From Patescibacteria group bacterium (lineage in GTDB: Bacteria > Patescibacteriota > Minisyncoccia > Phycocordibacterales > SBAW01): DNA of 41,612 nt. How positions within the stretch are numbered: the first letter of the stretch is position 1; each line of letters begins with the position of its first letter. The notes beneath the pieces are model-generated. The model was not told the DNA's origin. It was given only the letters and a program-made list of their open reading frames with translations, and ran no database searches. The position numbers were made by a program, and so were the translations under genes. The stretch spans positions 1 to 41,612 of the forward strand of contig JAGWIT010000003.1 of the NCBI GenBank assembly GCA_028866155.1, read 5' to 3'. Below are positions 1 to 41,612 of this stretch, one piece after another.

Positions 1-1
1 A

Positions 2-364
2 GCAATAATTGCAACCGCAAAGAATATTTCATATGCGCTCGGCGGCAACTCTCCTACTCGCGTATACGTTGAGGATATAGGATCGCAAGGCATCATTACT
101 GACCTACTCAAAGCACAAGGGATTCCCGCAAAACCCTTTCCCGTACGCGGTCAGACTAAGGAAGGAAAACTGCAGGCCGTCGCGCCGCTCATCGAACTTG
201 GAAACATCATGTTCCCTGAAAAAGGAGCTGAGCGTTTGATTGAGCAACTAATTGGGTTCGGCGGCGGCGATCATGACGACTTAGTAGATGCATTTACCAT
301 GGTGATTTTGCAGCTGCTTGAAACTAGCAAAAATCGCCCTAGCATCCATTGGCTCAGTTACTGA
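2..364 (+). CDS. Phage terminase large subunit, C-terminal fragment
   Basis: An open frame enters from the left edge and ends at TGA 362-364, giving about 120 residues. The C-terminal part carries HDDLVDAFTM, the acidic motif typical of the RNase H-like nuclease domain of phage terminase large subunits, preceded by a segment (VYVEDIGSQG...) that fits the same fold. This enzyme cuts concatemeric phage DNA and drives it into the prohead. The N-terminal ATPase is outside the window. The ORF track missed it because no start lies inside. No portal or capsid gene follows; the next gene is on the opposite strand, so this may be the edge of a prophage or a remnant. Assignment rests on the motif and is fairly secure. 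Confidence 0.75.
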   Translation, partial: AIIATAKNISYALGGNSPTRVYVEDIGSQGIITDLLKAQGIPAKPFPVRGQTKEGKLQAVAPLIELGNIMFPEKGAERLIEQLIGFGGGDHDDLVDAFTMVILQLLETSKNRPSIHWLSY

Positions 365-888
365 GTAGTCGTCGCAGGATGTACGAATTCCATCGGCACC
401 CAACCTGATTGGCCGATAAACTTACCGTCGAGAATGCGTACTTCACGCGTTCCCAGTCCACTATCTATGACAAGAACTTTAGTGCCGTCGGGCGCAAGGA
501 ATCCTTCGCCGTCGTAGATCATTTGGGCCATACCCATGGTGTCATTGTTTACGGCAGCTTTGGTGTAATCATCGAGCCCTTGTTTGGTCCGCATAACAGA
601 GATAGATTGCCCGTCCGATATATGCAGATATCCGTTTTGACCCTGATTCACTGATGATAAGACGGGAGTGCCCGCGATTGAGGAAGAAGAGCTACTGCTT
701 CCACCGTCCGATATTGAACTGATTACTATTATTAAAACTATAAAACCGAAGAGGCCTGCAACGATCTTTCCGCCCGTGCCCAACGCCACTCGCTTGCGGC
801 AATGAGGACAAATTTTCGCGTCCTTGGGTATTTCCGACTTGCAGTACTTGCAAATCTTAGTCTGCTTAACCGGCTGTGTATTTTCCAT
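358..888 (-). CDS. Zinc-ribbon, single-TM protein with C-terminal SH3-like segment
   Basis: The 176-residue product begins with a two-knuckle zinc ribbon (CKYC at about residue 13, CPHC at about 27). One transmembrane helix follows (about 41-61), then a Ser-rich linker and an extracytoplasmic domain ending in a stretch (GLGTREVRILDGKFIGQSGW) that resembles a bacterial SH3-like fold. The layout is cytoplasmic zinc ribbon, membrane, then external sensor or wall-binding domain. Its stop overlaps the convergent terminase fragment by seven bases. Similar zinc-ribbon/TM proteins are often carried by mobile elements, but I do not recognise a named function. The start at 888 is the first Met and directly precedes the ribbon. 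Confidence 0.6.
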   Translation of the reverse strand: MENTQPVKQTKICKYCKSEIPKDAKICPHCRKRVALGTGGKIVAGLFGFIVLIIVISSISDGGSSSSSSSIAGTPVLSSVNQGQNGYLHISDGQSISVMRTKQGLDDYTKAAVNNDTMGMAQMIYDGEGFLAPDGTKVLVIDSGLGTREVRILDGKFIGQSGWVPMEFVHPATTTQ

Positions 889-902
889 AGCCTATAAAAA
901 TT

Positions 903-1077
903 ACCGAATAATAATTCGGTGGAGGCTTTGGAAAACACAAAGCCCGCCACCAGGAGGCCTTGCGGCCCTACACAAGTTTCCCTGTGTAACGCGAGCAGCG
1001 CCCTGGATGACGGGTTCTCTATGCTGCTCGCGGTTGGACGACCTTGCTCAAGAAACTCTTGAGGTTAGGTCCTTTTT
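903..1077 (+). ncRNA. Candidate structured RNA: five or more consecutive hairpins ending in an intrinsic terminator
   Basis: No credible gene fills 889-1200. The stretch folds into consecutive stems: ACCGAAT/ATTCGGT (903-920); GGTGG+GGCTTTG with CAAAGCC+CCACC (918-951); a GGCC/GGCC stem (956-967); TACACA/TGTGTA (969-988); a perfect 9-bp stem GCGAGCAGC/GCTGCTCGC (991-1031) with an inner CCC/GGG; and CTCAAG/CTTGAG nested between GGAC and GTCC (1036-1072), followed directly by TTTTT. The last stem plus U-tract is a good rho-independent terminator on the plus strand. The RNA could be an independent transcript or a leader that attenuates the downstream recombinase. I could not match it to tRNA, tmRNA, RNase P, 6S or SRP RNA by eye. 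The pairings are seen; the RNA identity is inferred. Confidence 0.45.
1036..1077 (+). terminator. Intrinsic terminator upstream of the recombinase
   Basis: The stem CTCAAG...CTTGAG (1047-1063), extended by GGAC...GTCC (1036-1072), is followed by five T residues at 1073-1077. It lies about 125-150 bases before the recombinase start, so it could end a small RNA or attenuate recombinase expression. Confidence 0.6.
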
Positions 1078-1088
1078 ATTCAATTGTG

Positions 1089-1211
1089 GTAATACGGTTG
1101 CCCTGTATTACTCCTTCATATTAACGCGGATATAAGGGTTTGCTAAGAGCCCAAACGACCATGCGACGAAACGGCTAATCTGCATAGCTATGCAGGGTGG
1201 TTGGGTCTGAC
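1089..1211 (+). other. Inverted-repeat region with perfect 16-bp palindrome before the recombinase
   Basis: After the terminator come another 7-bp stem, GTAATAC (1089-1095) with GTATTAC (1105-1111), and a larger imperfect inverted repeat. The latter is formed by CCCAAACGACC (about 1150-1160) and GGTGGTTGGG (1196-1205) and encloses the perfect palindrome CTGCATAGCTATGCAG (1180-1195). Palindromes next to a serine recombinase gene are candidates for recombinase or dimeric repressor binding, or for a crossover site. No function can be proven from the sequence. Confidence 0.4.
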
Positions 1212-1268
1212 ACCATTAAGACGTATGAATATACAAGCAATTGGGCAGATAGGAGTGACACCATTAAT
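1208..1268 (+). repeat. Direct repeat TGACACCATTAA, two copies
   Basis: TGACACCATTAA occurs at about 1208-1219 and again at about 1256-1267, each preceded by TTGGG at a variable distance. The repeats are in the same reading frame, so the ORF as tracked begins with two similar peptides (GLTPL and GVTPL). This suggests that the true protein starts later and that the repeats are DNA sites rather than coding sequence. Confidence 0.4.
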
Positions 1269-2541
1269 ACCAGTAGAAAAAATTAGGTACGTCTTATACG
1301 CAAGAAAAAGCACCGAAACTGAAGAGCGGCAAATCTTGTCGATTGATTCGCAAGTCAAAGAAATGATGGAGTTAGCCGAGAGAGACGGCCTCGATATAGT
1401 CGAAGTACGACGCGAATCGCACTCTGCAAAAGAATCGGATCAGAGGCCAGTGTTTAAAGAATTACTCGAAGATATACGGCGTGGCAGATTCAACGGCATT
1501 CTCACATGGAATCCTGACCGCCTTAGTCGTAATGCTGGAGACCTAGGCTCTGTCGTCGATCTTATGGATCAAAAGTGCCTTATCGAAATCCGCACATACG
1601 GTCAGCAATTTAGAAATTCACCCAACGAGAAGTTCCTCCTGATGATCCTTTGTAGCCAGGCGAAGCTAGAGAATGACAACAAAAGCATCAATGTAAAGCG
1701 TGGCCTTAAAACGAGAGTAGAGATGGGCCTATGGCCTGCCCCTGCTCCAACTGGATACATAAAGGAAAAACGGAGTGATAGAAAATGCGAGACACTCATT
1801 GATCCTGAACGCGGCCATGTCATCAAACAAATTTTTGAAAAAGTGGCATACGAAAAGTGGAGCGGGCGTAAAGTATATAACTGGCTCAAATTCGATCTTA
1901 ATTTTAAAACAGGTAACGGGCATAAAAATCTCACGCTCGGTAATATTTATTTACTGCTCCAAAATCACTTCTACTACGGCGTATTTGAATACCCCAAAAA
2001 GTCAGGCCGTTGGTACAAAGGCAAACATGAGCCACTTATTACCAAGGAGCTATTCGATGCCGTACAAACCCAAGTAAAAAGCCAATTTACCAGAGTTGAA
2101 AATCAGGAATTCGCTTTTACCAAACTCATGCAATGCGGCTTATGCGGATCCGGAGTCAGTGCCGATGAGAAGTTCAAAAAACAACAAAACGGCAATGTAC
2201 ACCGTTATGTTTACTATGGGTGCACCAAAGCGCGAGACAAACACTGCAAATGCGGATATATCAACGAAGATGTCTTAATTGAGCAGTTTGTAGGATTAAT
2301 GGATACGATAGATATAAACGAGATAGGTATCAGAGAAAAGATTAGAGCGGAGGTGGAACGATTTAAAAAATTCCAACAGTCGGTACTTGGGGCCAAAGCA
2401 AAAGTGGTAATAAAAGATATCGATATCCGCAACTATGCAAAGTATCTGCTACGCGAGGGTGGAGCAGTAGAAAAGCGTGAGTTGCTATCTTGTCTTAAGA
2501 GTAAAATCCTTCTCAAGGAAAAAGTAATTACACTTGGATAA
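1225..2541 (+). CDS. Serine site-specific recombinase (resolvase/integrase type), intact
   Basis: The N-terminal resolvase domain has the catalytic serine in YARKSTE and the conserved NPDRLSRN segment about 90 residues later. A recombinase domain follows (KIFEKVAYEKWSGRKVYNWL...), then a Cys4 zinc ribbon (CGLCGSG with CTKARDKHCKCG) and a coiled-coil C-terminus. It cuts and rejoins DNA at att sites via a phosphoserine link, so it is the likely integrase of the phage-like element whose terminase lies to the left. The track starts at TTG 1201; I prefer ATG 1225, or possibly GTG 1255, because the earlier codons contain a DNA repeat and the fold begins at about IRYVLYARKS. All expected domains are present, unlike the second recombinase at 18.4-19.6 kb. 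Confidence 0.88.
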   Translation: MNIQAIGQIGVTPLIPVEKIRYVLYARKSTETEERQILSIDSQVKEMMELAERDGLDIVEVRRESHSAKESDQRPVFKELLEDIRRGRFNGILTWNPDRLSRNAGDLGSVVDLMDQKCLIEIRTYGQQFRNSPNEKFLLMILCSQAKLENDNKSINVKRGLKTRVEMGLWPAPAPTGYIKEKRSDRKCETLIDPERGHVIKQIFEKVAYEKWSGRKVYNWLKFDLNFKTGNGHKNLTLGNIYLLLQNHFYYGVFEYPKKSGRWYKGKHEPLITKELFDAVQTQVKSQFTRVENQEFAFTKLMQCGLCGSGVSADEKFKKQQNGNVHRYVYYGCTKARDKHCKCGYINEDVLIEQFVGLMDTIDINEIGIREKIRAEVERFKKFQQSVLGAKAKVVIKDIDIRNYAKYLLREGGAVEKRELLSCLKSKILLKEKVITLG

Positions 2542-2542
2542 A

Positions 2543-2560
2543 AATAGTAAAGTTACTATT
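2543..2560. terminator. AT-rich palindrome between convergent genes
   Basis: AATAGTAA and TTACTATT form an inverted repeat with a two-base loop between the recombinase stop and the stop of the convergent permease gene. It could work weakly as a bidirectional terminator, but the stem contains few GC pairs. Confidence 0.3.
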
Positions 2561-3779
2561 CGTATCGCAATGCTTCAATGGGGTTGAGATTGGCCGCGCG
2601 GCGTGCTGGAAAATACCCAAAGACAATGCCGATGCCTGCAGAAACGCCGACCGCGAGAAGCACCGAGGACGTAGTGACTGTCGCGGTCAAAAGTCCTGTC
2701 AGCGTCACTGCATATGAAATAAGATATCCGAGCACCACTCCTATAATGCCACCCACCATAGTAAGCGCCACGGCCTCAGCAAGAAATTGCATGCTGATAT
2801 CCCGTTTTTTTGCGCCTATCGCTTTGCGTAGACCGATCTCTTTTGTTCTCTCGGTGACCGTAGTGAGCATCATATTCATGATGCCGATACCCCCCACAAT
2901 GAGAGAGATGGACGCAATGGCCGCAAGCAAATACGTAAGGATGGTTGTTATGCTTGAAAGCGTTGATGAGAGGCTGGCTTGGCTTTGAATATTGAAGTCT
3001 GCTTTTGTAGAGTCGGTTATATTGTGCCTCTTGAGCAACAGGCTCGTTATCCCATCTTGCACTGATTGCGAGACATCCGCGCTCGCAGCCTCCACGGCAA
3101 TGGAACTCACAAATTGGTTGCCGGTAATCATCTGTTGTGCGGTGGAGAGGGGAATATATGCGGCACTATCAGGATTGGTGAATCCCGAGCCTCCTTTTGC
3201 TTTGGTAACGCCTATTACCGTGAATTCAAGATTATTAAAACGGACCGTCTGCCCGATAGCTTCCGCACCTACTCCAAAAAGATCCTGACTTAAGGTCGGC
3301 CCTAGCACCACCACCCTAGAAAGACTTTGGTTATTCTTATCAGAGATAAATGACCCTTCCTGCATTTCTACATTGTGGACCGTTGCATAGACCGACTGTA
3401 CTCCATATATAGAGCTATTGGAGTTAGCGTTGGCGGCAACAATCTGTTGATTGCTGCTTACCTCCGGAGAAACATTTGCCACTCCCGACACACGATCTTG
3501 TATCGCGGTAGCATCAGCGACCGTCAAACTCTGCGCCGACCCTGCACTGCCTCTCACCTGGGTGCCTGGCCCCCTCGCTGCACCAGCCGAAACAGTCAGA
3601 AGATTCGAACCAAGACCCTGGATACTCGATTGGATTGAACTGCTCGTACCGTTGCCAACTGCAAGCATCACAATGACCGACATAATACCAATAACAATAC
3701 CAAGCACCGTGAGCCCCGAGCGTGATTTGTTGCTCAGGAGTGCAGCCGCAGTCTCTCGATATAAATTTTTGATGGTCAT
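2556..3779 (-). CDS. MacB-like ABC transporter permease (FtsX domain)
   Basis: The 407-residue membrane protein has one N-terminal helix (about 22-45), a large extracytoplasmic MacB-type periplasmic-core domain (about 50-270), and three C-terminal helices typical of FtsX permeases. The conserved coupling segment ERTKEIGLRKAIGA is present, and the protein ends in PIEALRYE, the usual C-terminus of this family. With the ATPase and adaptor next door it forms a MacAB-like exporter for peptides, toxins or lipid-like substrates. Its ATG overlaps the ATPase stop by four bases (3776-3779), which indicates translational coupling. Substrate unknown. Confidence 0.93.
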   Translation of the reverse strand: MTIKNLYRETAAALLSNKSRSGLTVLGIVIGIMSVIVMLAVGNGTSSSIQSSIQGLGSNLLTVSAGAARGPGTQVRGSAGSAQSLTVADATAIQDRVSGVANVSPEVSSNQQIVAANANSNSSIYGVQSVYATVHNVEMQEGSFISDKNNQSLSRVVVLGPTLSQDLFGVGAEAIGQTVRFNNLEFTVIGVTKAKGGSGFTNPDSAAYIPLSTAQQMITGNQFVSSIAVEAASADVSQSVQDGITSLLLKRHNITDSTKADFNIQSQASLSSTLSSITTILTYLLAAIASISLIVGGIGIMNMMLTTVTERTKEIGLRKAIGAKKRDISMQFLAEAVALTMVGGIIGVVLGYLISYAVTLTGLLTATVTTSSVLLAVGVSAGIGIVFGYFPARRAANLNPIEALRYE

Positions 3780-4489
3780 AGTAGTGCGTGATCGACAACT
3801 TTTTGTTTAGTGTTCTTTTTGTCCTCGATGATGAGCCCGTCTTTAATTGAAATGACTCGATCGGCGTGGTGTGCAATATCGGAATCATGAGTGATGAGTA
3901 TAATGGTGGCCCCATGCTCCTTATTGAGCTGCTGGAAGGTCCCCAGGACAATCTCTCCCGTTTTTGAATCAAGGTTTCCTGTGGGCTCGTCCGCCATGAT
4001 GACCGAGGGGTTATTGACGAGTGAGCGAGCTATTGCGACGCGCTGTATCTGTCCTCCTGAAAGCTGGTTTGATTTAAAATTCCACCGCTCCTCTGGAAGT
4101 CCGGCGGCACGCAGAGCTTGTGCAGCTCTTCCGTCATGCTCCGCATCTGGCACGCCTGAATATACGAGCGGTAGTGTTACGTTGCGCATAACAGTTGTAC
4201 GAGACAAGAGATTGAATGATTGAAATACAAACCCTATCTGATTCGATCGTACATCGGCGAGCTGGTTGTCGGAAAGTTTTGACACGTCCCGACCATCGAG
4301 AAAATAACTCCCTGAGGTTGGTGTATCGAGACAACCCAAAATATGCATCAGAGTGGATTTGCCAGAACCCGAAGGGCCGGTGATGGCAACAAATTCGCCG
4401 TCCTCAATCTTGAAGGACACACCCTTTAAAACGGTGGTTTCCTCATCGCCATTCTTGTATACTTTTGTAATATTTTTGCATTCAATCAT
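3776..4489 (-). CDS. MacB/LolD-type ABC transporter ATPase
   Basis: This is a 237-residue nucleotide-binding protein. Walker A is GPSGSGKST (about 38-46), the Q-loop lies in VFQSFNLL, the signature is LSGGQIQRVAIARS, Walker B is VIMADEPTG, and the switch histidine is in ITHDSD. The Q-loop and signature match the MacB/LolD/FtsE class that powers FtsX-type permeases. It hydrolyses ATP on the cytoplasmic face and works with the overlapping permease gene. Nine bases separate it from the upstream adaptor gene, so all three are one transcription unit. The C-terminal tail (DKKNTKQKVV) is dispensable-looking. Secure assignment. Confidence 0.95.
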   Translation of the reverse strand: MIECKNITKVYKNGDEETTVLKGVSFKIEDGEFVAITGPSGSGKSTLMHILGCLDTPTSGSYFLDGRDVSKLSDNQLADVRSNQIGFVFQSFNLLSRTTVMRNVTLPLVYSGVPDAEHDGRAAQALRAAGLPEERWNFKSNQLSGGQIQRVAIARSLVNNPSVIMADEPTGNLDSKTGEIVLGTFQQLNKEHGATIILITHDSDIAHHADRVISIKDGLIIEDKKNTKQKVVDHALL

Positions 4490-4498
4490 GGGAGTAGA

Positions 4499-6169
4499 TT
4501 ACGCTCCGGGGCCGGAGAGTAATCCTCCCGAAGCTGCTTTAGTAGCGCCGGTCACTGTGTGCGTCACTATGAGTTCGCCTTCGGTAAGCCCTGAAGTGAT
4601 GACGGTGTTTTTATTGTCCGAGTCTCCAATCTGGACAGAGACGCTTTTGGGCGCAGTGGTGAGAGAAATCGTTGCACCATCGGCAGCGCCGGAGACACCG
4701 TCGAGCACCAGTACATTCGAGTTTGAACCCACACTTGTTACGGCTGAATTCGGCACCAATAGGACACCTACATCTTTGCCAACCGCGATCGTTACTGAAA
4801 CACTCATACCTGGCTTCACACCCTGATCACTCGCATCGAATGCAATCTTTGCATTGTAACTCACGACTCCTTGCGTCACGGTGCCAATGGTATCTATCTG
4901 GGCGACCGTGCCTGTTGCCGTTACGCCCGGCAATGCATTAAAGGTAACCTTTGCTGTTTGTCCGATCTTGACCTGAGCGGCATCAACTTCATTCAGCGAA
5001 ATCTTGGCGATTTGCTGTTTGGTGATAATACTTGCCACGACAGTATTTGTATCCACGACGGCACCCACCGAAACATTTACCGCAGCAACCACGCCGCTGA
5101 AAGGAGCTCTGATAAAACTCTGGTCGTACGTATTCTGTGCCGCCTGCAAAGCAGCCTTACTATTGTCGAGTGAGGCTTGTGCGCTTGCGATGTCCTCCGA
5201 ACGCGCTGGGGCCGTGGTCTGTGCAAGCGACGCGTTACTTTGTGCAAGAGATGACTGTGCAGTCGTAACTTGTTGCAGCGCAGATTGTACCGCACTAATA
5301 TCGGACATAATGGTTGATCGGCCAGAATTAATTGATCCTGTATAGGTTGCCGCTGAAGAGCTGTTTGTCTCGTAAGTAGTGAGGTCAGATAAAATATCAT
5401 TAAGATACTGAAGAATAGTATTGAGATTATTCGTGCTTACCGAAGAAAGTGTTGTTAAGTCGCCTGTCGCATCCGCAGTGCCGATACTGCTATTCCATTG
5501 AGGTAGCAGCGCATTTATTTGTTCTCTTTCATTAACGATATTTATAACTAATTGGCTATTGGTTGAATTCGAGTTTGAAACACCGTATTTAGGGTTTATT
5601 GTATTTGGATTGCTAAATAATGCATTGGTGTCAGTGGTTACTACTGAAGATGCGTCGTTGTATGAGGACGATATTTTGCTGAGCAATGATTGTTTTGCAT
5701 TGGTGAGAGAAGTCTGACTCGAGCTTACGGCGGATTGAGAAACTGCGATACTTTGTACGGTCGCTCCACTTACGACTTTGTCGTAGCTAGCTTGGGCGCT
5801 TTCGACGTTTGCCTGCGCCTGTTTGAGCTGAGTAAGAGCGCTTGCATTCCCTATAACCGCTATAAGTTGGTTGGTGACGACCTTATCTCCCTGCTTCACG
5901 TCTACTGCTGTAATAGTCGAAGCTGATTGAGTGGTGCCCTGCGGCTTAAGATCCACCTGATTTTCCGCTTCTACTTGGCCCGTGCCATTGACGGTAAGCA
6001 CGAGGTCCCCCTTGGTTACGGTGCCCACTACATAACTTGTTGCAGATGAGCCGCCAAATACTGTTTTATATCCAAAAAATAATACGATAATAAGAAACAC
6101 TCCCGCAAAAACTGCGGCAACTTGATGGGTCTTTATCCAAATAATAAGCTTCGTGTATATATTTTTCAT
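4499..6169 (-). CDS. MacA/HlyD-type membrane-fusion (adaptor) protein
   Basis: The 556-residue protein has one N-terminal TM helix (about 17-37) and a split biotinyl-lipoyl domain (TVTKGDLVLTVNGTGQVEAENQ ... SFIRAPFSGVVAAVNVSVGA). The halves are separated by an unusually long alpha-helical hairpin rich in Ser, Gln and Ala (about 100-345). A beta-barrel and membrane-proximal domain follow (TAKVTFNALPGV, LLVPNSAV). Such adaptors link an ABC permease to the envelope exterior. In a presumed single-membrane CPR cell there may be no outer-membrane partner, so the long hairpin could span the wall or contact a surface layer. The gene overlaps the AbrB-like gene by four bases and precedes the ATPase. 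Confidence 0.9.
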   Translation of the reverse strand: MKNIYTKLIIWIKTHQVAAVFAGVFLIIVLFFGYKTVFGGSSATSYVVGTVTKGDLVLTVNGTGQVEAENQVDLKPQGTTQSASTITAVDVKQGDKVVTNQLIAVIGNASALTQLKQAQANVESAQASYDKVVSGATVQSIAVSQSAVSSSQTSLTNAKQSLLSKISSSYNDASSVVTTDTNALFSNPNTINPKYGVSNSNSTNSQLVINIVNEREQINALLPQWNSSIGTADATGDLTTLSSVSTNNLNTILQYLNDILSDLTTYETNSSSAATYTGSINSGRSTIMSDISAVQSALQQVTTAQSSLAQSNASLAQTTAPARSEDIASAQASLDNSKAALQAAQNTYDQSFIRAPFSGVVAAVNVSVGAVVDTNTVVASIITKQQIAKISLNEVDAAQVKIGQTAKVTFNALPGVTATGTVAQIDTIGTVTQGVVSYNAKIAFDASDQGVKPGMSVSVTIAVGKDVGVLLVPNSAVTSVGSNSNVLVLDGVSGAADGATISLTTAPKSVSVQIGDSDNKNTVITSGLTEGELIVTHTVTGATKAASGGLLSGPGA

Positions 6170-6360
6170 GATTTCTTTATACGTCGCACCACTTCGTCTG
6201 ACTTTAGTATAACCACGCCACTAACATCTCGATCGCTCATGATTACCACACGGGTACCAGGTTTCCAGCCAAGGCTTATCCGGGCCTCAGATGGAATGAC
6301 CACCTGGCCCTTGGCGTTCAGCACCGCTGTTCCATAGATTTTGGATATCGAAGATGTCAT
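6166..6360 (-). CDS. AbrB/SpoVT/MazE-type DNA-binding protein
   Basis: This 64-residue protein carries the swapped-hairpin AbrB core (AVLNAKGQVVIPSEARISLG, then KPGTRVVIM), close to full length for a one-domain member. It is the first gene of the MacAB-like operon and overlaps the adaptor start (ATGA), so it probably regulates that operon. No toxin partner is adjacent, which argues against a MazE antitoxin role. The promoter-like element at 6367-6397 ends only six bases before the ATG, so its transcript would be leaderless or nearly so. Confidence 0.85.
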   Translation of the reverse strand: MTSSISKIYGTAVLNAKGQVVIPSEARISLGWKPGTRVVIMSDRDVSGVVILKSDEVVRRIKKS

Positions 6361-6366
6361 GCAAAT

Positions 6367-6397
6367 ACTAATACATACTTGTAGTACTTTTATTACA
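6367..6397 (-). promoter_or_regulatory. Shared sigma-type promoter element, copy before the abrB-macAB operon
   Basis: Read on the minus strand: TGTAATAAA, 15 bases, then TATTAGT, with ATG immediately before the second box. The same two boxes at the same distance precede three other transcription units (7530-7560, 8913-8943, 8956-8986). Six bases separate the second box from the start codon at 6360, so transcription would begin at or very near the ATG. Confidence 0.6.
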
Positions 6398-6503
6398 TGT
6401 TGATCAAAATATACTGTATTAGAGCCCCAGTATGGGCTGGGTTGAGGATTTTAACGCGGCGAGAATTAATCCGGTTAGCAATCGCGGGGGTGTACCACCC
6501 TCC

Positions 6504-7217
6504 TCATGGAGTATAGCTCGTGCCCTGCATGCTGTTTACGAGCTTGATAGTGGCTGGACCGAATATGCCAGAACCTTGCGTAAGTCCATTAGGGGTTAGA
6601 ATATCTGCTGCGTGTGCATTCTGAAAGCGAATCAGGGCTTTCTTTGTACCGCTTCCAAAATAGGTGGTTTCATTACCGATTGAACCAGTACCGCTTGTAG
6701 CAATAATGAAGCCGTTGGAATTAAGGAAGACCTGAAGCGCTTTGACATCTGCCCCGGTCATGCCTTGTTTAAGTGTCCGCGTGAATACAGTTTGAGATGT
6801 AGTAGTTCGCGAATTTTGTTGAATCGTAGGTCGAGTGCTCGACGCGATACCTTGAGGCCTTGGTCCAATGCCGTCATGGATTGATGTTGCTGCAATATTC
6901 GTACCACTTACTGTTCCTTCAATCATAACAATGTCACCTACAGAGATGTCGGATAGGGACGCGCTGAGATTACTCTTAGTTACTGTAGCGCCAGATGCAT
7001 TAATGGTATACGTGGTCGCTGAAGTATTTTGTCCGAACGCCATGCTCTGCACCGTGAGAATCGTGCCATTTATAGACAAAACGGTCCCGACAACTCCAGG
7101 AGGCATTCCACCATTTTGTGGAAATGAGGTCTGGGCAAAAGCGATACCACCAATAAATAGAGATCCAAGGACTGCACTACCCGTAAGGAATCTTAAGAGA
7201 GTATTCCTGATATTCAT
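6504..7217 (-). CDS. Secreted DUF5666-type protein with peptidoglycan-binding domain
   Basis: The 237-residue product has a signal peptide (about 1-28, ending near IAFAQ). An OB-like DUF5666-type domain follows (VVGTVLSINGTILTV ... VGDIVMIEGTVSG, about 40-115), and then a C-terminal PG_binding_1-like domain (TLKQGMTGADVKALQVFLNSNGF ... KALIRFQ ... GPATIKLV). It should act outside the membrane, bound to peptidoglycan. It lies 16 bases after the small TM gene at 7234 and probably shares that promoter (7530-7560). The related secreted protein at 9065 carries two copies of the first domain. Target and exact function unknown. Confidence 0.75.
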   Translation of the reverse strand: MNIRNTLLRFLTGSAVLGSLFIGGIAFAQTSFPQNGGMPPGVVGTVLSINGTILTVQSMAFGQNTSATTYTINASGATVTKSNLSASLSDISVGDIVMIEGTVSGTNIAATSIHDGIGPRPQGIASSTRPTIQQNSRTTTSQTVFTRTLKQGMTGADVKALQVFLNSNGFIIATSGTGSIGNETTYFGSGTKKALIRFQNAHAADILTPNGLTQGSGIFGPATIKLVNSMQGTSYTP

Positions 7218-7233
7218 ATTTTAGTTAATCGCT

Positions 7234-7479
7234 TTACTGAGTAACTGGGCCTCCTGTTTGACCTTGGTTGGTAGGCGCTGGTTGAGAGCCTTGTTGCGGT
7301 ACGCCCTGACCGTGTGAGGTCGGGTTAAATCCGCCTTGACGCATAGAGCCAGGTGGCATGCCGCCGGGACCCGGTCTGCCAAAACCAGAAAAAATAACAA
7401 AAACAAGTGCGAGGAACAGCACGATCGTCGCAAAAAAGAATTTGACGCTATGCTTCTGTGAGAACTCTCTTATTGTCAT
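7234..7479 (-). CDS. Small single-TM protein with Gly/Pro/Gln-rich tail
   Basis: The 81-residue protein has a short basic N-terminus, one hydrophobic helix (about 14-33), and a low-complexity tail rich in Gly, Pro and Gln (GRPGPGGMPPGSM) that would be outside the cell. No family is recognised. It is the first gene after the shared promoter element at 7530-7560 (50-base leader) and precedes the secreted DUF5666/peptidoglycan-binding gene, so the pair likely makes an envelope component induced by the local sigma factor. The compositional bias is real and not due to a shifted frame, because the TM segment is in the same frame. Confidence 0.55.
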   Translation of the reverse strand: MTIREFSQKHSVKFFFATIVLFLALVFVIFSGFGRPGPGGMPPGSMRQGGFNPTSHGQGVPQQGSQPAPTNQGQTGGPVTQ

Positions 7480-7529
7480 ATGTAGTTAAATAGACAGTTA
7501 TTAAATAAGGAGAAAATACCCCTTGTTTA

Positions 7530-7560
7530 AGTAATACACTTAGGGTTTTGAATTATTACA
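7530..7560 (-). promoter_or_regulatory. Shared sigma-type promoter element, copy before 7479
   Basis: On the minus strand: TGTAATAAT, 15 bases, then TATTACT, with GTG just before the second box. Spacing is identical to the copies before the abrB operon and the sigma gene. It drives the small TM/DUF5666 pair with a leader of about 45 bases that includes AAGGAG. Confidence 0.6.
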
Positions 7561-7577
7561 TACGCCTTACGACAGTC

Positions 7578-8333
7578 TTACATTCCGCCTGGGATACTAG
7601 GTGGTGGGGGTAGATCATTAGCATTCTTAATATCTTGCGCTTGAATCTTTCCATCTATCATTTTTCCTTGAATAAAAATCCTATCTCCGACTTTTTCTTG
7701 AACTATTATCTGGCCAGAAGGCACCATGACCGTCACGGCAGTCGTAGTACTAGTATCCATCGGATTCAAGAGTGCTATAACCAGCGTGTCGCCCTCGATG
7801 CTGGTTATTGTCCCGAGAAAGATACCGTGCCCTGGCGGCGGCAACCTTCGGGCATTTTCGTACAAATTTCCAAAGGGCGGGGGTAAATGCTTTTGATCAG
7901 CTTGTCGCAAAAGCATGTCGTGCAAGGGTGTCTTGTCTATCACAAAACCCGATACCGACATTACAAAGATTACGCCTCCCAAAAGATAGAGTACAGGAAC
8001 CTTGTAACCAAATTTAAACGACCTAAGCAGGTACTGAAGAAGTATGATCAAACCAATTTCCAAGGTAGAAAGCCCCCAAGGGAATAGGAAGAGAAAGACT
8101 TGCCAACCCGCTGGACCGAAACCAATGAGAGAAGCTTGTCCGCTCGCCCGTATGGTAAAAAGAATGAAACTTGAGAGAAAAACCGATACTACAAGCACCG
8201 CAACCACAACAAGTATAAATGCGGCAAATCGCAGCCTAAAATATGTCTTTGGCGTAAGGGTCAGTTCATTCTTCCTGATCTTCTCAAGAATGTTCTGAAT
8301 CTTGTCTTGCGGTATAGGCTGTTTATTGTTCAT
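7578..8333 (-). CDS. Three-TM membrane protein co-translated with sigma factor; possible anti-sigma
   Basis: The 251-residue protein starts with a short soluble helix-rich segment (about 1-35, EKIRKNELTLTPKTYF). Three membrane helices follow (about 36-60, 74-100, 112-133), then an external OB-like segment (GIFLGTITSIEGDTLVIALL ... VGDRIFIQGKMIDG) like the DUF5666-type domains nearby. Its start overlaps the sigma-factor stop by 11 bases. ECF sigma genes are commonly followed by a membrane anti-sigma factor whose cytoplasmic part holds the sigma. Position and topology fit that role, but no known anti-sigma motif (such as a zinc-binding ZAS) is visible, so the role is inferred. Confidence 0.55.
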   Translation of the reverse strand: MNNKQPIPQDKIQNILEKIRKNELTLTPKTYFRLRFAAFILVVVAVLVVSVFLSSFILFTIRASGQASLIGFGPAGWQVFLFLFPWGLSTLEIGLIILLQYLLRSFKFGYKVPVLYLLGGVIFVMSVSGFVIDKTPLHDMLLRQADQKHLPPPFGNLYENARRLPPPGHGIFLGTITSIEGDTLVIALLNPMDTSTTTAVTVMVPSGQIIVQEKVGDRIFIQGKMIDGKIQAQDIKNANDLPPPPSIPGGM

Positions 8334-8898
8334 AATCCATGTTCATTTTTTTATAAATTTTCCGTAAGGCATCCTTTCCTCGGAGTACCCGCACTGCTAC
8401 CGTACCAGTTGGAATCTGAAGAATGTCCGATATTTCTTTATAACTTAGACCTTCAAGATAGTGAAGAATTATGACTTCTCGGCACTTAGGAGTTAGCTTT
8501 TCTAACCCTTGATCTATCATTTTCTTCATTATCTCGTGATCTCGCTCCTCCACTGCCGGATCTTCGTACGTCATATGAGAGACGAAGGTATCAAGATCGA
8601 GCCCTAAGACGGCGCTGCGCTGCTGGCGCTTCAGTCCGTTGACGAACGCGTTGTGAGCAATTCGGTATATCCACGAAGAGAATTTTAATGACGTGTCAAA
8701 ATTATTTATATTTTGAAAAGCGCTAATAAAAACATCCTGCACTATATCCTCTATATTTTCTTTTTCTGACAAGAATTTTCTACCGTATCGTGAAAGTTTT
8801 TTATCATACCGAGTCATGAGAAGACCATATTTTTCCTTGTCTCCTCCTTGGATAAGCAAAACTATCTGCTCATCGGTAAGTGATGGGAGGTCGTCCAT
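8323..8898 (-). CDS. ECF-type RNA polymerase sigma factor
   Basis: The 191-residue protein has sigma region 2 (ENIEDIVQDVFISAFQNINNF ... FSSWIYRIAHNAFVNGLKR, about 46-95) and region 4 (LTPKCREVIILHYLEGLSYKEISDILQIPTGTVAVRVLRG, about 137-178), with no regions 1 or 3. That is the standard ECF layout and length. It would redirect RNA polymerase to a small set of promoters. Its own upstream region carries the bipartite element shared with three neighbouring units, consistent with positive autoregulation. The following membrane gene overlaps by 11 bases and is the likely controlling partner. Confidence 0.92.
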   Translation of the reverse strand: MDDLPSLTDEQIVLLIQGGDKEKYGLLMTRYDKKLSRYGRKFLSEKENIEDIVQDVFISAFQNINNFDTSLKFSSWIYRIAHNAFVNGLKRQQRSAVLGLDLDTFVSHMTYEDPAVEERDHEIMKKMIDQGLEKLTPKCREVIILHYLEGLSYKEISDILQIPTGTVAVRVLRGKDALRKIYKKMNMDYEQ

Positions 8899-8912
8899 AC
8901 CTAAAGTCTACA

Positions 8913-8943
8913 CTATATACATCCCTCACTATGTATTATTACA
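8913..8943 (-). promoter_or_regulatory. Shared sigma-type promoter element, copy before the sigma gene
   Basis: On the minus strand: TGTAATAAT, 15 bases, then TATATAG, with ATG before the second box. It lies 14 bases before the sigma start, so the leader would be short. It sits back to back with the plus-strand copy at 8956-8986, 12 bases away. Confidence 0.6.
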
Positions 8944-8955
8944 TTTAACGACTAA

Positions 8956-8986
8956 TGAAATAATGTTGCGTGCCTGGTGTAGTAGT
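8956..8986 (+). promoter_or_regulatory. Shared sigma-type promoter element, copy before the 9065 gene
   Basis: On the plus strand: TGAAATAAT, 15 bases, then TAGTAGT, with GTG before the second box. It differs by one base in the first box and one or two in the second from the other copies. It points to the secreted DUF5666 gene starting at 9065, with a leader of about 70 bases. Confidence 0.5.
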
Positions 8987-9064
8987 TACTGAGGGGCGAA
9001 GAAGGAGATGGCCACTGCACTTCAATTGCCCAGAATAAAAAATTACTACTAACAATTAAACAAC

Positions 9065-9748
9065 ATGAAAACTAGCATTAAAAGCAAACTATTCATTATC
9101 CCCATGCTCGCAGTAGCGCTTGCTGGTGGAGCGGCGGCTGGTATAAGCGGTATAGCAAGTGCTTCGACTTCTACCAATACTGCAACTCAAACTTTCACTG
9201 ATCACGGTCATAGAGGCATGGGTCCGGGTATTGTCGGCACTGTCTCGGCAGTTAACGGCGATTCTCTAACGGTGGCGGGTAAAAATGGCACCACTTATAC
9301 CGTTGATGTTACCACTGCGACAGTCATGAAAAGCAGCGGTGCAGGTAGTGCTCCCACTACTGTAGCCATTAGTGATATCGCAGTAGGCGACACTATCATG
9401 GCGCAGGGCACTGTAAGTGGTACTAGCGTAACGGCAACCAATGTCATGGATGGTCAATTCTTTGGCGGCCCGCATGGCGGCCCGGGTGGTATGGGCGGCG
9501 TAATGGGCACTGTCTCGGCAGTTAACGGTACAACTATTACCGTTACTGGTCAGAACGGCGGCACGTATACCGTTGACGCATCAAGCGCTACAGTTAATGA
9601 AAATGGAAGCACCTCCTCTCTCTCCAACGTCAAAGTCGGCGATACAGTACGTGTAGGAGGCAGTATTACCACCGCTTCGATGACTGCAACAAATATCGAC
9701 GATGGCATACCACAGGCTCCAGCACAAGCAACAGGTACTGCTCAATAA
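9065..9748 (+). CDS. Secreted protein with two DUF5666-type domains
   Basis: The 227-residue product has a signal peptide (about 1-34, cleavage near ASAST) and a His/Gly spacer. Two tandem copies of a small beta domain follow: GIVGTVSAVNGDSLTV ... VGDTIMAQGTVSG (about 55-128) and GVMGTVSAVNGTTITV ... VGDTVRVGGSI (about 145-210). A Gly-rich hinge (GGPHGGPGGMGG) separates them. The same domain occurs in the peptidoglycan-binding protein at 6504. It is transcribed divergently from the sigma gene, carries a copy of the shared promoter element, and ends in a strong terminator. No enzymatic residues are evident; a structural or ligand-binding envelope role is likely. Confidence 0.75.
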   Translation: MKTSIKSKLFIIPMLAVALAGGAAAGISGIASASTSTNTATQTFTDHGHRGMGPGIVGTVSAVNGDSLTVAGKNGTTYTVDVTTATVMKSSGAGSAPTTVAISDIAVGDTIMAQGTVSGTSVTATNVMDGQFFGGPHGGPGGMGGVMGTVSAVNGTTITVTGQNGGTYTVDASSATVNENGSTSSLSNVKVGDTVRVGGSITTASMTATNIDDGIPQAPAQATGTAQ

Positions 9749-9767
9749 AACATAATTAGTGCAAAAC

Positions 9768-9802
9768 AAAACACCGCCCATTATAGGCGGTGTTTTGTTT
9801 TC
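9768..9802 (+). terminator. Intrinsic terminator after the DUF5666 gene
   Basis: AAAACACCGCC (9768-9778) pairs with GGCGGTGTTTT (9786-9796) around a 7-base loop and is followed by GTTTT. A strong, nearly symmetric terminator. Confidence 0.9.
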
Positions 9803-9848
9803 CTTACTGGGCATTGACGCGTCTCGAGCGCGATGACCTAGCTCAGGT

Positions 9849-9936
9849 TGGCGGAGACGAGAGGATTCGAACCTCTGATGGGTTGCCCCATGCCGGTTTT
9901 CGAAACCGGTGCATTCGACCACTCTGCCACGTCTCC
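9849..9936 (-). tRNA. tRNA-Ser (anticodon CGA)
   Basis: On the minus strand the gene starts GGAGACGTGGCAGAGTGG and ends CGTCTCCG plus an encoded CCA. The anticodon stem CCGG...CCGG carries loop TTTCGAA (anticodon CGA). A long variable arm (GCATGGGGCAACCCATC) marks a class II tRNA, and the T arm has GGTTCGAATCC. The acceptor GGAGACG/CGTCTCC is fully paired. It borders the accessory island on its left side. Confidence 0.95.
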
Positions 9937-9952
9937 TTGTTTTTACAGTGCC

Positions 9953-9979
9953 AAAAAAGCAAAGCAGTTTGCTTTTTTT
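9953..9979. terminator. A/T-flanked bidirectional hairpin upstream of tRNA-Ser
   Basis: AAAAAAGCAAA (9953-9963) and TTTGCTTTTTT (9968-9978) pair perfectly around GCAG. It can act as a terminator on either strand. It lies between tRNA-Ser and the first gene remnant, at the edge of the accessory block. Confidence 0.5.
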
Positions 9980-9983
9980 ACAC

Positions 9984-10081
9984 CTGGTGACCAGTTTACT
10001 TGGCTTTCCGAACTCGGACAATACCGAGCTGCCATCGGTTTGAGCATCCAAGAGCTGCGTGGGTTAGTTCCAAATATATAA
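9984..10081 (+). pseudogene. 3' gene remnant, copy 1 (unidentified family)
   Basis: About 75-90 bases match the sequence at 12957-13057. Both read DQFTWLSELGQYRAAIGLS in the same plus-strand frame and end in a stop. Base differences between the copies fall largely at third codon positions (GCT/GCC, AGC/AGT, GAG/GAA, CGT/CGA, TTA/TTG, GTT/GTG, CCA/CCT), so these are diverged 3' ends of a protein-coding gene rather than a recent non-coding duplication. No start or preceding body is left. I do not recognise the family; an integrase-type gene is one possibility, given the position at a tRNA. Confidence 0.5.
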
Positions 10082-10113
10082 AGAAAAAGACCGCAAGCAA
10101 AATGCCTACGGTC
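10081..10113 (-). terminator. Intrinsic terminator of the ATP-grasp operon
   Basis: On the minus strand GACCG (10113-10109) and CGGTC (10093-10089) form a hairpin followed by TTTTTCTTT. It lies just after the ATP-grasp stop codon. Confidence 0.65.
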
Positions 10114-10126
10114 CCAGTTGAACATC

Positions 10127-11158
10127 CTAACGCTCCATGTGCTTGAGCACCTCAAGGTACATGTCCTCAACGATTTTCTGTTGTGCTTTGCCAGTCTTCA
10201 CGTAATGGTCAAGCCCAGGCGCGGAGTTGATTTCAAGCACCCAGTATTTTTCAGGCGACTTGGTTATATCGCCCTCAATCATGAGGTCAACTCCGCATAG
10301 CCGAAGCCCCATATCTTCCGCCGACTTGATTGCGAATTGGCGAAAGCCAGGATGCATCGTATTGGTGACATCCACAGCGTCACCGCCTGCAGAGAGGTTC
10401 GCATTATCGAGCAGGTAGACACGCTGTCCTTTTACAGGTACGGATTGAAGGGTCAGTTTCTCCCTTGCGAGTTTTGCCTTTATGCGAGGGTCCTCCATGC
10501 GGAGCCTCGTATCTCGGCTGCTGGTAGAGAAGCGGCGTTGTTTCTTTTCCAGCAATTCAGCGATGGTCGAATGTCCGTCGCCAATCACGTTAAGCGGAAT
10601 ACGTTCGTACGCCGAGATTACCTTGTCATCAAGCACTACGATGCGGTAATCCCGCCCTTTCACAGGAGTTTGCACCAGCGCCACGCGGTCAAGTTTGAAG
10701 ATGCGACGCATAGCGCTGTAGAAATCGCGCCGTGTGTGGCATAACGCGACCCCCTTACCTTGACTGCCACTATTTGGCTTGACGATGACAGGAAAGCCGA
10801 CTTCTTGAGCGTAAGCATATGCGGCATCCAAGCTGCGAGGCGACTCAAGCGCTTCTGCCCACTTTGGAGCAAAGAACGTTTTGCCTGGCACTGTGGGATA
10901 CCCCATACGCTTCATAAAGAAGTTCGCGTAGTCCTTGTCTTTGGAGATTTCCGCAGCTCCAAGCGTGTTGAGGTCGAGGCTCGAATAGCGGAAGTAGCGT
11001 TTCTTGCCACTCTTGTAGATAATCTGACCTGCAATATTCCATTCGGTCTCCATGACCACCTTAGCCCCGATTCTTGGGGCTATTTTGCGGAATATTTTGC
11101 CCACCAAAGGACCAGGGTAAGCTGGCTTTTTCATGGCTTTGTTCCTCGTTGATTGCAT
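10127..11158 (-). CDS. ATP-grasp ligase, cyanophycin synthetase/RimK-like
   Basis: The 343-residue protein has an ATP-grasp core: FPVIVKPNSGSQGKGV (ATP-binding loop, about 125-140), a segment GRDYRIVVLDDKVISAYERIP, the lid element NVIGDGHSTIAELLE, and the metal-binding end CGVDLMI ... YWVLEINSAPGLDHY. The GDGHSTI and EINSAPG motifs resemble the ATP-grasp domains of cyanophycin synthetases, RimK-type glutamate ligases and GshAB. It should form an amide bond between a carboxylate and an amine using ATP. It is the last gene of a four-gene group with a CofE-like gamma-glutamyl ligase, a folate cyclo-ligase and an NlpC/P60 hydrolase, which suggests a glutamylation-related task. The translation may begin at the second Met (MKKPAYPG). 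Substrate unknown. Confidence 0.8.
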   Translation of the reverse strand: MQSTRNKAMKKPAYPGPLVGKIFRKIAPRIGAKVVMETEWNIAGQIIYKSGKKRYFRYSSLDLNTLGAAEISKDKDYANFFMKRMGYPTVPGKTFFAPKWAEALESPRSLDAAYAYAQEVGFPVIVKPNSGSQGKGVALCHTRRDFYSAMRRIFKLDRVALVQTPVKGRDYRIVVLDDKVISAYERIPLNVIGDGHSTIAELLEKKQRRFSTSSRDTRLRMEDPRIKAKLAREKLTLQSVPVKGQRVYLLDNANLSAGGDAVDVTNTMHPGFRQFAIKSAEDMGLRLCGVDLMIEGDITKSPEKYWVLEINSAPGLDHYVKTGKAQQKIVEDMYLEVLKHMER

Positions 11159-11191
11159 CCTGCAGGATATTACAATCGAAATTGCCGAGTG

Positions 11192-11911
11192 TCAATTTCG
11201 ACGAGTTTTCTTTTGCTTAGCTAAGTTTAATTTACCAAACAGTGGGAGGTACAAATCATCGGTTACAGGGATTATAAGTTCTTTACGATTGACACGTTCG
11301 CGCAAGATTACAGGGGCGTTTTTGATAATAGCGAGCGGTTTTCGCTCATTACCTTCTCCCATCAGCAGTACGGCAGAAGTAGCAAGACTGTCCGCTATAT
11401 CTACGCGAGTCATTTTTAATTTACGACCAAATAAATCAGCAGAACCGCGATAATCTTTGATGCCGCCAAAACCAGCGTAACCCAGTGCCACACCGACTAC
11501 CCCCGCTCGCAGAGGCAACACTCTACTATCGGTTATCAGTACACCAAGCGATGAAAGTTTATAATGTTTCAATAAAGCTTTCCTCAGACGAGTAGCTGCC
11601 CTAAAGCTATCTTTTGGGAGGAGGACTAATTTACCTTGGGCATTTGACTCGTCTATGCCTGCAGCTGCCATAAACATGCCGTCTTTTATGGTCAGCCAAA
11701 CGTATTTAGTAGGTATTGCCCATTCGCTCTCTTTTTGAATTATTTTTATTTTTTCTTTAGGCTCTGCGGTACGACCTTCAGCTAAGGCAACTATTTTTGA
11801 AGTAACAACGAGAATATCACCATTGTTGAGATGTGATACGTGTTCAAAAACAAAATGCTCTAATTTTTCCTTTTCCTGAAACAGTCTCGTATGTATTGCT
11901 CGTATATTCAT
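11192..11911 (-). CDS. CofE-like F420-0:gamma-glutamyl ligase family protein
   Basis: The 239-residue protein matches the CofE/FbiB ligase fold: GDILVVTSKIVALAEGR near the N-terminus, ITDSRVLPLRAGVVGVALGYAGF in the centre (the D-x-R-x-G-x-x-G/A region), then DYRGSADLFGRKLKMTRVDIADSLATSAVLLMGEG. Canonical CofE adds gamma-linked glutamates to coenzyme F420-0 with GTP. No other F420 gene is visible here, and F420 is not expected in a CPR bacterium, so the true substrate may be a folate or another acceptor. Four bases separate it from the 5-FCL gene upstream, implying coupling. Confidence 0.8.
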   Translation of the reverse strand: MNIRAIHTRLFQEKEKLEHFVFEHVSHLNNGDILVVTSKIVALAEGRTAEPKEKIKIIQKESEWAIPTKYVWLTIKDGMFMAAAGIDESNAQGKLVLLPKDSFRAATRLRKALLKHYKLSSLGVLITDSRVLPLRAGVVGVALGYAGFGGIKDYRGSADLFGRKLKMTRVDIADSLATSAVLLMGEGNERKPLAIIKNAPVILRERVNRKELIIPVTDDLYLPLFGKLNLAKQKKTRRN

Positions 11912-11915
11912 ATTT

Positions 11916-12329
11916 TCATCGCGCGTTTGTTTTATAGTGTTCGACTCCGCTTATCTTTTTTACGTAGACCCAATCAACCAATTCATCCCAAGGTTGTTTT
12001 TTGAGCGATATGGGTGAAAATTGATTTTCATAACAAAAACCAATACGTACCCATTGGGGTGGTATAGCAGAAAGAAACCTGTCATACCAACCACCGCCTC
12101 GTCCATGCCTCACTCCGAGGCTATCGAAGGCAGTACCAGGCACATAGACACATACTTTTGGGTGGTCAAAAAGTGCAATTACTTTGCTTGCCGCATCACG
12201 AGGCTGTAAAGATAAATCGGGAGGAATAACGAAACGAATTGACGGTAGGGCGGCTAAGCATTGCAGAGGGTCTGGTTCGCTGCTAAGTGGCGCATACCCA
12301 ATAGCTTCGTATGAGCGGAAGTTTTCCAT
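11916..12329 (-). CDS. 5-formyltetrahydrofolate cyclo-ligase family, N-terminally short
   Basis: The C-terminal signature of 5-FCL is clear: VYVPGTAFDSLGVRHGRGGGWYDRFLS, the ATP/folate-binding loop. PLSSEPDPLQCLA matches the usual position about 50 residues in. From the ATG at 12329 the protein has 137 residues against roughly 180-200 for the family; the Arg/Lys-rich first helix is missing. The track's longer ORF (to 12416) runs through a hairpin and does not supply that helix. Activity on 5-formyl-THF is therefore uncertain. It is coupled to the CofE-like gene, so a folate or gamma-glutamyl link is plausible. Confidence 0.75.
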   Translation of the reverse strand: MENFRSYEAIGYAPLSSEPDPLQCLAALPSIRFVIPPDLSLQPRDAASKVIALFDHPKVCVYVPGTAFDSLGVRHGRGGGWYDRFLSAIPPQWVRIGFCYENQFSPISLKKQPWDELVDWVYVKKISGVEHYKTNAR

Positions 12330-12359
12330 AGATGAATTGTATTCTATTTTGTAGAGAAA

Positions 12360-12380
12360 CTGCCGCCCTAAGAGCGGCAG
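12360..12380 (-). terminator. Hairpin at the end of the NlpC/P60 gene
   Basis: CTGCCGC (12360-12366) pairs with GCGGCAG (12374-12380). On the minus strand it is followed by TTTCTC, a weak U-tract. It covers the last codons of the NlpC/P60 gene and precedes the 5-FCL start, so it may be an attenuator inside the operon. Confidence 0.5.
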
Positions 12381-12799
12381 TATAGTTGAGGTGGTATTCG
12401 ACGTACTCCAAGACATCCCCTCGCAACAAATATAGAAAACGGTTCTTCAATGACACCGTTCTTCCATTTTGTAGCGTGGATGACTGTATGCTCGTGTGTA
12501 GCTATTCCTACATGACCGAAGTCATCTTCGTTTAGTTGGTAGTCAAGCCGAGGTATAAACACGAGGTCTGCGACACCAACCTCTTCAAGGCGAATCGGGA
12601 TTACTTCGGACCAGGCGAGCTGATGGTCAGGCAAGGAAACCCCTAAAGGCTCCAAAAGCCACTGCATAAAGCGGAAACAATTAAGAACTTTTGGGGCTTC
12701 TTCAAGGGTTGCCGTTCTGCGATAAACGGAAATCCCTATGCACGCACGAGCCCGATGGATGAGCAGTCCTTGATATGAGAAACTACTCGGAAAACTCAT
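12368..12799 (-). CDS. NlpC/P60-like hydrolase
   Basis: The 143-residue protein shows the papain-like NlpC/P60 pattern: a cysteine in VLNCFRFMQWLL (about residue 41), DLVFIPR before FGHVGIATHEHTVIHATKW (catalytic His region about 90-110), and EEPF after it. The family hydrolyses gamma-glutamyl or other amide bonds in peptidoglycan peptides or transfers acyl groups. No signal peptide is visible, so it may act in the cytoplasm, unlike wall hydrolases. It leads the group with 5-FCL, CofE-like and ATP-grasp genes; a hydrolase beside two amide-forming ligases could trim or recycle the product. Confidence 0.7.
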   Translation of the reverse strand: MSFPSSFSYQGLLIHRARACIGISVYRRTATLEEAPKVLNCFRFMQWLLEPLGVSLPDHQLAWSEVIPIRLEEVGVADLVFIPRLDYQLNEDDFGHVGIATHEHTVIHATKWKNGVIEEPFSIFVARGCLGVRRIPPQLYCRS

Positions 12800-12928
12800 G
12801 GCATATCCTCCTCCATTGGTTCAAAGGGTTTATGCTTACGCCTGGCGCCAATCCTAAATATAGCTGGACCAGGTAGCGATGTAGTGATTTTGCAACATTT
12901 GCTTAGTATAGCAGATTTTATTTTATAG

Positions 12929-13057
12929 AAAACGTACACAACATTCACGAAGTTCACTGGTGACCAGTTTACTTGGCTTTCCGAACTCGGACAATACCGA
13001 GCCGCCATCGGTTTGAGTATCCAAGAACTGCGAGCGTTGGTGCCTGTTCAGTCCTAG
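12929..13057 (+). pseudogene. 3' gene remnant, copy 2
   Basis: Open from 12929 to TAG 13055-13057. The part from CTGGTGACCAG (12957) onward is the homologue of copy 1 at 9984, ending in ...QELRALVP plus a short tail. Upstream of 12957 the two copies no longer match. The stop overlaps the AbiV stop on the other strand (CTAG). It marks the border between the glutamyl-ligase group and the defence-like operon. Confidence 0.5.
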
Positions 13058-14691
13058 CTCTTGTCGCCACTGCGAGGCGGAGCGGGTGTTGGGTCGCTGC
13101 CTAGCACTATCTCGATTTTTGTGCCCGAGCGGTTCTCCTCAAACTCTTTCGCAAGTTTGATGAGGTATGCGTCGCAGTATGCCTTCATTGCGATAACTTC
13201 GGTGAGGGTGATTGGCTTGATGGTGGCGTGTTTTGCCTCAAGCTCTGCTCCCAGGTCGAGCATAGCGTCAACGTTCGCAGTCTGGTCTCCATAAAAGAGT
13301 GTGAGTTGCTCGTGCGCTGCTTTCTTGAGGTCGGACTTGCCGTCCCAGTGTCCATTCATTTGCAAGGCAGTCTTGAGCGCCTTGTAGAATTGCTCAAAGG
13401 CGTTGAGTTCCAATCGGAGATGCACGTCGTTTTTTGCCAATAAACTGATGCCACTGACGTATAGGTCAATCGCCTCGGCATGCTTCTCCATCCATAAGTG
13501 GCTGATGTACTGAAAGACAAGGCCAGTGAGCGATAGTTCCGTGCTCCCGAGCACGAGACGCATCGACTTCCAATCTAACTGAAGGCGAGGATTTAGTTCC
13601 AACCTCACACCAGCGTTGCTCTCCAAGTCCCAAATCTCATCATAAAAGCGGCTGATATCAACGGGCACGTTCCACCAGAACAGCCCGCGCGTTGCGATGT
13701 TGAGAGCCGCAACAAACATTCGGCAATAGCCATACGAGTAATCCCACAGCCCTTGCACGGGTACTTTTTTCGGAAGAGTCAGTTCGATGATGAGCGTATT
13801 TTTATCGCTCTGCTTCAGCTTCAACATACTCGACTGGGCGTTGAGTTCGTTGAGTGCCTTATTACGGATTGAATGAGATGGAGTCTTTATCTTCACGCGC
13901 ACGCGCCATTTCGGTTTCCAAGCCTCTTCATCGCTCGGCTTTTGCCGCGTCATTTCCTTTTGCAACAACTCTCGCATCGCACCCTCGTTCTGTTCGTAGA
14001 CCTCTCGAAGCCACGGTATCCACTTTTTGACATCACCGAGTTCAATCAATTTCTGCTGCGAAGCGGGACTCCATATTTCTTTTCTTTTTTGTGGGTCATC
14101 AACTGCCTTGAAAAACCACTGCAAGTTAGGGTCATCAGGCCCCGCGACCTCCTCGCTGACATCGCCTTCCGCCTGCTCCAACTTGAGTCGAGCCTCCACA
14201 AAACCGTGAATCATTTTTGCTTCACCCTCTTTCATCTTGTCGCGCCACGAGAGCATATCGTCTGGATTGGCGTAAAAGTAGTCCATCCGACGTTCGTGCA
14301 GATTCTTTGCAAGACCTCGTTGGTCATCAATTTGCTTTTGACTTATTTTCTGTTTGCCAAATGATTGCCCCCAAATCGCAAAGAAAAGCTTTTTCTCGTG
14401 GTCATCAATGTCGAGGTTCATCTCGCGGTCGCTGGGGTGCTTCGCCGCCATAAGGCGCACGCCCATAAGTTCGACCTTGCCAATCTCCTCAAGCGCAAGC
14501 ACGGAGAGGTGAAATGCTATGTGGTCGAGTTTCTTTTCAAGCATTGCCGAGGCACCATCGAGTAGCTCCTCGGCGTTCTTGAGGCAAATATGACGGAACT
14601 CATTGTGTTTTTTGATGTCTTCTGGCTTCATTGGCGCGTTGATTGTACCGCTCTGTGCAAGGCGTCGCAAAAGTGCTGCACCCGAACCCAT
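13054..14691 (-). CDS. AbiV-family abortive-infection-like protein, enlarged
   Basis: The N-terminal part (about 20-200) fits the AbiV family: KNAEELLDGASAMLEKKLDHIAFHLSVLALEEIGKVELM, with the EEIGK signature and a later HEKKLFFAIW helix. AbiV proteins are HEPN-like helical proteins that block phage protein production. Typical members are about 200 residues; this one has 545, with a C-terminal domain (about 230-540) I cannot name. The track start at 14691 is five bases after the previous stop; MKPEDIKK at 14631 is an alternative that begins at the domain. It is the last gene of a six-gene minus-strand operon. Confidence 0.7.
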   Translation of the reverse strand: MGSGAALLRRLAQSGTINAPMKPEDIKKHNEFRHICLKNAEELLDGASAMLEKKLDHIAFHLSVLALEEIGKVELMGVRLMAAKHPSDREMNLDIDDHEKKLFFAIWGQSFGKQKISQKQIDDQRGLAKNLHERRMDYFYANPDDMLSWRDKMKEGEAKMIHGFVEARLKLEQAEGDVSEEVAGPDDPNLQWFFKAVDDPQKRKEIWSPASQQKLIELGDVKKWIPWLREVYEQNEGAMRELLQKEMTRQKPSDEEAWKPKWRVRVKIKTPSHSIRNKALNELNAQSSMLKLKQSDKNTLIIELTLPKKVPVQGLWDYSYGYCRMFVAALNIATRGLFWWNVPVDISRFYDEIWDLESNAGVRLELNPRLQLDWKSMRLVLGSTELSLTGLVFQYISHLWMEKHAEAIDLYVSGISLLAKNDVHLRLELNAFEQFYKALKTALQMNGHWDGKSDLKKAAHEQLTLFYGDQTANVDAMLDLGAELEAKHATIKPITLTEVIAMKAYCDAYLIKLAKEFEENRSGTKIEIVLGSDPTPAPPRSGDKS

Positions 14692-14696
14692 CAGGG

Positions 14697-15317
14697 TCAG
14701 GAGTGGCAGTTCTTATCTTTGATGTTGTTCACGACGTTCACAAGTGCAGTGAGACCATCAGGTGTAAGGTGGTTGTCAGCAAGATATTTTTGCACCTCTG
14801 CATTTTTTGCCGTGATTTGAATGTAATACGAGAATGAGTTGCACAGGTCATCCTCTGAAAGCAGTCCCTCGTTGTAGGTGGCATCAATCTCGTCGAAATT
14901 GCCGAGGTAGGTATCGAGTTGGTCGGTCGTGAACTTGCCTTTTGGTTGGAGTATCGGGTCGCCACGGTCAATCGCTCCCGCGAGTGCCTCACTGTTAGGT
15001 GTGTAGAATTGCCCATTGAGCGCGATGTTGTTCTCGGACGCCACCTGGTCGTGAGCATCCTTGATGAGCCAGCCAGTAAGAATTACGACGCCCACTGTGA
15101 GCGCAACCAACCCCCACGTCAAGAACACAAGCTTGCGCGACCATCGGTCGCTGCTGTTGCTGAACTTCACCAGGTTGGTGTTGAGCGTGCCGATGACTTG
15201 TTTCAGGTCGCGTAGCTCAATAACGGCTTTTTTGAGGCGGTCGTTACCCGTCGCAGCCAGGTCTCGGTCAACACCATTGCCCGTTTTTATCTCCTGTAAA
15301 TCATTCTCTGCGGTCAT
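14697..15317 (-). CDS. Single-TM protein, DUF4760-like C-terminal part (tentative)
   Basis: The 206-residue protein has a cytoplasmic predicted coiled coil (about 25-60, KKAVIELRDLKQVIGTLNTNL), one TM helix (about 65-88), and an external or juxtamembrane domain with YLGNFDEIDATYNEGLLSEDDLCNSF. This last segment resembles the FE-I-...-Y-x-x-G motif of DUF4760-type proteins found in defence loci, but the resemblance is by eye only. It lies between the queuosine-salvage gene and AbiV with gaps of 28 and 5 bases. It may anchor or sense for the system at the membrane. Confidence 0.5.
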   Translation of the reverse strand: MTAENDLQEIKTGNGVDRDLAATGNDRLKKAVIELRDLKQVIGTLNTNLVKFSNSSDRWSRKLVFLTWGLVALTVGVVILTGWLIKDAHDQVASENNIALNGQFYTPNSEALAGAIDRGDPILQPKGKFTTDQLDTYLGNFDEIDATYNEGLLSEDDLCNSFSYYIQITAKNAEVQKYLADNHLTPDGLTALVNVVNNIKDKNCHS

Positions 15318-15345
15318 AAGATTGAGTTTTTGGGAATGACACCTT

Positions 15346-16302
15346 CTAGTACGCAGTCGTTAGCGTTCGATGGTACGGCTTATCGTCAGGCCGCTTGGTC
15401 TGTCCCATGAGCCAAAGATGGTCGTTGATACCAACAGAGGAAGCAATTTTACCGCTCTTTGCCAACTCATTTTTTATGGCCTCCACAGCCCATATTGTGT
15501 TCGCTCTAATCTCCACTTCTTCCGCGCTGCCGTGCGGGATTTGCGCGAGCGAATCCACTTTATCAGCCAGTCCTGCGTCGTAAGACAGGATGCCCAATCT
15601 TCGCAATGACTGCGGCAGTTTGTAGTCGGCACATGCCGTGAACCCTTCCAAGTTATTCAATTCGCCGTACCCCTCGCCGCCGAATGTCTGGTACACGTCC
15701 TCAACCAAAAGTTGCGCTCGCTTATAGAAATAGATTGTCTTGTCGTCGTACTCCGAGGTGTCATTGAAGGACGGGAAGTTTTCTATGATGAGGTTGAGCA
15801 GTTGAAGCCCATCTTTATTGGCTGCGCGAACGATATTCGCAAAATCCGCCTCGAACTTATTTACGAGAGTTGATGCAAGCCCTGTAGTAATTTTCCACCG
15901 CTCCTCCAAGAGAGGTATCTCAACATTCCCGCGCGTCATTCGCTGGTAGTTTTCTTTGCTCATCTGCGAGCGATACTTGGCATCCAAAATCGGCATCCCC
16001 TCATCAATCGCTCTCATGATGGCCGCAATCATGCCCCATGAACCGTCGTATTGCTGCCCCTTGTACTCAATCGTCCATTTTGGGTCGCCCCAATAGCAAA
16101 AACTTGTCGAGTTGAAAACGAGCAAAAAGTTCAGTTTTTCGCTATCCGCAAGATGCGAGTATGCGATTGGTGAGCCATTCAACCAATGTGAAAGATTGCC
16201 ATGTTGGAAAGCCGCGCAAAACTCAATCACTTTATCCTGATTGATTTTGACGTGTTGAGACCTGTCAACGACGTAGCGCGTTGTTTCCAAAATCTTACTC
16301 AT
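15346..16302 (-). CDS. Queuosine-salvage hydrolase (DUF2419 / Qng1 family)
   Basis: The 318-residue product matches the queuosine 5'-phosphate N-glycosylase family along its length: NSTSFCYWGDPKWTIEY, then YDGSWGMIAAIMRAIDEGMPI, IPLLEERW, FPSFNDT with FYKRAQLLVEDVY, and GFTACADYKLPQSLRRLGIL followed by GSAEEVEIRANTIWAVE. Known members release the queuine base from queuosine 5'-phosphate so that it can be salvaged into tRNA. No queuosine biosynthesis or tgt gene is in the window. It sits four bases after a NUDT15-like Nudix gene inside an operon with a nuclease and AbiV, so the substrate here may be a modified nucleotide rather than a vitamin. Confidence 0.82.
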   Translation of the reverse strand: MSKILETTRYVVDRSQHVKINQDKVIEFCAAFQHGNLSHWLNGSPIAYSHLADSEKLNFLLVFNSTSFCYWGDPKWTIEYKGQQYDGSWGMIAAIMRAIDEGMPILDAKYRSQMSKENYQRMTRGNVEIPLLEERWKITTGLASTLVNKFEADFANIVRAANKDGLQLLNLIIENFPSFNDTSEYDDKTIYFYKRAQLLVEDVYQTFGGEGYGELNNLEGFTACADYKLPQSLRRLGILSYDAGLADKVDSLAQIPHGSAEEVEIRANTIWAVEAIKNELAKSGKIASSVGINDHLWLMGQTKRPDDKPYHRTLTTAY

Positions 16303-16306
16303 ACGT

Positions 16307-16741
16307 TTATGCGTCCCAAAATGTGCGGCCTGTCCTGTACGCTTCTATATAACTTGGCAACGTCGCAAAAAGCGGTTGTGGCAAATCATCCATATCGCGC
16401 CATTCCCACGCCTCGACCTTGTTTGGCTCTAACACTTGTGGCTCACCACTTTTCCAATCACAGATAAGGCCGACATCAACGTAATGTTTCGGCGCGTACT
16501 GTTTGAGGTTCATTAGCCGTAAAAAACGAATGTTGGCAATCTCTATTCCTGTTTCCTCTTTGACCTCACGCTTGGCGCAGTCCTCGAACGACTCCATGTA
16601 TTCCATGTGGCCACCTGGCCATGCCCACTCGCCTTCGCCGTGCGAACCCTTGCGCCTGCCGAGAAGCACTTTGCCATCTTTGAGCACCATCACGCCCACA
16701 CCGACTTTTGGTCTCTGTTCGTCATTCATATGATTATTCAT
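16307..16741 (-). CDS. Nudix hydrolase, NUDT15/MTH2-like
   Basis: The 144-residue protein carries an exact Nudix box, GGHMEYMESFEDCAKREVKEETG. Flanking motifs are typical of the NUDT15 type: VGVGVMVLKDGKVLLGRRKGSHGEG, KHYVDVGLICDW, and EPNKVEAWEWRDMDDLPQPLF. Such enzymes cleave (modified) nucleoside triphosphates to monophosphates. Four bases separate it from the queuosine-salvage gene, which acts on a nucleoside 5'-monophosphate. The two could work in sequence: triphosphate to monophosphate, then base release. Confidence 0.92.
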   Translation of the reverse strand: MNNHMNDEQRPKVGVGVMVLKDGKVLLGRRKGSHGEGEWAWPGGHMEYMESFEDCAKREVKEETGIEIANIRFLRLMNLKQYAPKHYVDVGLICDWKSGEPQVLEPNKVEAWEWRDMDDLPQPLFATLPSYIEAYRTGRTFWDA

Positions 16742-16766
16742 TCTAGTGTAAATAGCCTAATTCAGT

Positions 16767-17633
16767 TCAACCCCAACTCTCTTGCAGGTTGTCGAGCAGG
16801 AGCTGTTGCAGCCTTGTTTTTGCTATCAGTTCGACATTGTTTGCCTTCGCTAGCTCAACCGCCTCGCGCGTAAACTCACTGGTCGTGATGACCGCAGCCT
16901 TGTTGCAGTCGTAGTAGGTCTTCGCAGCGACCGCCTGTTGAACGGCATCATTACCGACGGACATATTTTGATAACACTTCGCCTGAATCAGTAGACGCTC
17001 AGGCCCTTTAGTTGCCACTAAATCGCCGCCCTGGTCGCCGACCTTGCCAGAGTGCTGCACTGCATAGCCCATCTTCTCGTAGAGACGAAGCAGTAGCGAT
17101 TCAAAAGCAGAGCCGTTCAGTTCCTTGAAACTTTTTGTGCTCGCCTGGATGCTATTGGAGGTAACGCCGAACTCACGTTCGTCAATGTAGTGTCGGAGCA
17201 AGAGGGAGAGGTCTTTGTTATCTTCGAGCTTGACGCCCTTACTGCGGAGTATGCTCTCCATTTCGTGAAAACGCTGCCAATCAACTTTGTAGTTGCGGTA
17301 CGTCCATGGGTTTTTGCTTCTATCTTGACCCATGCCGAAGCGGATGAAAAAGTTTTTTATCTGGTCTTCCATCCCTGACTGCTTCACTGCCGATGTGAGT
17401 TTTTGTAGATGGCGCTCTTTGCTAGCCGCTTTGAGCTTCACAAACGCGACAGCGATGGCGAAAATCACGACGACCGCCAGCGCTCCGTAGACTGTCCATC
17501 TCCAAAACTCCGCACGGTTCGTAAAGTACAGCAGGAGAAGATACATCGCATAGAGTCCAAAAATCGAGGCAATGACATTTACAATATCGCCATCGGAGTC
17601 TGCGCGTCTGTAGTTTCTATATCGTCGTGCCAT
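16767..17633 (-). CDS. Membrane-anchored Mrr-type restriction endonuclease
   Basis: After two N-terminal TM helices (about 20-38 and 46-66 of the ATG form) and a helical region, the C-terminal 120 residues form an Mrr_cat nuclease domain: LNGSAFESLLLRLYEKMGY, the active-site series GDQGGDLVA ... LIQAKCYQ, and KAAVITTSEFTREAVELAK. The D...QxK arrangement is the family's PD-(D/E)xK variant. Mrr proteins cut modified DNA; membrane-tethered versions occur in defence islands. The track starts at TTG 17642; ATG 17633 (MARRYRNY) is the better start. Confidence 0.88.
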   Translation of the reverse strand: MARRYRNYRRADSDGDIVNVIASIFGLYAMYLLLLYFTNRAEFWRWTVYGALAVVVIFAIAVAFVKLKAASKERHLQKLTSAVKQSGMEDQIKNFFIRFGMGQDRSKNPWTYRNYKVDWQRFHEMESILRSKGVKLEDNKDLSLLLRHYIDEREFGVTSNSIQASTKSFKELNGSAFESLLLRLYEKMGYAVQHSGKVGDQGGDLVATKGPERLLIQAKCYQNMSVGNDAVQQAVAAKTYYDCNKAAVITTSEFTREAVELAKANNVELIAKTRLQQLLLDNLQESWG

Positions 17634-17688
17634 TAGCCTCAATTCTACAGCCCCGAGCGGACAATTGAAATGGCCCTATTTAGGGCAA

Positions 17689-17925
17689 TTAGAAATCAAC
17701 GAGGTCAGAAACTCGCTTGCCAAGCGCCCGAGCGATTTTTTCCATATTGGTGAGCGTAATGTTTTTCTCCGCCCGCTCAATCATTCCGACATACGTGCGG
17801 TGCACTCTAGCAAGCTCGCCTAGCCGCTCTTGGGAGATGCCGCGCTTCAGTCGTTCCTCTCGCACGCGCTTACCAAATTGTTCCAAAATCCGTTTATTGA
17901 TGCCCATGCTCTGAAGCGTAGGCAT
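17689..17925 (-). CDS. XRE-family helix-turn-helix regulator, controller-protein-like
   Basis: This 78-residue protein is almost entirely one Cro/C1-type HTH (GKRVREERLKRGISQERLGELARVHRTYVGMIERAEKNITLTNMEKIARAL). The HRTYVGMIERAEKNIT stretch is like the controller proteins of restriction-modification systems. It is the first gene of the six-gene minus-strand operon, 46-55 bases before the Mrr gene, so it likely sets the timing of expression after entry into a new host. MGINKR at 17907 is an alternative start. Confidence 0.85.
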   Translation of the reverse strand: MPTLQSMGINKRILEQFGKRVREERLKRGISQERLGELARVHRTYVGMIERAEKNITLTNMEKIARALGKRVSDLVDF

Positions 17926-17963
17926 TTGCTAACTTTGGGTCGACATACTATAGTTAGCACCGT

Positions 17964-18659
17964 ATGGATAGCCCTACAGAGCCGCAAAAGCCGAAGCGGA
18001 AATGGCTCAAAGTGCTCGGTTGGACTGTGGTCGTCTTCGTTGGGGGTTCCATCCTCCTCTCCTCACTCGATAAAGCACAGCAGGACGCGGCTGCGAATCA
18101 GTCAGCACCAAACGTTCAGCAAGATGCTGCGCCAGCTCAAACCCAGCCAGCTCAAGACAATACGACTCAAACGAGCAACACCACACCGCAGGACACTGGC
18201 GACACAGGACTCGTGAGAAAGACCGTATCGGGCGTCGTCCGCACAAGCGTCATCAACTTCAACAAGGTAATGGGCATCAACCAACAGACCATCATCTTCG
18301 GCGGGGATGCGGACGCCATCAACGATGGAAGCGGCTGGTACTGTCTCGTCAATGGTGAGCAGAACTTCGCTAACACGGTCGCTGGCGACACGATACTCTC
18401 ACCATTCAAAACGCCCGTTCGCGTGGACTCTCCACCAATAAAGCGCCCGTTGGCTACCTCAATGAGGGCAATATGGACTGGAAGCCTAAAGACCCTGTTC
18501 GCGCTCCTATTATTTTGCAACTTGCGGAGCTTGCCGATACTGGCGAATGGAGTTTGCACGACCTCGCACGTTGGGCTATTGAGCAAGGATTTACTATGCC
18601 GCCGATGCGCCGTCGCCGAACTAAGGAGGAGATGTTGCTTGAGGAGGAAGACGATGTGA
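17964..18659 (+). pseudogene. TM-anchored protein truncated by junction with recombinase fragment
   Basis: From ATG 17964 the frame gives a basic N-terminus, a TM helix (about 17-33), a Gln/Ala/Thr-rich linker, and a folded-looking domain (VVRTSVINFNKVMGINQQTIIFGGDADAINDG). At about 18430 the DNA becomes homologous to a serine recombinase in another frame, so the remaining codons to 18659 are out-of-frame recombinase sequence and not native. The gene has therefore lost its 3' end. It is divergent from the XRE regulator. Family not recognised. Confidence 0.55.
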
Positions 18660-19573
18660 GAGTTGATATTGAAGCGATTAGCCGCCTGCCGACGTATAAC
18701 ACCATCCATAAAATCCTGACCAATCGCTACTACACGGGCAAGGTGCTTGATGAAAACCGTGAGTGGATACCAAGTACCAGCCACGAGGCAATTATTCCCG
18801 AGGAGCTTTTCAATCGTGTGCAGGAGCGGCTTGCTAAACGTAATAAAAGTGTCCATTACATAGAGGTGTTGGAGCATCCACTACGAGGATTCGCTTTCTG
18901 TGCCGTTTGTGGTCGCGTCTACACTCCGTATGTGAAGAAAGGGATTTTGTACTACGGCGCTCGTTGTTCTCGCGAGTGCACCAACTCGCTCAAGAGCTTC
19001 AACTTCGACTACCTCACAGAGAAGACTGAAGAACTGATTACCAAACTCTCGTTTACCGAGGAGGAACTTGTAGAGATTGATGCGCGGGCGAATACCGACA
19101 TCGCGCTGCTGGAGGCAAAGCGTATGAGCCAGCTCGATACGGCCGAGCGCAAGAAGAAGCAAATCCGCGAGGAGTTGGCGTATCTCAACGGCAATCGCCT
19201 CGTGCTTCTGAAAACTGGCGTGTATACGCCCGAAGGATATGTCGCAGAAGAAGCTCGGCTGACAAACGAACTCAATCAACTCAAAGATAATGAAAACGCC
19301 TCGGACGTGGCGATGCGCGAAACCATCAAAGATGTAATTTCGCTTTCCGAACTACTAAAAAACGCTGCAGTTGTTTACTCGGAGGCCGAACCCCACGAGA
19401 AAGACAGGATACTTCGTGTGATTTTTTCCGAACTCACCCTGACAGAAAATACGTTGGATTATAAGTGCAAAAAAGGATTTGCAGCGTTGCAAAGTCGTTT
19501 TGTTGCTTCTTGTGACCCCACCGGGAATCGAACCCGGATTACCGGCTTGAAAAGCCGATGTCCTAACCGTTAG
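18431..19573 (+). pseudogene. Serine recombinase lacking the catalytic domain, running into tRNA-Glu
   Basis: In frame from about 18437 the sequence reads NKAPVGYLNEGN, the usual start of the Recombinase domain. Then come TGEWSLHDLARWAIEQGF, the YNTIHKILTNRYYTGKV motif, a Cys4 zinc ribbon (CAVCGRVYTPY ... CSRECTN), and a coiled coil. The N-terminal resolvase domain with the nucleophilic serine (about 150-170 residues) is absent; other coding sequence lies there. The frame ends at TAG 19571-19573 inside the tRNA-Glu gene, so the last residues (DPTGNRTRITGLKSRCPNR) are the tRNA read in reverse. This fits an integrase gene abutting its attachment site. The protein should be inactive. Confidence 0.8.
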
Positions 19574-19584
19574 ACGATAGGGCC
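19513..19584 (-). tRNA. tRNA-Glu (anticodon UUC)
   Basis: On the minus strand the gene starts GGCCCTATCGTCTAACGG and ends GGTGGGGTCA. The anticodon loop TTTTCAA gives anticodon TTC, and the T arm contains GGTTCGATTCC. The acceptor pairs GGCCCTA with TGGGGTC with G-U pairs. CCA is not encoded. The 3' half is overlapped by the recombinase reading frame on the other strand, so it is the probable integration site of the island to its left. Confidence 0.95.
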
Positions 19585-19763
19585 GAAGCCTCCTGTTAAC
19601 TAGGGTGGCCAATAGTTAATCGCGGGCTACGTCGCTTGTTTTATCACAAAAACGCTTAAATTAAAACCTCGTAAATAAATAATGAAGGCGTCATTCACTT
19701 TGCTTTCAGCGCACGCAAGTATGCTCTCTAGGTGAATTGGTTATTTACATAAACCTCACGAAT

Positions 19764-21179
19764 ATGAAAAAGAAATTAGTGCGCGGTGTTGGTGCGGCCA
19801 CTTTGCTTTCTTTTGCGTTTGTGTTCGCTGCGCCCATGCTGCCAGCCTTGGTGGCTGAAGCGGACGGCGGGCCGACTCTCTCCATTGGCGCGCCGGTCAA
19901 TATCCCCGGCGCAAACGTCTCCATAAGAGGCACGGGCTTTGGCGCGGGCGAGAAGGTGCTGGTGAACTTCGGCATACACGCCGCAACTGCCACCGCCGAC
20001 GGGAGCGGCAACATTTCGGGCATATCACTGCCGATACCCATTGTGCCTGCGGGCCTGCAATTTGTGAGTGCATTCGGTGAGACCACCGGACACTGGGCGC
20101 TCGGCTATGTGTGGATTGCCGGGTATGCGCCGGCGGTTTCTCCAAACGCTTGGTATGTGCTCCCGGGGCAGGCCGTCACCTTCACCGGCACGGGCTTTGC
20201 GCCGAACGAATCGATAAAAGCTGCTTACAATAATGCTGCTATCGGCAGCTCGACAACTAACGGGAGCGGCAGCTTCGTGCTCGCAGGCGTCTCGTTGCCG
20301 CTTTCGCTCCACAACACTACCGCAACCGTGACTTTCGTGGGGGAGACAAGCGACGCTTCGACATCGGCCACGCTCACTATAGGCCAACTCTACCCGTCGC
20401 TCACGCCCTCAACCTGGTACACCGCGCCGGGGAGCATCATCAGCGTCAGCGGCAGCGGCTTCGCTCCGGATGAAGCGGTGACGATTGCCGCGGGCGGAAA
20501 TGTCGCGTCGACAACCGCTGATGCAACCGGGAGCTTTACCATCGGTTCGCTCGCTCTGCCGAAGACCGCCAACACAAACGTGAGCGTGACGGCGACGGGC
20601 GCGCAAAGCGGCGCAGTCGCAACCGCATCCATAAACCTCTCAAGCCTCTCGCCGTGGCTCTCCTTCAGCACCTATTGGGCGCAAGGCGGCTCGCCGCTGA
20701 CTATCTTCGGCAACGGTTTTGCCGGCGGCGAGGCAGTGAGTATAGTATCGGGCGCACAGGCGCTCGGCACCACGACCGCGCTCGGCAACGGGAGCTTTAG
20801 TTTCGCGGGAGCGGTGCCGTTCGCGCCATCGGGGCCGGTGACTATCACCTCGACGGGCGCGAGCAGCGGAGCAGTAGGTTCGGGTACTCTCACGGTGGCG
20901 CCGGTGTACACCTCGTTTACTCTCGGCTCGTATGCGGTAACGCGCGGCACGGCGATTGAATTTATCGGCCATGGCTACTTGCCTAATGAGCCGGTCAACA
21001 TCACCACAAGCAACACGGGCAGCACCGTGGTGCTTGTGGTTACCGCCGACGGCAGCGGCAGTTTCGACAACTCAAGCTATATAATCCCCGCCGCGACAAC
21101 ACCGGGCAATATGACGGTCACGGCTACGAGCGTGCACAGCTTTGACATCAAGTCGGTGACGCTCTACGTCGGGCAATAA
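19764..21179 (+). CDS. Secreted surface protein with five tandem beta-sandwich-like repeats
   Basis: From ATG 19764 (MKKKLVRG) there is a signal peptide (about 1-32, AEADGG) followed by about five repeats of 85-90 residues. Each contains a G-x-GF-x-x-x-E-x-V segment and ends near TADGSGSF: FGAGEKVLVNFG, FAPNESIKAAY, FAPDEAVTIAAG, FAGGEAVSIVSG, YLPNEPVNITTS. The pattern resembles IPT/TIG or other Ig-like repeats of bacterial surface proteins. No C-terminal anchor or enzyme domain is visible. The track start at 19737 adds nine residues before the signal peptide and is less likely. Probable role: cell-surface layer or host-cell attachment (inferred). Confidence 0.75.
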   Translation: MKKKLVRGVGAATLLSFAFVFAAPMLPALVAEADGGPTLSIGAPVNIPGANVSIRGTGFGAGEKVLVNFGIHAATATADGSGNISGISLPIPIVPAGLQFVSAFGETTGHWALGYVWIAGYAPAVSPNAWYVLPGQAVTFTGTGFAPNESIKAAYNNAAIGSSTTNGSGSFVLAGVSLPLSLHNTTATVTFVGETSDASTSATLTIGQLYPSLTPSTWYTAPGSIISVSGSGFAPDEAVTIAAGGNVASTTADATGSFTIGSLALPKTANTNVSVTATGAQSGAVATASINLSSLSPWLSFSTYWAQGGSPLTIFGNGFAGGEAVSIVSGAQALGTTTALGNGSFSFAGAVPFAPSGPVTITSTGASSGAVGSGTLTVAPVYTSFTLGSYAVTRGTAIEFIGHGYLPNEPVNITTSNTGSTVVLVVTADGSGSFDNSSYIIPAATTPGNMTVTATSVHSFDIKSVTLYVGQ

Positions 21180-21192
21180 GCTAATTAAAAAT

Positions 21193-22119
21193 TTATTTTG
21201 CCGCTTTGAGCCAAAAATAAATATCTTCGAGCGCTTTGACTGCGTCTCCGGCGGCTATGTTGTTTTGATGATACAGCTCGTCGGTGCAGTCTCCGGCGGC
21301 CCACACGCCGCTCATTGAGGTGTGCTGGTTTTTGGCGTCAACCTTGATGCGGTTAAATTCATCGAGCTCCACGACGCCCGTCGTGAAGCCGGTCGCGGGG
21401 AGCATGCCTATCTCGACAAAGATGCCGGCAGTGGGAACCTCGCTCACCTCGCCGGTCGTTTTGTTTTTTACCATGATGCTGCTGACAAAAGCGTCGCCTT
21501 TGACCTCAACCGGCTCGACATTTTTAAGCACTCTCATGTTGGGGTGGGCGAGCACCGCCTCGACCGTCGCGGCATCGGCGCGGTCGAAATTGTCATTGCG
21601 GTGAATAAGCGTGATGCTTTTGCAATAGGCCAAGAGTTGAGCCGCGCTTTCAAAGCCCGCGTTGCCGCCGCCGACCACCACTACGTCTTGGCCCGCAAAA
21701 AGAGGCCCGTCGCATGACGCGCAGTAGGTGAGGCCTTTATTTTCAAATGCATCGGCGCCGGGGACGGTTAATTTGCGGCGCGAGCCGCCGGTCGCGATGA
21801 GCACCGCCCGTGCCTCATATGAGCCTTTCGGCGTTTGAATCACAAAATAACCTCCCGACTTCTCGAGCTTTGTCGCGCGCTCGCCGATTTTAAGTTCGAG
21901 CACATCGCTCGCATAGGCGCGCAAATGCTTCTCGAGCGAGCGCGCGAGCTCCAAGCCCGATATCTTTTTTGTCCCTATCCAATTTTCTATCCCGGGCGAG
22001 TCGGTCGACTGTCCGCCGATGACTTCGGCGATAAAAATTGTCTTCAGCCGCTTGCGTGCGGCATACACGCCGGCGGCAACCCCCGCCGGGCCCCCGCCGA
22101 TTATCGCCAAGTCGTACAT
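21193..22119 (-). CDS. trxB: Thioredoxin reductase
   Basis: The 308-residue flavoprotein has the FAD-binding GGGPAGVAAGVYAARK at the N-terminus, the redox-active CASC in TYCASCDGPLF (about 130-138), the NADPH-binding VVVGGGNAGFESA, and the C-terminal FAD site VWAAGDCTDE. Length and motif order are those of TrxB, which passes NADPH electrons to thioredoxin. It stands alone, convergent with the surface protein on one side and divergent from the SDR gene on the other. An alternative within the family is a ferredoxin/flavodoxin reductase, but the CxxC supports TrxB. Confidence 0.93.
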   Translation of the reverse strand: MYDLAIIGGGPAGVAAGVYAARKRLKTIFIAEVIGGQSTDSPGIENWIGTKKISGLELARSLEKHLRAYASDVLELKIGERATKLEKSGGYFVIQTPKGSYEARAVLIATGGSRRKLTVPGADAFENKGLTYCASCDGPLFAGQDVVVVGGGNAGFESAAQLLAYCKSITLIHRNDNFDRADAATVEAVLAHPNMRVLKNVEPVEVKGDAFVSSIMVKNKTTGEVSEVPTAGIFVEIGMLPATGFTTGVVELDEFNRIKVDAKNQHTSMSGVWAAGDCTDELYHQNNIAAGDAVKALEDIYFWLKAAK

Positions 22120-22195
22120 AGGTTACAGATTACCTCGTTGCTAAGTTATTAGGAAGGGGTAGAATGGCCAAGTTCTTTAACAGGAGGCAGCTTCG

Positions 22196-22879
22196 ATGTT
22201 TTCCTCTAATCCGGTGGCACTGGTTGTAGGAGGCACCTCAGGATTAGGCGCTCAAATGGCAATACGTCTTGCCACAGCCTATGAGGTTCATATCACAGGC
22301 CGTAAGCGGCTTGTGGGGGTCAACGCCGAAAAAGTTCACTTCCATGAGTTGCGGTTAGACGATAGAGGCTCTTTGTCCGATGCGATTGGAGAGCTTGTCG
22401 AAAAATTGCCCCCCTTGAACCTTTTCGTATATGCGGCGGGTTTTTTCCAAAAGGGGGCGATTGACGATCTACATGAATCGGCCATCAGTGCGATGATCGA
22501 TGTGGGGCTCCAAGCTCCGGCTTTTTTCCTCCATCATATATTGGCGCGCCAAAGATTTCTCCAGGGATTCATTGCGATTACTTCCACTTCGCAATGGACA
22601 CCGCGTCGTGAAGAACCGATTTATACTGCAGTGAAGGCGGGACTTGGGATGCTTGCCCATTCTGTTTCACTCGATACAAGCGTCGAAAGAGTCGTGGTTG
22701 CTGCTCCTTCCGGCATGCGGACACGTTTTTGGGAACAAGATGGGCGGGATACAAGCAGCATGCTCGATCCTGATTGGGTAGCTGCTCAGATCCTCGCACA
22801 GTATAAAGGAGCATACGGGTACAAGTTCCTTAAGATCTTGCGAGATCCGCCTCGGGTCGAAGTTGCCGAAGAACGTTAA
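22196..22879 (+). CDS. Short-chain dehydrogenase/reductase (SDR)
   Basis: The 227-residue product starts with a Rossmann nucleotide site VGGTSGLGAQMAIRLA (the TGxxxGxG pattern with V for T). It has the NAG-like YAAG and the catalytic Ser in ITSTSQW with Tyr-x-x-x-Lys in YTAVKAG. A strong AGGAGG site lies nine bases before ATG 22196. SDRs oxidise or reduce alcohols, sugars or keto-acyl groups with NAD(P)H; the substrate cannot be told. It ends 40 bases before ftsZ, sharing a bidirectional terminator. Confidence 0.85.
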   Translation: MFSSNPVALVVGGTSGLGAQMAIRLATAYEVHITGRKRLVGVNAEKVHFHELRLDDRGSLSDAIGELVEKLPPLNLFVYAAGFFQKGAIDDLHESAISAMIDVGLQAPAFFLHHILARQRFLQGFIAITSTSQWTPRREEPIYTAVKAGLGMLAHSVSLDTSVERVVVAAPSGMRTRFWEQDGRDTSSMLDPDWVAAQILAQYKGAYGYKFLKILRDPPRVEVAEER

Positions 22880-22881
22880 AC

Positions 22882-22920
22882 AAAAACTCGTGGATCACTC
22901 CACGGGTTTTTTCTTTTTTT
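22882..22920. terminator. Bidirectional terminator between the SDR gene and ftsZ
   Basis: CTCGTGGA (22887-22894) pairs with TCCACGGG (22899-22906) around TCAC. It is followed by TTTTTTCTTTTTTT on the plus strand and by TTTTTGTTT on the minus strand, so it serves both convergent genes. Confidence 0.85.
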
Positions 22921-24106
22921 ACTTTATCTTCGGCCGGCGGAGAAATGACGGCACGGCGCCCCACTCGTCGTCTTCATCTTCTTTTTTGGATTTTGCAGGA
23001 GCTGGCTCTATCTCGCCGATGATAGGCGTGGGCTTCTTGATTTCTTTATCCTTAGGTTCATCCGGAGCGTTGTAGATTTTGCCGAGCGGCTTCTCATCCT
23101 CTTTGTCACGGCCAAAGGTAAACAGCGGCGTGCCGCGCGGAGCGATGCCCGCAGCAGGGAAGCCGGTTGCGATGACCGTGACGCGCACATCTCCTTTTTT
23201 GAGCTTGTCATCGCGTATCGCACCGAAGATTATCTTGGCGTTGGGGTCGACCGATTCGGTGACTATCTTCGCCGCTTCGTGGACCTCTATCATGCCGAGA
23301 TCCTCGCTGCCCGCTATAGCAAAGAGGACGCCCTTTGCACCGTTGATGGAAAGCTCAAGCAGAGGCGATGAGACAGCCGCGCGGGCCGCCGTTTGGGCGC
23401 GGTTCTCGCCCGAGGCGATGCCGATGCCCATCAGGGCCGAGCCGGCGTTCTCCATGACCGCGCGGATGTCGGCAAAGTCGACGTTGATGATGCCTGGATG
23501 GGTGATGAGGTCCGAAATGCCCTCGACCGCCTGCTTGAGGATGTCGTCGCATGCGGCAAACGCCTGTTTGAGTGTGGTTTCTTTGGCCACCGTGGCGAGG
23601 ATGCGGTCGTTGGGTATGACGATGAGCGCGTCCACCTCTTTGCGCAGCTCATCAAGCCCCTGCTCGGCGAGGCGCATGCGTTGCGCGCCCTCGAATGAAA
23701 AAGGTTTGGTGACAACAGCGACCGTGAGCGCACCCATCTCTTTGGCGGTCTTGGCGACGATTGGTGCCGCGCCGGTGCCGGTGCCGCCGCCCATGCCGCA
23801 CGCGATAAACACCATGTCGGAGCCTTTGATGGATTGCTGGACTTCTTCTTTAGTTTCTTCTGCGGCGCGCTTGCCCAATTCGGGATTCATACCGGCGCCG
23901 AGGCCGCGCGTCAGATTTTTGCCGATATGAATTTTCTTTTTGGCGAGCGAATGGTGGAGGTCCTGCGCGTCGGTGTTGATAGAGATAAAGTCGACGCCGC
24001 GGACCTTGCTCTCCATCATGTGGTTGACAGCGTTCTTGCCCGAACCGCCGACGCCGACGACGCGGATCCGTGCGAACGCTTCAATCTCCGGTTGTATTTG
24101 TGCCAT
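22919..24106 (-). CDS. ftsZ: Cell division protein FtsZ
   Basis: The start at 24106 (MAQIQPEIEAFARIRVVGVGGSG) fits the family; the track ORF adds 28 unlikely residues. The GTP-binding tubulin signature GMGGGTGTGAAP, the N-terminal GGSGKNAVNHM, and the T7 loop region (NVDFADIRAVM) are present. A charged linker leads to the C-terminal peptide VPSFLRRP, the docking motif for FtsA and other tethers. FtsZ polymerises into the division ring. ftsA lies directly upstream on the same strand, separated by a terminator-like hairpin, so the two may be transcribed partly separately. Confidence 0.97.
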   Translation of the reverse strand: MAQIQPEIEAFARIRVVGVGGSGKNAVNHMMESKVRGVDFISINTDAQDLHHSLAKKKIHIGKNLTRGLGAGMNPELGKRAAEETKEEVQQSIKGSDMVFIACGMGGGTGTGAAPIVAKTAKEMGALTVAVVTKPFSFEGAQRMRLAEQGLDELRKEVDALIVIPNDRILATVAKETTLKQAFAACDDILKQAVEGISDLITHPGIINVDFADIRAVMENAGSALMGIGIASGENRAQTAARAAVSSPLLELSINGAKGVLFAIAGSEDLGMIEVHEAAKIVTESVDPNAKIIFGAIRDDKLKKGDVRVTVIATGFPAAGIAPRGTPLFTFGRDKEDEKPLGKIYNAPDEPKDKEIKKPTPIIGEIEPAPAKSKKEDEDDEWGAVPSFLRRPKIK

Positions 24107-24224
24107 AAAATAATTTAAATAGTTGCGCCTGGTAGTTGCCGAACTACTGTACCATTGGTGAAAGTCTTTGCAAACCCTTACGGGAAGCATTTTTTTGTGT
24201 CAGACTGCAAATTGGCGAACGATA

Positions 24225-24248
24225 TAAAAATGGCTCTAACTAAGAGCC
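24225..24248 (-). terminator. Intrinsic terminator after ftsA
   Basis: On the minus strand GGCTCT (24248-24243) and AGAGCC (24237-24232) form a hairpin followed by ATTTTTATA. It lies between ftsA and ftsZ, so ftsZ may have its own promoter. Confidence 0.75.
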
Positions 24249-24264
24249 GTTTAGATTTTTGAAA

Positions 24265-25440
24265 TTACGGTAAAAACTTTTTGAACCAGCGCCAAGCTCC
24301 TTTGACCGCTTCGCTCATGCCGCTGTCGCTTGCGGGTTCGAGGTCGCTGCCTTGCAGGCCCCAAATGGTTAACCCATAGGCGACCGCCCACGAGCCGTCT
24401 TTGAGTTGCATCTTGGCGTTCTGGCTGTCGGCGAGCGATGCGACGCGCGAGGGAAGTCTGAGTATCGCCTTCGCCAAGTCGGACATCGTCTGCACCGAAG
24501 AGCCGCCGCCGGTGAGTATCACGCCGCCGGGCAAGAGCTCGTCCTTGCCTATTTTTTTTAAATGAGCTTCAACGAGCTTGAACATGTCAGACACCCGGCG
24601 CGCGATGAGGTCGTCAATTTTTTTCTTGGGGAAGGGGGCTCCCAAGACCGCGCCCTGTTTTAATTGCTCGGCCTCTTCGGGCGCTATGCGCAGGCCCAAA
24701 GCCAAGTCGTTGGTAATGTCGCTGGCGCCAACGGGGAACACCTTTACCGACACTGGCGCCATATCTTCGAACACTATGATCGACACAGTCTCCGACCCGA
24801 TGTTGCATAGGACGCACCCGACGCGCTTTTGCATTTTTGAGAGCGCGACGAAGCTTGCCGCGAGCGGCGAAGCGACGACGTCCTCAACTTCGATGCCGGC
24901 AGCCTCCACCGCCTCAACGAGGTCGCTCACGTGCCGCTCAAGGCTCGTGATAAAAAGCGTCTCGACCGCAAGCCGCATGCCCTTCATTCCGACGGGACTG
25001 CGCCCCAAGACCCGCGCGCCGTCGACATAGTAGCGCAGCGGTATCGTGTGCATCGTCCGGCGGTTGAGGAGTGAGCTGGGCGCCAGCGCCTTTTCGCTCG
25101 CGGCAATCGCTCGCGGGATGTCGCGCGCGGTAATCTCGGAGTCGCCGCGCTCAACGACCGTCTCGCCGCGGGCAAAATTCTCCTCAAGCCCGATGCCGCC
25201 GATGCCTACATAGGCTTTTTTGACCTTCACGCGAGCGGCTTTTGAGGCCTGCGACACTGCGGCCGCGACTGAGCGCGACACCTCGCCGACCGAGACAATG
25301 TAGCCCTGGCGCAGGCCGCGGGACTCGGCATAGCCCGTGCCTAAAATGCGCGGCATCTGCCGCGGGTCGTCCGGGCTTTCTGCGATTACAACTTTGACGT
25401 GATAGGTGCCGACGTCGATACCGGTGACAATTTTACTCAT
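24265..25440 (-). CDS. ftsA: Cell division protein FtsA
   Basis: The 391-residue actin-like ATPase has phosphate-1 loop GIDVGTYHVKVVIAE, the SHS2-domain segment (AYVGIGGIGLEEN ... RDIPRAI), phosphate-2 region CVLCNIGSETVSIIVF, and adenosine motif GGVILTGGGSSVQ. The C-terminal amphipathic helix (KGAWRWFKKFLP) is the membrane-targeting sequence. FtsA anchors FtsZ filaments to the membrane; the FtsZ C-terminal peptide needed for this is present. The start overlaps the ybeY stop by eight bases, implying coupling. Confidence 0.96.
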   Translation of the reverse strand: MSKIVTGIDVGTYHVKVVIAESPDDPRQMPRILGTGYAESRGLRQGYIVSVGEVSRSVAAAVSQASKAARVKVKKAYVGIGGIGLEENFARGETVVERGDSEITARDIPRAIAASEKALAPSSLLNRRTMHTIPLRYYVDGARVLGRSPVGMKGMRLAVETLFITSLERHVSDLVEAVEAAGIEVEDVVASPLAASFVALSKMQKRVGCVLCNIGSETVSIIVFEDMAPVSVKVFPVGASDITNDLALGLRIAPEEAEQLKQGAVLGAPFPKKKIDDLIARRVSDMFKLVEAHLKKIGKDELLPGGVILTGGGSSVQTMSDLAKAILRLPSRVASLADSQNAKMQLKDGSWAVAYGLTIWGLQGSDLEPASDSGMSEAVKGAWRWFKKFLP

Positions 25441-25759
25441 GCATGCGGAAACCGAACTTTTTTAAAAGCCGGTTTTCGATGCGTTCCATTGTAGCACCAT
25501 GTTTGCAGCCTTTTAAATGGAGGCACCCGTGGATAAACAGGTACGCGATACTAAAAGGCGGCGCCGCTTCTTTGCACAGTAAAATTTCTCCCGACGATTT
25601 TGAAAGAGGGAAGGCTAAAACGTTTGAAACTTTGCGCGTCGACGCCTTCTTATACTTCATCGCCCGCCGCATCTGCGTCGGAGACAAAAACGCGACCGAG
25701 AGGTCGTATGAGTTGCCAAGAACTTCTTTTTTAATTCTTTGAAAAGGGATGCGGCCCAT
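25433..25759 (-). CDS. ybeY: Endoribonuclease YbeY
   Basis: The 108-residue protein carries the zinc-binding HGCLHLKGCKHG motif (three His, HxxxHxxxxxH pattern) and the preceding NVLAFPLSK and GEILLC segments typical of YbeY. YbeY is an rRNA-processing and quality-control nuclease. The protein is shorter than the common 150-residue form at the N-terminus, which is usual for small genomes. It lies between rpsU (six-base gap) and ftsA (eight-base overlap), so ribosome maturation and division genes share a transcript. Confidence 0.93.
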   Translation of the reverse strand: MGRIPFQRIKKEVLGNSYDLSVAFLSPTQMRRAMKYKKASTRKVSNVLAFPLSKSSGEILLCKEAAPPFSIAYLFIHGCLHLKGCKHGATMERIENRLLKKFGFRMHE

Positions 25760-25765
25760 TGCGCG

Positions 25766-26017
25766 TTATCTTCGGCCGCGGTGTGCCGGGCGCTCCACCA
25801 TCTTGCCGAGCTTGATGAGCTCCTGCACCTCGGCGCGGCGCTTAATAACCTTGAGCGTCTGCTTGCGGCGCACTTCGCGGCTTTTGATGCGGGAGTAGTA
25901 GCGGCGATTGCGCATGCGCTGAATAAGCCCCGCGCCCTGCACGCGCTTGGAGAAGCGGCGGATGAGGTTGATGGCGTTTTCGCCGTCGTTCTTTGAGACC
26001 TCTGCGTTGGTTGCCAT
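25766..26017 (-). CDS. rpsU: 30S ribosomal protein S21 (bS21)
   Basis: The 83-residue basic protein has the S21 core NAINLIRRFSKRVQGAGLIQRMRNRRYYSRIKSREVRRKQTL, followed by a CPR-style extension (KRRAEVQELIKLGKM). It binds near the 3' end of 16S rRNA and helps mRNA selection. A purine-rich TCCGCATG context precedes the start. It is upstream of ybeY and downstream of the HisRS-like gene on the same strand. Confidence 0.9.
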   Translation of the reverse strand: MATNAEVSKNDGENAINLIRRFSKRVQGAGLIQRMRNRRYYSRIKSREVRRKQTLKVIKRRAEVQELIKLGKMVERPAHRGRR

Positions 26018-26043
26018 GCGGAGGAAATAGTAGCACGAGGGGC

Positions 26044-27198
26044 CTACATCCGCAAGGTTCTGAGATAGCGGGGGAGCTCTCTCATTTGAACAATGGTTTG
26101 GGAGGAATTGATGGTCGAGCGGACGATGATGGTGCCGTCGAGCGCCTCGCGCTGGCCCATAATGAGGAGGTACGGCACGCCCTGCTCGCGCGCAGCGAGG
26201 AGTTGCGGCGAGAGATGCGTCGCGTCAAACGACTGCAACACCCCGATGTGCGCCTCGCGCAGCATGTCGACGACGGCAAGCCCCTGTAATTTTGCACGAA
26301 GGCCGAGCTGGATAAAGTAAACCCGCGGGCCTTTTTTGCCAGGGCGCTCAAGAGAGGTGAAGCTTGAGCGAGCCGCGCCCTTTTTGTAGAAGAAGATGCT
26401 CGCCGCCACGCCCACCGCCTCCTTGCGGCCGGTTTCGCGCCGCAGATAGTCGTCAAAGCGCCCGCCGCGGGCGCTGAGCACCGTTGCGTCCTCTCCGGAG
26501 AGGTCGACGGCAAACGCGATGTGCGGGTCGCGCGCATCGCCCACCAGCAGGTCATCGAGCTCATAGGGGAGACCCAAATTTTCGAGGTGCTCCAAGACGC
26601 TTTTAAAGTGAGTGCGGCTCTTTTCGGAGAGAAAGTTCACCGGCCGCGGGCCGTCGGCCAAAATAGCGCGGCATGTTTCATGCGAGCAGGCGTAGTAGGA
26701 GAGCGGGGTGCCGAGCGATTGCTGCCGGCACGCTTGGTCGAACTGCTGCTGTTGTTTGCGCAGGTAGGAGACGAGCTCGCGCTCGAAGCGCTGTTTGGAG
26801 TCCTTGTCGCCGAGCGCGTTGATGCGCACGCGGGATATCGCCGCGCCCCACTCGCCGAAGATCGCCGCAATGGTTTTGAGCAGGACCACTTCGCCGACGC
26901 TCTCGCCCGAGCCAACGACTTGCAGCCCGAACTCCCCCACATCGCGTGCATTTAAATTTAGAGGCAGGTGCGCGGGCTGGGGCGATGCATAGAACGCGAG
27001 CGCGGGCTCGCCCGGGCGCACCGCCACGCATGCGGCGCACACCGCGGCGACCGTCTCGAACGAATGTGCGCCTTTGCGCTTAACCAAACGGTTTGCCGCG
27101 ATGCGCTCTATCTCGCGGCTCGGGTGGAAGCCATAGAACGAGGCGACCTCGGTCGCGTGTTTGAGGAAGGCTGCAGGCGACGTTCTGTTCGCGCTCAT
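26044..27198 (-). CDS. HisRS-like protein lacking motif 2 (class II synthetase paralogue)
   Basis: The 384-residue protein aligns with histidyl-tRNA synthetase: FGLQVVGSGESVGEVVLLKTIAAIF matches the stretch after motif 2, SARGGRFDDYL matches the histidine-binding AGGRYD segment, and the C-terminal 95 residues match the HGTP anticodon-binding domain (PRVYFIQLG ... VPYLLIMGQREALDGTIIVR). The motif 2 FR-x-E loop is replaced by LNLNARDVGE, and the RGLDYYT histidine motif is missing. It therefore probably does not charge tRNA. HisZ-like regulation or another paralogue function is possible. It lies three bases downstream of lepB. Confidence 0.8.
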   Translation of the reverse strand: MSANRTSPAAFLKHATEVASFYGFHPSREIERIAANRLVKRKGAHSFETVAAVCAACVAVRPGEPALAFYASPQPAHLPLNLNARDVGEFGLQVVGSGESVGEVVLLKTIAAIFGEWGAAISRVRINALGDKDSKQRFERELVSYLRKQQQQFDQACRQQSLGTPLSYYACSHETCRAILADGPRPVNFLSEKSRTHFKSVLEHLENLGLPYELDDLLVGDARDPHIAFAVDLSGEDATVLSARGGRFDDYLRRETGRKEAVGVAASIFFYKKGAARSSFTSLERPGKKGPRVYFIQLGLRAKLQGLAVVDMLREAHIGVLQSFDATHLSPQLLAAREQGVPYLLIMGQREALDGTIIVRSTINSSQTIVQMRELPRYLRTLRM

Positions 27199-27201
27199 AT
27201 G

Positions 27202-27762
27202 TTATTGGGTGGGCTCTGTGACGCTTCCCGGCAGGATGGTGATATTTTGTATGGGCAGGAGCCTTAGGAAGGCGCGGCCGATGATATTGGCTTTGGGTAC
27301 GGTGCCCCAGTAGCGCGAGTCGGAGCTTTCGGGCCGGTTATCGCCCATCACAAAGTAGCTGTTTTGGTCGAGCACGGTCGTTTGGTCGGCGCCGTTGCCT
27401 ACGTTGACCACGTACGGCTCGGGCAGGCGGATGATCGCGCCCGCGGTTGTGGTCACATAGACCCCGCCATTTTGGATTTTGACCGTCTCGCCGGGCAGGC
27501 CGATGATTCGCTTGATAAAGAACTGCGACGGGTCCTTGGGATAGCGGAAGATGATGACATCGCCGCGCTGGGGCGCCTCAAAATGATAGGAAAGCTCGTC
27601 GACAATGAGGTATTGTCCGGTCTCAAAGGTCGGCACCATCGACGCGCCCGACACAATGAACGGCTGTGCGACAAAAAGACGCACCGGGACGACGATGATG
27701 AGCGCGATGAGGGCAAATTTGAGGAGTTCGGTGAAGAAATTATCACGCTTCTCCTCTGGCAT
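27202..27762 (-). CDS. lepB: Signal peptidase I
   Basis: The 186-residue protein has one N-terminal TM helix (about 10-30), the catalytic serine in SGASMVPTFE, the catalytic lysine in FFIKRIIGLPGE, and the conserved MGDNRPESSDSRYWG box. It cleaves signal peptides of exported proteins such as the secreted proteins in this window. It is a minimal Gram-positive-like type with one anchor. The stop is three bases from the next start. Confidence 0.96.
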   Translation of the reverse strand: MPEEKRDNFFTELLKFALIALIIVVPVRLFVAQPFIVSGASMVPTFETGQYLIVDELSYHFEAPQRGDVIIFRYPKDPSQFFIKRIIGLPGETVKIQNGGVYVTTTAGAIIRLPEPYVVNVGNGADQTTVLDQNSYFVMGDNRPESSDSRYWGTVPKANIIGRAFLRLLPIQNITILPGSVTEPTQ

Positions 27763-27820
27763 GGCACCATTGTACGCCCGCCCGCCTACAATGCAAGCTC
27801 GATTTGCTATTTGAATCGCG

Positions 27821-28390
27821 ATGCTCGATACTTACCCGCATATGTGGGTTATTGCGGGGCTTGGCAACCCGGGGAAGGAGTACGAAGGCACGCGGCACAA
27901 CGCGGGACGCGAGCTTTTGCTGGCGATAGAGAAGAGGGACGGCACAAAAGGAAAGTTGTTCGGCAAAAAAGCGCTCGTCGTCTATCCGGATGTGTACATG
28001 AACAACTCCGGCGGCCCCATCAAAAAGCTCATCACCTCAAAAAAAGAGCTCGAGCACTTGGCAGTGGTGCACGACGAGCTCGATTTGCCTCTGGGCAAAG
28101 TAAAAATATCCTACGGCTCGTCCGCCGGCGGGCACAAAGGTGTTGCGTCGGTGCAGAAAGCGCTCAAATCACAGGACTTCGTGCGCATCCGCGTGGGTAT
28201 CAGCGGTTCGACGCCTTCAGGCAAATTAAAAAGACCCGACCCAAAGAAAATTGTCGACTTCGTGCTGGGCAAATTCAAACCGAGCGAGCAAGAAAAGTTA
28301 AAGAAAGCAAAAAAAATAACCAGCGAGGCGCTCGAGTTGCTTGTAACAGAAGGCCGCGACCGCGCGATGAACGAAATCAACTCCCGCTAG
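27821..28390 (+). CDS. pth: Peptidyl-tRNA hydrolase
   Basis: Catalytic elements are in place: GLGNPGKEYEGTRHNAG (Asn and catalytic His), YMNNSGG, VVHDELDLPLGK (Asp), and the GSSAGGHKGVASV loop. Pth frees tRNA from peptidyl-tRNA that drops off the ribosome. ATG 27842 (MWVIAGLGNPG) matches the family start better than 27821; both are in frame. The gene is divergent from lepB with 58 bases between starts. Confidence 0.95.
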   Translation: MLDTYPHMWVIAGLGNPGKEYEGTRHNAGRELLLAIEKRDGTKGKLFGKKALVVYPDVYMNNSGGPIKKLITSKKELEHLAVVHDELDLPLGKVKISYGSSAGGHKGVASVQKALKSQDFVRIRVGISGSTPSGKLKRPDPKKIVDFVLGKFKPSEQEKLKKAKKITSEALELLVTEGRDRAMNEINSR

Positions 28391-28504
28391 CCGCTTCATC
28401 TAAACTTTTGGACAGTTTTGGCATGATTGATGGGGGAGTTTCAGCGTACAAACACCCCGCCATATTGCCATCAACAACTGGAACACCAACAGCAGGGGGA
28501 CCTG

Positions 28505-28714
28505 ATGAAGATATTGCTGGTCGGCAGGGAAAAAGAGGCATTGCAAATATATCAGCGCTTGCTCGCAAGCTTCGGGATAGAAGCGGACGTAGGGGAGTGT
28601 TGGTCAAATGAGCACACAATTGTGATCCATCTGTGGCCCATGCATGCTTGTCAATTGCGCGAGCAATTGTGCGCCGCGTCCGGTGCTGAAGATAAACAAA
28701 AGTCCGCCGGGTAG
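28505..28714 (+). CDS. Small hypothetical protein
   Basis: From ATG 28505, with GGGGGA four bases upstream, the frame gives 69 residues (MKILLVGREKEALQIYQRLL...) with an alpha/beta look, like a small receiver-type or Rossmann half. The track lists a longer form from 28427, but the ribosome binding site supports 28505. A strong terminator overlaps the stop. No family recognised. Confidence 0.6.
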   Translation: MKILLVGREKEALQIYQRLLASFGIEADVGECWSNEHTIVIHLWPMHACQLREQLCAASGAEDKQKSAG

Positions 28715-28730
28715 ATCCCCGGCGGTTTTT
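28704..28730. terminator. Strong terminator between the 28505 gene and rpsA
   Basis: CCGCCGGG (28704-28711) pairs with CCCGGCGG (28718-28725), followed by TTTTT on the plus strand. On the minus strand ACTTTTG follows, so rpsA may also end here. Confidence 0.9.
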
Positions 28731-28759
28731 CCTTGGATTATTTTATTTCCCGCACTTTT

Positions 28760-29899
28760 TTATTGTTTGCTTCCAGCAAATGCCAAAGCCATACGCATCT
28801 CTTTGGGGTCGAAGAGCGAGATGGTGAATGGGTAGCGCTTGCCGAGCTCGAGGTTCTGGCGCAGTTTTTCCTCCGAGCCGAACTCCGAGACGTGCACAAG
28901 CCCCGCGATGCCTTCCTCAATGCTTGCGAGCGCGCCATGCTTGTTAAATTTGATAACCACGCCCTCGACGCGGTCGCCTTTGTTGTATTTGCCGGAGGCC
29001 GTCTGCCACGGATTGTCTTTAAGCTGTTTGACCGAGAGCGAAACTTTGCCGTCTTTAATATCGATTATCTTTACTTTGACGCGGTCGCCCACCTTAAAGA
29101 AGTGGCGCGGGTCGTCAACGAGGCCCCAGTCGATCTCTGAGATATGCACGAGGCCCTCGAGGCCCTCTTCGAGCTTGAGAAAGACGCCGAAGTCGACCAT
29201 GCCGGTGACCTCGCCCATGACCACGTCGCCCACTTGGTAGCTGGCGACGAGTTCCTTCTTTTCTTTATCATCCGCGCCTTTCTCGCTAAAGATAAGTTTG
29301 CCCTCCTTCGGCGCGGCGGAGATTATCGAGACCGCCAGGCGGGTGCCCACCAGCTTGCGCAGTTCGTCGAGTATCTTGTCCTTGTCGCCGTCCATGACGC
29401 GCGGGTAGTGCTCGGCTTTGAGCTGTGATGCGGGGAGGAAGCCGCCGATGCCCTGCCAGTCCAAAATGAGTCCGCCTTTGTTGGCCTCTTTGACCGTAAG
29501 TTCAAATTGTGCTTTTTGCTTGACCGCCTCTTCGGCCTCGGCCCAAATGATGGCCTGGCGCGCCTCTTTGAGCGATAGTTCGATGTAGCCGTCCTTGGTG
29601 TCGGTCGCCAGCACTTTTGCCGCGACGATATCGCCGACGTTGGTGCGCTTGATGACTTCGCGCGCGTTGAGGTATTCGCGCCCGTAGATGACGCCCGTGC
29701 CGAAGGGAGGCAGGTCGATGTAGAGTCGCGCGCGGTCGAGCGCCAGAACCTTGCCCTCGATGATATCGCCCGGCTGGGGCGGGGTGGGGGCCTGTTCGAG
29801 CATCCCTTGCATCACCGAAGAGACCGGCGCCTGTCCGTCTGCGCCGTTTTCCATATCAGTGGTATGCGCCACGTTTAAAGTGGCTGTTTTTGCAGTCAT
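28760..29899 (-). CDS. rpsA: Ribosomal protein S1 (four S1 domains)
   Basis: The 379-residue protein has an acidic/polar N-terminal tail and four S1 RNA-binding domains at about 42-110, 125-200, 222-292 and 305-375. The third is the most canonical (GDVVMGEVTGMVDFGVFLKLEEGLEGLVHISEI ... KVGDRVKVKIIDI). The fourth is also typical (GALASIEEGIAGLVHVSEF). S1 helps the 30S subunit bind mRNA. Four domains instead of six is common outside Proteobacteria. A small UUCG-type hairpin (29922-29933) lies in its leader. Confidence 0.93.
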   Translation of the reverse strand: MTAKTATLNVAHTTDMENGADGQAPVSSVMQGMLEQAPTPPQPGDIIEGKVLALDRARLYIDLPPFGTGVIYGREYLNAREVIKRTNVGDIVAAKVLATDTKDGYIELSLKEARQAIIWAEAEEAVKQKAQFELTVKEANKGGLILDWQGIGGFLPASQLKAEHYPRVMDGDKDKILDELRKLVGTRLAVSIISAAPKEGKLIFSEKGADDKEKKELVASYQVGDVVMGEVTGMVDFGVFLKLEEGLEGLVHISEIDWGLVDDPRHFFKVGDRVKVKIIDIKDGKVSLSVKQLKDNPWQTASGKYNKGDRVEGVVIKFNKHGALASIEEGIAGLVHVSEFGSEEKLRQNLELGKRYPFTISLFDPKEMRMALAFAGSKQ

Positions 29900-29951
29900 A
29901 TATTGGTTTGTTGGTCGAGTCCTCCCGAAGGAGATTATTCCCGAGCCGGTT

Positions 29952-29982
29952 AATAAAAAGCCCTAGCCTTTTATTGCTAGGG
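29952..29982 (-). terminator. Intrinsic terminator upstream of rpsA on the same strand
   Basis: On the minus strand CCCTAGC (29982-29976) and GCTAGGG (29967-29961) form a stem followed by CTTTTTATT. It ends transcription coming from the small gene at 30125-30310, so rpsA must have its own promoter in the 50 bases before its start. Confidence 0.75.
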
Positions 29983-30026
29983 ACTATACCGCGGCGCCTT
30001 ATTTTTTGCAACCTTATAAAATTGAA

Positions 30027-30061
30027 GACCCCAGCCCGCGCAATGCGCTAAAGCTGGGGTC
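30027..30061 (-). terminator. GC-rich hairpin after the 61-residue gene
   Basis: GACCCCAGC (30027-30035) pairs with GCTGGGGTC (30053-30061), enclosing a second GCGC/GCGC stem. On the minus strand it is followed by TTCAATTTTAT. The stem is very stable but the U-tract is broken. Confidence 0.5.
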
Positions 30062-30124
30062 GGGGTTCCTGCGGCCTGCTGGTCAGTTCAAATAAATCCC
30101 GCAAGGCGCGGGATGGTCGGATGT

Positions 30125-30310
30125 TCACAAGAATTTCGGGTCCTCGGACCATATGCCCAGACGAGCTTCCCGCGTGTTGGAGTGGGTGACATCAATAGTT
30201 CGCGGTCCGTCAATCGGAGGTTTTTCGGGCCAATACTTCGGATCAATGCCCACATATTCGGGCGCCACGTTCTTGGCCCGACAACTCGGCTCGTTTTTGC
30301 CTGACGACAT
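30125..30310 (-). CDS. Small hypothetical protein, 61 residues
   Basis: The minus-strand frame starts at 30310 with AGGGAG eight bases before the ATG and is followed by hairpins and a terminator. This supports a real gene despite its size. The product (MSSGKNEPSCRAKNVAPEYVG...) is polar, Pro-rich, with no TM segment and no recognised motif. It occupies an otherwise gene-free stretch between rpsA and the MBL-fold gene. Confidence 0.5.
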   Translation of the reverse strand: MSSGKNEPSCRAKNVAPEYVGIDPKYWPEKPPIDGPRTIDVTHSNTREARLGIWSEDPKFL

Positions 30311-30407
30311 GCGCTTTTCTCCCTAAGGTGCGTACCCCGCCATCCTACGAAGCTGGTTCTTTTTAGTCAATATGGCACTGTTAATATCGGTTCAAATATG
30401 ATAAAAT

Positions 30408-31049
30408 ATGTTCATGGTTATCAGCTATTTTGGGGGCGAGTGCTTCAAGGTGACGCAAGGCGACTTGACGCTCGCCTTTAACCCTCCCTCTAAAGACTCT
30501 TCGCTCAAGGCCTCAAAATTTGGCGCGGACATCGCGCTCGTGTCGCTCAATCATGAAGACTTCAACGGGGTGGAGAACGCGGCTTTTGGCGAGCGCGAGC
30601 CGTTTGTGATATCGGGCCCCGGCGAGTACGAGGTCAAGGGCGTGGCCGTGCGTGGCTTCGGCTCGGAGTCAAACTATGGAGGTAAAGGAATAAATACTAT
30701 ATATAGTGTGTCGCTCGAGGGGATAAACCTCTGTTTTTTGGGAGCACTCAGCTCGGCCGAGTTGCCGCAGACGGCCAAGCAGGAGCTCGACGACATCGAT
30801 ATTCTCTTTTTGCCCATCGGCCCTTCGACAGGCTCAGGGCAAGCGACCGATCTGCTTGACTATTCAGGAGCCTATGCACTTGCGGTAAAGTTGGAGCCGA
30901 AGGTCATTGTACCGATGCACTACACCTCCGAAACGCTCAAGTCGTTTCTTAAAGAGGCGGGCGAGGAGGTGGGTCCGGTCGAGAAGCTCACGGTCAAGAA
31001 AAAAGATCTCGAAGGCAAAGAGGGTGAGATAATCGTATTGCAGGCATAA
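30408..31049 (+). CDS. MBL-fold metallo-hydrolase-like protein, metal site incomplete
   Basis: The 213-residue protein resembles the short MBL-fold (UPF0173-like) proteins common in CPR: VISYFGGECFKVTQGDLTLAFNP at the start, DIALVSLNHEDFNG in place of the HxHxDH motif, ISGPGEYEVKGVAVRGF, and VIVPMHY near the end. Only part of the metal ligands remain, so hydrolase activity is doubtful. A 9-residue insertion (PSTGSGQAT) in the loop after LPIG is encoded by a repeat-like palindromic sequence (30821-30839). Start at 30408 or ATG 30414. Confidence 0.75.
   Translation: MFMVISYFGGECFKVTQGDLTLAFNPPSKDSSLKASKFGADIALVSLNHEDFNGVENAAFGEREPFVISGPGEYEVKGVAVRGFGSESNYGGKGINTIYSVSLEGINLCFLGALSSAELPQTAKQELDDIDILFLPIGPSTGSGQATDLLDYSGAYALAVKLEPKVIVPMHYTSETLKSFLKEAGEEVGPVEKLTVKKKDLEGKEGEIIVLQA
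30821..30839 (+). repeat. REP-like palindromic sequence inside the MBL-fold gene
   Basis: CCCTTCGACAGGCTCAGGG is an imperfect inverted repeat of a type seen many times, usually between genes, in environmental bacterial genomes (reverse complement CCCTGAGCCTGTCGAAGGG). Here it is in frame within a gene and adds residues to a surface loop. Confidence 0.6.
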
Positions 31050-31080
31050 CTACGAGTTTACGAGTAAAGTATAAGAAGAT

Positions 31081-31326
31081 ATGCGCTACATCGAACACAT
31101 CAAAACCAAATCGACCCACGAGCGCCGCGCGCACGCGATACAAATGTCGTCTGCGATTTTGATAGTGGTGTTTTTGGTCTGGGTGTCGACGCTCGGATGG
31201 CGTTTTGCCTCAATCCCGCCGCAAACCGCCAGCTCGGATGTCTCGCAGACTGCGAGCGTGGTGCAGGCGAGCAATGGGAACGCAACTTTGTTAGTATCCA
31301 CGACGACCGACAGTTACGGGCAATAA
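31081..31326 (+). CDS. Small single-TM protein upstream of gyrA
   Basis: The 81-residue product has a basic N-terminus (HIKTKSTHERRAHAIQ), one TM helix (about 22-42), and a Ser/Thr/Ala-rich external tail. AAGAAG precedes the ATG. It ends three bases before the gyrA start, so the two are co-transcribed. No family is recognised; the fixed position suggests a small conserved CPR envelope protein. Confidence 0.6.
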   Translation: MRYIEHIKTKSTHERRAHAIQMSSAILIVVFLVWVSTLGWRFASIPPQTASSDVSQTASVVQASNGNATLLVSTTTDSYGQ

Positions 31327-31329
31327 ACT

Positions 31330-33807
31330 ATGGCTAAGGAAAAAGAAGAAAACGCGCCTCAACCGGGCAGCGAACATAAAAACGTGATAGAACGCAACAT
31401 CTCAACCGAGATGCGCGAGTCATACCTCGACTACGCGATGTCGGTCATTACCAGCCGCGCTCTCCCGGACGTGCGCGACGGGCTCAAGCCCGTGCATCGC
31501 CGCATCCTCTACGCGATGCACCGCATGGGGCTCACGCCGCAAGCGCGATTTCGCAAGTCGGCGGCGGTCGTGGGCGACGTGCTCGGCAAATACCATCCGC
31601 ACGGCGATGCGTCGGTGTATGACGCGATGGTCAAGATGGCGCAGGACTTCTCGATGCGCTATCCGCTCATCATCGGGCAGGGCAACTTCGGTTCAATCGA
31701 CGGCGACTCGGCCGCGGCCATGCGCTACACCGAGGCCAAGATGTCGAGGATGGCAGAGCAGTTGCTCGGCGATTTGGAGAAAGACACCGTCAACTGGCGG
31801 CCCAACTACGACGGCACTCTTAAAGAGCCCGAGGTTTTGCCCGCGGCGGTGCCCAACATTTTGCTCAACGGCACTTTAGGCATCGCGGTCGGCATGGCCA
31901 CTTCTATCCCTCCGCACAACCTGCAGGAGCTCTCCGCGGCGCTCACGCATCTCATCGAAAACCCCTCGGCATCGGTCGAGGATTTGATGGAGTTCGTCAC
32001 CGGTCCCGACTTTCCGACGGGGGCGGTCGCGTTTAATAAAAAAGATTTGCTCCACGCCTACTCCACCGGCAAGGGCGGCGTCGTCGTGCGCGGCAATGCC
32101 GAAATTGTTGAGGGCAAAAAGGGCGATTTTCAAATTATCATCAACTCGATACCCTACCGCGTCAACAAGGCCGACCTTATCGTGCGCATAGCCGACCTGG
32201 TTCGCGACAAAAAAATCGACGGCATCCGGGGGCTCCGCGACGAGTCGACACGCGACATCCGCGTGGTCGTCGACCTCAAGCAGGGCGCGCATCCGCAAAA
32301 GATCCTCAACTATCTCTACAAGCACACGGCGCTCGAGGACACCTTCCACTTCAACATGGTGGTATTGGTCGACGGCGTGCCGCAAACGCTGTCGCTCAAA
32401 GGCATTTTGCAGGAGTTCATCAAGCATCGCAAAGAGGTGGTCAAACGCCGCACCCAATTTGATTTGACGAAGGCGCAGGAGCGAGAGCACATCCTTCTTG
32501 GCCTCAAAAAAGCGCTCGACCACATCGACGAAATAATCAAGATAATCCGCGCGTCAAAGGACGTGCCCGAGGCGCACCAGAACTTGGTTAAGCGATTTAA
32601 ATTCTCGGATCTTCAGACCGCGGCGATTTTGGAGATGAAGCTCTCGCGCCTCGCCAATCTCGAGCGCAAGAAGGTCGAGGACGAATTGAAAGAGGTGCAG
32701 GCGCTCATCGAAGAGCTCACCGCGCTTTTAAATTCTGAGAAAAAGATGCTCGGAGTTATCAAAACCGAGATAGTCGAGATTGCCAAAAAACATGGAGACG
32801 AGCGCGAGACAAAAATAGTCAAAGGCGCCGCGGGCATCATCAACATTGAGGACCTCGTGCCCGACGAAGAGCAGGTGCTCGTGCTCACGGCCGGCGGCTA
32901 TGTGAAGCGCACCAACCCCGAGGAGTTTCGCAAGCAAAAGCGCGGCGGCGTGGGCGTCATTGACCTCGACACCAAAGAGGAGGACTTTGTCACAACCTTC
33001 CTCACCACCTCGACCCACAGCGACCTGCTCTTTTTTACCGACCTCGGCAAGGCCTATCAAATAAAGTTCTATGAGCTTCCCGAGGGGAAGCGCTCAACCA
33101 AGGGCAAGGCGATTGTCAACTTCCTCTCCGTCTCTGACAAAGAAAAGGTGACGAGCGTCCTGCCGATGCGCAAGAACCAGAAGGAGGGTGAAAAGTTTCT
33201 CTATATGATAACCAAGCAGGGCGTCGCTAAAAAAGTGGATGCGACGGCGTTCCACGATGTGCGGCGCTCGGGATTGATTGCGCAAAAACTCCAAAAGGGC
33301 GACGAGCTTATCGCCGCGCTCTTGGTTGAAAAGGGCGACGAGATTGTGCTCTCGAGCGCCAAGGGGCAGGCTATTCGTTTTAAAGAAAGCGATATCCGCG
33401 CGATGGGGCGCGCCGCAGGCGGCGTGCGCGGGATGAAGTTAAAGAGCGGCGACTTCATTGTCGGCGCCGACGTGGTGAAAAAGGGAGTCAAAGACCTCGA
33501 GGTGTTGGTCGTGTCGCGCAACGGCTACGGCAAAACAACGCCCACCGCGCAGTATAAAACCCAAAAAAGAGGCGGCGGCGGCATCAAAACAATCAAAGTG
33601 ACCCCTAAAACCGGCCCGCTCATTGCCGCAAAAGTGATTTCTAAAGAAGAAGGCGTAGGCGAGGATGAAATTGTCGTCGTGTCCCAAAAAGGCCAGGTCA
33701 TCCGCACCGAGCTCAAACAAATCCCATCGCTCTCCCGCGGCACCCAAGGCGTGCGCATAATGAAACTGAGGGAAGGCGACGCGATTGCCAGCTTCGTTTG
33801 TTTATAA
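31330..33807 (+). CDS. gyrA: DNA gyrase subunit A
   Basis: The 825-residue protein has the winged-helix breakage-reunion domain ([29 protein letters not shown]) with the catalytic Tyr in [12 protein letters not shown] coiled-coil gate follows (about 360-490), then a six-blade C-terminal beta-pinwheel whose GyrA-box-like sequence is QKRGGGG in [14 protein letters not shown]. It makes the transient double-strand break in supercoiling with GyrB, which is not in the window. The quinolone-determining region reads [12 protein letters not shown], with Ala at the position equivalent to E. coli Ser83. ParC is the alternative, but the full-length pinwheel favours GyrA. Confidence 0.95.
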
Positions 33808-33813
33808 AAATTT

Positions 33814-34263
33814 ATGGTGCAGTCTAAATATTTTCCTGACGCGTTTTATCGGGTGTCGATCAAGGGCGTGCTGGTCGAAGATGACCAACTTATGTTGGTT
33901 GAGGACAGCGAGAGTCTTCCTATTGAGTGGGAGTTGCCCGGCGGGGGTTTGGACTTCGGCGAGAATTTCCGCGGGGCTCTGGCACGTGAAATTAAAGAGG
34001 AGATGGGGCTTGAGGTCACAAAAATTGCTGACAAGCCACTTTATATGTACACCCACAAACGTTTTGAGCGTCGTGAGATGGACTGGTTTTGGGTGCTCAT
34101 TATGGCCTACCCGATTAAATTAGACTACAAAAAGTTTATTCCGACTGACTCCTGTCTCTCGATTAAGTTTATGACAAAGGAGGAAATGTTTGCCGATAAA
34201 GACAATATAGCTGATCAAATTCGTCCGCTCGTCGATCTCTTCAACCCTGCAGATTTCAAGTGA
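33814..34263 (+). CDS. Nudix hydrolase
   Basis: The 149-residue protein has a complete Nudix box, GGGLDFGENFRGALAREIKEEMGL, at about residues 47-70, preceded by IEWELPGG. It should hydrolyse a nucleoside diphosphate linked to another moiety; the substrate cannot be told. It starts six bases after the gyrA stop and leads the small-gene run 33814-35628. It is not closely similar to the NUDT15-like enzyme at 16307. Confidence 0.92.
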   Translation: MVQSKYFPDAFYRVSIKGVLVEDDQLMLVEDSESLPIEWELPGGGLDFGENFRGALAREIKEEMGLEVTKIADKPLYMYTHKRFERREMDWFWVLIMAYPIKLDYKKFIPTDSCLSIKFMTKEEMFADKDNIADQIRPLVDLFNPADFK

Positions 34264-34286
34264 TCATCTACCAAAGATTTTGAGGT

Positions 34287-34817
34287 ATGAAACCGATTGC
34301 ACTAGATTTGTTACATAAAGAAAGAGTGTGTGTTTTGGCGGTGCCTATGGGGGGCGGCGAGCCGCATGCTGCGGTGGTGCACTACTCGCAGCAAACCGAC
34401 CCGGTTAAGATTTTTATACAAACATACCCGACAGTTAAAGTGCAGGCGATTAAAGACAGGGGAGGCAGGGCGCCTGCAGCGGTCGTGGTGGGGCTTGATG
34501 AGGCGGCGTTTGTGACGCTCCAAATGCACGGGCAGGTGCGTATTGTTTCCGACTCGGCCGAGCTCGAGCAAGTTTACAAAATACACTACGCCAAACACCC
34601 CGATGCCGAAAAATATAAGAGTGCGACTACCATTTTCCTAGAATTTACCCCCACTTGGTGGCGCTATTCGGATTTTAAAACAGACCCAGAGACGACGGTT
34701 GAAGGGAAATTAGGATCACTTACAAGGATTTTGAGAAGGTTGATATACGTGCGGGACGTATTATTGACGTGCAGGATTTTCCTGAGGCTCGCAAGGCCGC
34801 CTATAAACTCGAGATAG
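34287..34817 (+). CDS. PPOX/FMN-binding split-barrel protein, stop codon apparently lost
   Basis: Residues 1-142 look like a pyridoxamine-phosphate-oxidase-like split barrel: LLHKERVCVLAVPMGGGEPHAAVVHY at the start and FLEFTPTWWRYSDFKT near the end. The natural end should be after EGK at 34709: codon 34710-34712 is TTA where TGA would give the usual ATGA overlap with the next gene. The extra residues to 34817 (GSLTRILRRLIYVRD...) are the CsaA gene in the wrong frame. Intended range is therefore 34287-34712. Likely cofactor FMN or F420-like; substrate unknown. Confidence 0.75.
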   Translation: MKPIALDLLHKERVCVLAVPMGGGEPHAAVVHYSQQTDPVKIFIQTYPTVKVQAIKDRGGRAPAAVVVGLDEAAFVTLQMHGQVRIVSDSAELEQVYKIHYAKHPDAEKYKSATTIFLEFTPTWWRYSDFKTDPETTVEGKLGSLTRILRRLIYVRDVLLTCRIFLRLARPPINSR

Positions 34818-35050
34818 ATTTCGGGCCGGAGATCGGCGTCAAGCAATCGAGCGTGCAGGCGCCAGGCGCGCATACAAAAGAAGAGTTGGTGGGGAGTCTG
34901 GTGTGCTGTGTCGTGAACTTTCCGGTCAAGCGCGTCGGGCCATTTGAGTCCGAAGTGTTGACACTCGGCTTCAAGAACAACGCCGGTAATGGCTGGGTGC
35001 TCATTGAACCCAAAAAAGATTCTGTTGAAATTGGGGGTAAACTGCAATGA
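34709..35050 (+). CDS. CsaA-like tRNA-binding protein with non-standard start
   Basis: The frame from 34709 reads IRITYKDFEKVDIRAG then RIIDVQDFPEARKAAYKLEIDFG and VNFPVKRVGPFESEVLTLGF, a full CsaA/EMAP-like tRNA-binding domain of about 113 residues. The first codon is ATT, preceded by GAAGGGA at a reasonable distance; the only in-frame standard start (GTG 34769) would remove the first 20 conserved residues. A G at 34711 would make it ATG. Either ATT is used, as in infC, or the gene is crippled. Its stop overlaps the next start (ATGA 35047-35050). Confidence 0.75.
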   Translation: MRITYKDFEKVDIRAGRIIDVQDFPEARKAAYKLEIDFGPEIGVKQSSVQAPGAHTKEELVGSLVCCVVNFPVKRVGPFESEVLTLGFKNNAGNGWVLIEPKKDSVEIGGKLQ

Positions 35051-35448
35051 AAAAACTATACGTTGGCTGTAGCCTAACGCAGGCGCCTGAAGATTTTAAA
35101 CAACGGGTTGAAGACCTGAAAAATCTCCTACGAAAAGATTTTGAAATTTTAGATTTCATTGGAGTTATTGCGGGGACTCCGGCCGATGTGTATCTTTGGG
35201 ACATACACGAGTGCGTCGCCAAATGCGATGTGTTTATAGCTATTTGTGATTATCCCGCAATCGGACTGGGATATGAACTCGGTGTTGCGGTCGAGCAGCT
35301 TAAAAAACCAACGCTCGCCTTAGCGCACAAAGATGCAAAAATTTCTCGACTTCTTTTGGGTATTGAATTGCCTTATTATAAATTTGCGAGATACGAAAAT
35401 ATGGGAGAAATCCCAAAAATTTTAGCAGATTTTATTGATAAAATTTAA
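35047..35448 (+). CDS. Nucleoside 2-deoxyribosyltransferase-like protein
   Basis: The 133-residue protein fits the NDT/DUF4406 fold: VGCSLTQAPEDFKQRVEDLKNLL at the start, IHECVAKCDVFIAICDYPAIGLGYELGVAVEQLKKPTLAL in the middle (the Asp and SxGxGxE-type loop). The Glu in YELG is the usual nucleophile. Enzymes of this group cleave or exchange N-glycosidic bonds of nucleosides or their monophosphates. The start overlaps the CsaA stop by four bases. Confidence 0.75.
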   Translation: MKKLYVGCSLTQAPEDFKQRVEDLKNLLRKDFEILDFIGVIAGTPADVYLWDIHECVAKCDVFIAICDYPAIGLGYELGVAVEQLKKPTLALAHKDAKISRLLLGIELPYYKFARYENMGEIPKILADFIDKI

Positions 35449-35451
35449 AGT

Positions 35452-35628
35452 ATGATTTGCCCGTTTTGCGAGCCGAAACAGCGGGTGTTGGTGGCGCATA
35501 TGTACTACCACGTCTTGCCGCGCGATTTTAAGGACCGGATGCATCAGCTCGTCGATATCCATGACCCGACGCTTTTCGAAGATCTCTCGCCAGAAGAGCA
35601 CGACCGCATCGCAAAACTGCTTGAATAA
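35452..35628 (+). CDS. Small protein, 58 residues, CPFC motif
   Basis: Not in the ORF track because of its size. ATG 35452 follows the previous stop by three bases. The product (MICPFCEPKQRVLVAHMYYHVLP...) starts with a CPFC pair and has several His residues. It ends in a helix LSPEEHDRIAKLLE. The codon use and tight spacing support a real gene, co-transcribed with the upstream run. It may bind a metal; no family recognised. Confidence 0.6.
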   Translation: MICPFCEPKQRVLVAHMYYHVLPRDFKDRMHQLVDIHDPTLFEDLSPEEHDRIAKLLE

Positions 35629-35667
35629 ATCACAAAATTTGATATACTTTTACTCAGCAAACGAATC

Positions 35668-35689
35668 AAAAAAAGGTTGAAACTTTTTT
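35668..35689 (+). terminator. A/T hairpin terminator after the small-gene run
   Basis: AAAAAAG (35669-35675) pairs with CTTTTTT (35683-35689), a typical small-genome terminator that could work on both strands. Confidence 0.5.
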
Positions 35690-35740
35690 GCCCGACGCGC
35701 GTATACATATACAGAGACAACAGAAGGGGAGACTTCTCGA

Positions 35741-35983
35741 ATGTCCAATGTTCTTTTTGCTGAAAAATCCACTAGCGTTCGATTCGCGTCGCTCGACGAG
35801 GTCGAGAAGGCTATCAAAATTTTTGCCGCCGACCCGGTCATCGATATGGTCTTGCTTGGCGATGCCGAGCTTCTGTGGGATTTGTCCGGATACGAACTAC
35901 GCGTCCCCGCCCGTGCGGATGGGCGCATCGAGCTGTTGCTCGACCGTTATGAAGTCCCGTTTGTCTTGCAGTCTGCCGACTGA
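35741..35983 (+). CDS. Hypothetical protein, 80 residues
   Basis: A GGGGAG site lies about ten bases before ATG 35741. The product (MSNVLFAEKSTSVRFASLDE...) has an alpha/beta pattern with no TM helix and an acidic character. It is a single-gene unit between two terminator hairpins. No family recognised. Confidence 0.6.
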   Translation: MSNVLFAEKSTSVRFASLDEVEKAIKIFAADPVIDMVLLGDAELLWDLSGYELRVPARADGRIELLLDRYEVPFVLQSAD

Positions 35984-35990
35984 CGTCCTG

Positions 35991-36016
35991 CCCGCCTTGC
36001 GCACAGCGCAGGCGGG
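35991..36016 (+). terminator. GC-rich hairpin terminator
   Basis: CCCGCC+TGCGC (35991-36002) pairs with GCGCA+GGCGGG (36006-36016), followed by CATTTTC. It ends the 80-residue gene. Confidence 0.6.
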
Positions 36017-36059
36017 CATTTTCATGTAAGAATCACACCGCTCGTGCGTATATATAAGC

Positions 36060-36203
36060 ATGAGGGCAAAGATCTGGAACACGCGCGGCATACTCGGGCT
36101 CATCGCGCTGGCGCTTGTTGCCGTGCTTCTCTACTCGGCCGCCGGCGCGTTTATCCTGCACGCCGGCCAGAGCGCAGCTGCCGTGAGCGCCGCCTCAAGA
36201 TAA
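36060..36203 (+). CDS. Small single-TM protein, 47 residues
   Basis: Too short for the track. ATG 36060 opens a frame with a basic start (MRAKIWNTRG), one TM helix (about 11-33), and an Ala/Ser tail, ending at TAA 36201-36203, 26 bases before the methyltransferase. Codon use resembles its neighbours. Function unknown. Confidence 0.45.
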   Translation: MRAKIWNTRGILGLIALALVAVLLYSAAGAFILHAGQSAAAVSAASR

Positions 36204-36229
36204 TTTTTTGGGTGCTATACTCAAGCCAA

Positions 36230-36769
36230 ATGGAGGAGAGTTCGTTCCTACACCCCAAGCGGGCGGTACGCGCGGCAAAAATCCACGAAGGCATGCGCGT
36301 TGCCGATTTTAACGCTGGAGCGGGATTTTTTACACGCGCGGCGGCGCGCGCAGCCGGCCCCGAGGGAGTGGTGTGGGCAGTCGACGCCAACCGCGACCTC
36401 CTGCCGCGGATAAAAAACCTCAGCGTCGGCGAAGGGCTGCACAACGTCGAGGTTATGCATGGCGATGTCTCGCGCGCAGAGGGGAGCAACCTGCCGGCAG
36501 AGTCGTTCGATTTTTGCCTTGCGGCCAATCTTTTGTTCGGCGTCGAGGACAAGGCGGCCACCTTGCGCGAGATGCGCCGCGTGCTCAAACCCCGCGGCAA
36601 GGCGCTCGTCATCGATTGGCGAGGCTCTTTTGGGGGCCTCGGGCCGCATCCAAGCCACGTGGTCACGGCGGCCGCCGCCAAAGAGCTGGCTGGGGACGAG
36701 GGCTTTACCATTTTGGAGGATATCCCGGCGGGCGAGTACCACTGGGGATTCGTCGCGCGCAAAAAATAA
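36230..36769 (+). CDS. SAM-dependent methyltransferase (class I)
   Basis: From ATG 36230 (MEESSFLHPKRAV) the 179-residue protein has the SAM-binding motif I VADFNAGAGFFTRAAA, motif II around VWAVDANRDLL, the acidic VMHGDVSR, and FCLAANLLFGVEDKAATLREMRRVLKPRGKALVIDW. It fits the type 11 methyltransferase family. The track start at 36044 adds an unrelated Arg-rich stretch and is wrong. Substrate unknown. It lies before the solute-binding protein gene. Confidence 0.87.
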   Translation: MEESSFLHPKRAVRAAKIHEGMRVADFNAGAGFFTRAAARAAGPEGVVWAVDANRDLLPRIKNLSVGEGLHNVEVMHGDVSRAEGSNLPAESFDFCLAANLLFGVEDKAATLREMRRVLKPRGKALVIDWRGSFGGLGPHPSHVVTAAAAKELAGDEGFTILEDIPAGEYHWGFVARKK

Positions 36770-36798
36770 ACTGCAGGTACAATGGATAGGGTACGCGC

Positions 36799-38100
36799 AT
36801 GAATCATCTCTCCACATTCCAGATAATAGTCTTCGGCTTGTCTATCTTTTTTCTTATCCTTGGCGTGGGTATCTTTGCCGCGTTTGGCGGGCTTCTCGGG
36901 GGCTCGAGCGTCGGGCCGGTCACGGTGTGGGGCACGATGGACGCCTCGGTCATGAGCAATTTGCTCGCGACCCTGCGCCAATCGGACAAAACATTTGAGA
37001 ACGTGCAGTATATCCAAAAAGACCCTGCGACCTACGACACCAACCTGGTGAGCGCAATGGCCGCAGGCACCGGCCCCGATCTCTTTTTGGTCTCGCAGGA
37101 CACGGTCTCGTCTTTTGCCGACAAGATAAAGGCCATTCCGTACGGCAGCTACTCGCAGGCGCAGTTTACCGGTTCGTTCATCGACGAAGGCCAGCTTTTT
37201 TTGACCAACACTGGCGCGCTGGCTTTGCCGTTTAGCATCGACCCGCTGGTGATGTACTACAACCGCGACCTTTTTGCCGCCGCGGGCCTTGCCCAGGCGC
37301 CCAAATATTGGAATGATTTCCTCACTATCGCGCCAAAAATAACCTCGCTCGATACTAACTCGAATGTTCAAAAAAGCGCCGTCGCGCTCGGGGTGTGGCC
37401 GAACATCGACCATGCCAAGGACATCCTCTCGACGCTCTTTATGCAGGCGGGAGATCCGATAATCGTGCGCGGCTCCGACGGCTCGCTGGTGCCGGTCTTC
37501 GGCCAGACGCCCGTGAACGCGCCGGCCAACCCCGCCGAGTCGGCTCTGCGCTTTTATACCGAGTTCGCCGACCCCTCAAAAACCACCTACTCGTGGAACG
37601 CCTCTTTGCCCGAGGCCTCTATAGCGTTTACCTCCGGCGATGTGGCAGTATACTTCGGTTTTGCCAGCGAATATCCGAGCTTAGCCGCACGCAACCCAAA
37701 CCTGCACTTTAGTGCGGCACTCCTCCCGCAGCTCCAAGGCAACTCCTCTCAGCTGACGTTCGGCGAGCTCACGAGCGTCGCCATATCGCGCACCGCGCAC
37801 AACCCTGCCGGCGCGCTCGCGGTGGCCGAAAAGCTGACCGGCCAGCAAGCGATTTTGCTTTTGACGCAGGCCGAAGGGTTGCCGCCGGTACGCCGCGATG
37901 TCATCGTCGACACCTCGAGCAGCGCCGCCCTGCAGGTGTTCGTGCAGTCGAGCCTGCTCTCCAAAGCGTGGCTTGACCCCGCACCCGCGCAGACAAACGC
38001 CATCTTCAAGACCATGATCGAGTCGGTCATCAGCGGAGCCGAGCAGCCCGCGGGCGCCGTGTCGCTCGGCGCGCAGTCGCTCGCGCAAATTTCGCACTAA
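36799..38100 (+). CDS. Membrane-anchored extracellular solute-binding protein
   Basis: The 433-residue protein has an N-terminal TM helix (about 8-30) instead of a lipobox, then a family 1 solute-binding fold: VTVWGTMD, NLVSAMAAGTGPDLFLVSQDT, LPFSIDPLVMYYNRDLFAAAGL (sugar-binding protein signature), and FTSGDVAVYFGFASEY. Such proteins deliver sugars or oligomers to ABC importers. No ABC permease or ATPase for it is in the window; downstream are small pilin-like membrane genes, the first two bases later. It may serve another uptake machine or act as a surface binder. Confidence 0.83.
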   Translation: MNHLSTFQIIVFGLSIFFLILGVGIFAAFGGLLGGSSVGPVTVWGTMDASVMSNLLATLRQSDKTFENVQYIQKDPATYDTNLVSAMAAGTGPDLFLVSQDTVSSFADKIKAIPYGSYSQAQFTGSFIDEGQLFLTNTGALALPFSIDPLVMYYNRDLFAAAGLAQAPKYWNDFLTIAPKITSLDTNSNVQKSAVALGVWPNIDHAKDILSTLFMQAGDPIIVRGSDGSLVPVFGQTPVNAPANPAESALRFYTEFADPSKTTYSWNASLPEASIAFTSGDVAVYFGFASEYPSLAARNPNLHFSAALLPQLQGNSSQLTFGELTSVAISRTAHNPAGALAVAEKLTGQQAILLLTQAEGLPPVRRDVIVDTSSSAALQVFVQSSLLSKAWLDPAPAQTNAIFKTMIESVISGAEQPAGAVSLGAQSLAQISH

Positions 38101-38101
38101 C

Positions 38102-38323
38102 ATGTCCCACGACCTCATCAACACGGTTATGGCGCTCCTCTTTGCGGTGGCGCTGGTGTGTGTGGGGTGGGGGATGGCGATGTATTTTTATGAGATGGGG
38201 AGCGACGAGGGCAAGAAAGAATACAAGGGCCTGCTTCTCAACAGTGTTTCGGCGCTGGTATTATTGATGATAATCTACGCCGTTTTGGAGTGGCTCAGGG
38301 GAGCCGTGGGCGGATTTTTTTAG
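38102..38323 (+). CDS. Two-TM small membrane protein (pilin-like array, member 1)
   Basis: 73 residues with two TM helices (about 8-28, 45-65) joined by a charged loop (MGSDEGKKEYKG). The same plan recurs in the next four genes. It starts two bases after the solute-binding protein stop. Confidence 0.6.
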   Translation: MSHDLINTVMALLFAVALVCVGWGMAMYFYEMGSDEGKKEYKGLLLNSVSALVLLMIIYAVLEWLRGAVGGFF

Positions 38324-38338
38324 CTATATACTAGAGAC

Positions 38339-38764
38339 ATGAAGCGAATTATTTTTGCAACCATAATTGCCGGGTCGATTATCCTTGTGCCTGTCCTCAC
38401 TTTTGCGCAAAGTAATCCCGCCACCGGTGGTGTGAGTAATCCCGTGTCCGGTGGTCAAACATCCTACACCGTTCAAAACCCGCTCGCGGCTAACAGCTTT
38501 TGCGGCCTTGTCCAAAATTTGCTGAAGGCGGCACTCGCCATCGGCATCCCCATCGCGGTGCTCTTCATAGTCTACGCAGGTTTTAAGTTTGTTCTGGCGC
38601 AGGGCAACTCCACCAAGCTTGAAGAAGCGAGAAACAATTTTATGTGGACAGTCGTCGGCATCGGGATATTCCTCGGCGCATGGCTCTTGGCGAGCGTCGT
38701 TGCCAACACCATCAATGCGCTCGGCTCCGGCGGCAACCAGCCCAACATCATCTCTTGCAATTAA
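38339..38764 (+). CDS. VirB2/TrbC or T4SS-pilin-like protein (member 2)
   Basis: The 141-residue product has a signal peptide (about 1-24, ending TFAQ), a Ser/Gly linker, then two TM helices (about 67-90, 105-130) around the loop GNSTKLEEARNNFMWTVVG, and a C-terminal Cys pair partner (ISC; first Cys in NSFCG). This matches VirB2-type pilins, which are processed into short hydrophobic subunits. No VirB4, VirB6 or other T4SS part is in the window. Confidence 0.72.
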   Translation: MKRIIFATIIAGSIILVPVLTFAQSNPATGGVSNPVSGGQTSYTVQNPLAANSFCGLVQNLLKAALAIGIPIAVLFIVYAGFKFVLAQGNSTKLEEARNNFMWTVVGIGIFLGAWLLASVVANTINALGSGGNQPNIISCN

Positions 38765-38769
38765 TTAAT

Positions 38770-39126
38770 ATGGGACTGCTCAACTCGGGCGCGACATTTG
38801 CTTCGATAGTAGAAAGCGTCATCTTGCTCATCAACCTTCTCTTGGGGGTGCTCGCGGCGCTCGCTATTGTCGTGTTCTTTTACGGTTTGGTCCTCTATGT
38901 ATACAAATCGGGCGACGCCCACGCGCACGAAGAAGGGCGCGAGCGGATAGTGTGGAGCCTTATAGCGCTCTTTGCCCTTTTTTCTATCTGGGGGATCCTG
39001 GCGCTCCTGCAGATATCTTTTTTTGGCGGGACCGTGATGAACTCGGGCACTTATTCGCCTTCGTATGGCAATACGAGTGCCCAAAGTTCTGGCACTTTTC
39101 AATCAAGCAGCAATGCTATCTATTAA
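38770..39126 (+). CDS. Two-TM pilin-like protein (member 3)
   Basis: From ATG 38770 the protein has 118 residues: two TM helices (about 12-42, 60-82) around KSGDAHAHEEGRERIVWS, then a Ser/Tyr/Gly-rich external tail (TYSPSYGNTSAQSSGTF). The loop and second helix (LIALFALFSIWGILALLQ) closely resemble members 4 and 5. The track ORF at 38644 starts too early. Confidence 0.65.
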   Translation: MGLLNSGATFASIVESVILLINLLLGVLAALAIVVFFYGLVLYVYKSGDAHAHEEGRERIVWSLIALFALFSIWGILALLQISFFGGTVMNSGTYSPSYGNTSAQSSGTFQSSSNAIY

Positions 39127-39202
39127 GTGCCTATCCACACGTCATCCTTGTGCGCTTTCGCCCGCCTGTTAGAGTTAGGGAGTAACCACACATCTTATAT
39201 TT

Positions 39203-39565
39203 ATGAAAAAAACAGCACTCGCCGCCGCTTTGCTCTTTGCACTCCCGTTTGTCGCCTTTGCCCAGGCGCTCCAGCCGGTCATGGTTCTCGTTTCTGCAGT
39301 GGGCAATATACTCAACATGCTCATCCCGGTCCTCATCGCGGCGGCATTGGTATTCTTTTTTTATGGTCTTATCAAATATATTCAGCATCCTGAAGGCGGC
39401 GGAGATCATGGCGGGGGCGGAGGCCGTTCAATCATGATAGCCGGCTTGGTGTCGCTCTTTATCATGGTGTCGGTTTGGGGCATTGTGAACCTCGCTCAAA
39501 ACGCGCTCGGCGTGCAGGGCAACGCGCCGGTGCAGGTGCCCCAGGTGCCGCAGGCGTCATACTAA
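39203..39565 (+). CDS. Two-TM pilin-like protein with Gly/His-rich loop (member 4)
   Basis: The 120-residue product has a signal peptide (about 1-20, AFAQA), two TM helices (about 33-60, 75-97), and a loop that carries GGGDHGGGGGR. The flanking FFFYGLIKYI and LVSLFIMVSVWGIVNLAQ match members 3 and 5. The tail is Pro/Val/Gln-rich. A 76-base gap before it is the only larger gap in the array and could hold a promoter. Confidence 0.68.
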   Translation: MKKTALAAALLFALPFVAFAQALQPVMVLVSAVGNILNMLIPVLIAAALVFFFYGLIKYIQHPEGGGDHGGGGGRSIMIAGLVSLFIMVSVWGIVNLAQNALGVQGNAPVQVPQVPQASY

Positions 39566-39575
39566 AGGGCTTCTC

Positions 39576-39842
39576 ATGCTCAATACCCAAACGCTCGTCA
39601 ATAACTTCACGAGAGTCATCGTCAATCCGATTATTGCGCTTCTCTTCGCGCTCGGGCTTTTGCTGTTTGCCTGGGGCATCATCGAGTTCTTGATAGGGCT
39701 CAACGCCAGCGGCGATTCGGACAAAAAAGAATCGGGCAAGCGCCACATGCTGTGGGGCATCATCGGGATGTTCATCATGATCTCGGCCTGGGCCATCATC
39801 AAATTCATCGACAGCTCGATAGGTTCCAACGCGCTCGGTTAA
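39576..39842 (+). CDS. Two-TM pilin-like protein (member 5)
   Basis: 88 residues, no clear signal peptide, two TM helices (about 15-40, 58-80) around GDSDKKESGKRHMLWG. It is the last of the array, ten bases after member 4, and is followed by a convergent terminator. Confidence 0.65.
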   Translation: MLNTQTLVNNFTRVIVNPIIALLFALGLLLFAWGIIEFLIGLNASGDSDKKESGKRHMLWGIIGMFIMISAWAIIKFIDSSIGSNALG

Positions 39843-39850
39843 TTTTTAGA

Positions 39851-39890
39851 AAATAAAAAGCGGCAGGCTACTTAAAGCCTGCCGCGTTTG
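39851..39890. terminator. Strong bidirectional terminator between convergent genes
   Basis: GCGGCAGGCT (39860-39869) pairs perfectly with AGCCTGCCGC (39876-39885). The U-tract is strongest on the minus strand (CTTTTTATTTTC) and weaker on the plus strand (GTTTG). Confidence 0.85.
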
Positions 39891-39900
39891 CTGTACAGAT

Positions 39901-40989
39901 CTATCCGCAGACATCGAGCAGATTGCCCGGTGTCCATGGTTTGCAGTGGTTGAGCACTACCACAGCGCTCGCATCCGCGCGGATGGAGACAATGCCCTCG
40001 ATAGGGGGCATTGGTCCTTCACACGTGTGCGCCAGTTGATATCCGCTGGCGTTATACCACCCGACGCATCCTCGCAGTACCTGGCCGCGCAGTTGATATG
40101 CGGGGCTGTTCACTGCAGTGAGGTTGGGGCCATAAGTCAGTGTTTGAGACTGACCAAGGACCCAACCCGAGGGGACCGAAGTGCTCCGAATATTTCCTGC
40201 GGGAGTCGATACTTGCGACAAGAGGTATAAATCCCCTCCAGCCACAATCAATACAAGGAGTACCGCCAGTATCCTCCCCTCGGTGGCGTAAATTGCAATC
40301 CCGATAAGAATCGCGACTACTACTCCGCCTAGAAGCCATACACGCGGGTCGGCACCTAACTGCATAATGGGTCTGCATTCCAGATCCACGACGCACTTGG
40401 TGACGACCTTGAGGTGTTCCTCTCCAACATGAGCAAAGCCCATGATGGAAAAGGCGGCGATTAGCATGACAAAGGCGGCAACTCGCCTCGCTCCAGTGAG
40501 CTTGCCGGTTTCGTTGAGAAGAACGATACCCACGCCGTAGAATCCGAGCATAGAGAGCCCGGCCGGTCCATCGAGCAGCGGTTGTAAGGTGGGGATGCCG
40601 TAGTAGACAGCCACACCAAGAAACAGCGCACACAAAAGTTCGAGATAGGCTTCTTTTCCTTTGCCTACCAGCCACACGATAATCCCGCCCACCACGGCAA
40701 TCGCTACGATGACCGTGATGAAGGAAGGAAACGAGTGTGGCAGCGTCGCTCCGGCGCTGGAAGGCGCCGGAGCGACAGGAGTCGTAGTTGCTGCGTGTCC
40801 ACCGAACAGCAACATGCCGAAATAGACGAGCATGAACACCACCATCGCGGCAGCAGTTGTTGCCGCTGCAATGATAATCGCCCAGTAAAAGAATTTATCA
40901 GCACTAACTCGTGGGGGCAGGCTGATCTCGGGCGGCATCCTTCTCGTCGGTTGCTTTTCAGAGGGTTTTGCTTCAGTGCTTTCCGCCAT
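39901..40989 (-). CDS. Multi-TM membrane protein with external C-terminal domain
   Basis: The 362-residue protein has a Pro-rich cytoplasmic start, about six to seven TM helices (first at about 34-62, last near 230-260), and a C-terminal extracytoplasmic domain with four Cys (GCVGWYN, TCEGPM, NHCKPW, DVCG) that likely form disulfides. A paired CVVDLEC lies in a central loop. Its start overlaps the end of the SPFH-like gene by 17 bases, so the two are coupled. Family not recognised. Confidence 0.65.
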   Translation of the reverse strand: MAESTEAKPSEKQPTRRMPPEISLPPRVSADKFFYWAIIIAAATTAAAMVVFMLVYFGMLLFGGHAATTTPVAPAPSSAGATLPHSFPSFITVIVAIAVVGGIIVWLVGKGKEAYLELLCALFLGVAVYYGIPTLQPLLDGPAGLSMLGFYGVGIVLLNETGKLTGARRVAAFVMLIAAFSIMGFAHVGEEHLKVVTKCVVDLECRPIMQLGADPRVWLLGGVVVAILIGIAIYATEGRILAVLLVLIVAGGDLYLLSQVSTPAGNIRSTSVPSGWVLGQSQTLTYGPNLTAVNSPAYQLRGQVLRGCVGWYNASGYQLAHTCEGPMPPIEGIVSIRADASAVVVLNHCKPWTPGNLLDVCG

Positions 40990-41612
40990 CTTTTTCTCCT
41001 TCGGCAGTGGGGAATTTTGATGCGATGTTGTCGGCAGCCGCTATTATCCTGCCGGCATGCTCAGCTACTTGTTGGAGTCCTTTGCCGACATGAATTTCGA
41101 GAATATTCTTCTTCACATCGGCCTCTTTGTTGAGGATCAACACGTTATTCATCGCTTCACCACCTTCCATCGCAAGCTTCTTGGCCATGGTTTTGGCTTG
41201 TTTTGTCATTCGGACAACTGTTTTCTCGACGATTCGCGCCTGCTGATAATCTCCATGCAGCTTTGGCGGTCCGAGTGTGGAGATTTCGATGTTGGCACCG
41301 ACGCGTGATTCGATGGTGTTGCCAAATGCATCTCGGTGGCGTTTTTTTTCGGGTGCTCCCTCCATGGCTTTCAAGAGCTCCGCTTGGATTTCCACCGCCT
41401 TTTTCTCGGTGAGAATATCTTTTTCTTTACATCCAAGCGTCTCTTCAGAGATCGTATTTTCGACGATGTCCTTAACCGCCTCCTCAACATCTCCTTGGTC
41501 GAAACGGATGTTAAGGGGCAAGAGTGGAAGGAATGGACCCCATTGCGCGGTCCAGTTGAAGGTGAACGGAATGCCATCGACAATGAAGTCGGATGACTTC
41601 GCCACCTTCTTT
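40973..41612 (-). CDS. SPFH/band-7-like protein, C-terminal part (cut by window edge)
   Basis: The frame runs off the right edge on the minus strand; at least 210 residues are visible, and the true start is probably outside (the codon at 41605 is GTG). After a beta region (FTFNWTAQWGPFLPLLPLNIRFDQ) come VEEAVKDIVENTISEETLG and IEISTLGPPKL, like the end of an SPFH domain, then a long helical segment rich in Lys, Ala and Glu. SPFH proteins form membrane-associated oligomers. The overlap with the multi-TM gene suggests a complex of the two, as in NfeD/flotillin pairs, though no NfeD fold is visible. Tentative. Confidence 0.55.
   Translation of the reverse strand, partial: KKVAKSSDFIVDGIPFTFNWTAQWGPFLPLLPLNIRFDQGDVEEAVKDIVENTISEETLGCKEKDILTEKKAVEIQAELLKAMEGAPEKKRHRDAFGNTIESRVGANIEISTLGPPKLHGDYQQARIVEKTVVRMTKQAKTMAKKLAMEGGEAMNNVLILNKEADVKKNILEIHVGKGLQQVAEHAGRIIAAADNIASKFPTAEGEKDGGKH

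Follow-up and report, generated by a model that had tools for sequence, protein, structure and literature searches.

An ECF sigma gene among four copies of one promoter-like element

In a 41,612-nucleotide stretch of DNA from a Patescibacteria group bacterium (the window; contig JAGWIT010000003.1), an ECF sigma gene lies among genes for a MacAB-like exporter and for DUF5666-type envelope proteins, and copies of one two-box element stand between them. This arrangement raises the question of which protein reads the element, and whether the element joins these genes into one response. The original prediction held that four copies share a fixed spacing, and that they are promoters of a local regulon directed by the sigma factor itself. 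All four elements were confirmed in the sequence, each with exactly 15 bases between a 9-mer and a 7-mer, and their positions place them, as had been proposed, before the abrB-macAB operon, a TM/DUF5666 gene pair, the sigma gene, and a second DUF5666 gene. The predicted elements are as follows:

Element 1: 6367..6397, minus strand; ECF-type, TGTAATAAA-N15-TATTAGT; before the abrB-macAB operon; 0 mismatches genome-wide, 18.0 bits
Element 2: 7530..7560, minus strand; ECF-type, TGTAATAAT-N15-TATTACT; before the TM/DUF5666-like gene pair; 0 mismatches, 20.5 bits
Element 3: 8913..8943, minus strand; ECF-type, TGTAATAAT-N15-TATATAG; before the sigma gene; 3 mismatches, 10.9 bits
Element 4: 8956..8986, plus strand; divergent, TGAAATAAT-N15-TAGTAGT; before the gene for a secreted two-repeat DUF5666 protein; 0 mismatches, 22.0 bits
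Additional weaker element: 7554-7582, minus strand; overlaps element 2; 16.0 bits

The genes concerned are the following:

2556..3779, minus strand: MacB-type permease (MacB_PCD and FtsX), 407 aa; domain matches
3776..4489, minus strand: MacB/LolD-type ABC ATPase, 237 aa; domain matches
4499..6169, minus strand: MacA/HlyD-type adaptor, 556 aa; domain matches
6166..6360, minus strand: AbrB/MazE-like DNA-binding protein of 64 aa, whose gene heads the exporter operon; domain matches
6504..7217, minus strand: exported protein, 237 aa, with a DUF5666-like domain (18.5 bits, below cut-off) and PG_binding_1 (1.9e-8)
7234..7479, minus strand: protein of 81 aa, opening the unit behind element 2, with a single TM helix and a tail rich in Gly and Pro; no family match
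7578..8333, minus strand: probable anti-sigma factor, 251 aa, three TM helices; overlaps the sigma gene by 11 nt
8323..8898, minus strand: ECF sigma factor of 191 aa, limited to regions 2 and 4 (Sigma70_r2 3.7e-16, Sigma70_r4_2 8.6e-17)
9065..9748, plus strand: exported protein, 227 aa, two DUF5666 domains, behind element 4; DUF5666 1.1e-10

ATG or GTG precedes the second box in all four elements. Scored against the consensus, the elements match at 16 to 17 of 17 positions, and the next best site in the window at 14. Weakest of the four is the site before the sigma gene itself (10.9 bits versus 18 to 22 for the other three), which falls among the three-mismatch matches of the genome because its -10 box reads TATATAG; relatives of the sigma locus carry strong sites at the equivalent position. 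From -10 box to start codon the distance is 6 nt at abrB, 14 nt at the sigma gene, and 1 to 19 nt in many relatives. Since start codons often lie so near the -10 box, several transcripts would have little or no leader; the 6-nt gap predicts that the abrB-macAB transcript from element 1 would be near-leaderless.

In the sigma factor, Sigma70_r2 spans residues 27-94 and Sigma70_r4_2 residues 127-178 of 191, joined by a linker of ∼32 residues. Its best NCBIfam models are those of SigW, at scores (126.3 and 118.5 bits) below the equivalog cut-offs of 209 bits (NF007223) and 243 bits (TIGR02948). An early description of ECF promoters, later dropped as a defining feature, gave AAC for the -35 box and CGT for the -10 box (PMC8103513); the element has AAT (AAG in one sub-branch) and TGTA at these places.

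Within the genome, good matches occur only at two sigma loci

We scanned the whole genome (899,657 bases, 96.6% complete) for the full consensus with up to 3 mismatches, using reversed sequence as the control. Three matches had 0 mismatches, all of them in the window; every other match had 3, at about the frequency seen in the control. Allowing at most 1 mismatch to a shorter consensus yielded six matches (the three exact window sites and three stray ones), compared to 0 in reversed sequence. When the spacing was lengthened by one base, three sites were found, all on contig C63. This contig encodes a second sigma factor, 54% identical to that of the window, and behind it a paralogue (39% identical) of the 251-aa TM protein. 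One C63 element precedes a divergent gene for a glutamate/leucine-type dehydrogenase, and a second, behind the anti-sigma paralogue, precedes the gene of an FMN-binding-domain protein. The third match (8290-8319, minus strand) was rejected as a promoter: it falls within the coding sequence of the sigma gene, probably by chance.

This distribution bears on whether the element could be a housekeeping promoter of the extended -10 type, which its AT-rich boxes and the TG before a TATTA-like box recall. Promoters of the sigma70 type would show TTGACA/TATAAT-like hexamers 16 to 18 bases apart and would precede many genes. No such match was found at any of the four sites, the 0.9 Mb of genome holds no good matches elsewhere except at the paralogous sigma locus, and related genomes that lack the sigma/membrane-protein pair lack the element, their counts not exceeding the control (see below). 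A housekeeping promoter is thus highly improbable, and the view that the element is not a general promoter held up.

The paralogous locus raises a different possibility, that the four sites are used by another sigma factor (the C63 paralogue or an unrelated ECF-like sigma), either alone or with the local one. The two paralogues are 54% identical, their loci share the element except for one base of spacing, and relatives mix both spacings within one locus. Nevertheless, the element adjoins whichever member of the sigma clade is present, and the genome scans turned up no matching site for the other sigma factors of this genome. Autoregulation is, moreover, the rule in ECF systems (PMC8103513). 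We regard use of the sites by another sigma as unlikely, and favor the local sigma factor.

The fixed spacing that had been proposed holds within the window, where it is 15 in all four elements, but not among relatives, where it is 15 or one base more. Because relatives mix the two, we do not claim that spacing sets two paralogous regulons apart, with one value in the window and one base more on C63. Among relatives, spacing was uniform within 14 of 23 loci, with 10.6 expected (p ∼0.10).

The element is conserved beside related sigma genes

We searched 69 sigma-upstream regions by unsupervised EM for two-block motifs, beginning from random starting sites. The search recovered TGAAATA-N15/16-TGTAnTA (second block TTGTAtTA) with a log-likelihood of 245, versus 105 for the best unrelated motif. 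The element was estimated to be present in 56% of the 69 regions, so that about 44% of related sigma genes have no clear element in the region searched. Some of the sigma genes without an element sit in divergent branches. With the matrix derived by EM, 99 sites of at least 16 bits were detected in 1.15 Mb of neighbourhood sequence, versus 3 in reversed sequence.

Since part of these data had served to train the matrix, we checked the result in two independent ways. Of 68 other sigma genes, 19 have the window-derived pattern upstream, compared to 2 of 68 in reverse orientation and 0 of 68 in reversed sequence; the pattern also preceded 29 of 400 other genes up to 2.5 kb away and only 1 of 624 genes farther away than that. 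At loci outside the training set (28 sigma loci minus three from genomes used in training), the element stands upstream of 21 of 25 sigma genes, correctly oriented and mostly at a distance of 34-61 nt, and these loci contained 46 sites of at least 15 bits versus 1 in the control. Chance similarity of AT-rich spacers, which boxes as AT-rich as these might invite, is refuted by the reversed controls in both data sets and has next to no probability. The element is thus conserved beside orthologues of the sigma gene, as had been anticipated: the EM search finds it upstream of them, and loci that played no part in training carry it too.

The same data help to decide whether the element might instead be the operator of a separate DNA-binding regulator, AbrB-like or unlinked, that controls the sigma operon together with its neighbours. 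An abrB-like regulator gene does lie directly behind element 1, and genes besides sigma carry the element. Yet the element lacks symmetry, its two boxes stand at a promoter-like spacing that tolerates one extra base, and it points to the gene, as the counts for the two orientations show; its second box often lies 1-35 nt from the start codon. It also tracks the sigma/anti-sigma pair, and the abrB-like protein is never the best match among genes behind sites in relatives. We consider an operator very unlikely and continue with the reading of the element as a sigma promoter.

The base after TGAAA (the sixth of the -35 box, T or G) is G in one sub-branch, and promoter specificity may therefore differ there. 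Covariation of this base with sigma residues was set aside because it is confounded by ancestry; in the single region-4 column of interest, the window sigma itself breaks the pattern.

The element accompanies a sigma/membrane-protein pair

Across 26 genomes bearing the pair, the pattern TGAAATAN{14,16}TGTANTA gave 40 matches, distributed over 20 of the 26 (reversed control, 9). Across 40 genomes of the same order in which protein search detected no pair, it gave 4 matches in 3 genomes (control, 7). One of these three genomes, G081, encodes a distant anti-sigma relative according to a more sensitive profile.

The pair itself is strongly conserved. Every one of the 66 loci in which both genes were detected has the sigma and TM-protein genes side by side on the same strand, and in 65 of these the TM gene starts within a range from 35 nt upstream to 26 nt downstream of the sigma stop codon; the exception, locus L129, has a doubtful start. 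Strand and gene order were the same in 28 further loci, mostly outside the order. Relatives of the 251-aa protein were detected in 73 of 397 genomes of the order, and its profile matched 97 of 380 genomes sampled from the phylum. From these matches, the sigma/anti-sigma system appears to be present in about a quarter of sampled Patescibacteria genomes. Parcubacteria group bacterium Greene0714_7 and Candidatus Paceibacterota bacterium Chersky_89 are among the relatives of the locus, and they place the window in Patescibacteria (Paceibacterota/Parcubacteria).

The membrane protein is a probable anti-sigma factor

The three-TM gene that overlaps the sigma gene was absent from the mechanism first proposed for this locus. 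Its 251-aa product consists of a basic, conserved N-terminus of ∼30 residues, three hydrophobic helices, and a C-terminal beta domain. This predicted layout is that of a membrane anti-sigma factor with its N-terminus inside and a sensor outside, and the protein is likely the anti-sigma factor of the window sigma. Domain and profile family searches matched no anti-sigma family to it at threshold.

Anti-sigma factors of class I carry an N-terminal four-helix domain averaging ∼100 residues (PMC7406223). We rejected such a domain here, given only ∼30 residues and one short predicted helix before the first TM helix. Those of class II, such as CnrY, bind sigma2 and sigma4 through a short inner segment of two helices (PMC7406223). 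The inner segment of the 251-aa protein fits class II in length, and shows one short predicted helix in a low-confidence AF2 model (mean pLDDT, 59.5); a CnrY-like, class II identity is possible.

The outer domain resembles DUF5666, a likeness that we do not read as membership in the family. Comparison by hhalign gave probabilities of 81 and 89%, the score against Pfam PF18914 was 14.6 bits versus a gathering score of 27, and 8 of 49 homologues matched DUF5666 at E ≤0.1 (best, 1.3e-4).

Exporter and DUF5666 genes are recurrent targets

To the genes behind the elements in the window, relatives add many others, most target scans having covered a flank of ∼10 kb on each side of the sigma gene. Neighbourhood sites of at least 16.5 bits precede 30 sigma genes, 11 genes for DUF5666 proteins, and 4 for MacA-type adaptors; they also precede 31 genes for other small proteins with an N-terminal hydrophobic stretch, as assigned by a crude rule. 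Named targets in relatives include PepSY, cytochrome b5-like, and FMN-binding exported proteins, joined at some loci by ApbE, glucose-6-phosphate dehydrogenase, and a glutamate-type dehydrogenase. MacA-type and DUF5666 genes carry the element in several other genomes, in agreement with the proposal that exporters and DUF5666 proteins form classes of target.

Both exported proteins encoded in the window belong to this picture: the 227-aa protein has two PF18914 domains that exceed the threshold in combination, and the 237-aa protein is a clear relative (45% identity to the former over 125 residues). Occurrence of DUF5666 proved a weak marker of the sigma factor, being found in genomes with and without the pair. 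The family is named in just four papers of the literature searched.

A predicted autoregulated envelope regulon

Taken together, confinement to sigma loci, conservation beside orthologues, and recurrent targets support the local ECF sigma regulon of the original prediction. The ECF sigma factor encoded at 8323-8898 very probably uses the element as its -35/-10 promoter, and with its three-TM anti-sigma partner would govern an autoregulated envelope regulon. From these genomic comparisons we infer that the sigma factor binds the element, as well as the anti-sigma activity, the signal, and a role in envelope or redox stress. In the proposed mechanism, the sigma factor would be made together with the three-TM protein, which would hold it at the membrane until an envelope signal acts on the outer DUF5666-like domain and releases it. 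Freed sigma would then transcribe its own operon, with positive feedback through a weak site, along with the MacAB-like exporter operon and the genes for secreted DUF5666 and peptidoglycan-binding proteins. That sensor and induced secreted proteins share a DUF5666-like domain suggests feedback. A bolder proposal, which we advance only tentatively and think unlikely, is that this is a Patescibacteria-wide, new kind of ECF signalling, in which a minimal cytoplasmic clamp is coupled to an outer sensor homologous to the sigma-induced DUF5666 proteins; these products could compete with the sensor for ligand and so close the feedback loop.

SigW promoters of Bacillus subtilis have the form TGAAAC-N16-CGTA. 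The system described here is like SigW/RsiW in its ECF sigma with regions 2 and 4 (SigW being the closest models), in promoter layout (here TGWAAT-N16-TGTA), in a membrane partner encoded directly behind the sigma gene, and in envelope-type targets. It differs in that T replaces C in both boxes (TGAAAT for TGAAAC, TGTA for CGTA) and that the sigma factor scores 126 bits versus the 209-bit SigW equivalog cut-off. In contrast to RsiW with its zinc-type class I domain, the partner combines three TM helices with a very short inner segment and an outer domain whose likeness to DUF5666 stays below cut-off. It shares with CnrY of Cupriavidus metallidurans (class II; PMC7406223) a short cytoplasmic N-terminal segment before a membrane helix; the likeness is one of layout, and the partner differs in its three TM helices, outer beta domain, and single short inner helix predicted by a low-confidence model. 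As in Escherichia coli MacAB, the exporter operon combines an HlyD/MacA-type adaptor, a MacB-type ATPase, and a MacB_PCD/FtsX permease, but here ATPase and permease are separate genes, an AbrB-like gene leads, and an ECF-type promoter stands in front. ECF systems are of a well-known kind, and a published ECF group for the window sigma may already exist; the literature searched, which did not extend to the main ECF reclassification, describes no ECF regulon or promoter for Patescibacteria.

The Patescibacteria, an abundant group of tiny cells, have hardly been brought into culture, and very little has been learned of how they perceive their environment. With a promoter code linked to a single sigma/anti-sigma clade, candidate envelope-stress regulons could be read directly from genomes, and uncharacterised secreted families, DUF5666 and several others, would be placed in a likely inducible envelope response.

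Predicted promoters and unit structure in the window

The predicted promoter preceding the TM/DUF5666-like gene pair (element 2, 7530-7560, minus strand) has a close neighbor:

7554-7582, minus strand: second element, TGTAAGACTGTCGTAAGGCGTATGTAATA, matrix score 16 bits

The -10 box of this element overlaps the -35 box of element 2, and the two are possible tandem promoters. At the DUF5666 gene encoding a 227-aa exported protein (9065-9748, plus strand), inspection by eye revealed the following feature directly 3' of the coding region:

9767-9803, plus strand: CAAAACACCGCC-cattata-GGCGGTGTTTTG TTTT, a GC-rich hairpin without mismatches that runs into T residues

This hairpin was not among the matches of a terminator scan of the window. 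It is a likely terminator, and the DUF5666 unit therefore probably comprises a single gene. Farther along, positions 9852-9937 (minus strand) look by eye like a serine-type tRNA gene.

The element beyond the window

Beyond those in the window, six more DUF5666 matches were detected in the source genome (contigs C24, C49, C60, C39, C19, and C65), and genome-wide scans found the element at none of them: the family is not solely under the window sigma factor. Among order relatives, one sub-branch (loci L142-L154) carries TGAAAG in place of TGAAAT, upstream of a family of ∼125-aa exported proteins with the pattern ..GDPxVKGPNYSxERHxAMxKAFExKDYxAWK.. and no convincing match in Pfam comparison.

The source genome also carries a paralogous locus of the same clade as the window pair:

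Contig C63 (L056), 7113-8445: second pair of sigma and probable anti-sigma factor

Its elements, spaced one base wider than those of the window, lie upstream of genes for GDH and an FMN-binding protein. In relatives, the element is also found before ApbE and glucose-6-phosphate dehydrogenase genes, which hints at a redox branch.

Follow-up and report, generated by a model that had tools for sequence, protein, structure and literature searches.

A membrane-anchored solute-binding protein gene heads an array of type IV secretion pilin-like genes in Patescibacteria

Patescibacteria are very small and are believed to live on other cells. Their type IV secretion systems (T4SS) include arrays of 2–11 VirB2 genes, with VirB4 encoded near dnaA (PMC12102498, PMC10633639). 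A VirB2 array was essential in Southlakia epibionticum (Wang et al. 2023, PMC10633639), and the T4SS was essential for epibiotic growth in the one species tested (PMC10633639, PMC12857230). For the most part, the 2025 survey of VirB2 and T4SS genes (Quinonero-Coronel et al. 2025, PMC12102498) looked no further than 20 genes from virB4. Relaxases have been reported in the literature to be rare in Patescibacteria. The locus described here resembles the known VirB2 arrays in its PF18895 array, in a VirB4 encoded near dnaA and in being of the monoderm type of T4SS. It differs in the distance between array and virB4 and in having a solute-binding protein (SBP) at the head of the array, a component unmentioned in PMC12102498 and PMC10633639.

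Three other described systems share parts of this locus. MalE/UgpB-type ABC-importer SBPs (PF01547) have the same fold and family, whereas the present SBP has no permease in its genome, carries an N-terminal transmembrane (TM) anchor (in this order, i.e., that of the source genome) and is linked to pilin genes. The Mbov_0395 family pilin-like conjugal transfer protein (NF045849), a single gene in mycoplasma elements, was matched by four of the five pilin-like proteins, all below the curated cutoff; the genes here form an ordered array. To our knowledge, no SBP is part of the archaeal Ced/Ted systems. These DNA importers (PMC9905601) resemble the present system in small two-TM VirB2-like pilins, a VirB4-type ATPase and single-membrane cells; the probable operon described here differs in its several ordered pilins and its SBP. 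No report linking an SBP to T4SS or pilin arrays was found in the open-access literature.

The window, i.e., the whole stretch of 41,612 nucleotides analyzed, spanned the whole of contig C64 (41.6 kb), part of a 0.9-Mb genome (G000) that was 97% complete. On the + strand between 36230 and 39842, a class I methyltransferase gene was followed by the SBP gene and by genes for five two-TM pilin-like proteins (Table 1), with successive gaps of 29, 1, 15, 5, 76, and 10 bases. The preliminary description had the binding protein two bases from the pilin-like row; it does directly precede the row, but the gap is a single base (SBP stop ending at 38100, ATG at 38102). A strong terminator-like hairpin came only past the last pilin gene, and the + strand terminator predictions further up, from the SBP to the last pilin, were weaker and intragenic. 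The methyltransferase, SBP and pilin row is read from its sequence as a probable operon. The methyltransferase, whose top NCBIfam matches were far under cutoff, preceded the SBP in most loci of this order.

Table 1. Features at the 3′ end of the window (E-values from profile searches).
Feature	Position	Strand	Evidence or remark
Class I SAM methyltransferase (UbiE/ArsM-like)	36230..36769	+	PF13847 9.6e-15, read from an upstream start; conserved upstream neighbor in this order
Membrane-anchored orphan SBP, 433 aa	36799..38100	+	PF01547/PF13416 over cutoff; model; Foldseek
Pilin-like 1, 73 aa, no signal peptide seen	38102..38323	+	PF18895 2.9e-4, below cutoff
Pilin-like 2, 141 aa, signal peptide, TrbC/VirB2-like	38339..38764	+	PF18895 4.8e-11
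Pilin-like 3, 118 aa	38770..39126	+	PF18895 3e-08 (read from 38764)
Pilin-like 4, 120 aa, signal peptide	39203..39565	+	PF18895 0.0065, below cutoff
Pilin-like 5, 88 aa, conserved last pilin	39576..39842	+	PF18895 3.9e-11; last-to-last best matches
Terminator-like hairpin, bidirectional, 10 bp stem	39860..39885		3′ of last pilin
Convergent membrane protein	39901..40989	-	No family match; similar place in the cassette on contig C5
Convergent protein cut by contig end	40973..41611	-	Gene in the same place on C5 is a Band_7/SPFH protein

No sequence match was found between the truncated convergent protein and its positional Band_7/SPFH counterpart on C5. At the other end of the window, the first 16 kb had a GC content of 0.47–0.48 vs. 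0.55–0.57, and a recombinase-like open reading frame lay at 1225–2541; together these suggest that positions 1–16670 are possibly foreign.

The SBP matched PF01547 (1.4e-19) and PF13416 (4.5e-17), both above cutoff. Its AlphaFold model, built from 50 homologues (pLDDT 92.4), comprised a TM helix (residues 6–30), a floppy linker (31–40), and a two-lobe SBP domain (41–433), so that the binding protein with a TM anchor proposed in the preliminary description was borne out. Profile and model agree in giving it the family and the fold of an ABC-importer solute-binding protein. The top Foldseek matches were SBPs for mannan oligosaccharide, sucrose/maltotriose and cyclic maltosyl-maltose, together with UgpB. 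The fold predicted by this high-confidence model is of the carbohydrate type, and the structural matches suggest, short of proof, that the ligand may be carbohydrate-like.

Mean pairwise identity of the SBP within this order was 0.40 for the TM helix, 0.43 for the domain and 0.20 for the linker, compared with 0.20 for a pilin signal peptide. Within the helix F7 was invariant, and Q8 and F26 were conserved in 90 and 96% of sequences. Only 1 of 50 homologues had a Cys within residues 11–40, and the first nine residues were without net charge in 28 of 50. Given this conservation, the rarity of Cys and the uncharged N-termini, the helix reads as a retained membrane anchor. Among linked SBPs of other families, a Cys closed the hydrophobic stretch in many, lipoprotein-like by eye, and a strict lipobox pattern was matched in 5 of 38. 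Anchoring therefore seems general while the type of anchor does not, and the Cys-ended SBPs weaken the idea that the conserved TM helix contacts the pilins throughout the phylum. The pilus-tip protein VirB5 has a mostly helical fold, which the two-lobe SBP model does not fit; a position or role analogous to that of VirB5 despite the different fold is conceivable.

All five small proteins had two TM segments, i.e., the two-TM hairpin of a VirB2-like pilin, as the preliminary description had it. PF18895 (T4SS_pilin) scored over its curated cutoff in three of them and below it in two. A profile of related pilins, the seed of which included the window's own pilins, matched all five at 4.6e-17 or better (3.1e-24 for pilin-like 4). 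From these profile matches, the five probably belong to the T4SS_pilin family. The SGD...GR...W-G motif previously described as shared does exist, in degenerate form: genes 3 and 5 show it best, and gene 1 lacks it. The best match of pilin-like 1 was the first pilin of another five-pilin array (L079), and it appears to be additional to the usual four. Pilin-like 2 matched TrbC below cutoff (2e-4), and a TrbC match was present in 23 of 32 aligned orthologues; its model showed two long helices as a hairpin plus a signal helix. Searches of the PDB with the pilins, by sequence and by fold, gave no significant match. Pilin-like 2 also carried Cys at residue 55, before TM1, and at residue 140, near the C-terminus, each the commonest residue at its position (62% of aligned relatives). 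From sequence, a disulfide between these two on the outer face is conceivable.

When pilins of this order were compared between genomes, first pilins had a first pilin as best match 56 of 63 times and last pilins a last pilin 54 of 63 times; this signal was weaker phylum-wide. With their order kept between genomes, the pilins look like distinct subunits with different roles, and the alternative of interchangeable variants is disfavored. Several arrays contained a pilin domain fused to a large extra domain (300–1203 aa, sometimes Cys-rich), possibly adhesin-like (L187 6511–8091, L194 7077–8591, L200 8949–12560, L119 4722–6347, and L125 7285–8421). The window's own genome also encoded two longer proteins with an internal pilin-like domain (L057 191–1696 and L058 11093–12121), one adjoining virB4 (weak) and the other a Clp-type ATPase gene.

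A profile scan found the SBP in 216 of 287 Patescibacteria genomes and 189 of 247 genera. Named relatives were Patescibacteria, including Adlerbacteria, Nomurabacteria, and Kaiserbacteria. Pilins lay no more than 5.5 kb downstream of the SBP on the same strand in 76/76 same-order loci, these being the loci with enough downstream DNA among 80 named ones, mostly of this order. Across the phylum the same was seen in 38/54 loci, each from a different family and chosen among the better-scoring matches listed. Some of the named loci lie on contigs that also belong to the genome set analyzed here, and the samples hence overlap. The next called gene after the SBP was a pilin in 71/75 and 35/54 loci. 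Pilin matches numbered 512 in 594 kb of downstream DNA vs. 6 in 603 kb of upstream DNA, and this near-empty upstream control rejects adjacency by chance. Upstream of the SBP, gyrA and the methyltransferase were usual in this order, and a GalU-like nucleotidyltransferase (PF00483) was common in other families. Since the upstream genes vary and the SBP-pilin pair stays, the constant partner is the pilin array. Judged from these sequences, the linkage is ancient. In one array (L228) there were two SBP genes, with a gene of about 290 aa between them.

The linkage was not universal. In 16 of the 54 families a divergent SBP had no adjoining pilins, and PF18895 genes were kept in 18 of 21 sampled genomes without the SBP. 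In several SBP-less genomes the pilin array adjoined VirB6-, PrgI-, and VirB4-looking genes, the arrangement known from the literature. One same-class genome (L259 2410–6473) had three pilins immediately after gyrA, the methyltransferase and the SBP both being missing. A strict dependency of the pilins on the SBP is rejected by the SBP-less genomes that keep pilins, and the SBP is better regarded as a lineage-dependent partner than as an obligatory one.

The lack of an ABC partner noted in the preliminary description holds genome-wide: no PF00528 permease was found in the window's genome, while 14/14 control genomes were positive. Of 41 relatives, 38 had no PF00528 match and three had one (two above cutoff, one weak); in a sample of 26 genomes from elsewhere, each of which carried the SBP profile, 4 had a match and 22 had none. 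With importer permeases mostly absent, the SBP is an orphan, and conventional ABC uptake is disfavored. A VirB4-like ATPase gene, which the preliminary description proposed to look for nearby, was not found near the pilins but was present elsewhere in the genome, on contig C46 and adjoining dnaA (CD1110 family, NF045971, 1e-117, above cutoff). Its neighbors on C46 were a weak PrgI-like gene and a gene resembling the TrsD/VirB4 N-terminal type by eye. VirB4 was present in 38 of 41 relatives. Proximity to virB4 is not required in a Patescibacterial T4SS, as pilin genes next to it and at a distance from it are both on record in the literature. Just one fairly complete relative (G030, 91% complete) was without SBP and PF18895, and VirB4 was missing from it as well; coming from a single draft genome, this co-absence is suggestive only.

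A second methyltransferase-SBP-pilin cassette, with six pilins, was found in the same assembly on the 8335-base contig C5 (L040, 3577–7992). Its methyltransferase and SBP were 33–40% identical to those of the window, and its SBP 29–40% identical to all relatives. No clear second copy was found in the other 59 genomes searched. The tetranucleotide fit of C5 to the window was 0.685, vs. 0.895 and 0.929 for two other contigs; parts of the window deviate in tetranucleotide profile as much as C5. The cassette may be a second copy that arose by duplication in this organism, or it may lie on a mis-binned contig.

The proposal preferred here, which we hold to have about an even chance of being correct, is that the SBP is an anchored extracytoplasmic receptor or assembly factor of a Patescibacterial T4SS or pilus. 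The operon would encode the extracytoplasmic part of this machine. Inserted in the membrane as VirB2-like hairpins, the pilins would form a pilus, their assembly aided by the VirB4 encoded beside dnaA. The SBP would sit on the outer face of the cytoplasmic membrane, contact the pilins and act as a ligand-binding receptor or an assembly and anchoring factor; it may recognize a ligand, glycan or sugar-like, from the host or from the cell's own envelope, and would feed no ABC importer. This proposal draws on the linkage, the orphan status, the presence of VirB4, the co-absence in G030, the kept pilin order, the fold and the conserved anchor, which suggest an SBP recruited to a pilus or secretion machine. 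Against it stand the SBP-less genomes that keep PF18895, the unlinked families, the unlinked virB4 and the pilin model without a significant PDB match. A purely structural part of the pilus base, with an SBP fold that has lost solute binding, is unlikely: the orphan status would fit, as would the divergence of the binding-region aromatics W102, W325, and W340, which are conserved in other families and not in this order, whereas W44, Y71, D148, N155, N202, Y264, W266, and N267 are nearly invariant in this order.

Uptake of host-derived molecules, captured by the SBP and brought in through a T4SS-like channel or fiber, was raised in the preliminary description and seems improbable. A binding-protein fold without an ABC importer is what such an apparatus might have, and the T4SS-related Ced importer of archaea offers one precedent in principle (PMC9905601). 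Ced, however, moves DNA and has no known SBP, no importer is encoded in the window's genome, many genomes keep pilins without the SBP, and discussions of the Patescibacterial T4SS usually treat it as an exporter or attachment organelle (PMC10633639, PMC12857230). Just as improbable is shared transcription alone, with the SBP serving elsewhere as a sensor or with a transporter partner outside PF00528. The housekeeping genes upstream (gyrA, galU-like, methyltransferase) and the SBPs that stand alone speak for it, but the SBP-pilin pair was kept in most families while the upstream genes changed, and PF00528 permeases were few. Separate regulation with no co-conservation of SBP and pilins, named in the preliminary description as grounds for abandoning the link, did not occur as far as sequence allows. 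Phylum-wide gene order and the operon-like layout strongly support a conserved function shared by the SBP and the pilins.

Surveys centered on the virB4 neighborhood can miss part of the Patescibacterial T4SS. An SBP heads many pilin arrays, and its domain is expressible alone; its ligand could reveal what the machine recognizes. As a tentative and rather doubtful extension, a widespread form of the T4SS or pilus may use a former nutrient-binding protein as a dedicated receptor, through which a host or envelope glycan would gate assembly, secretion or even import.
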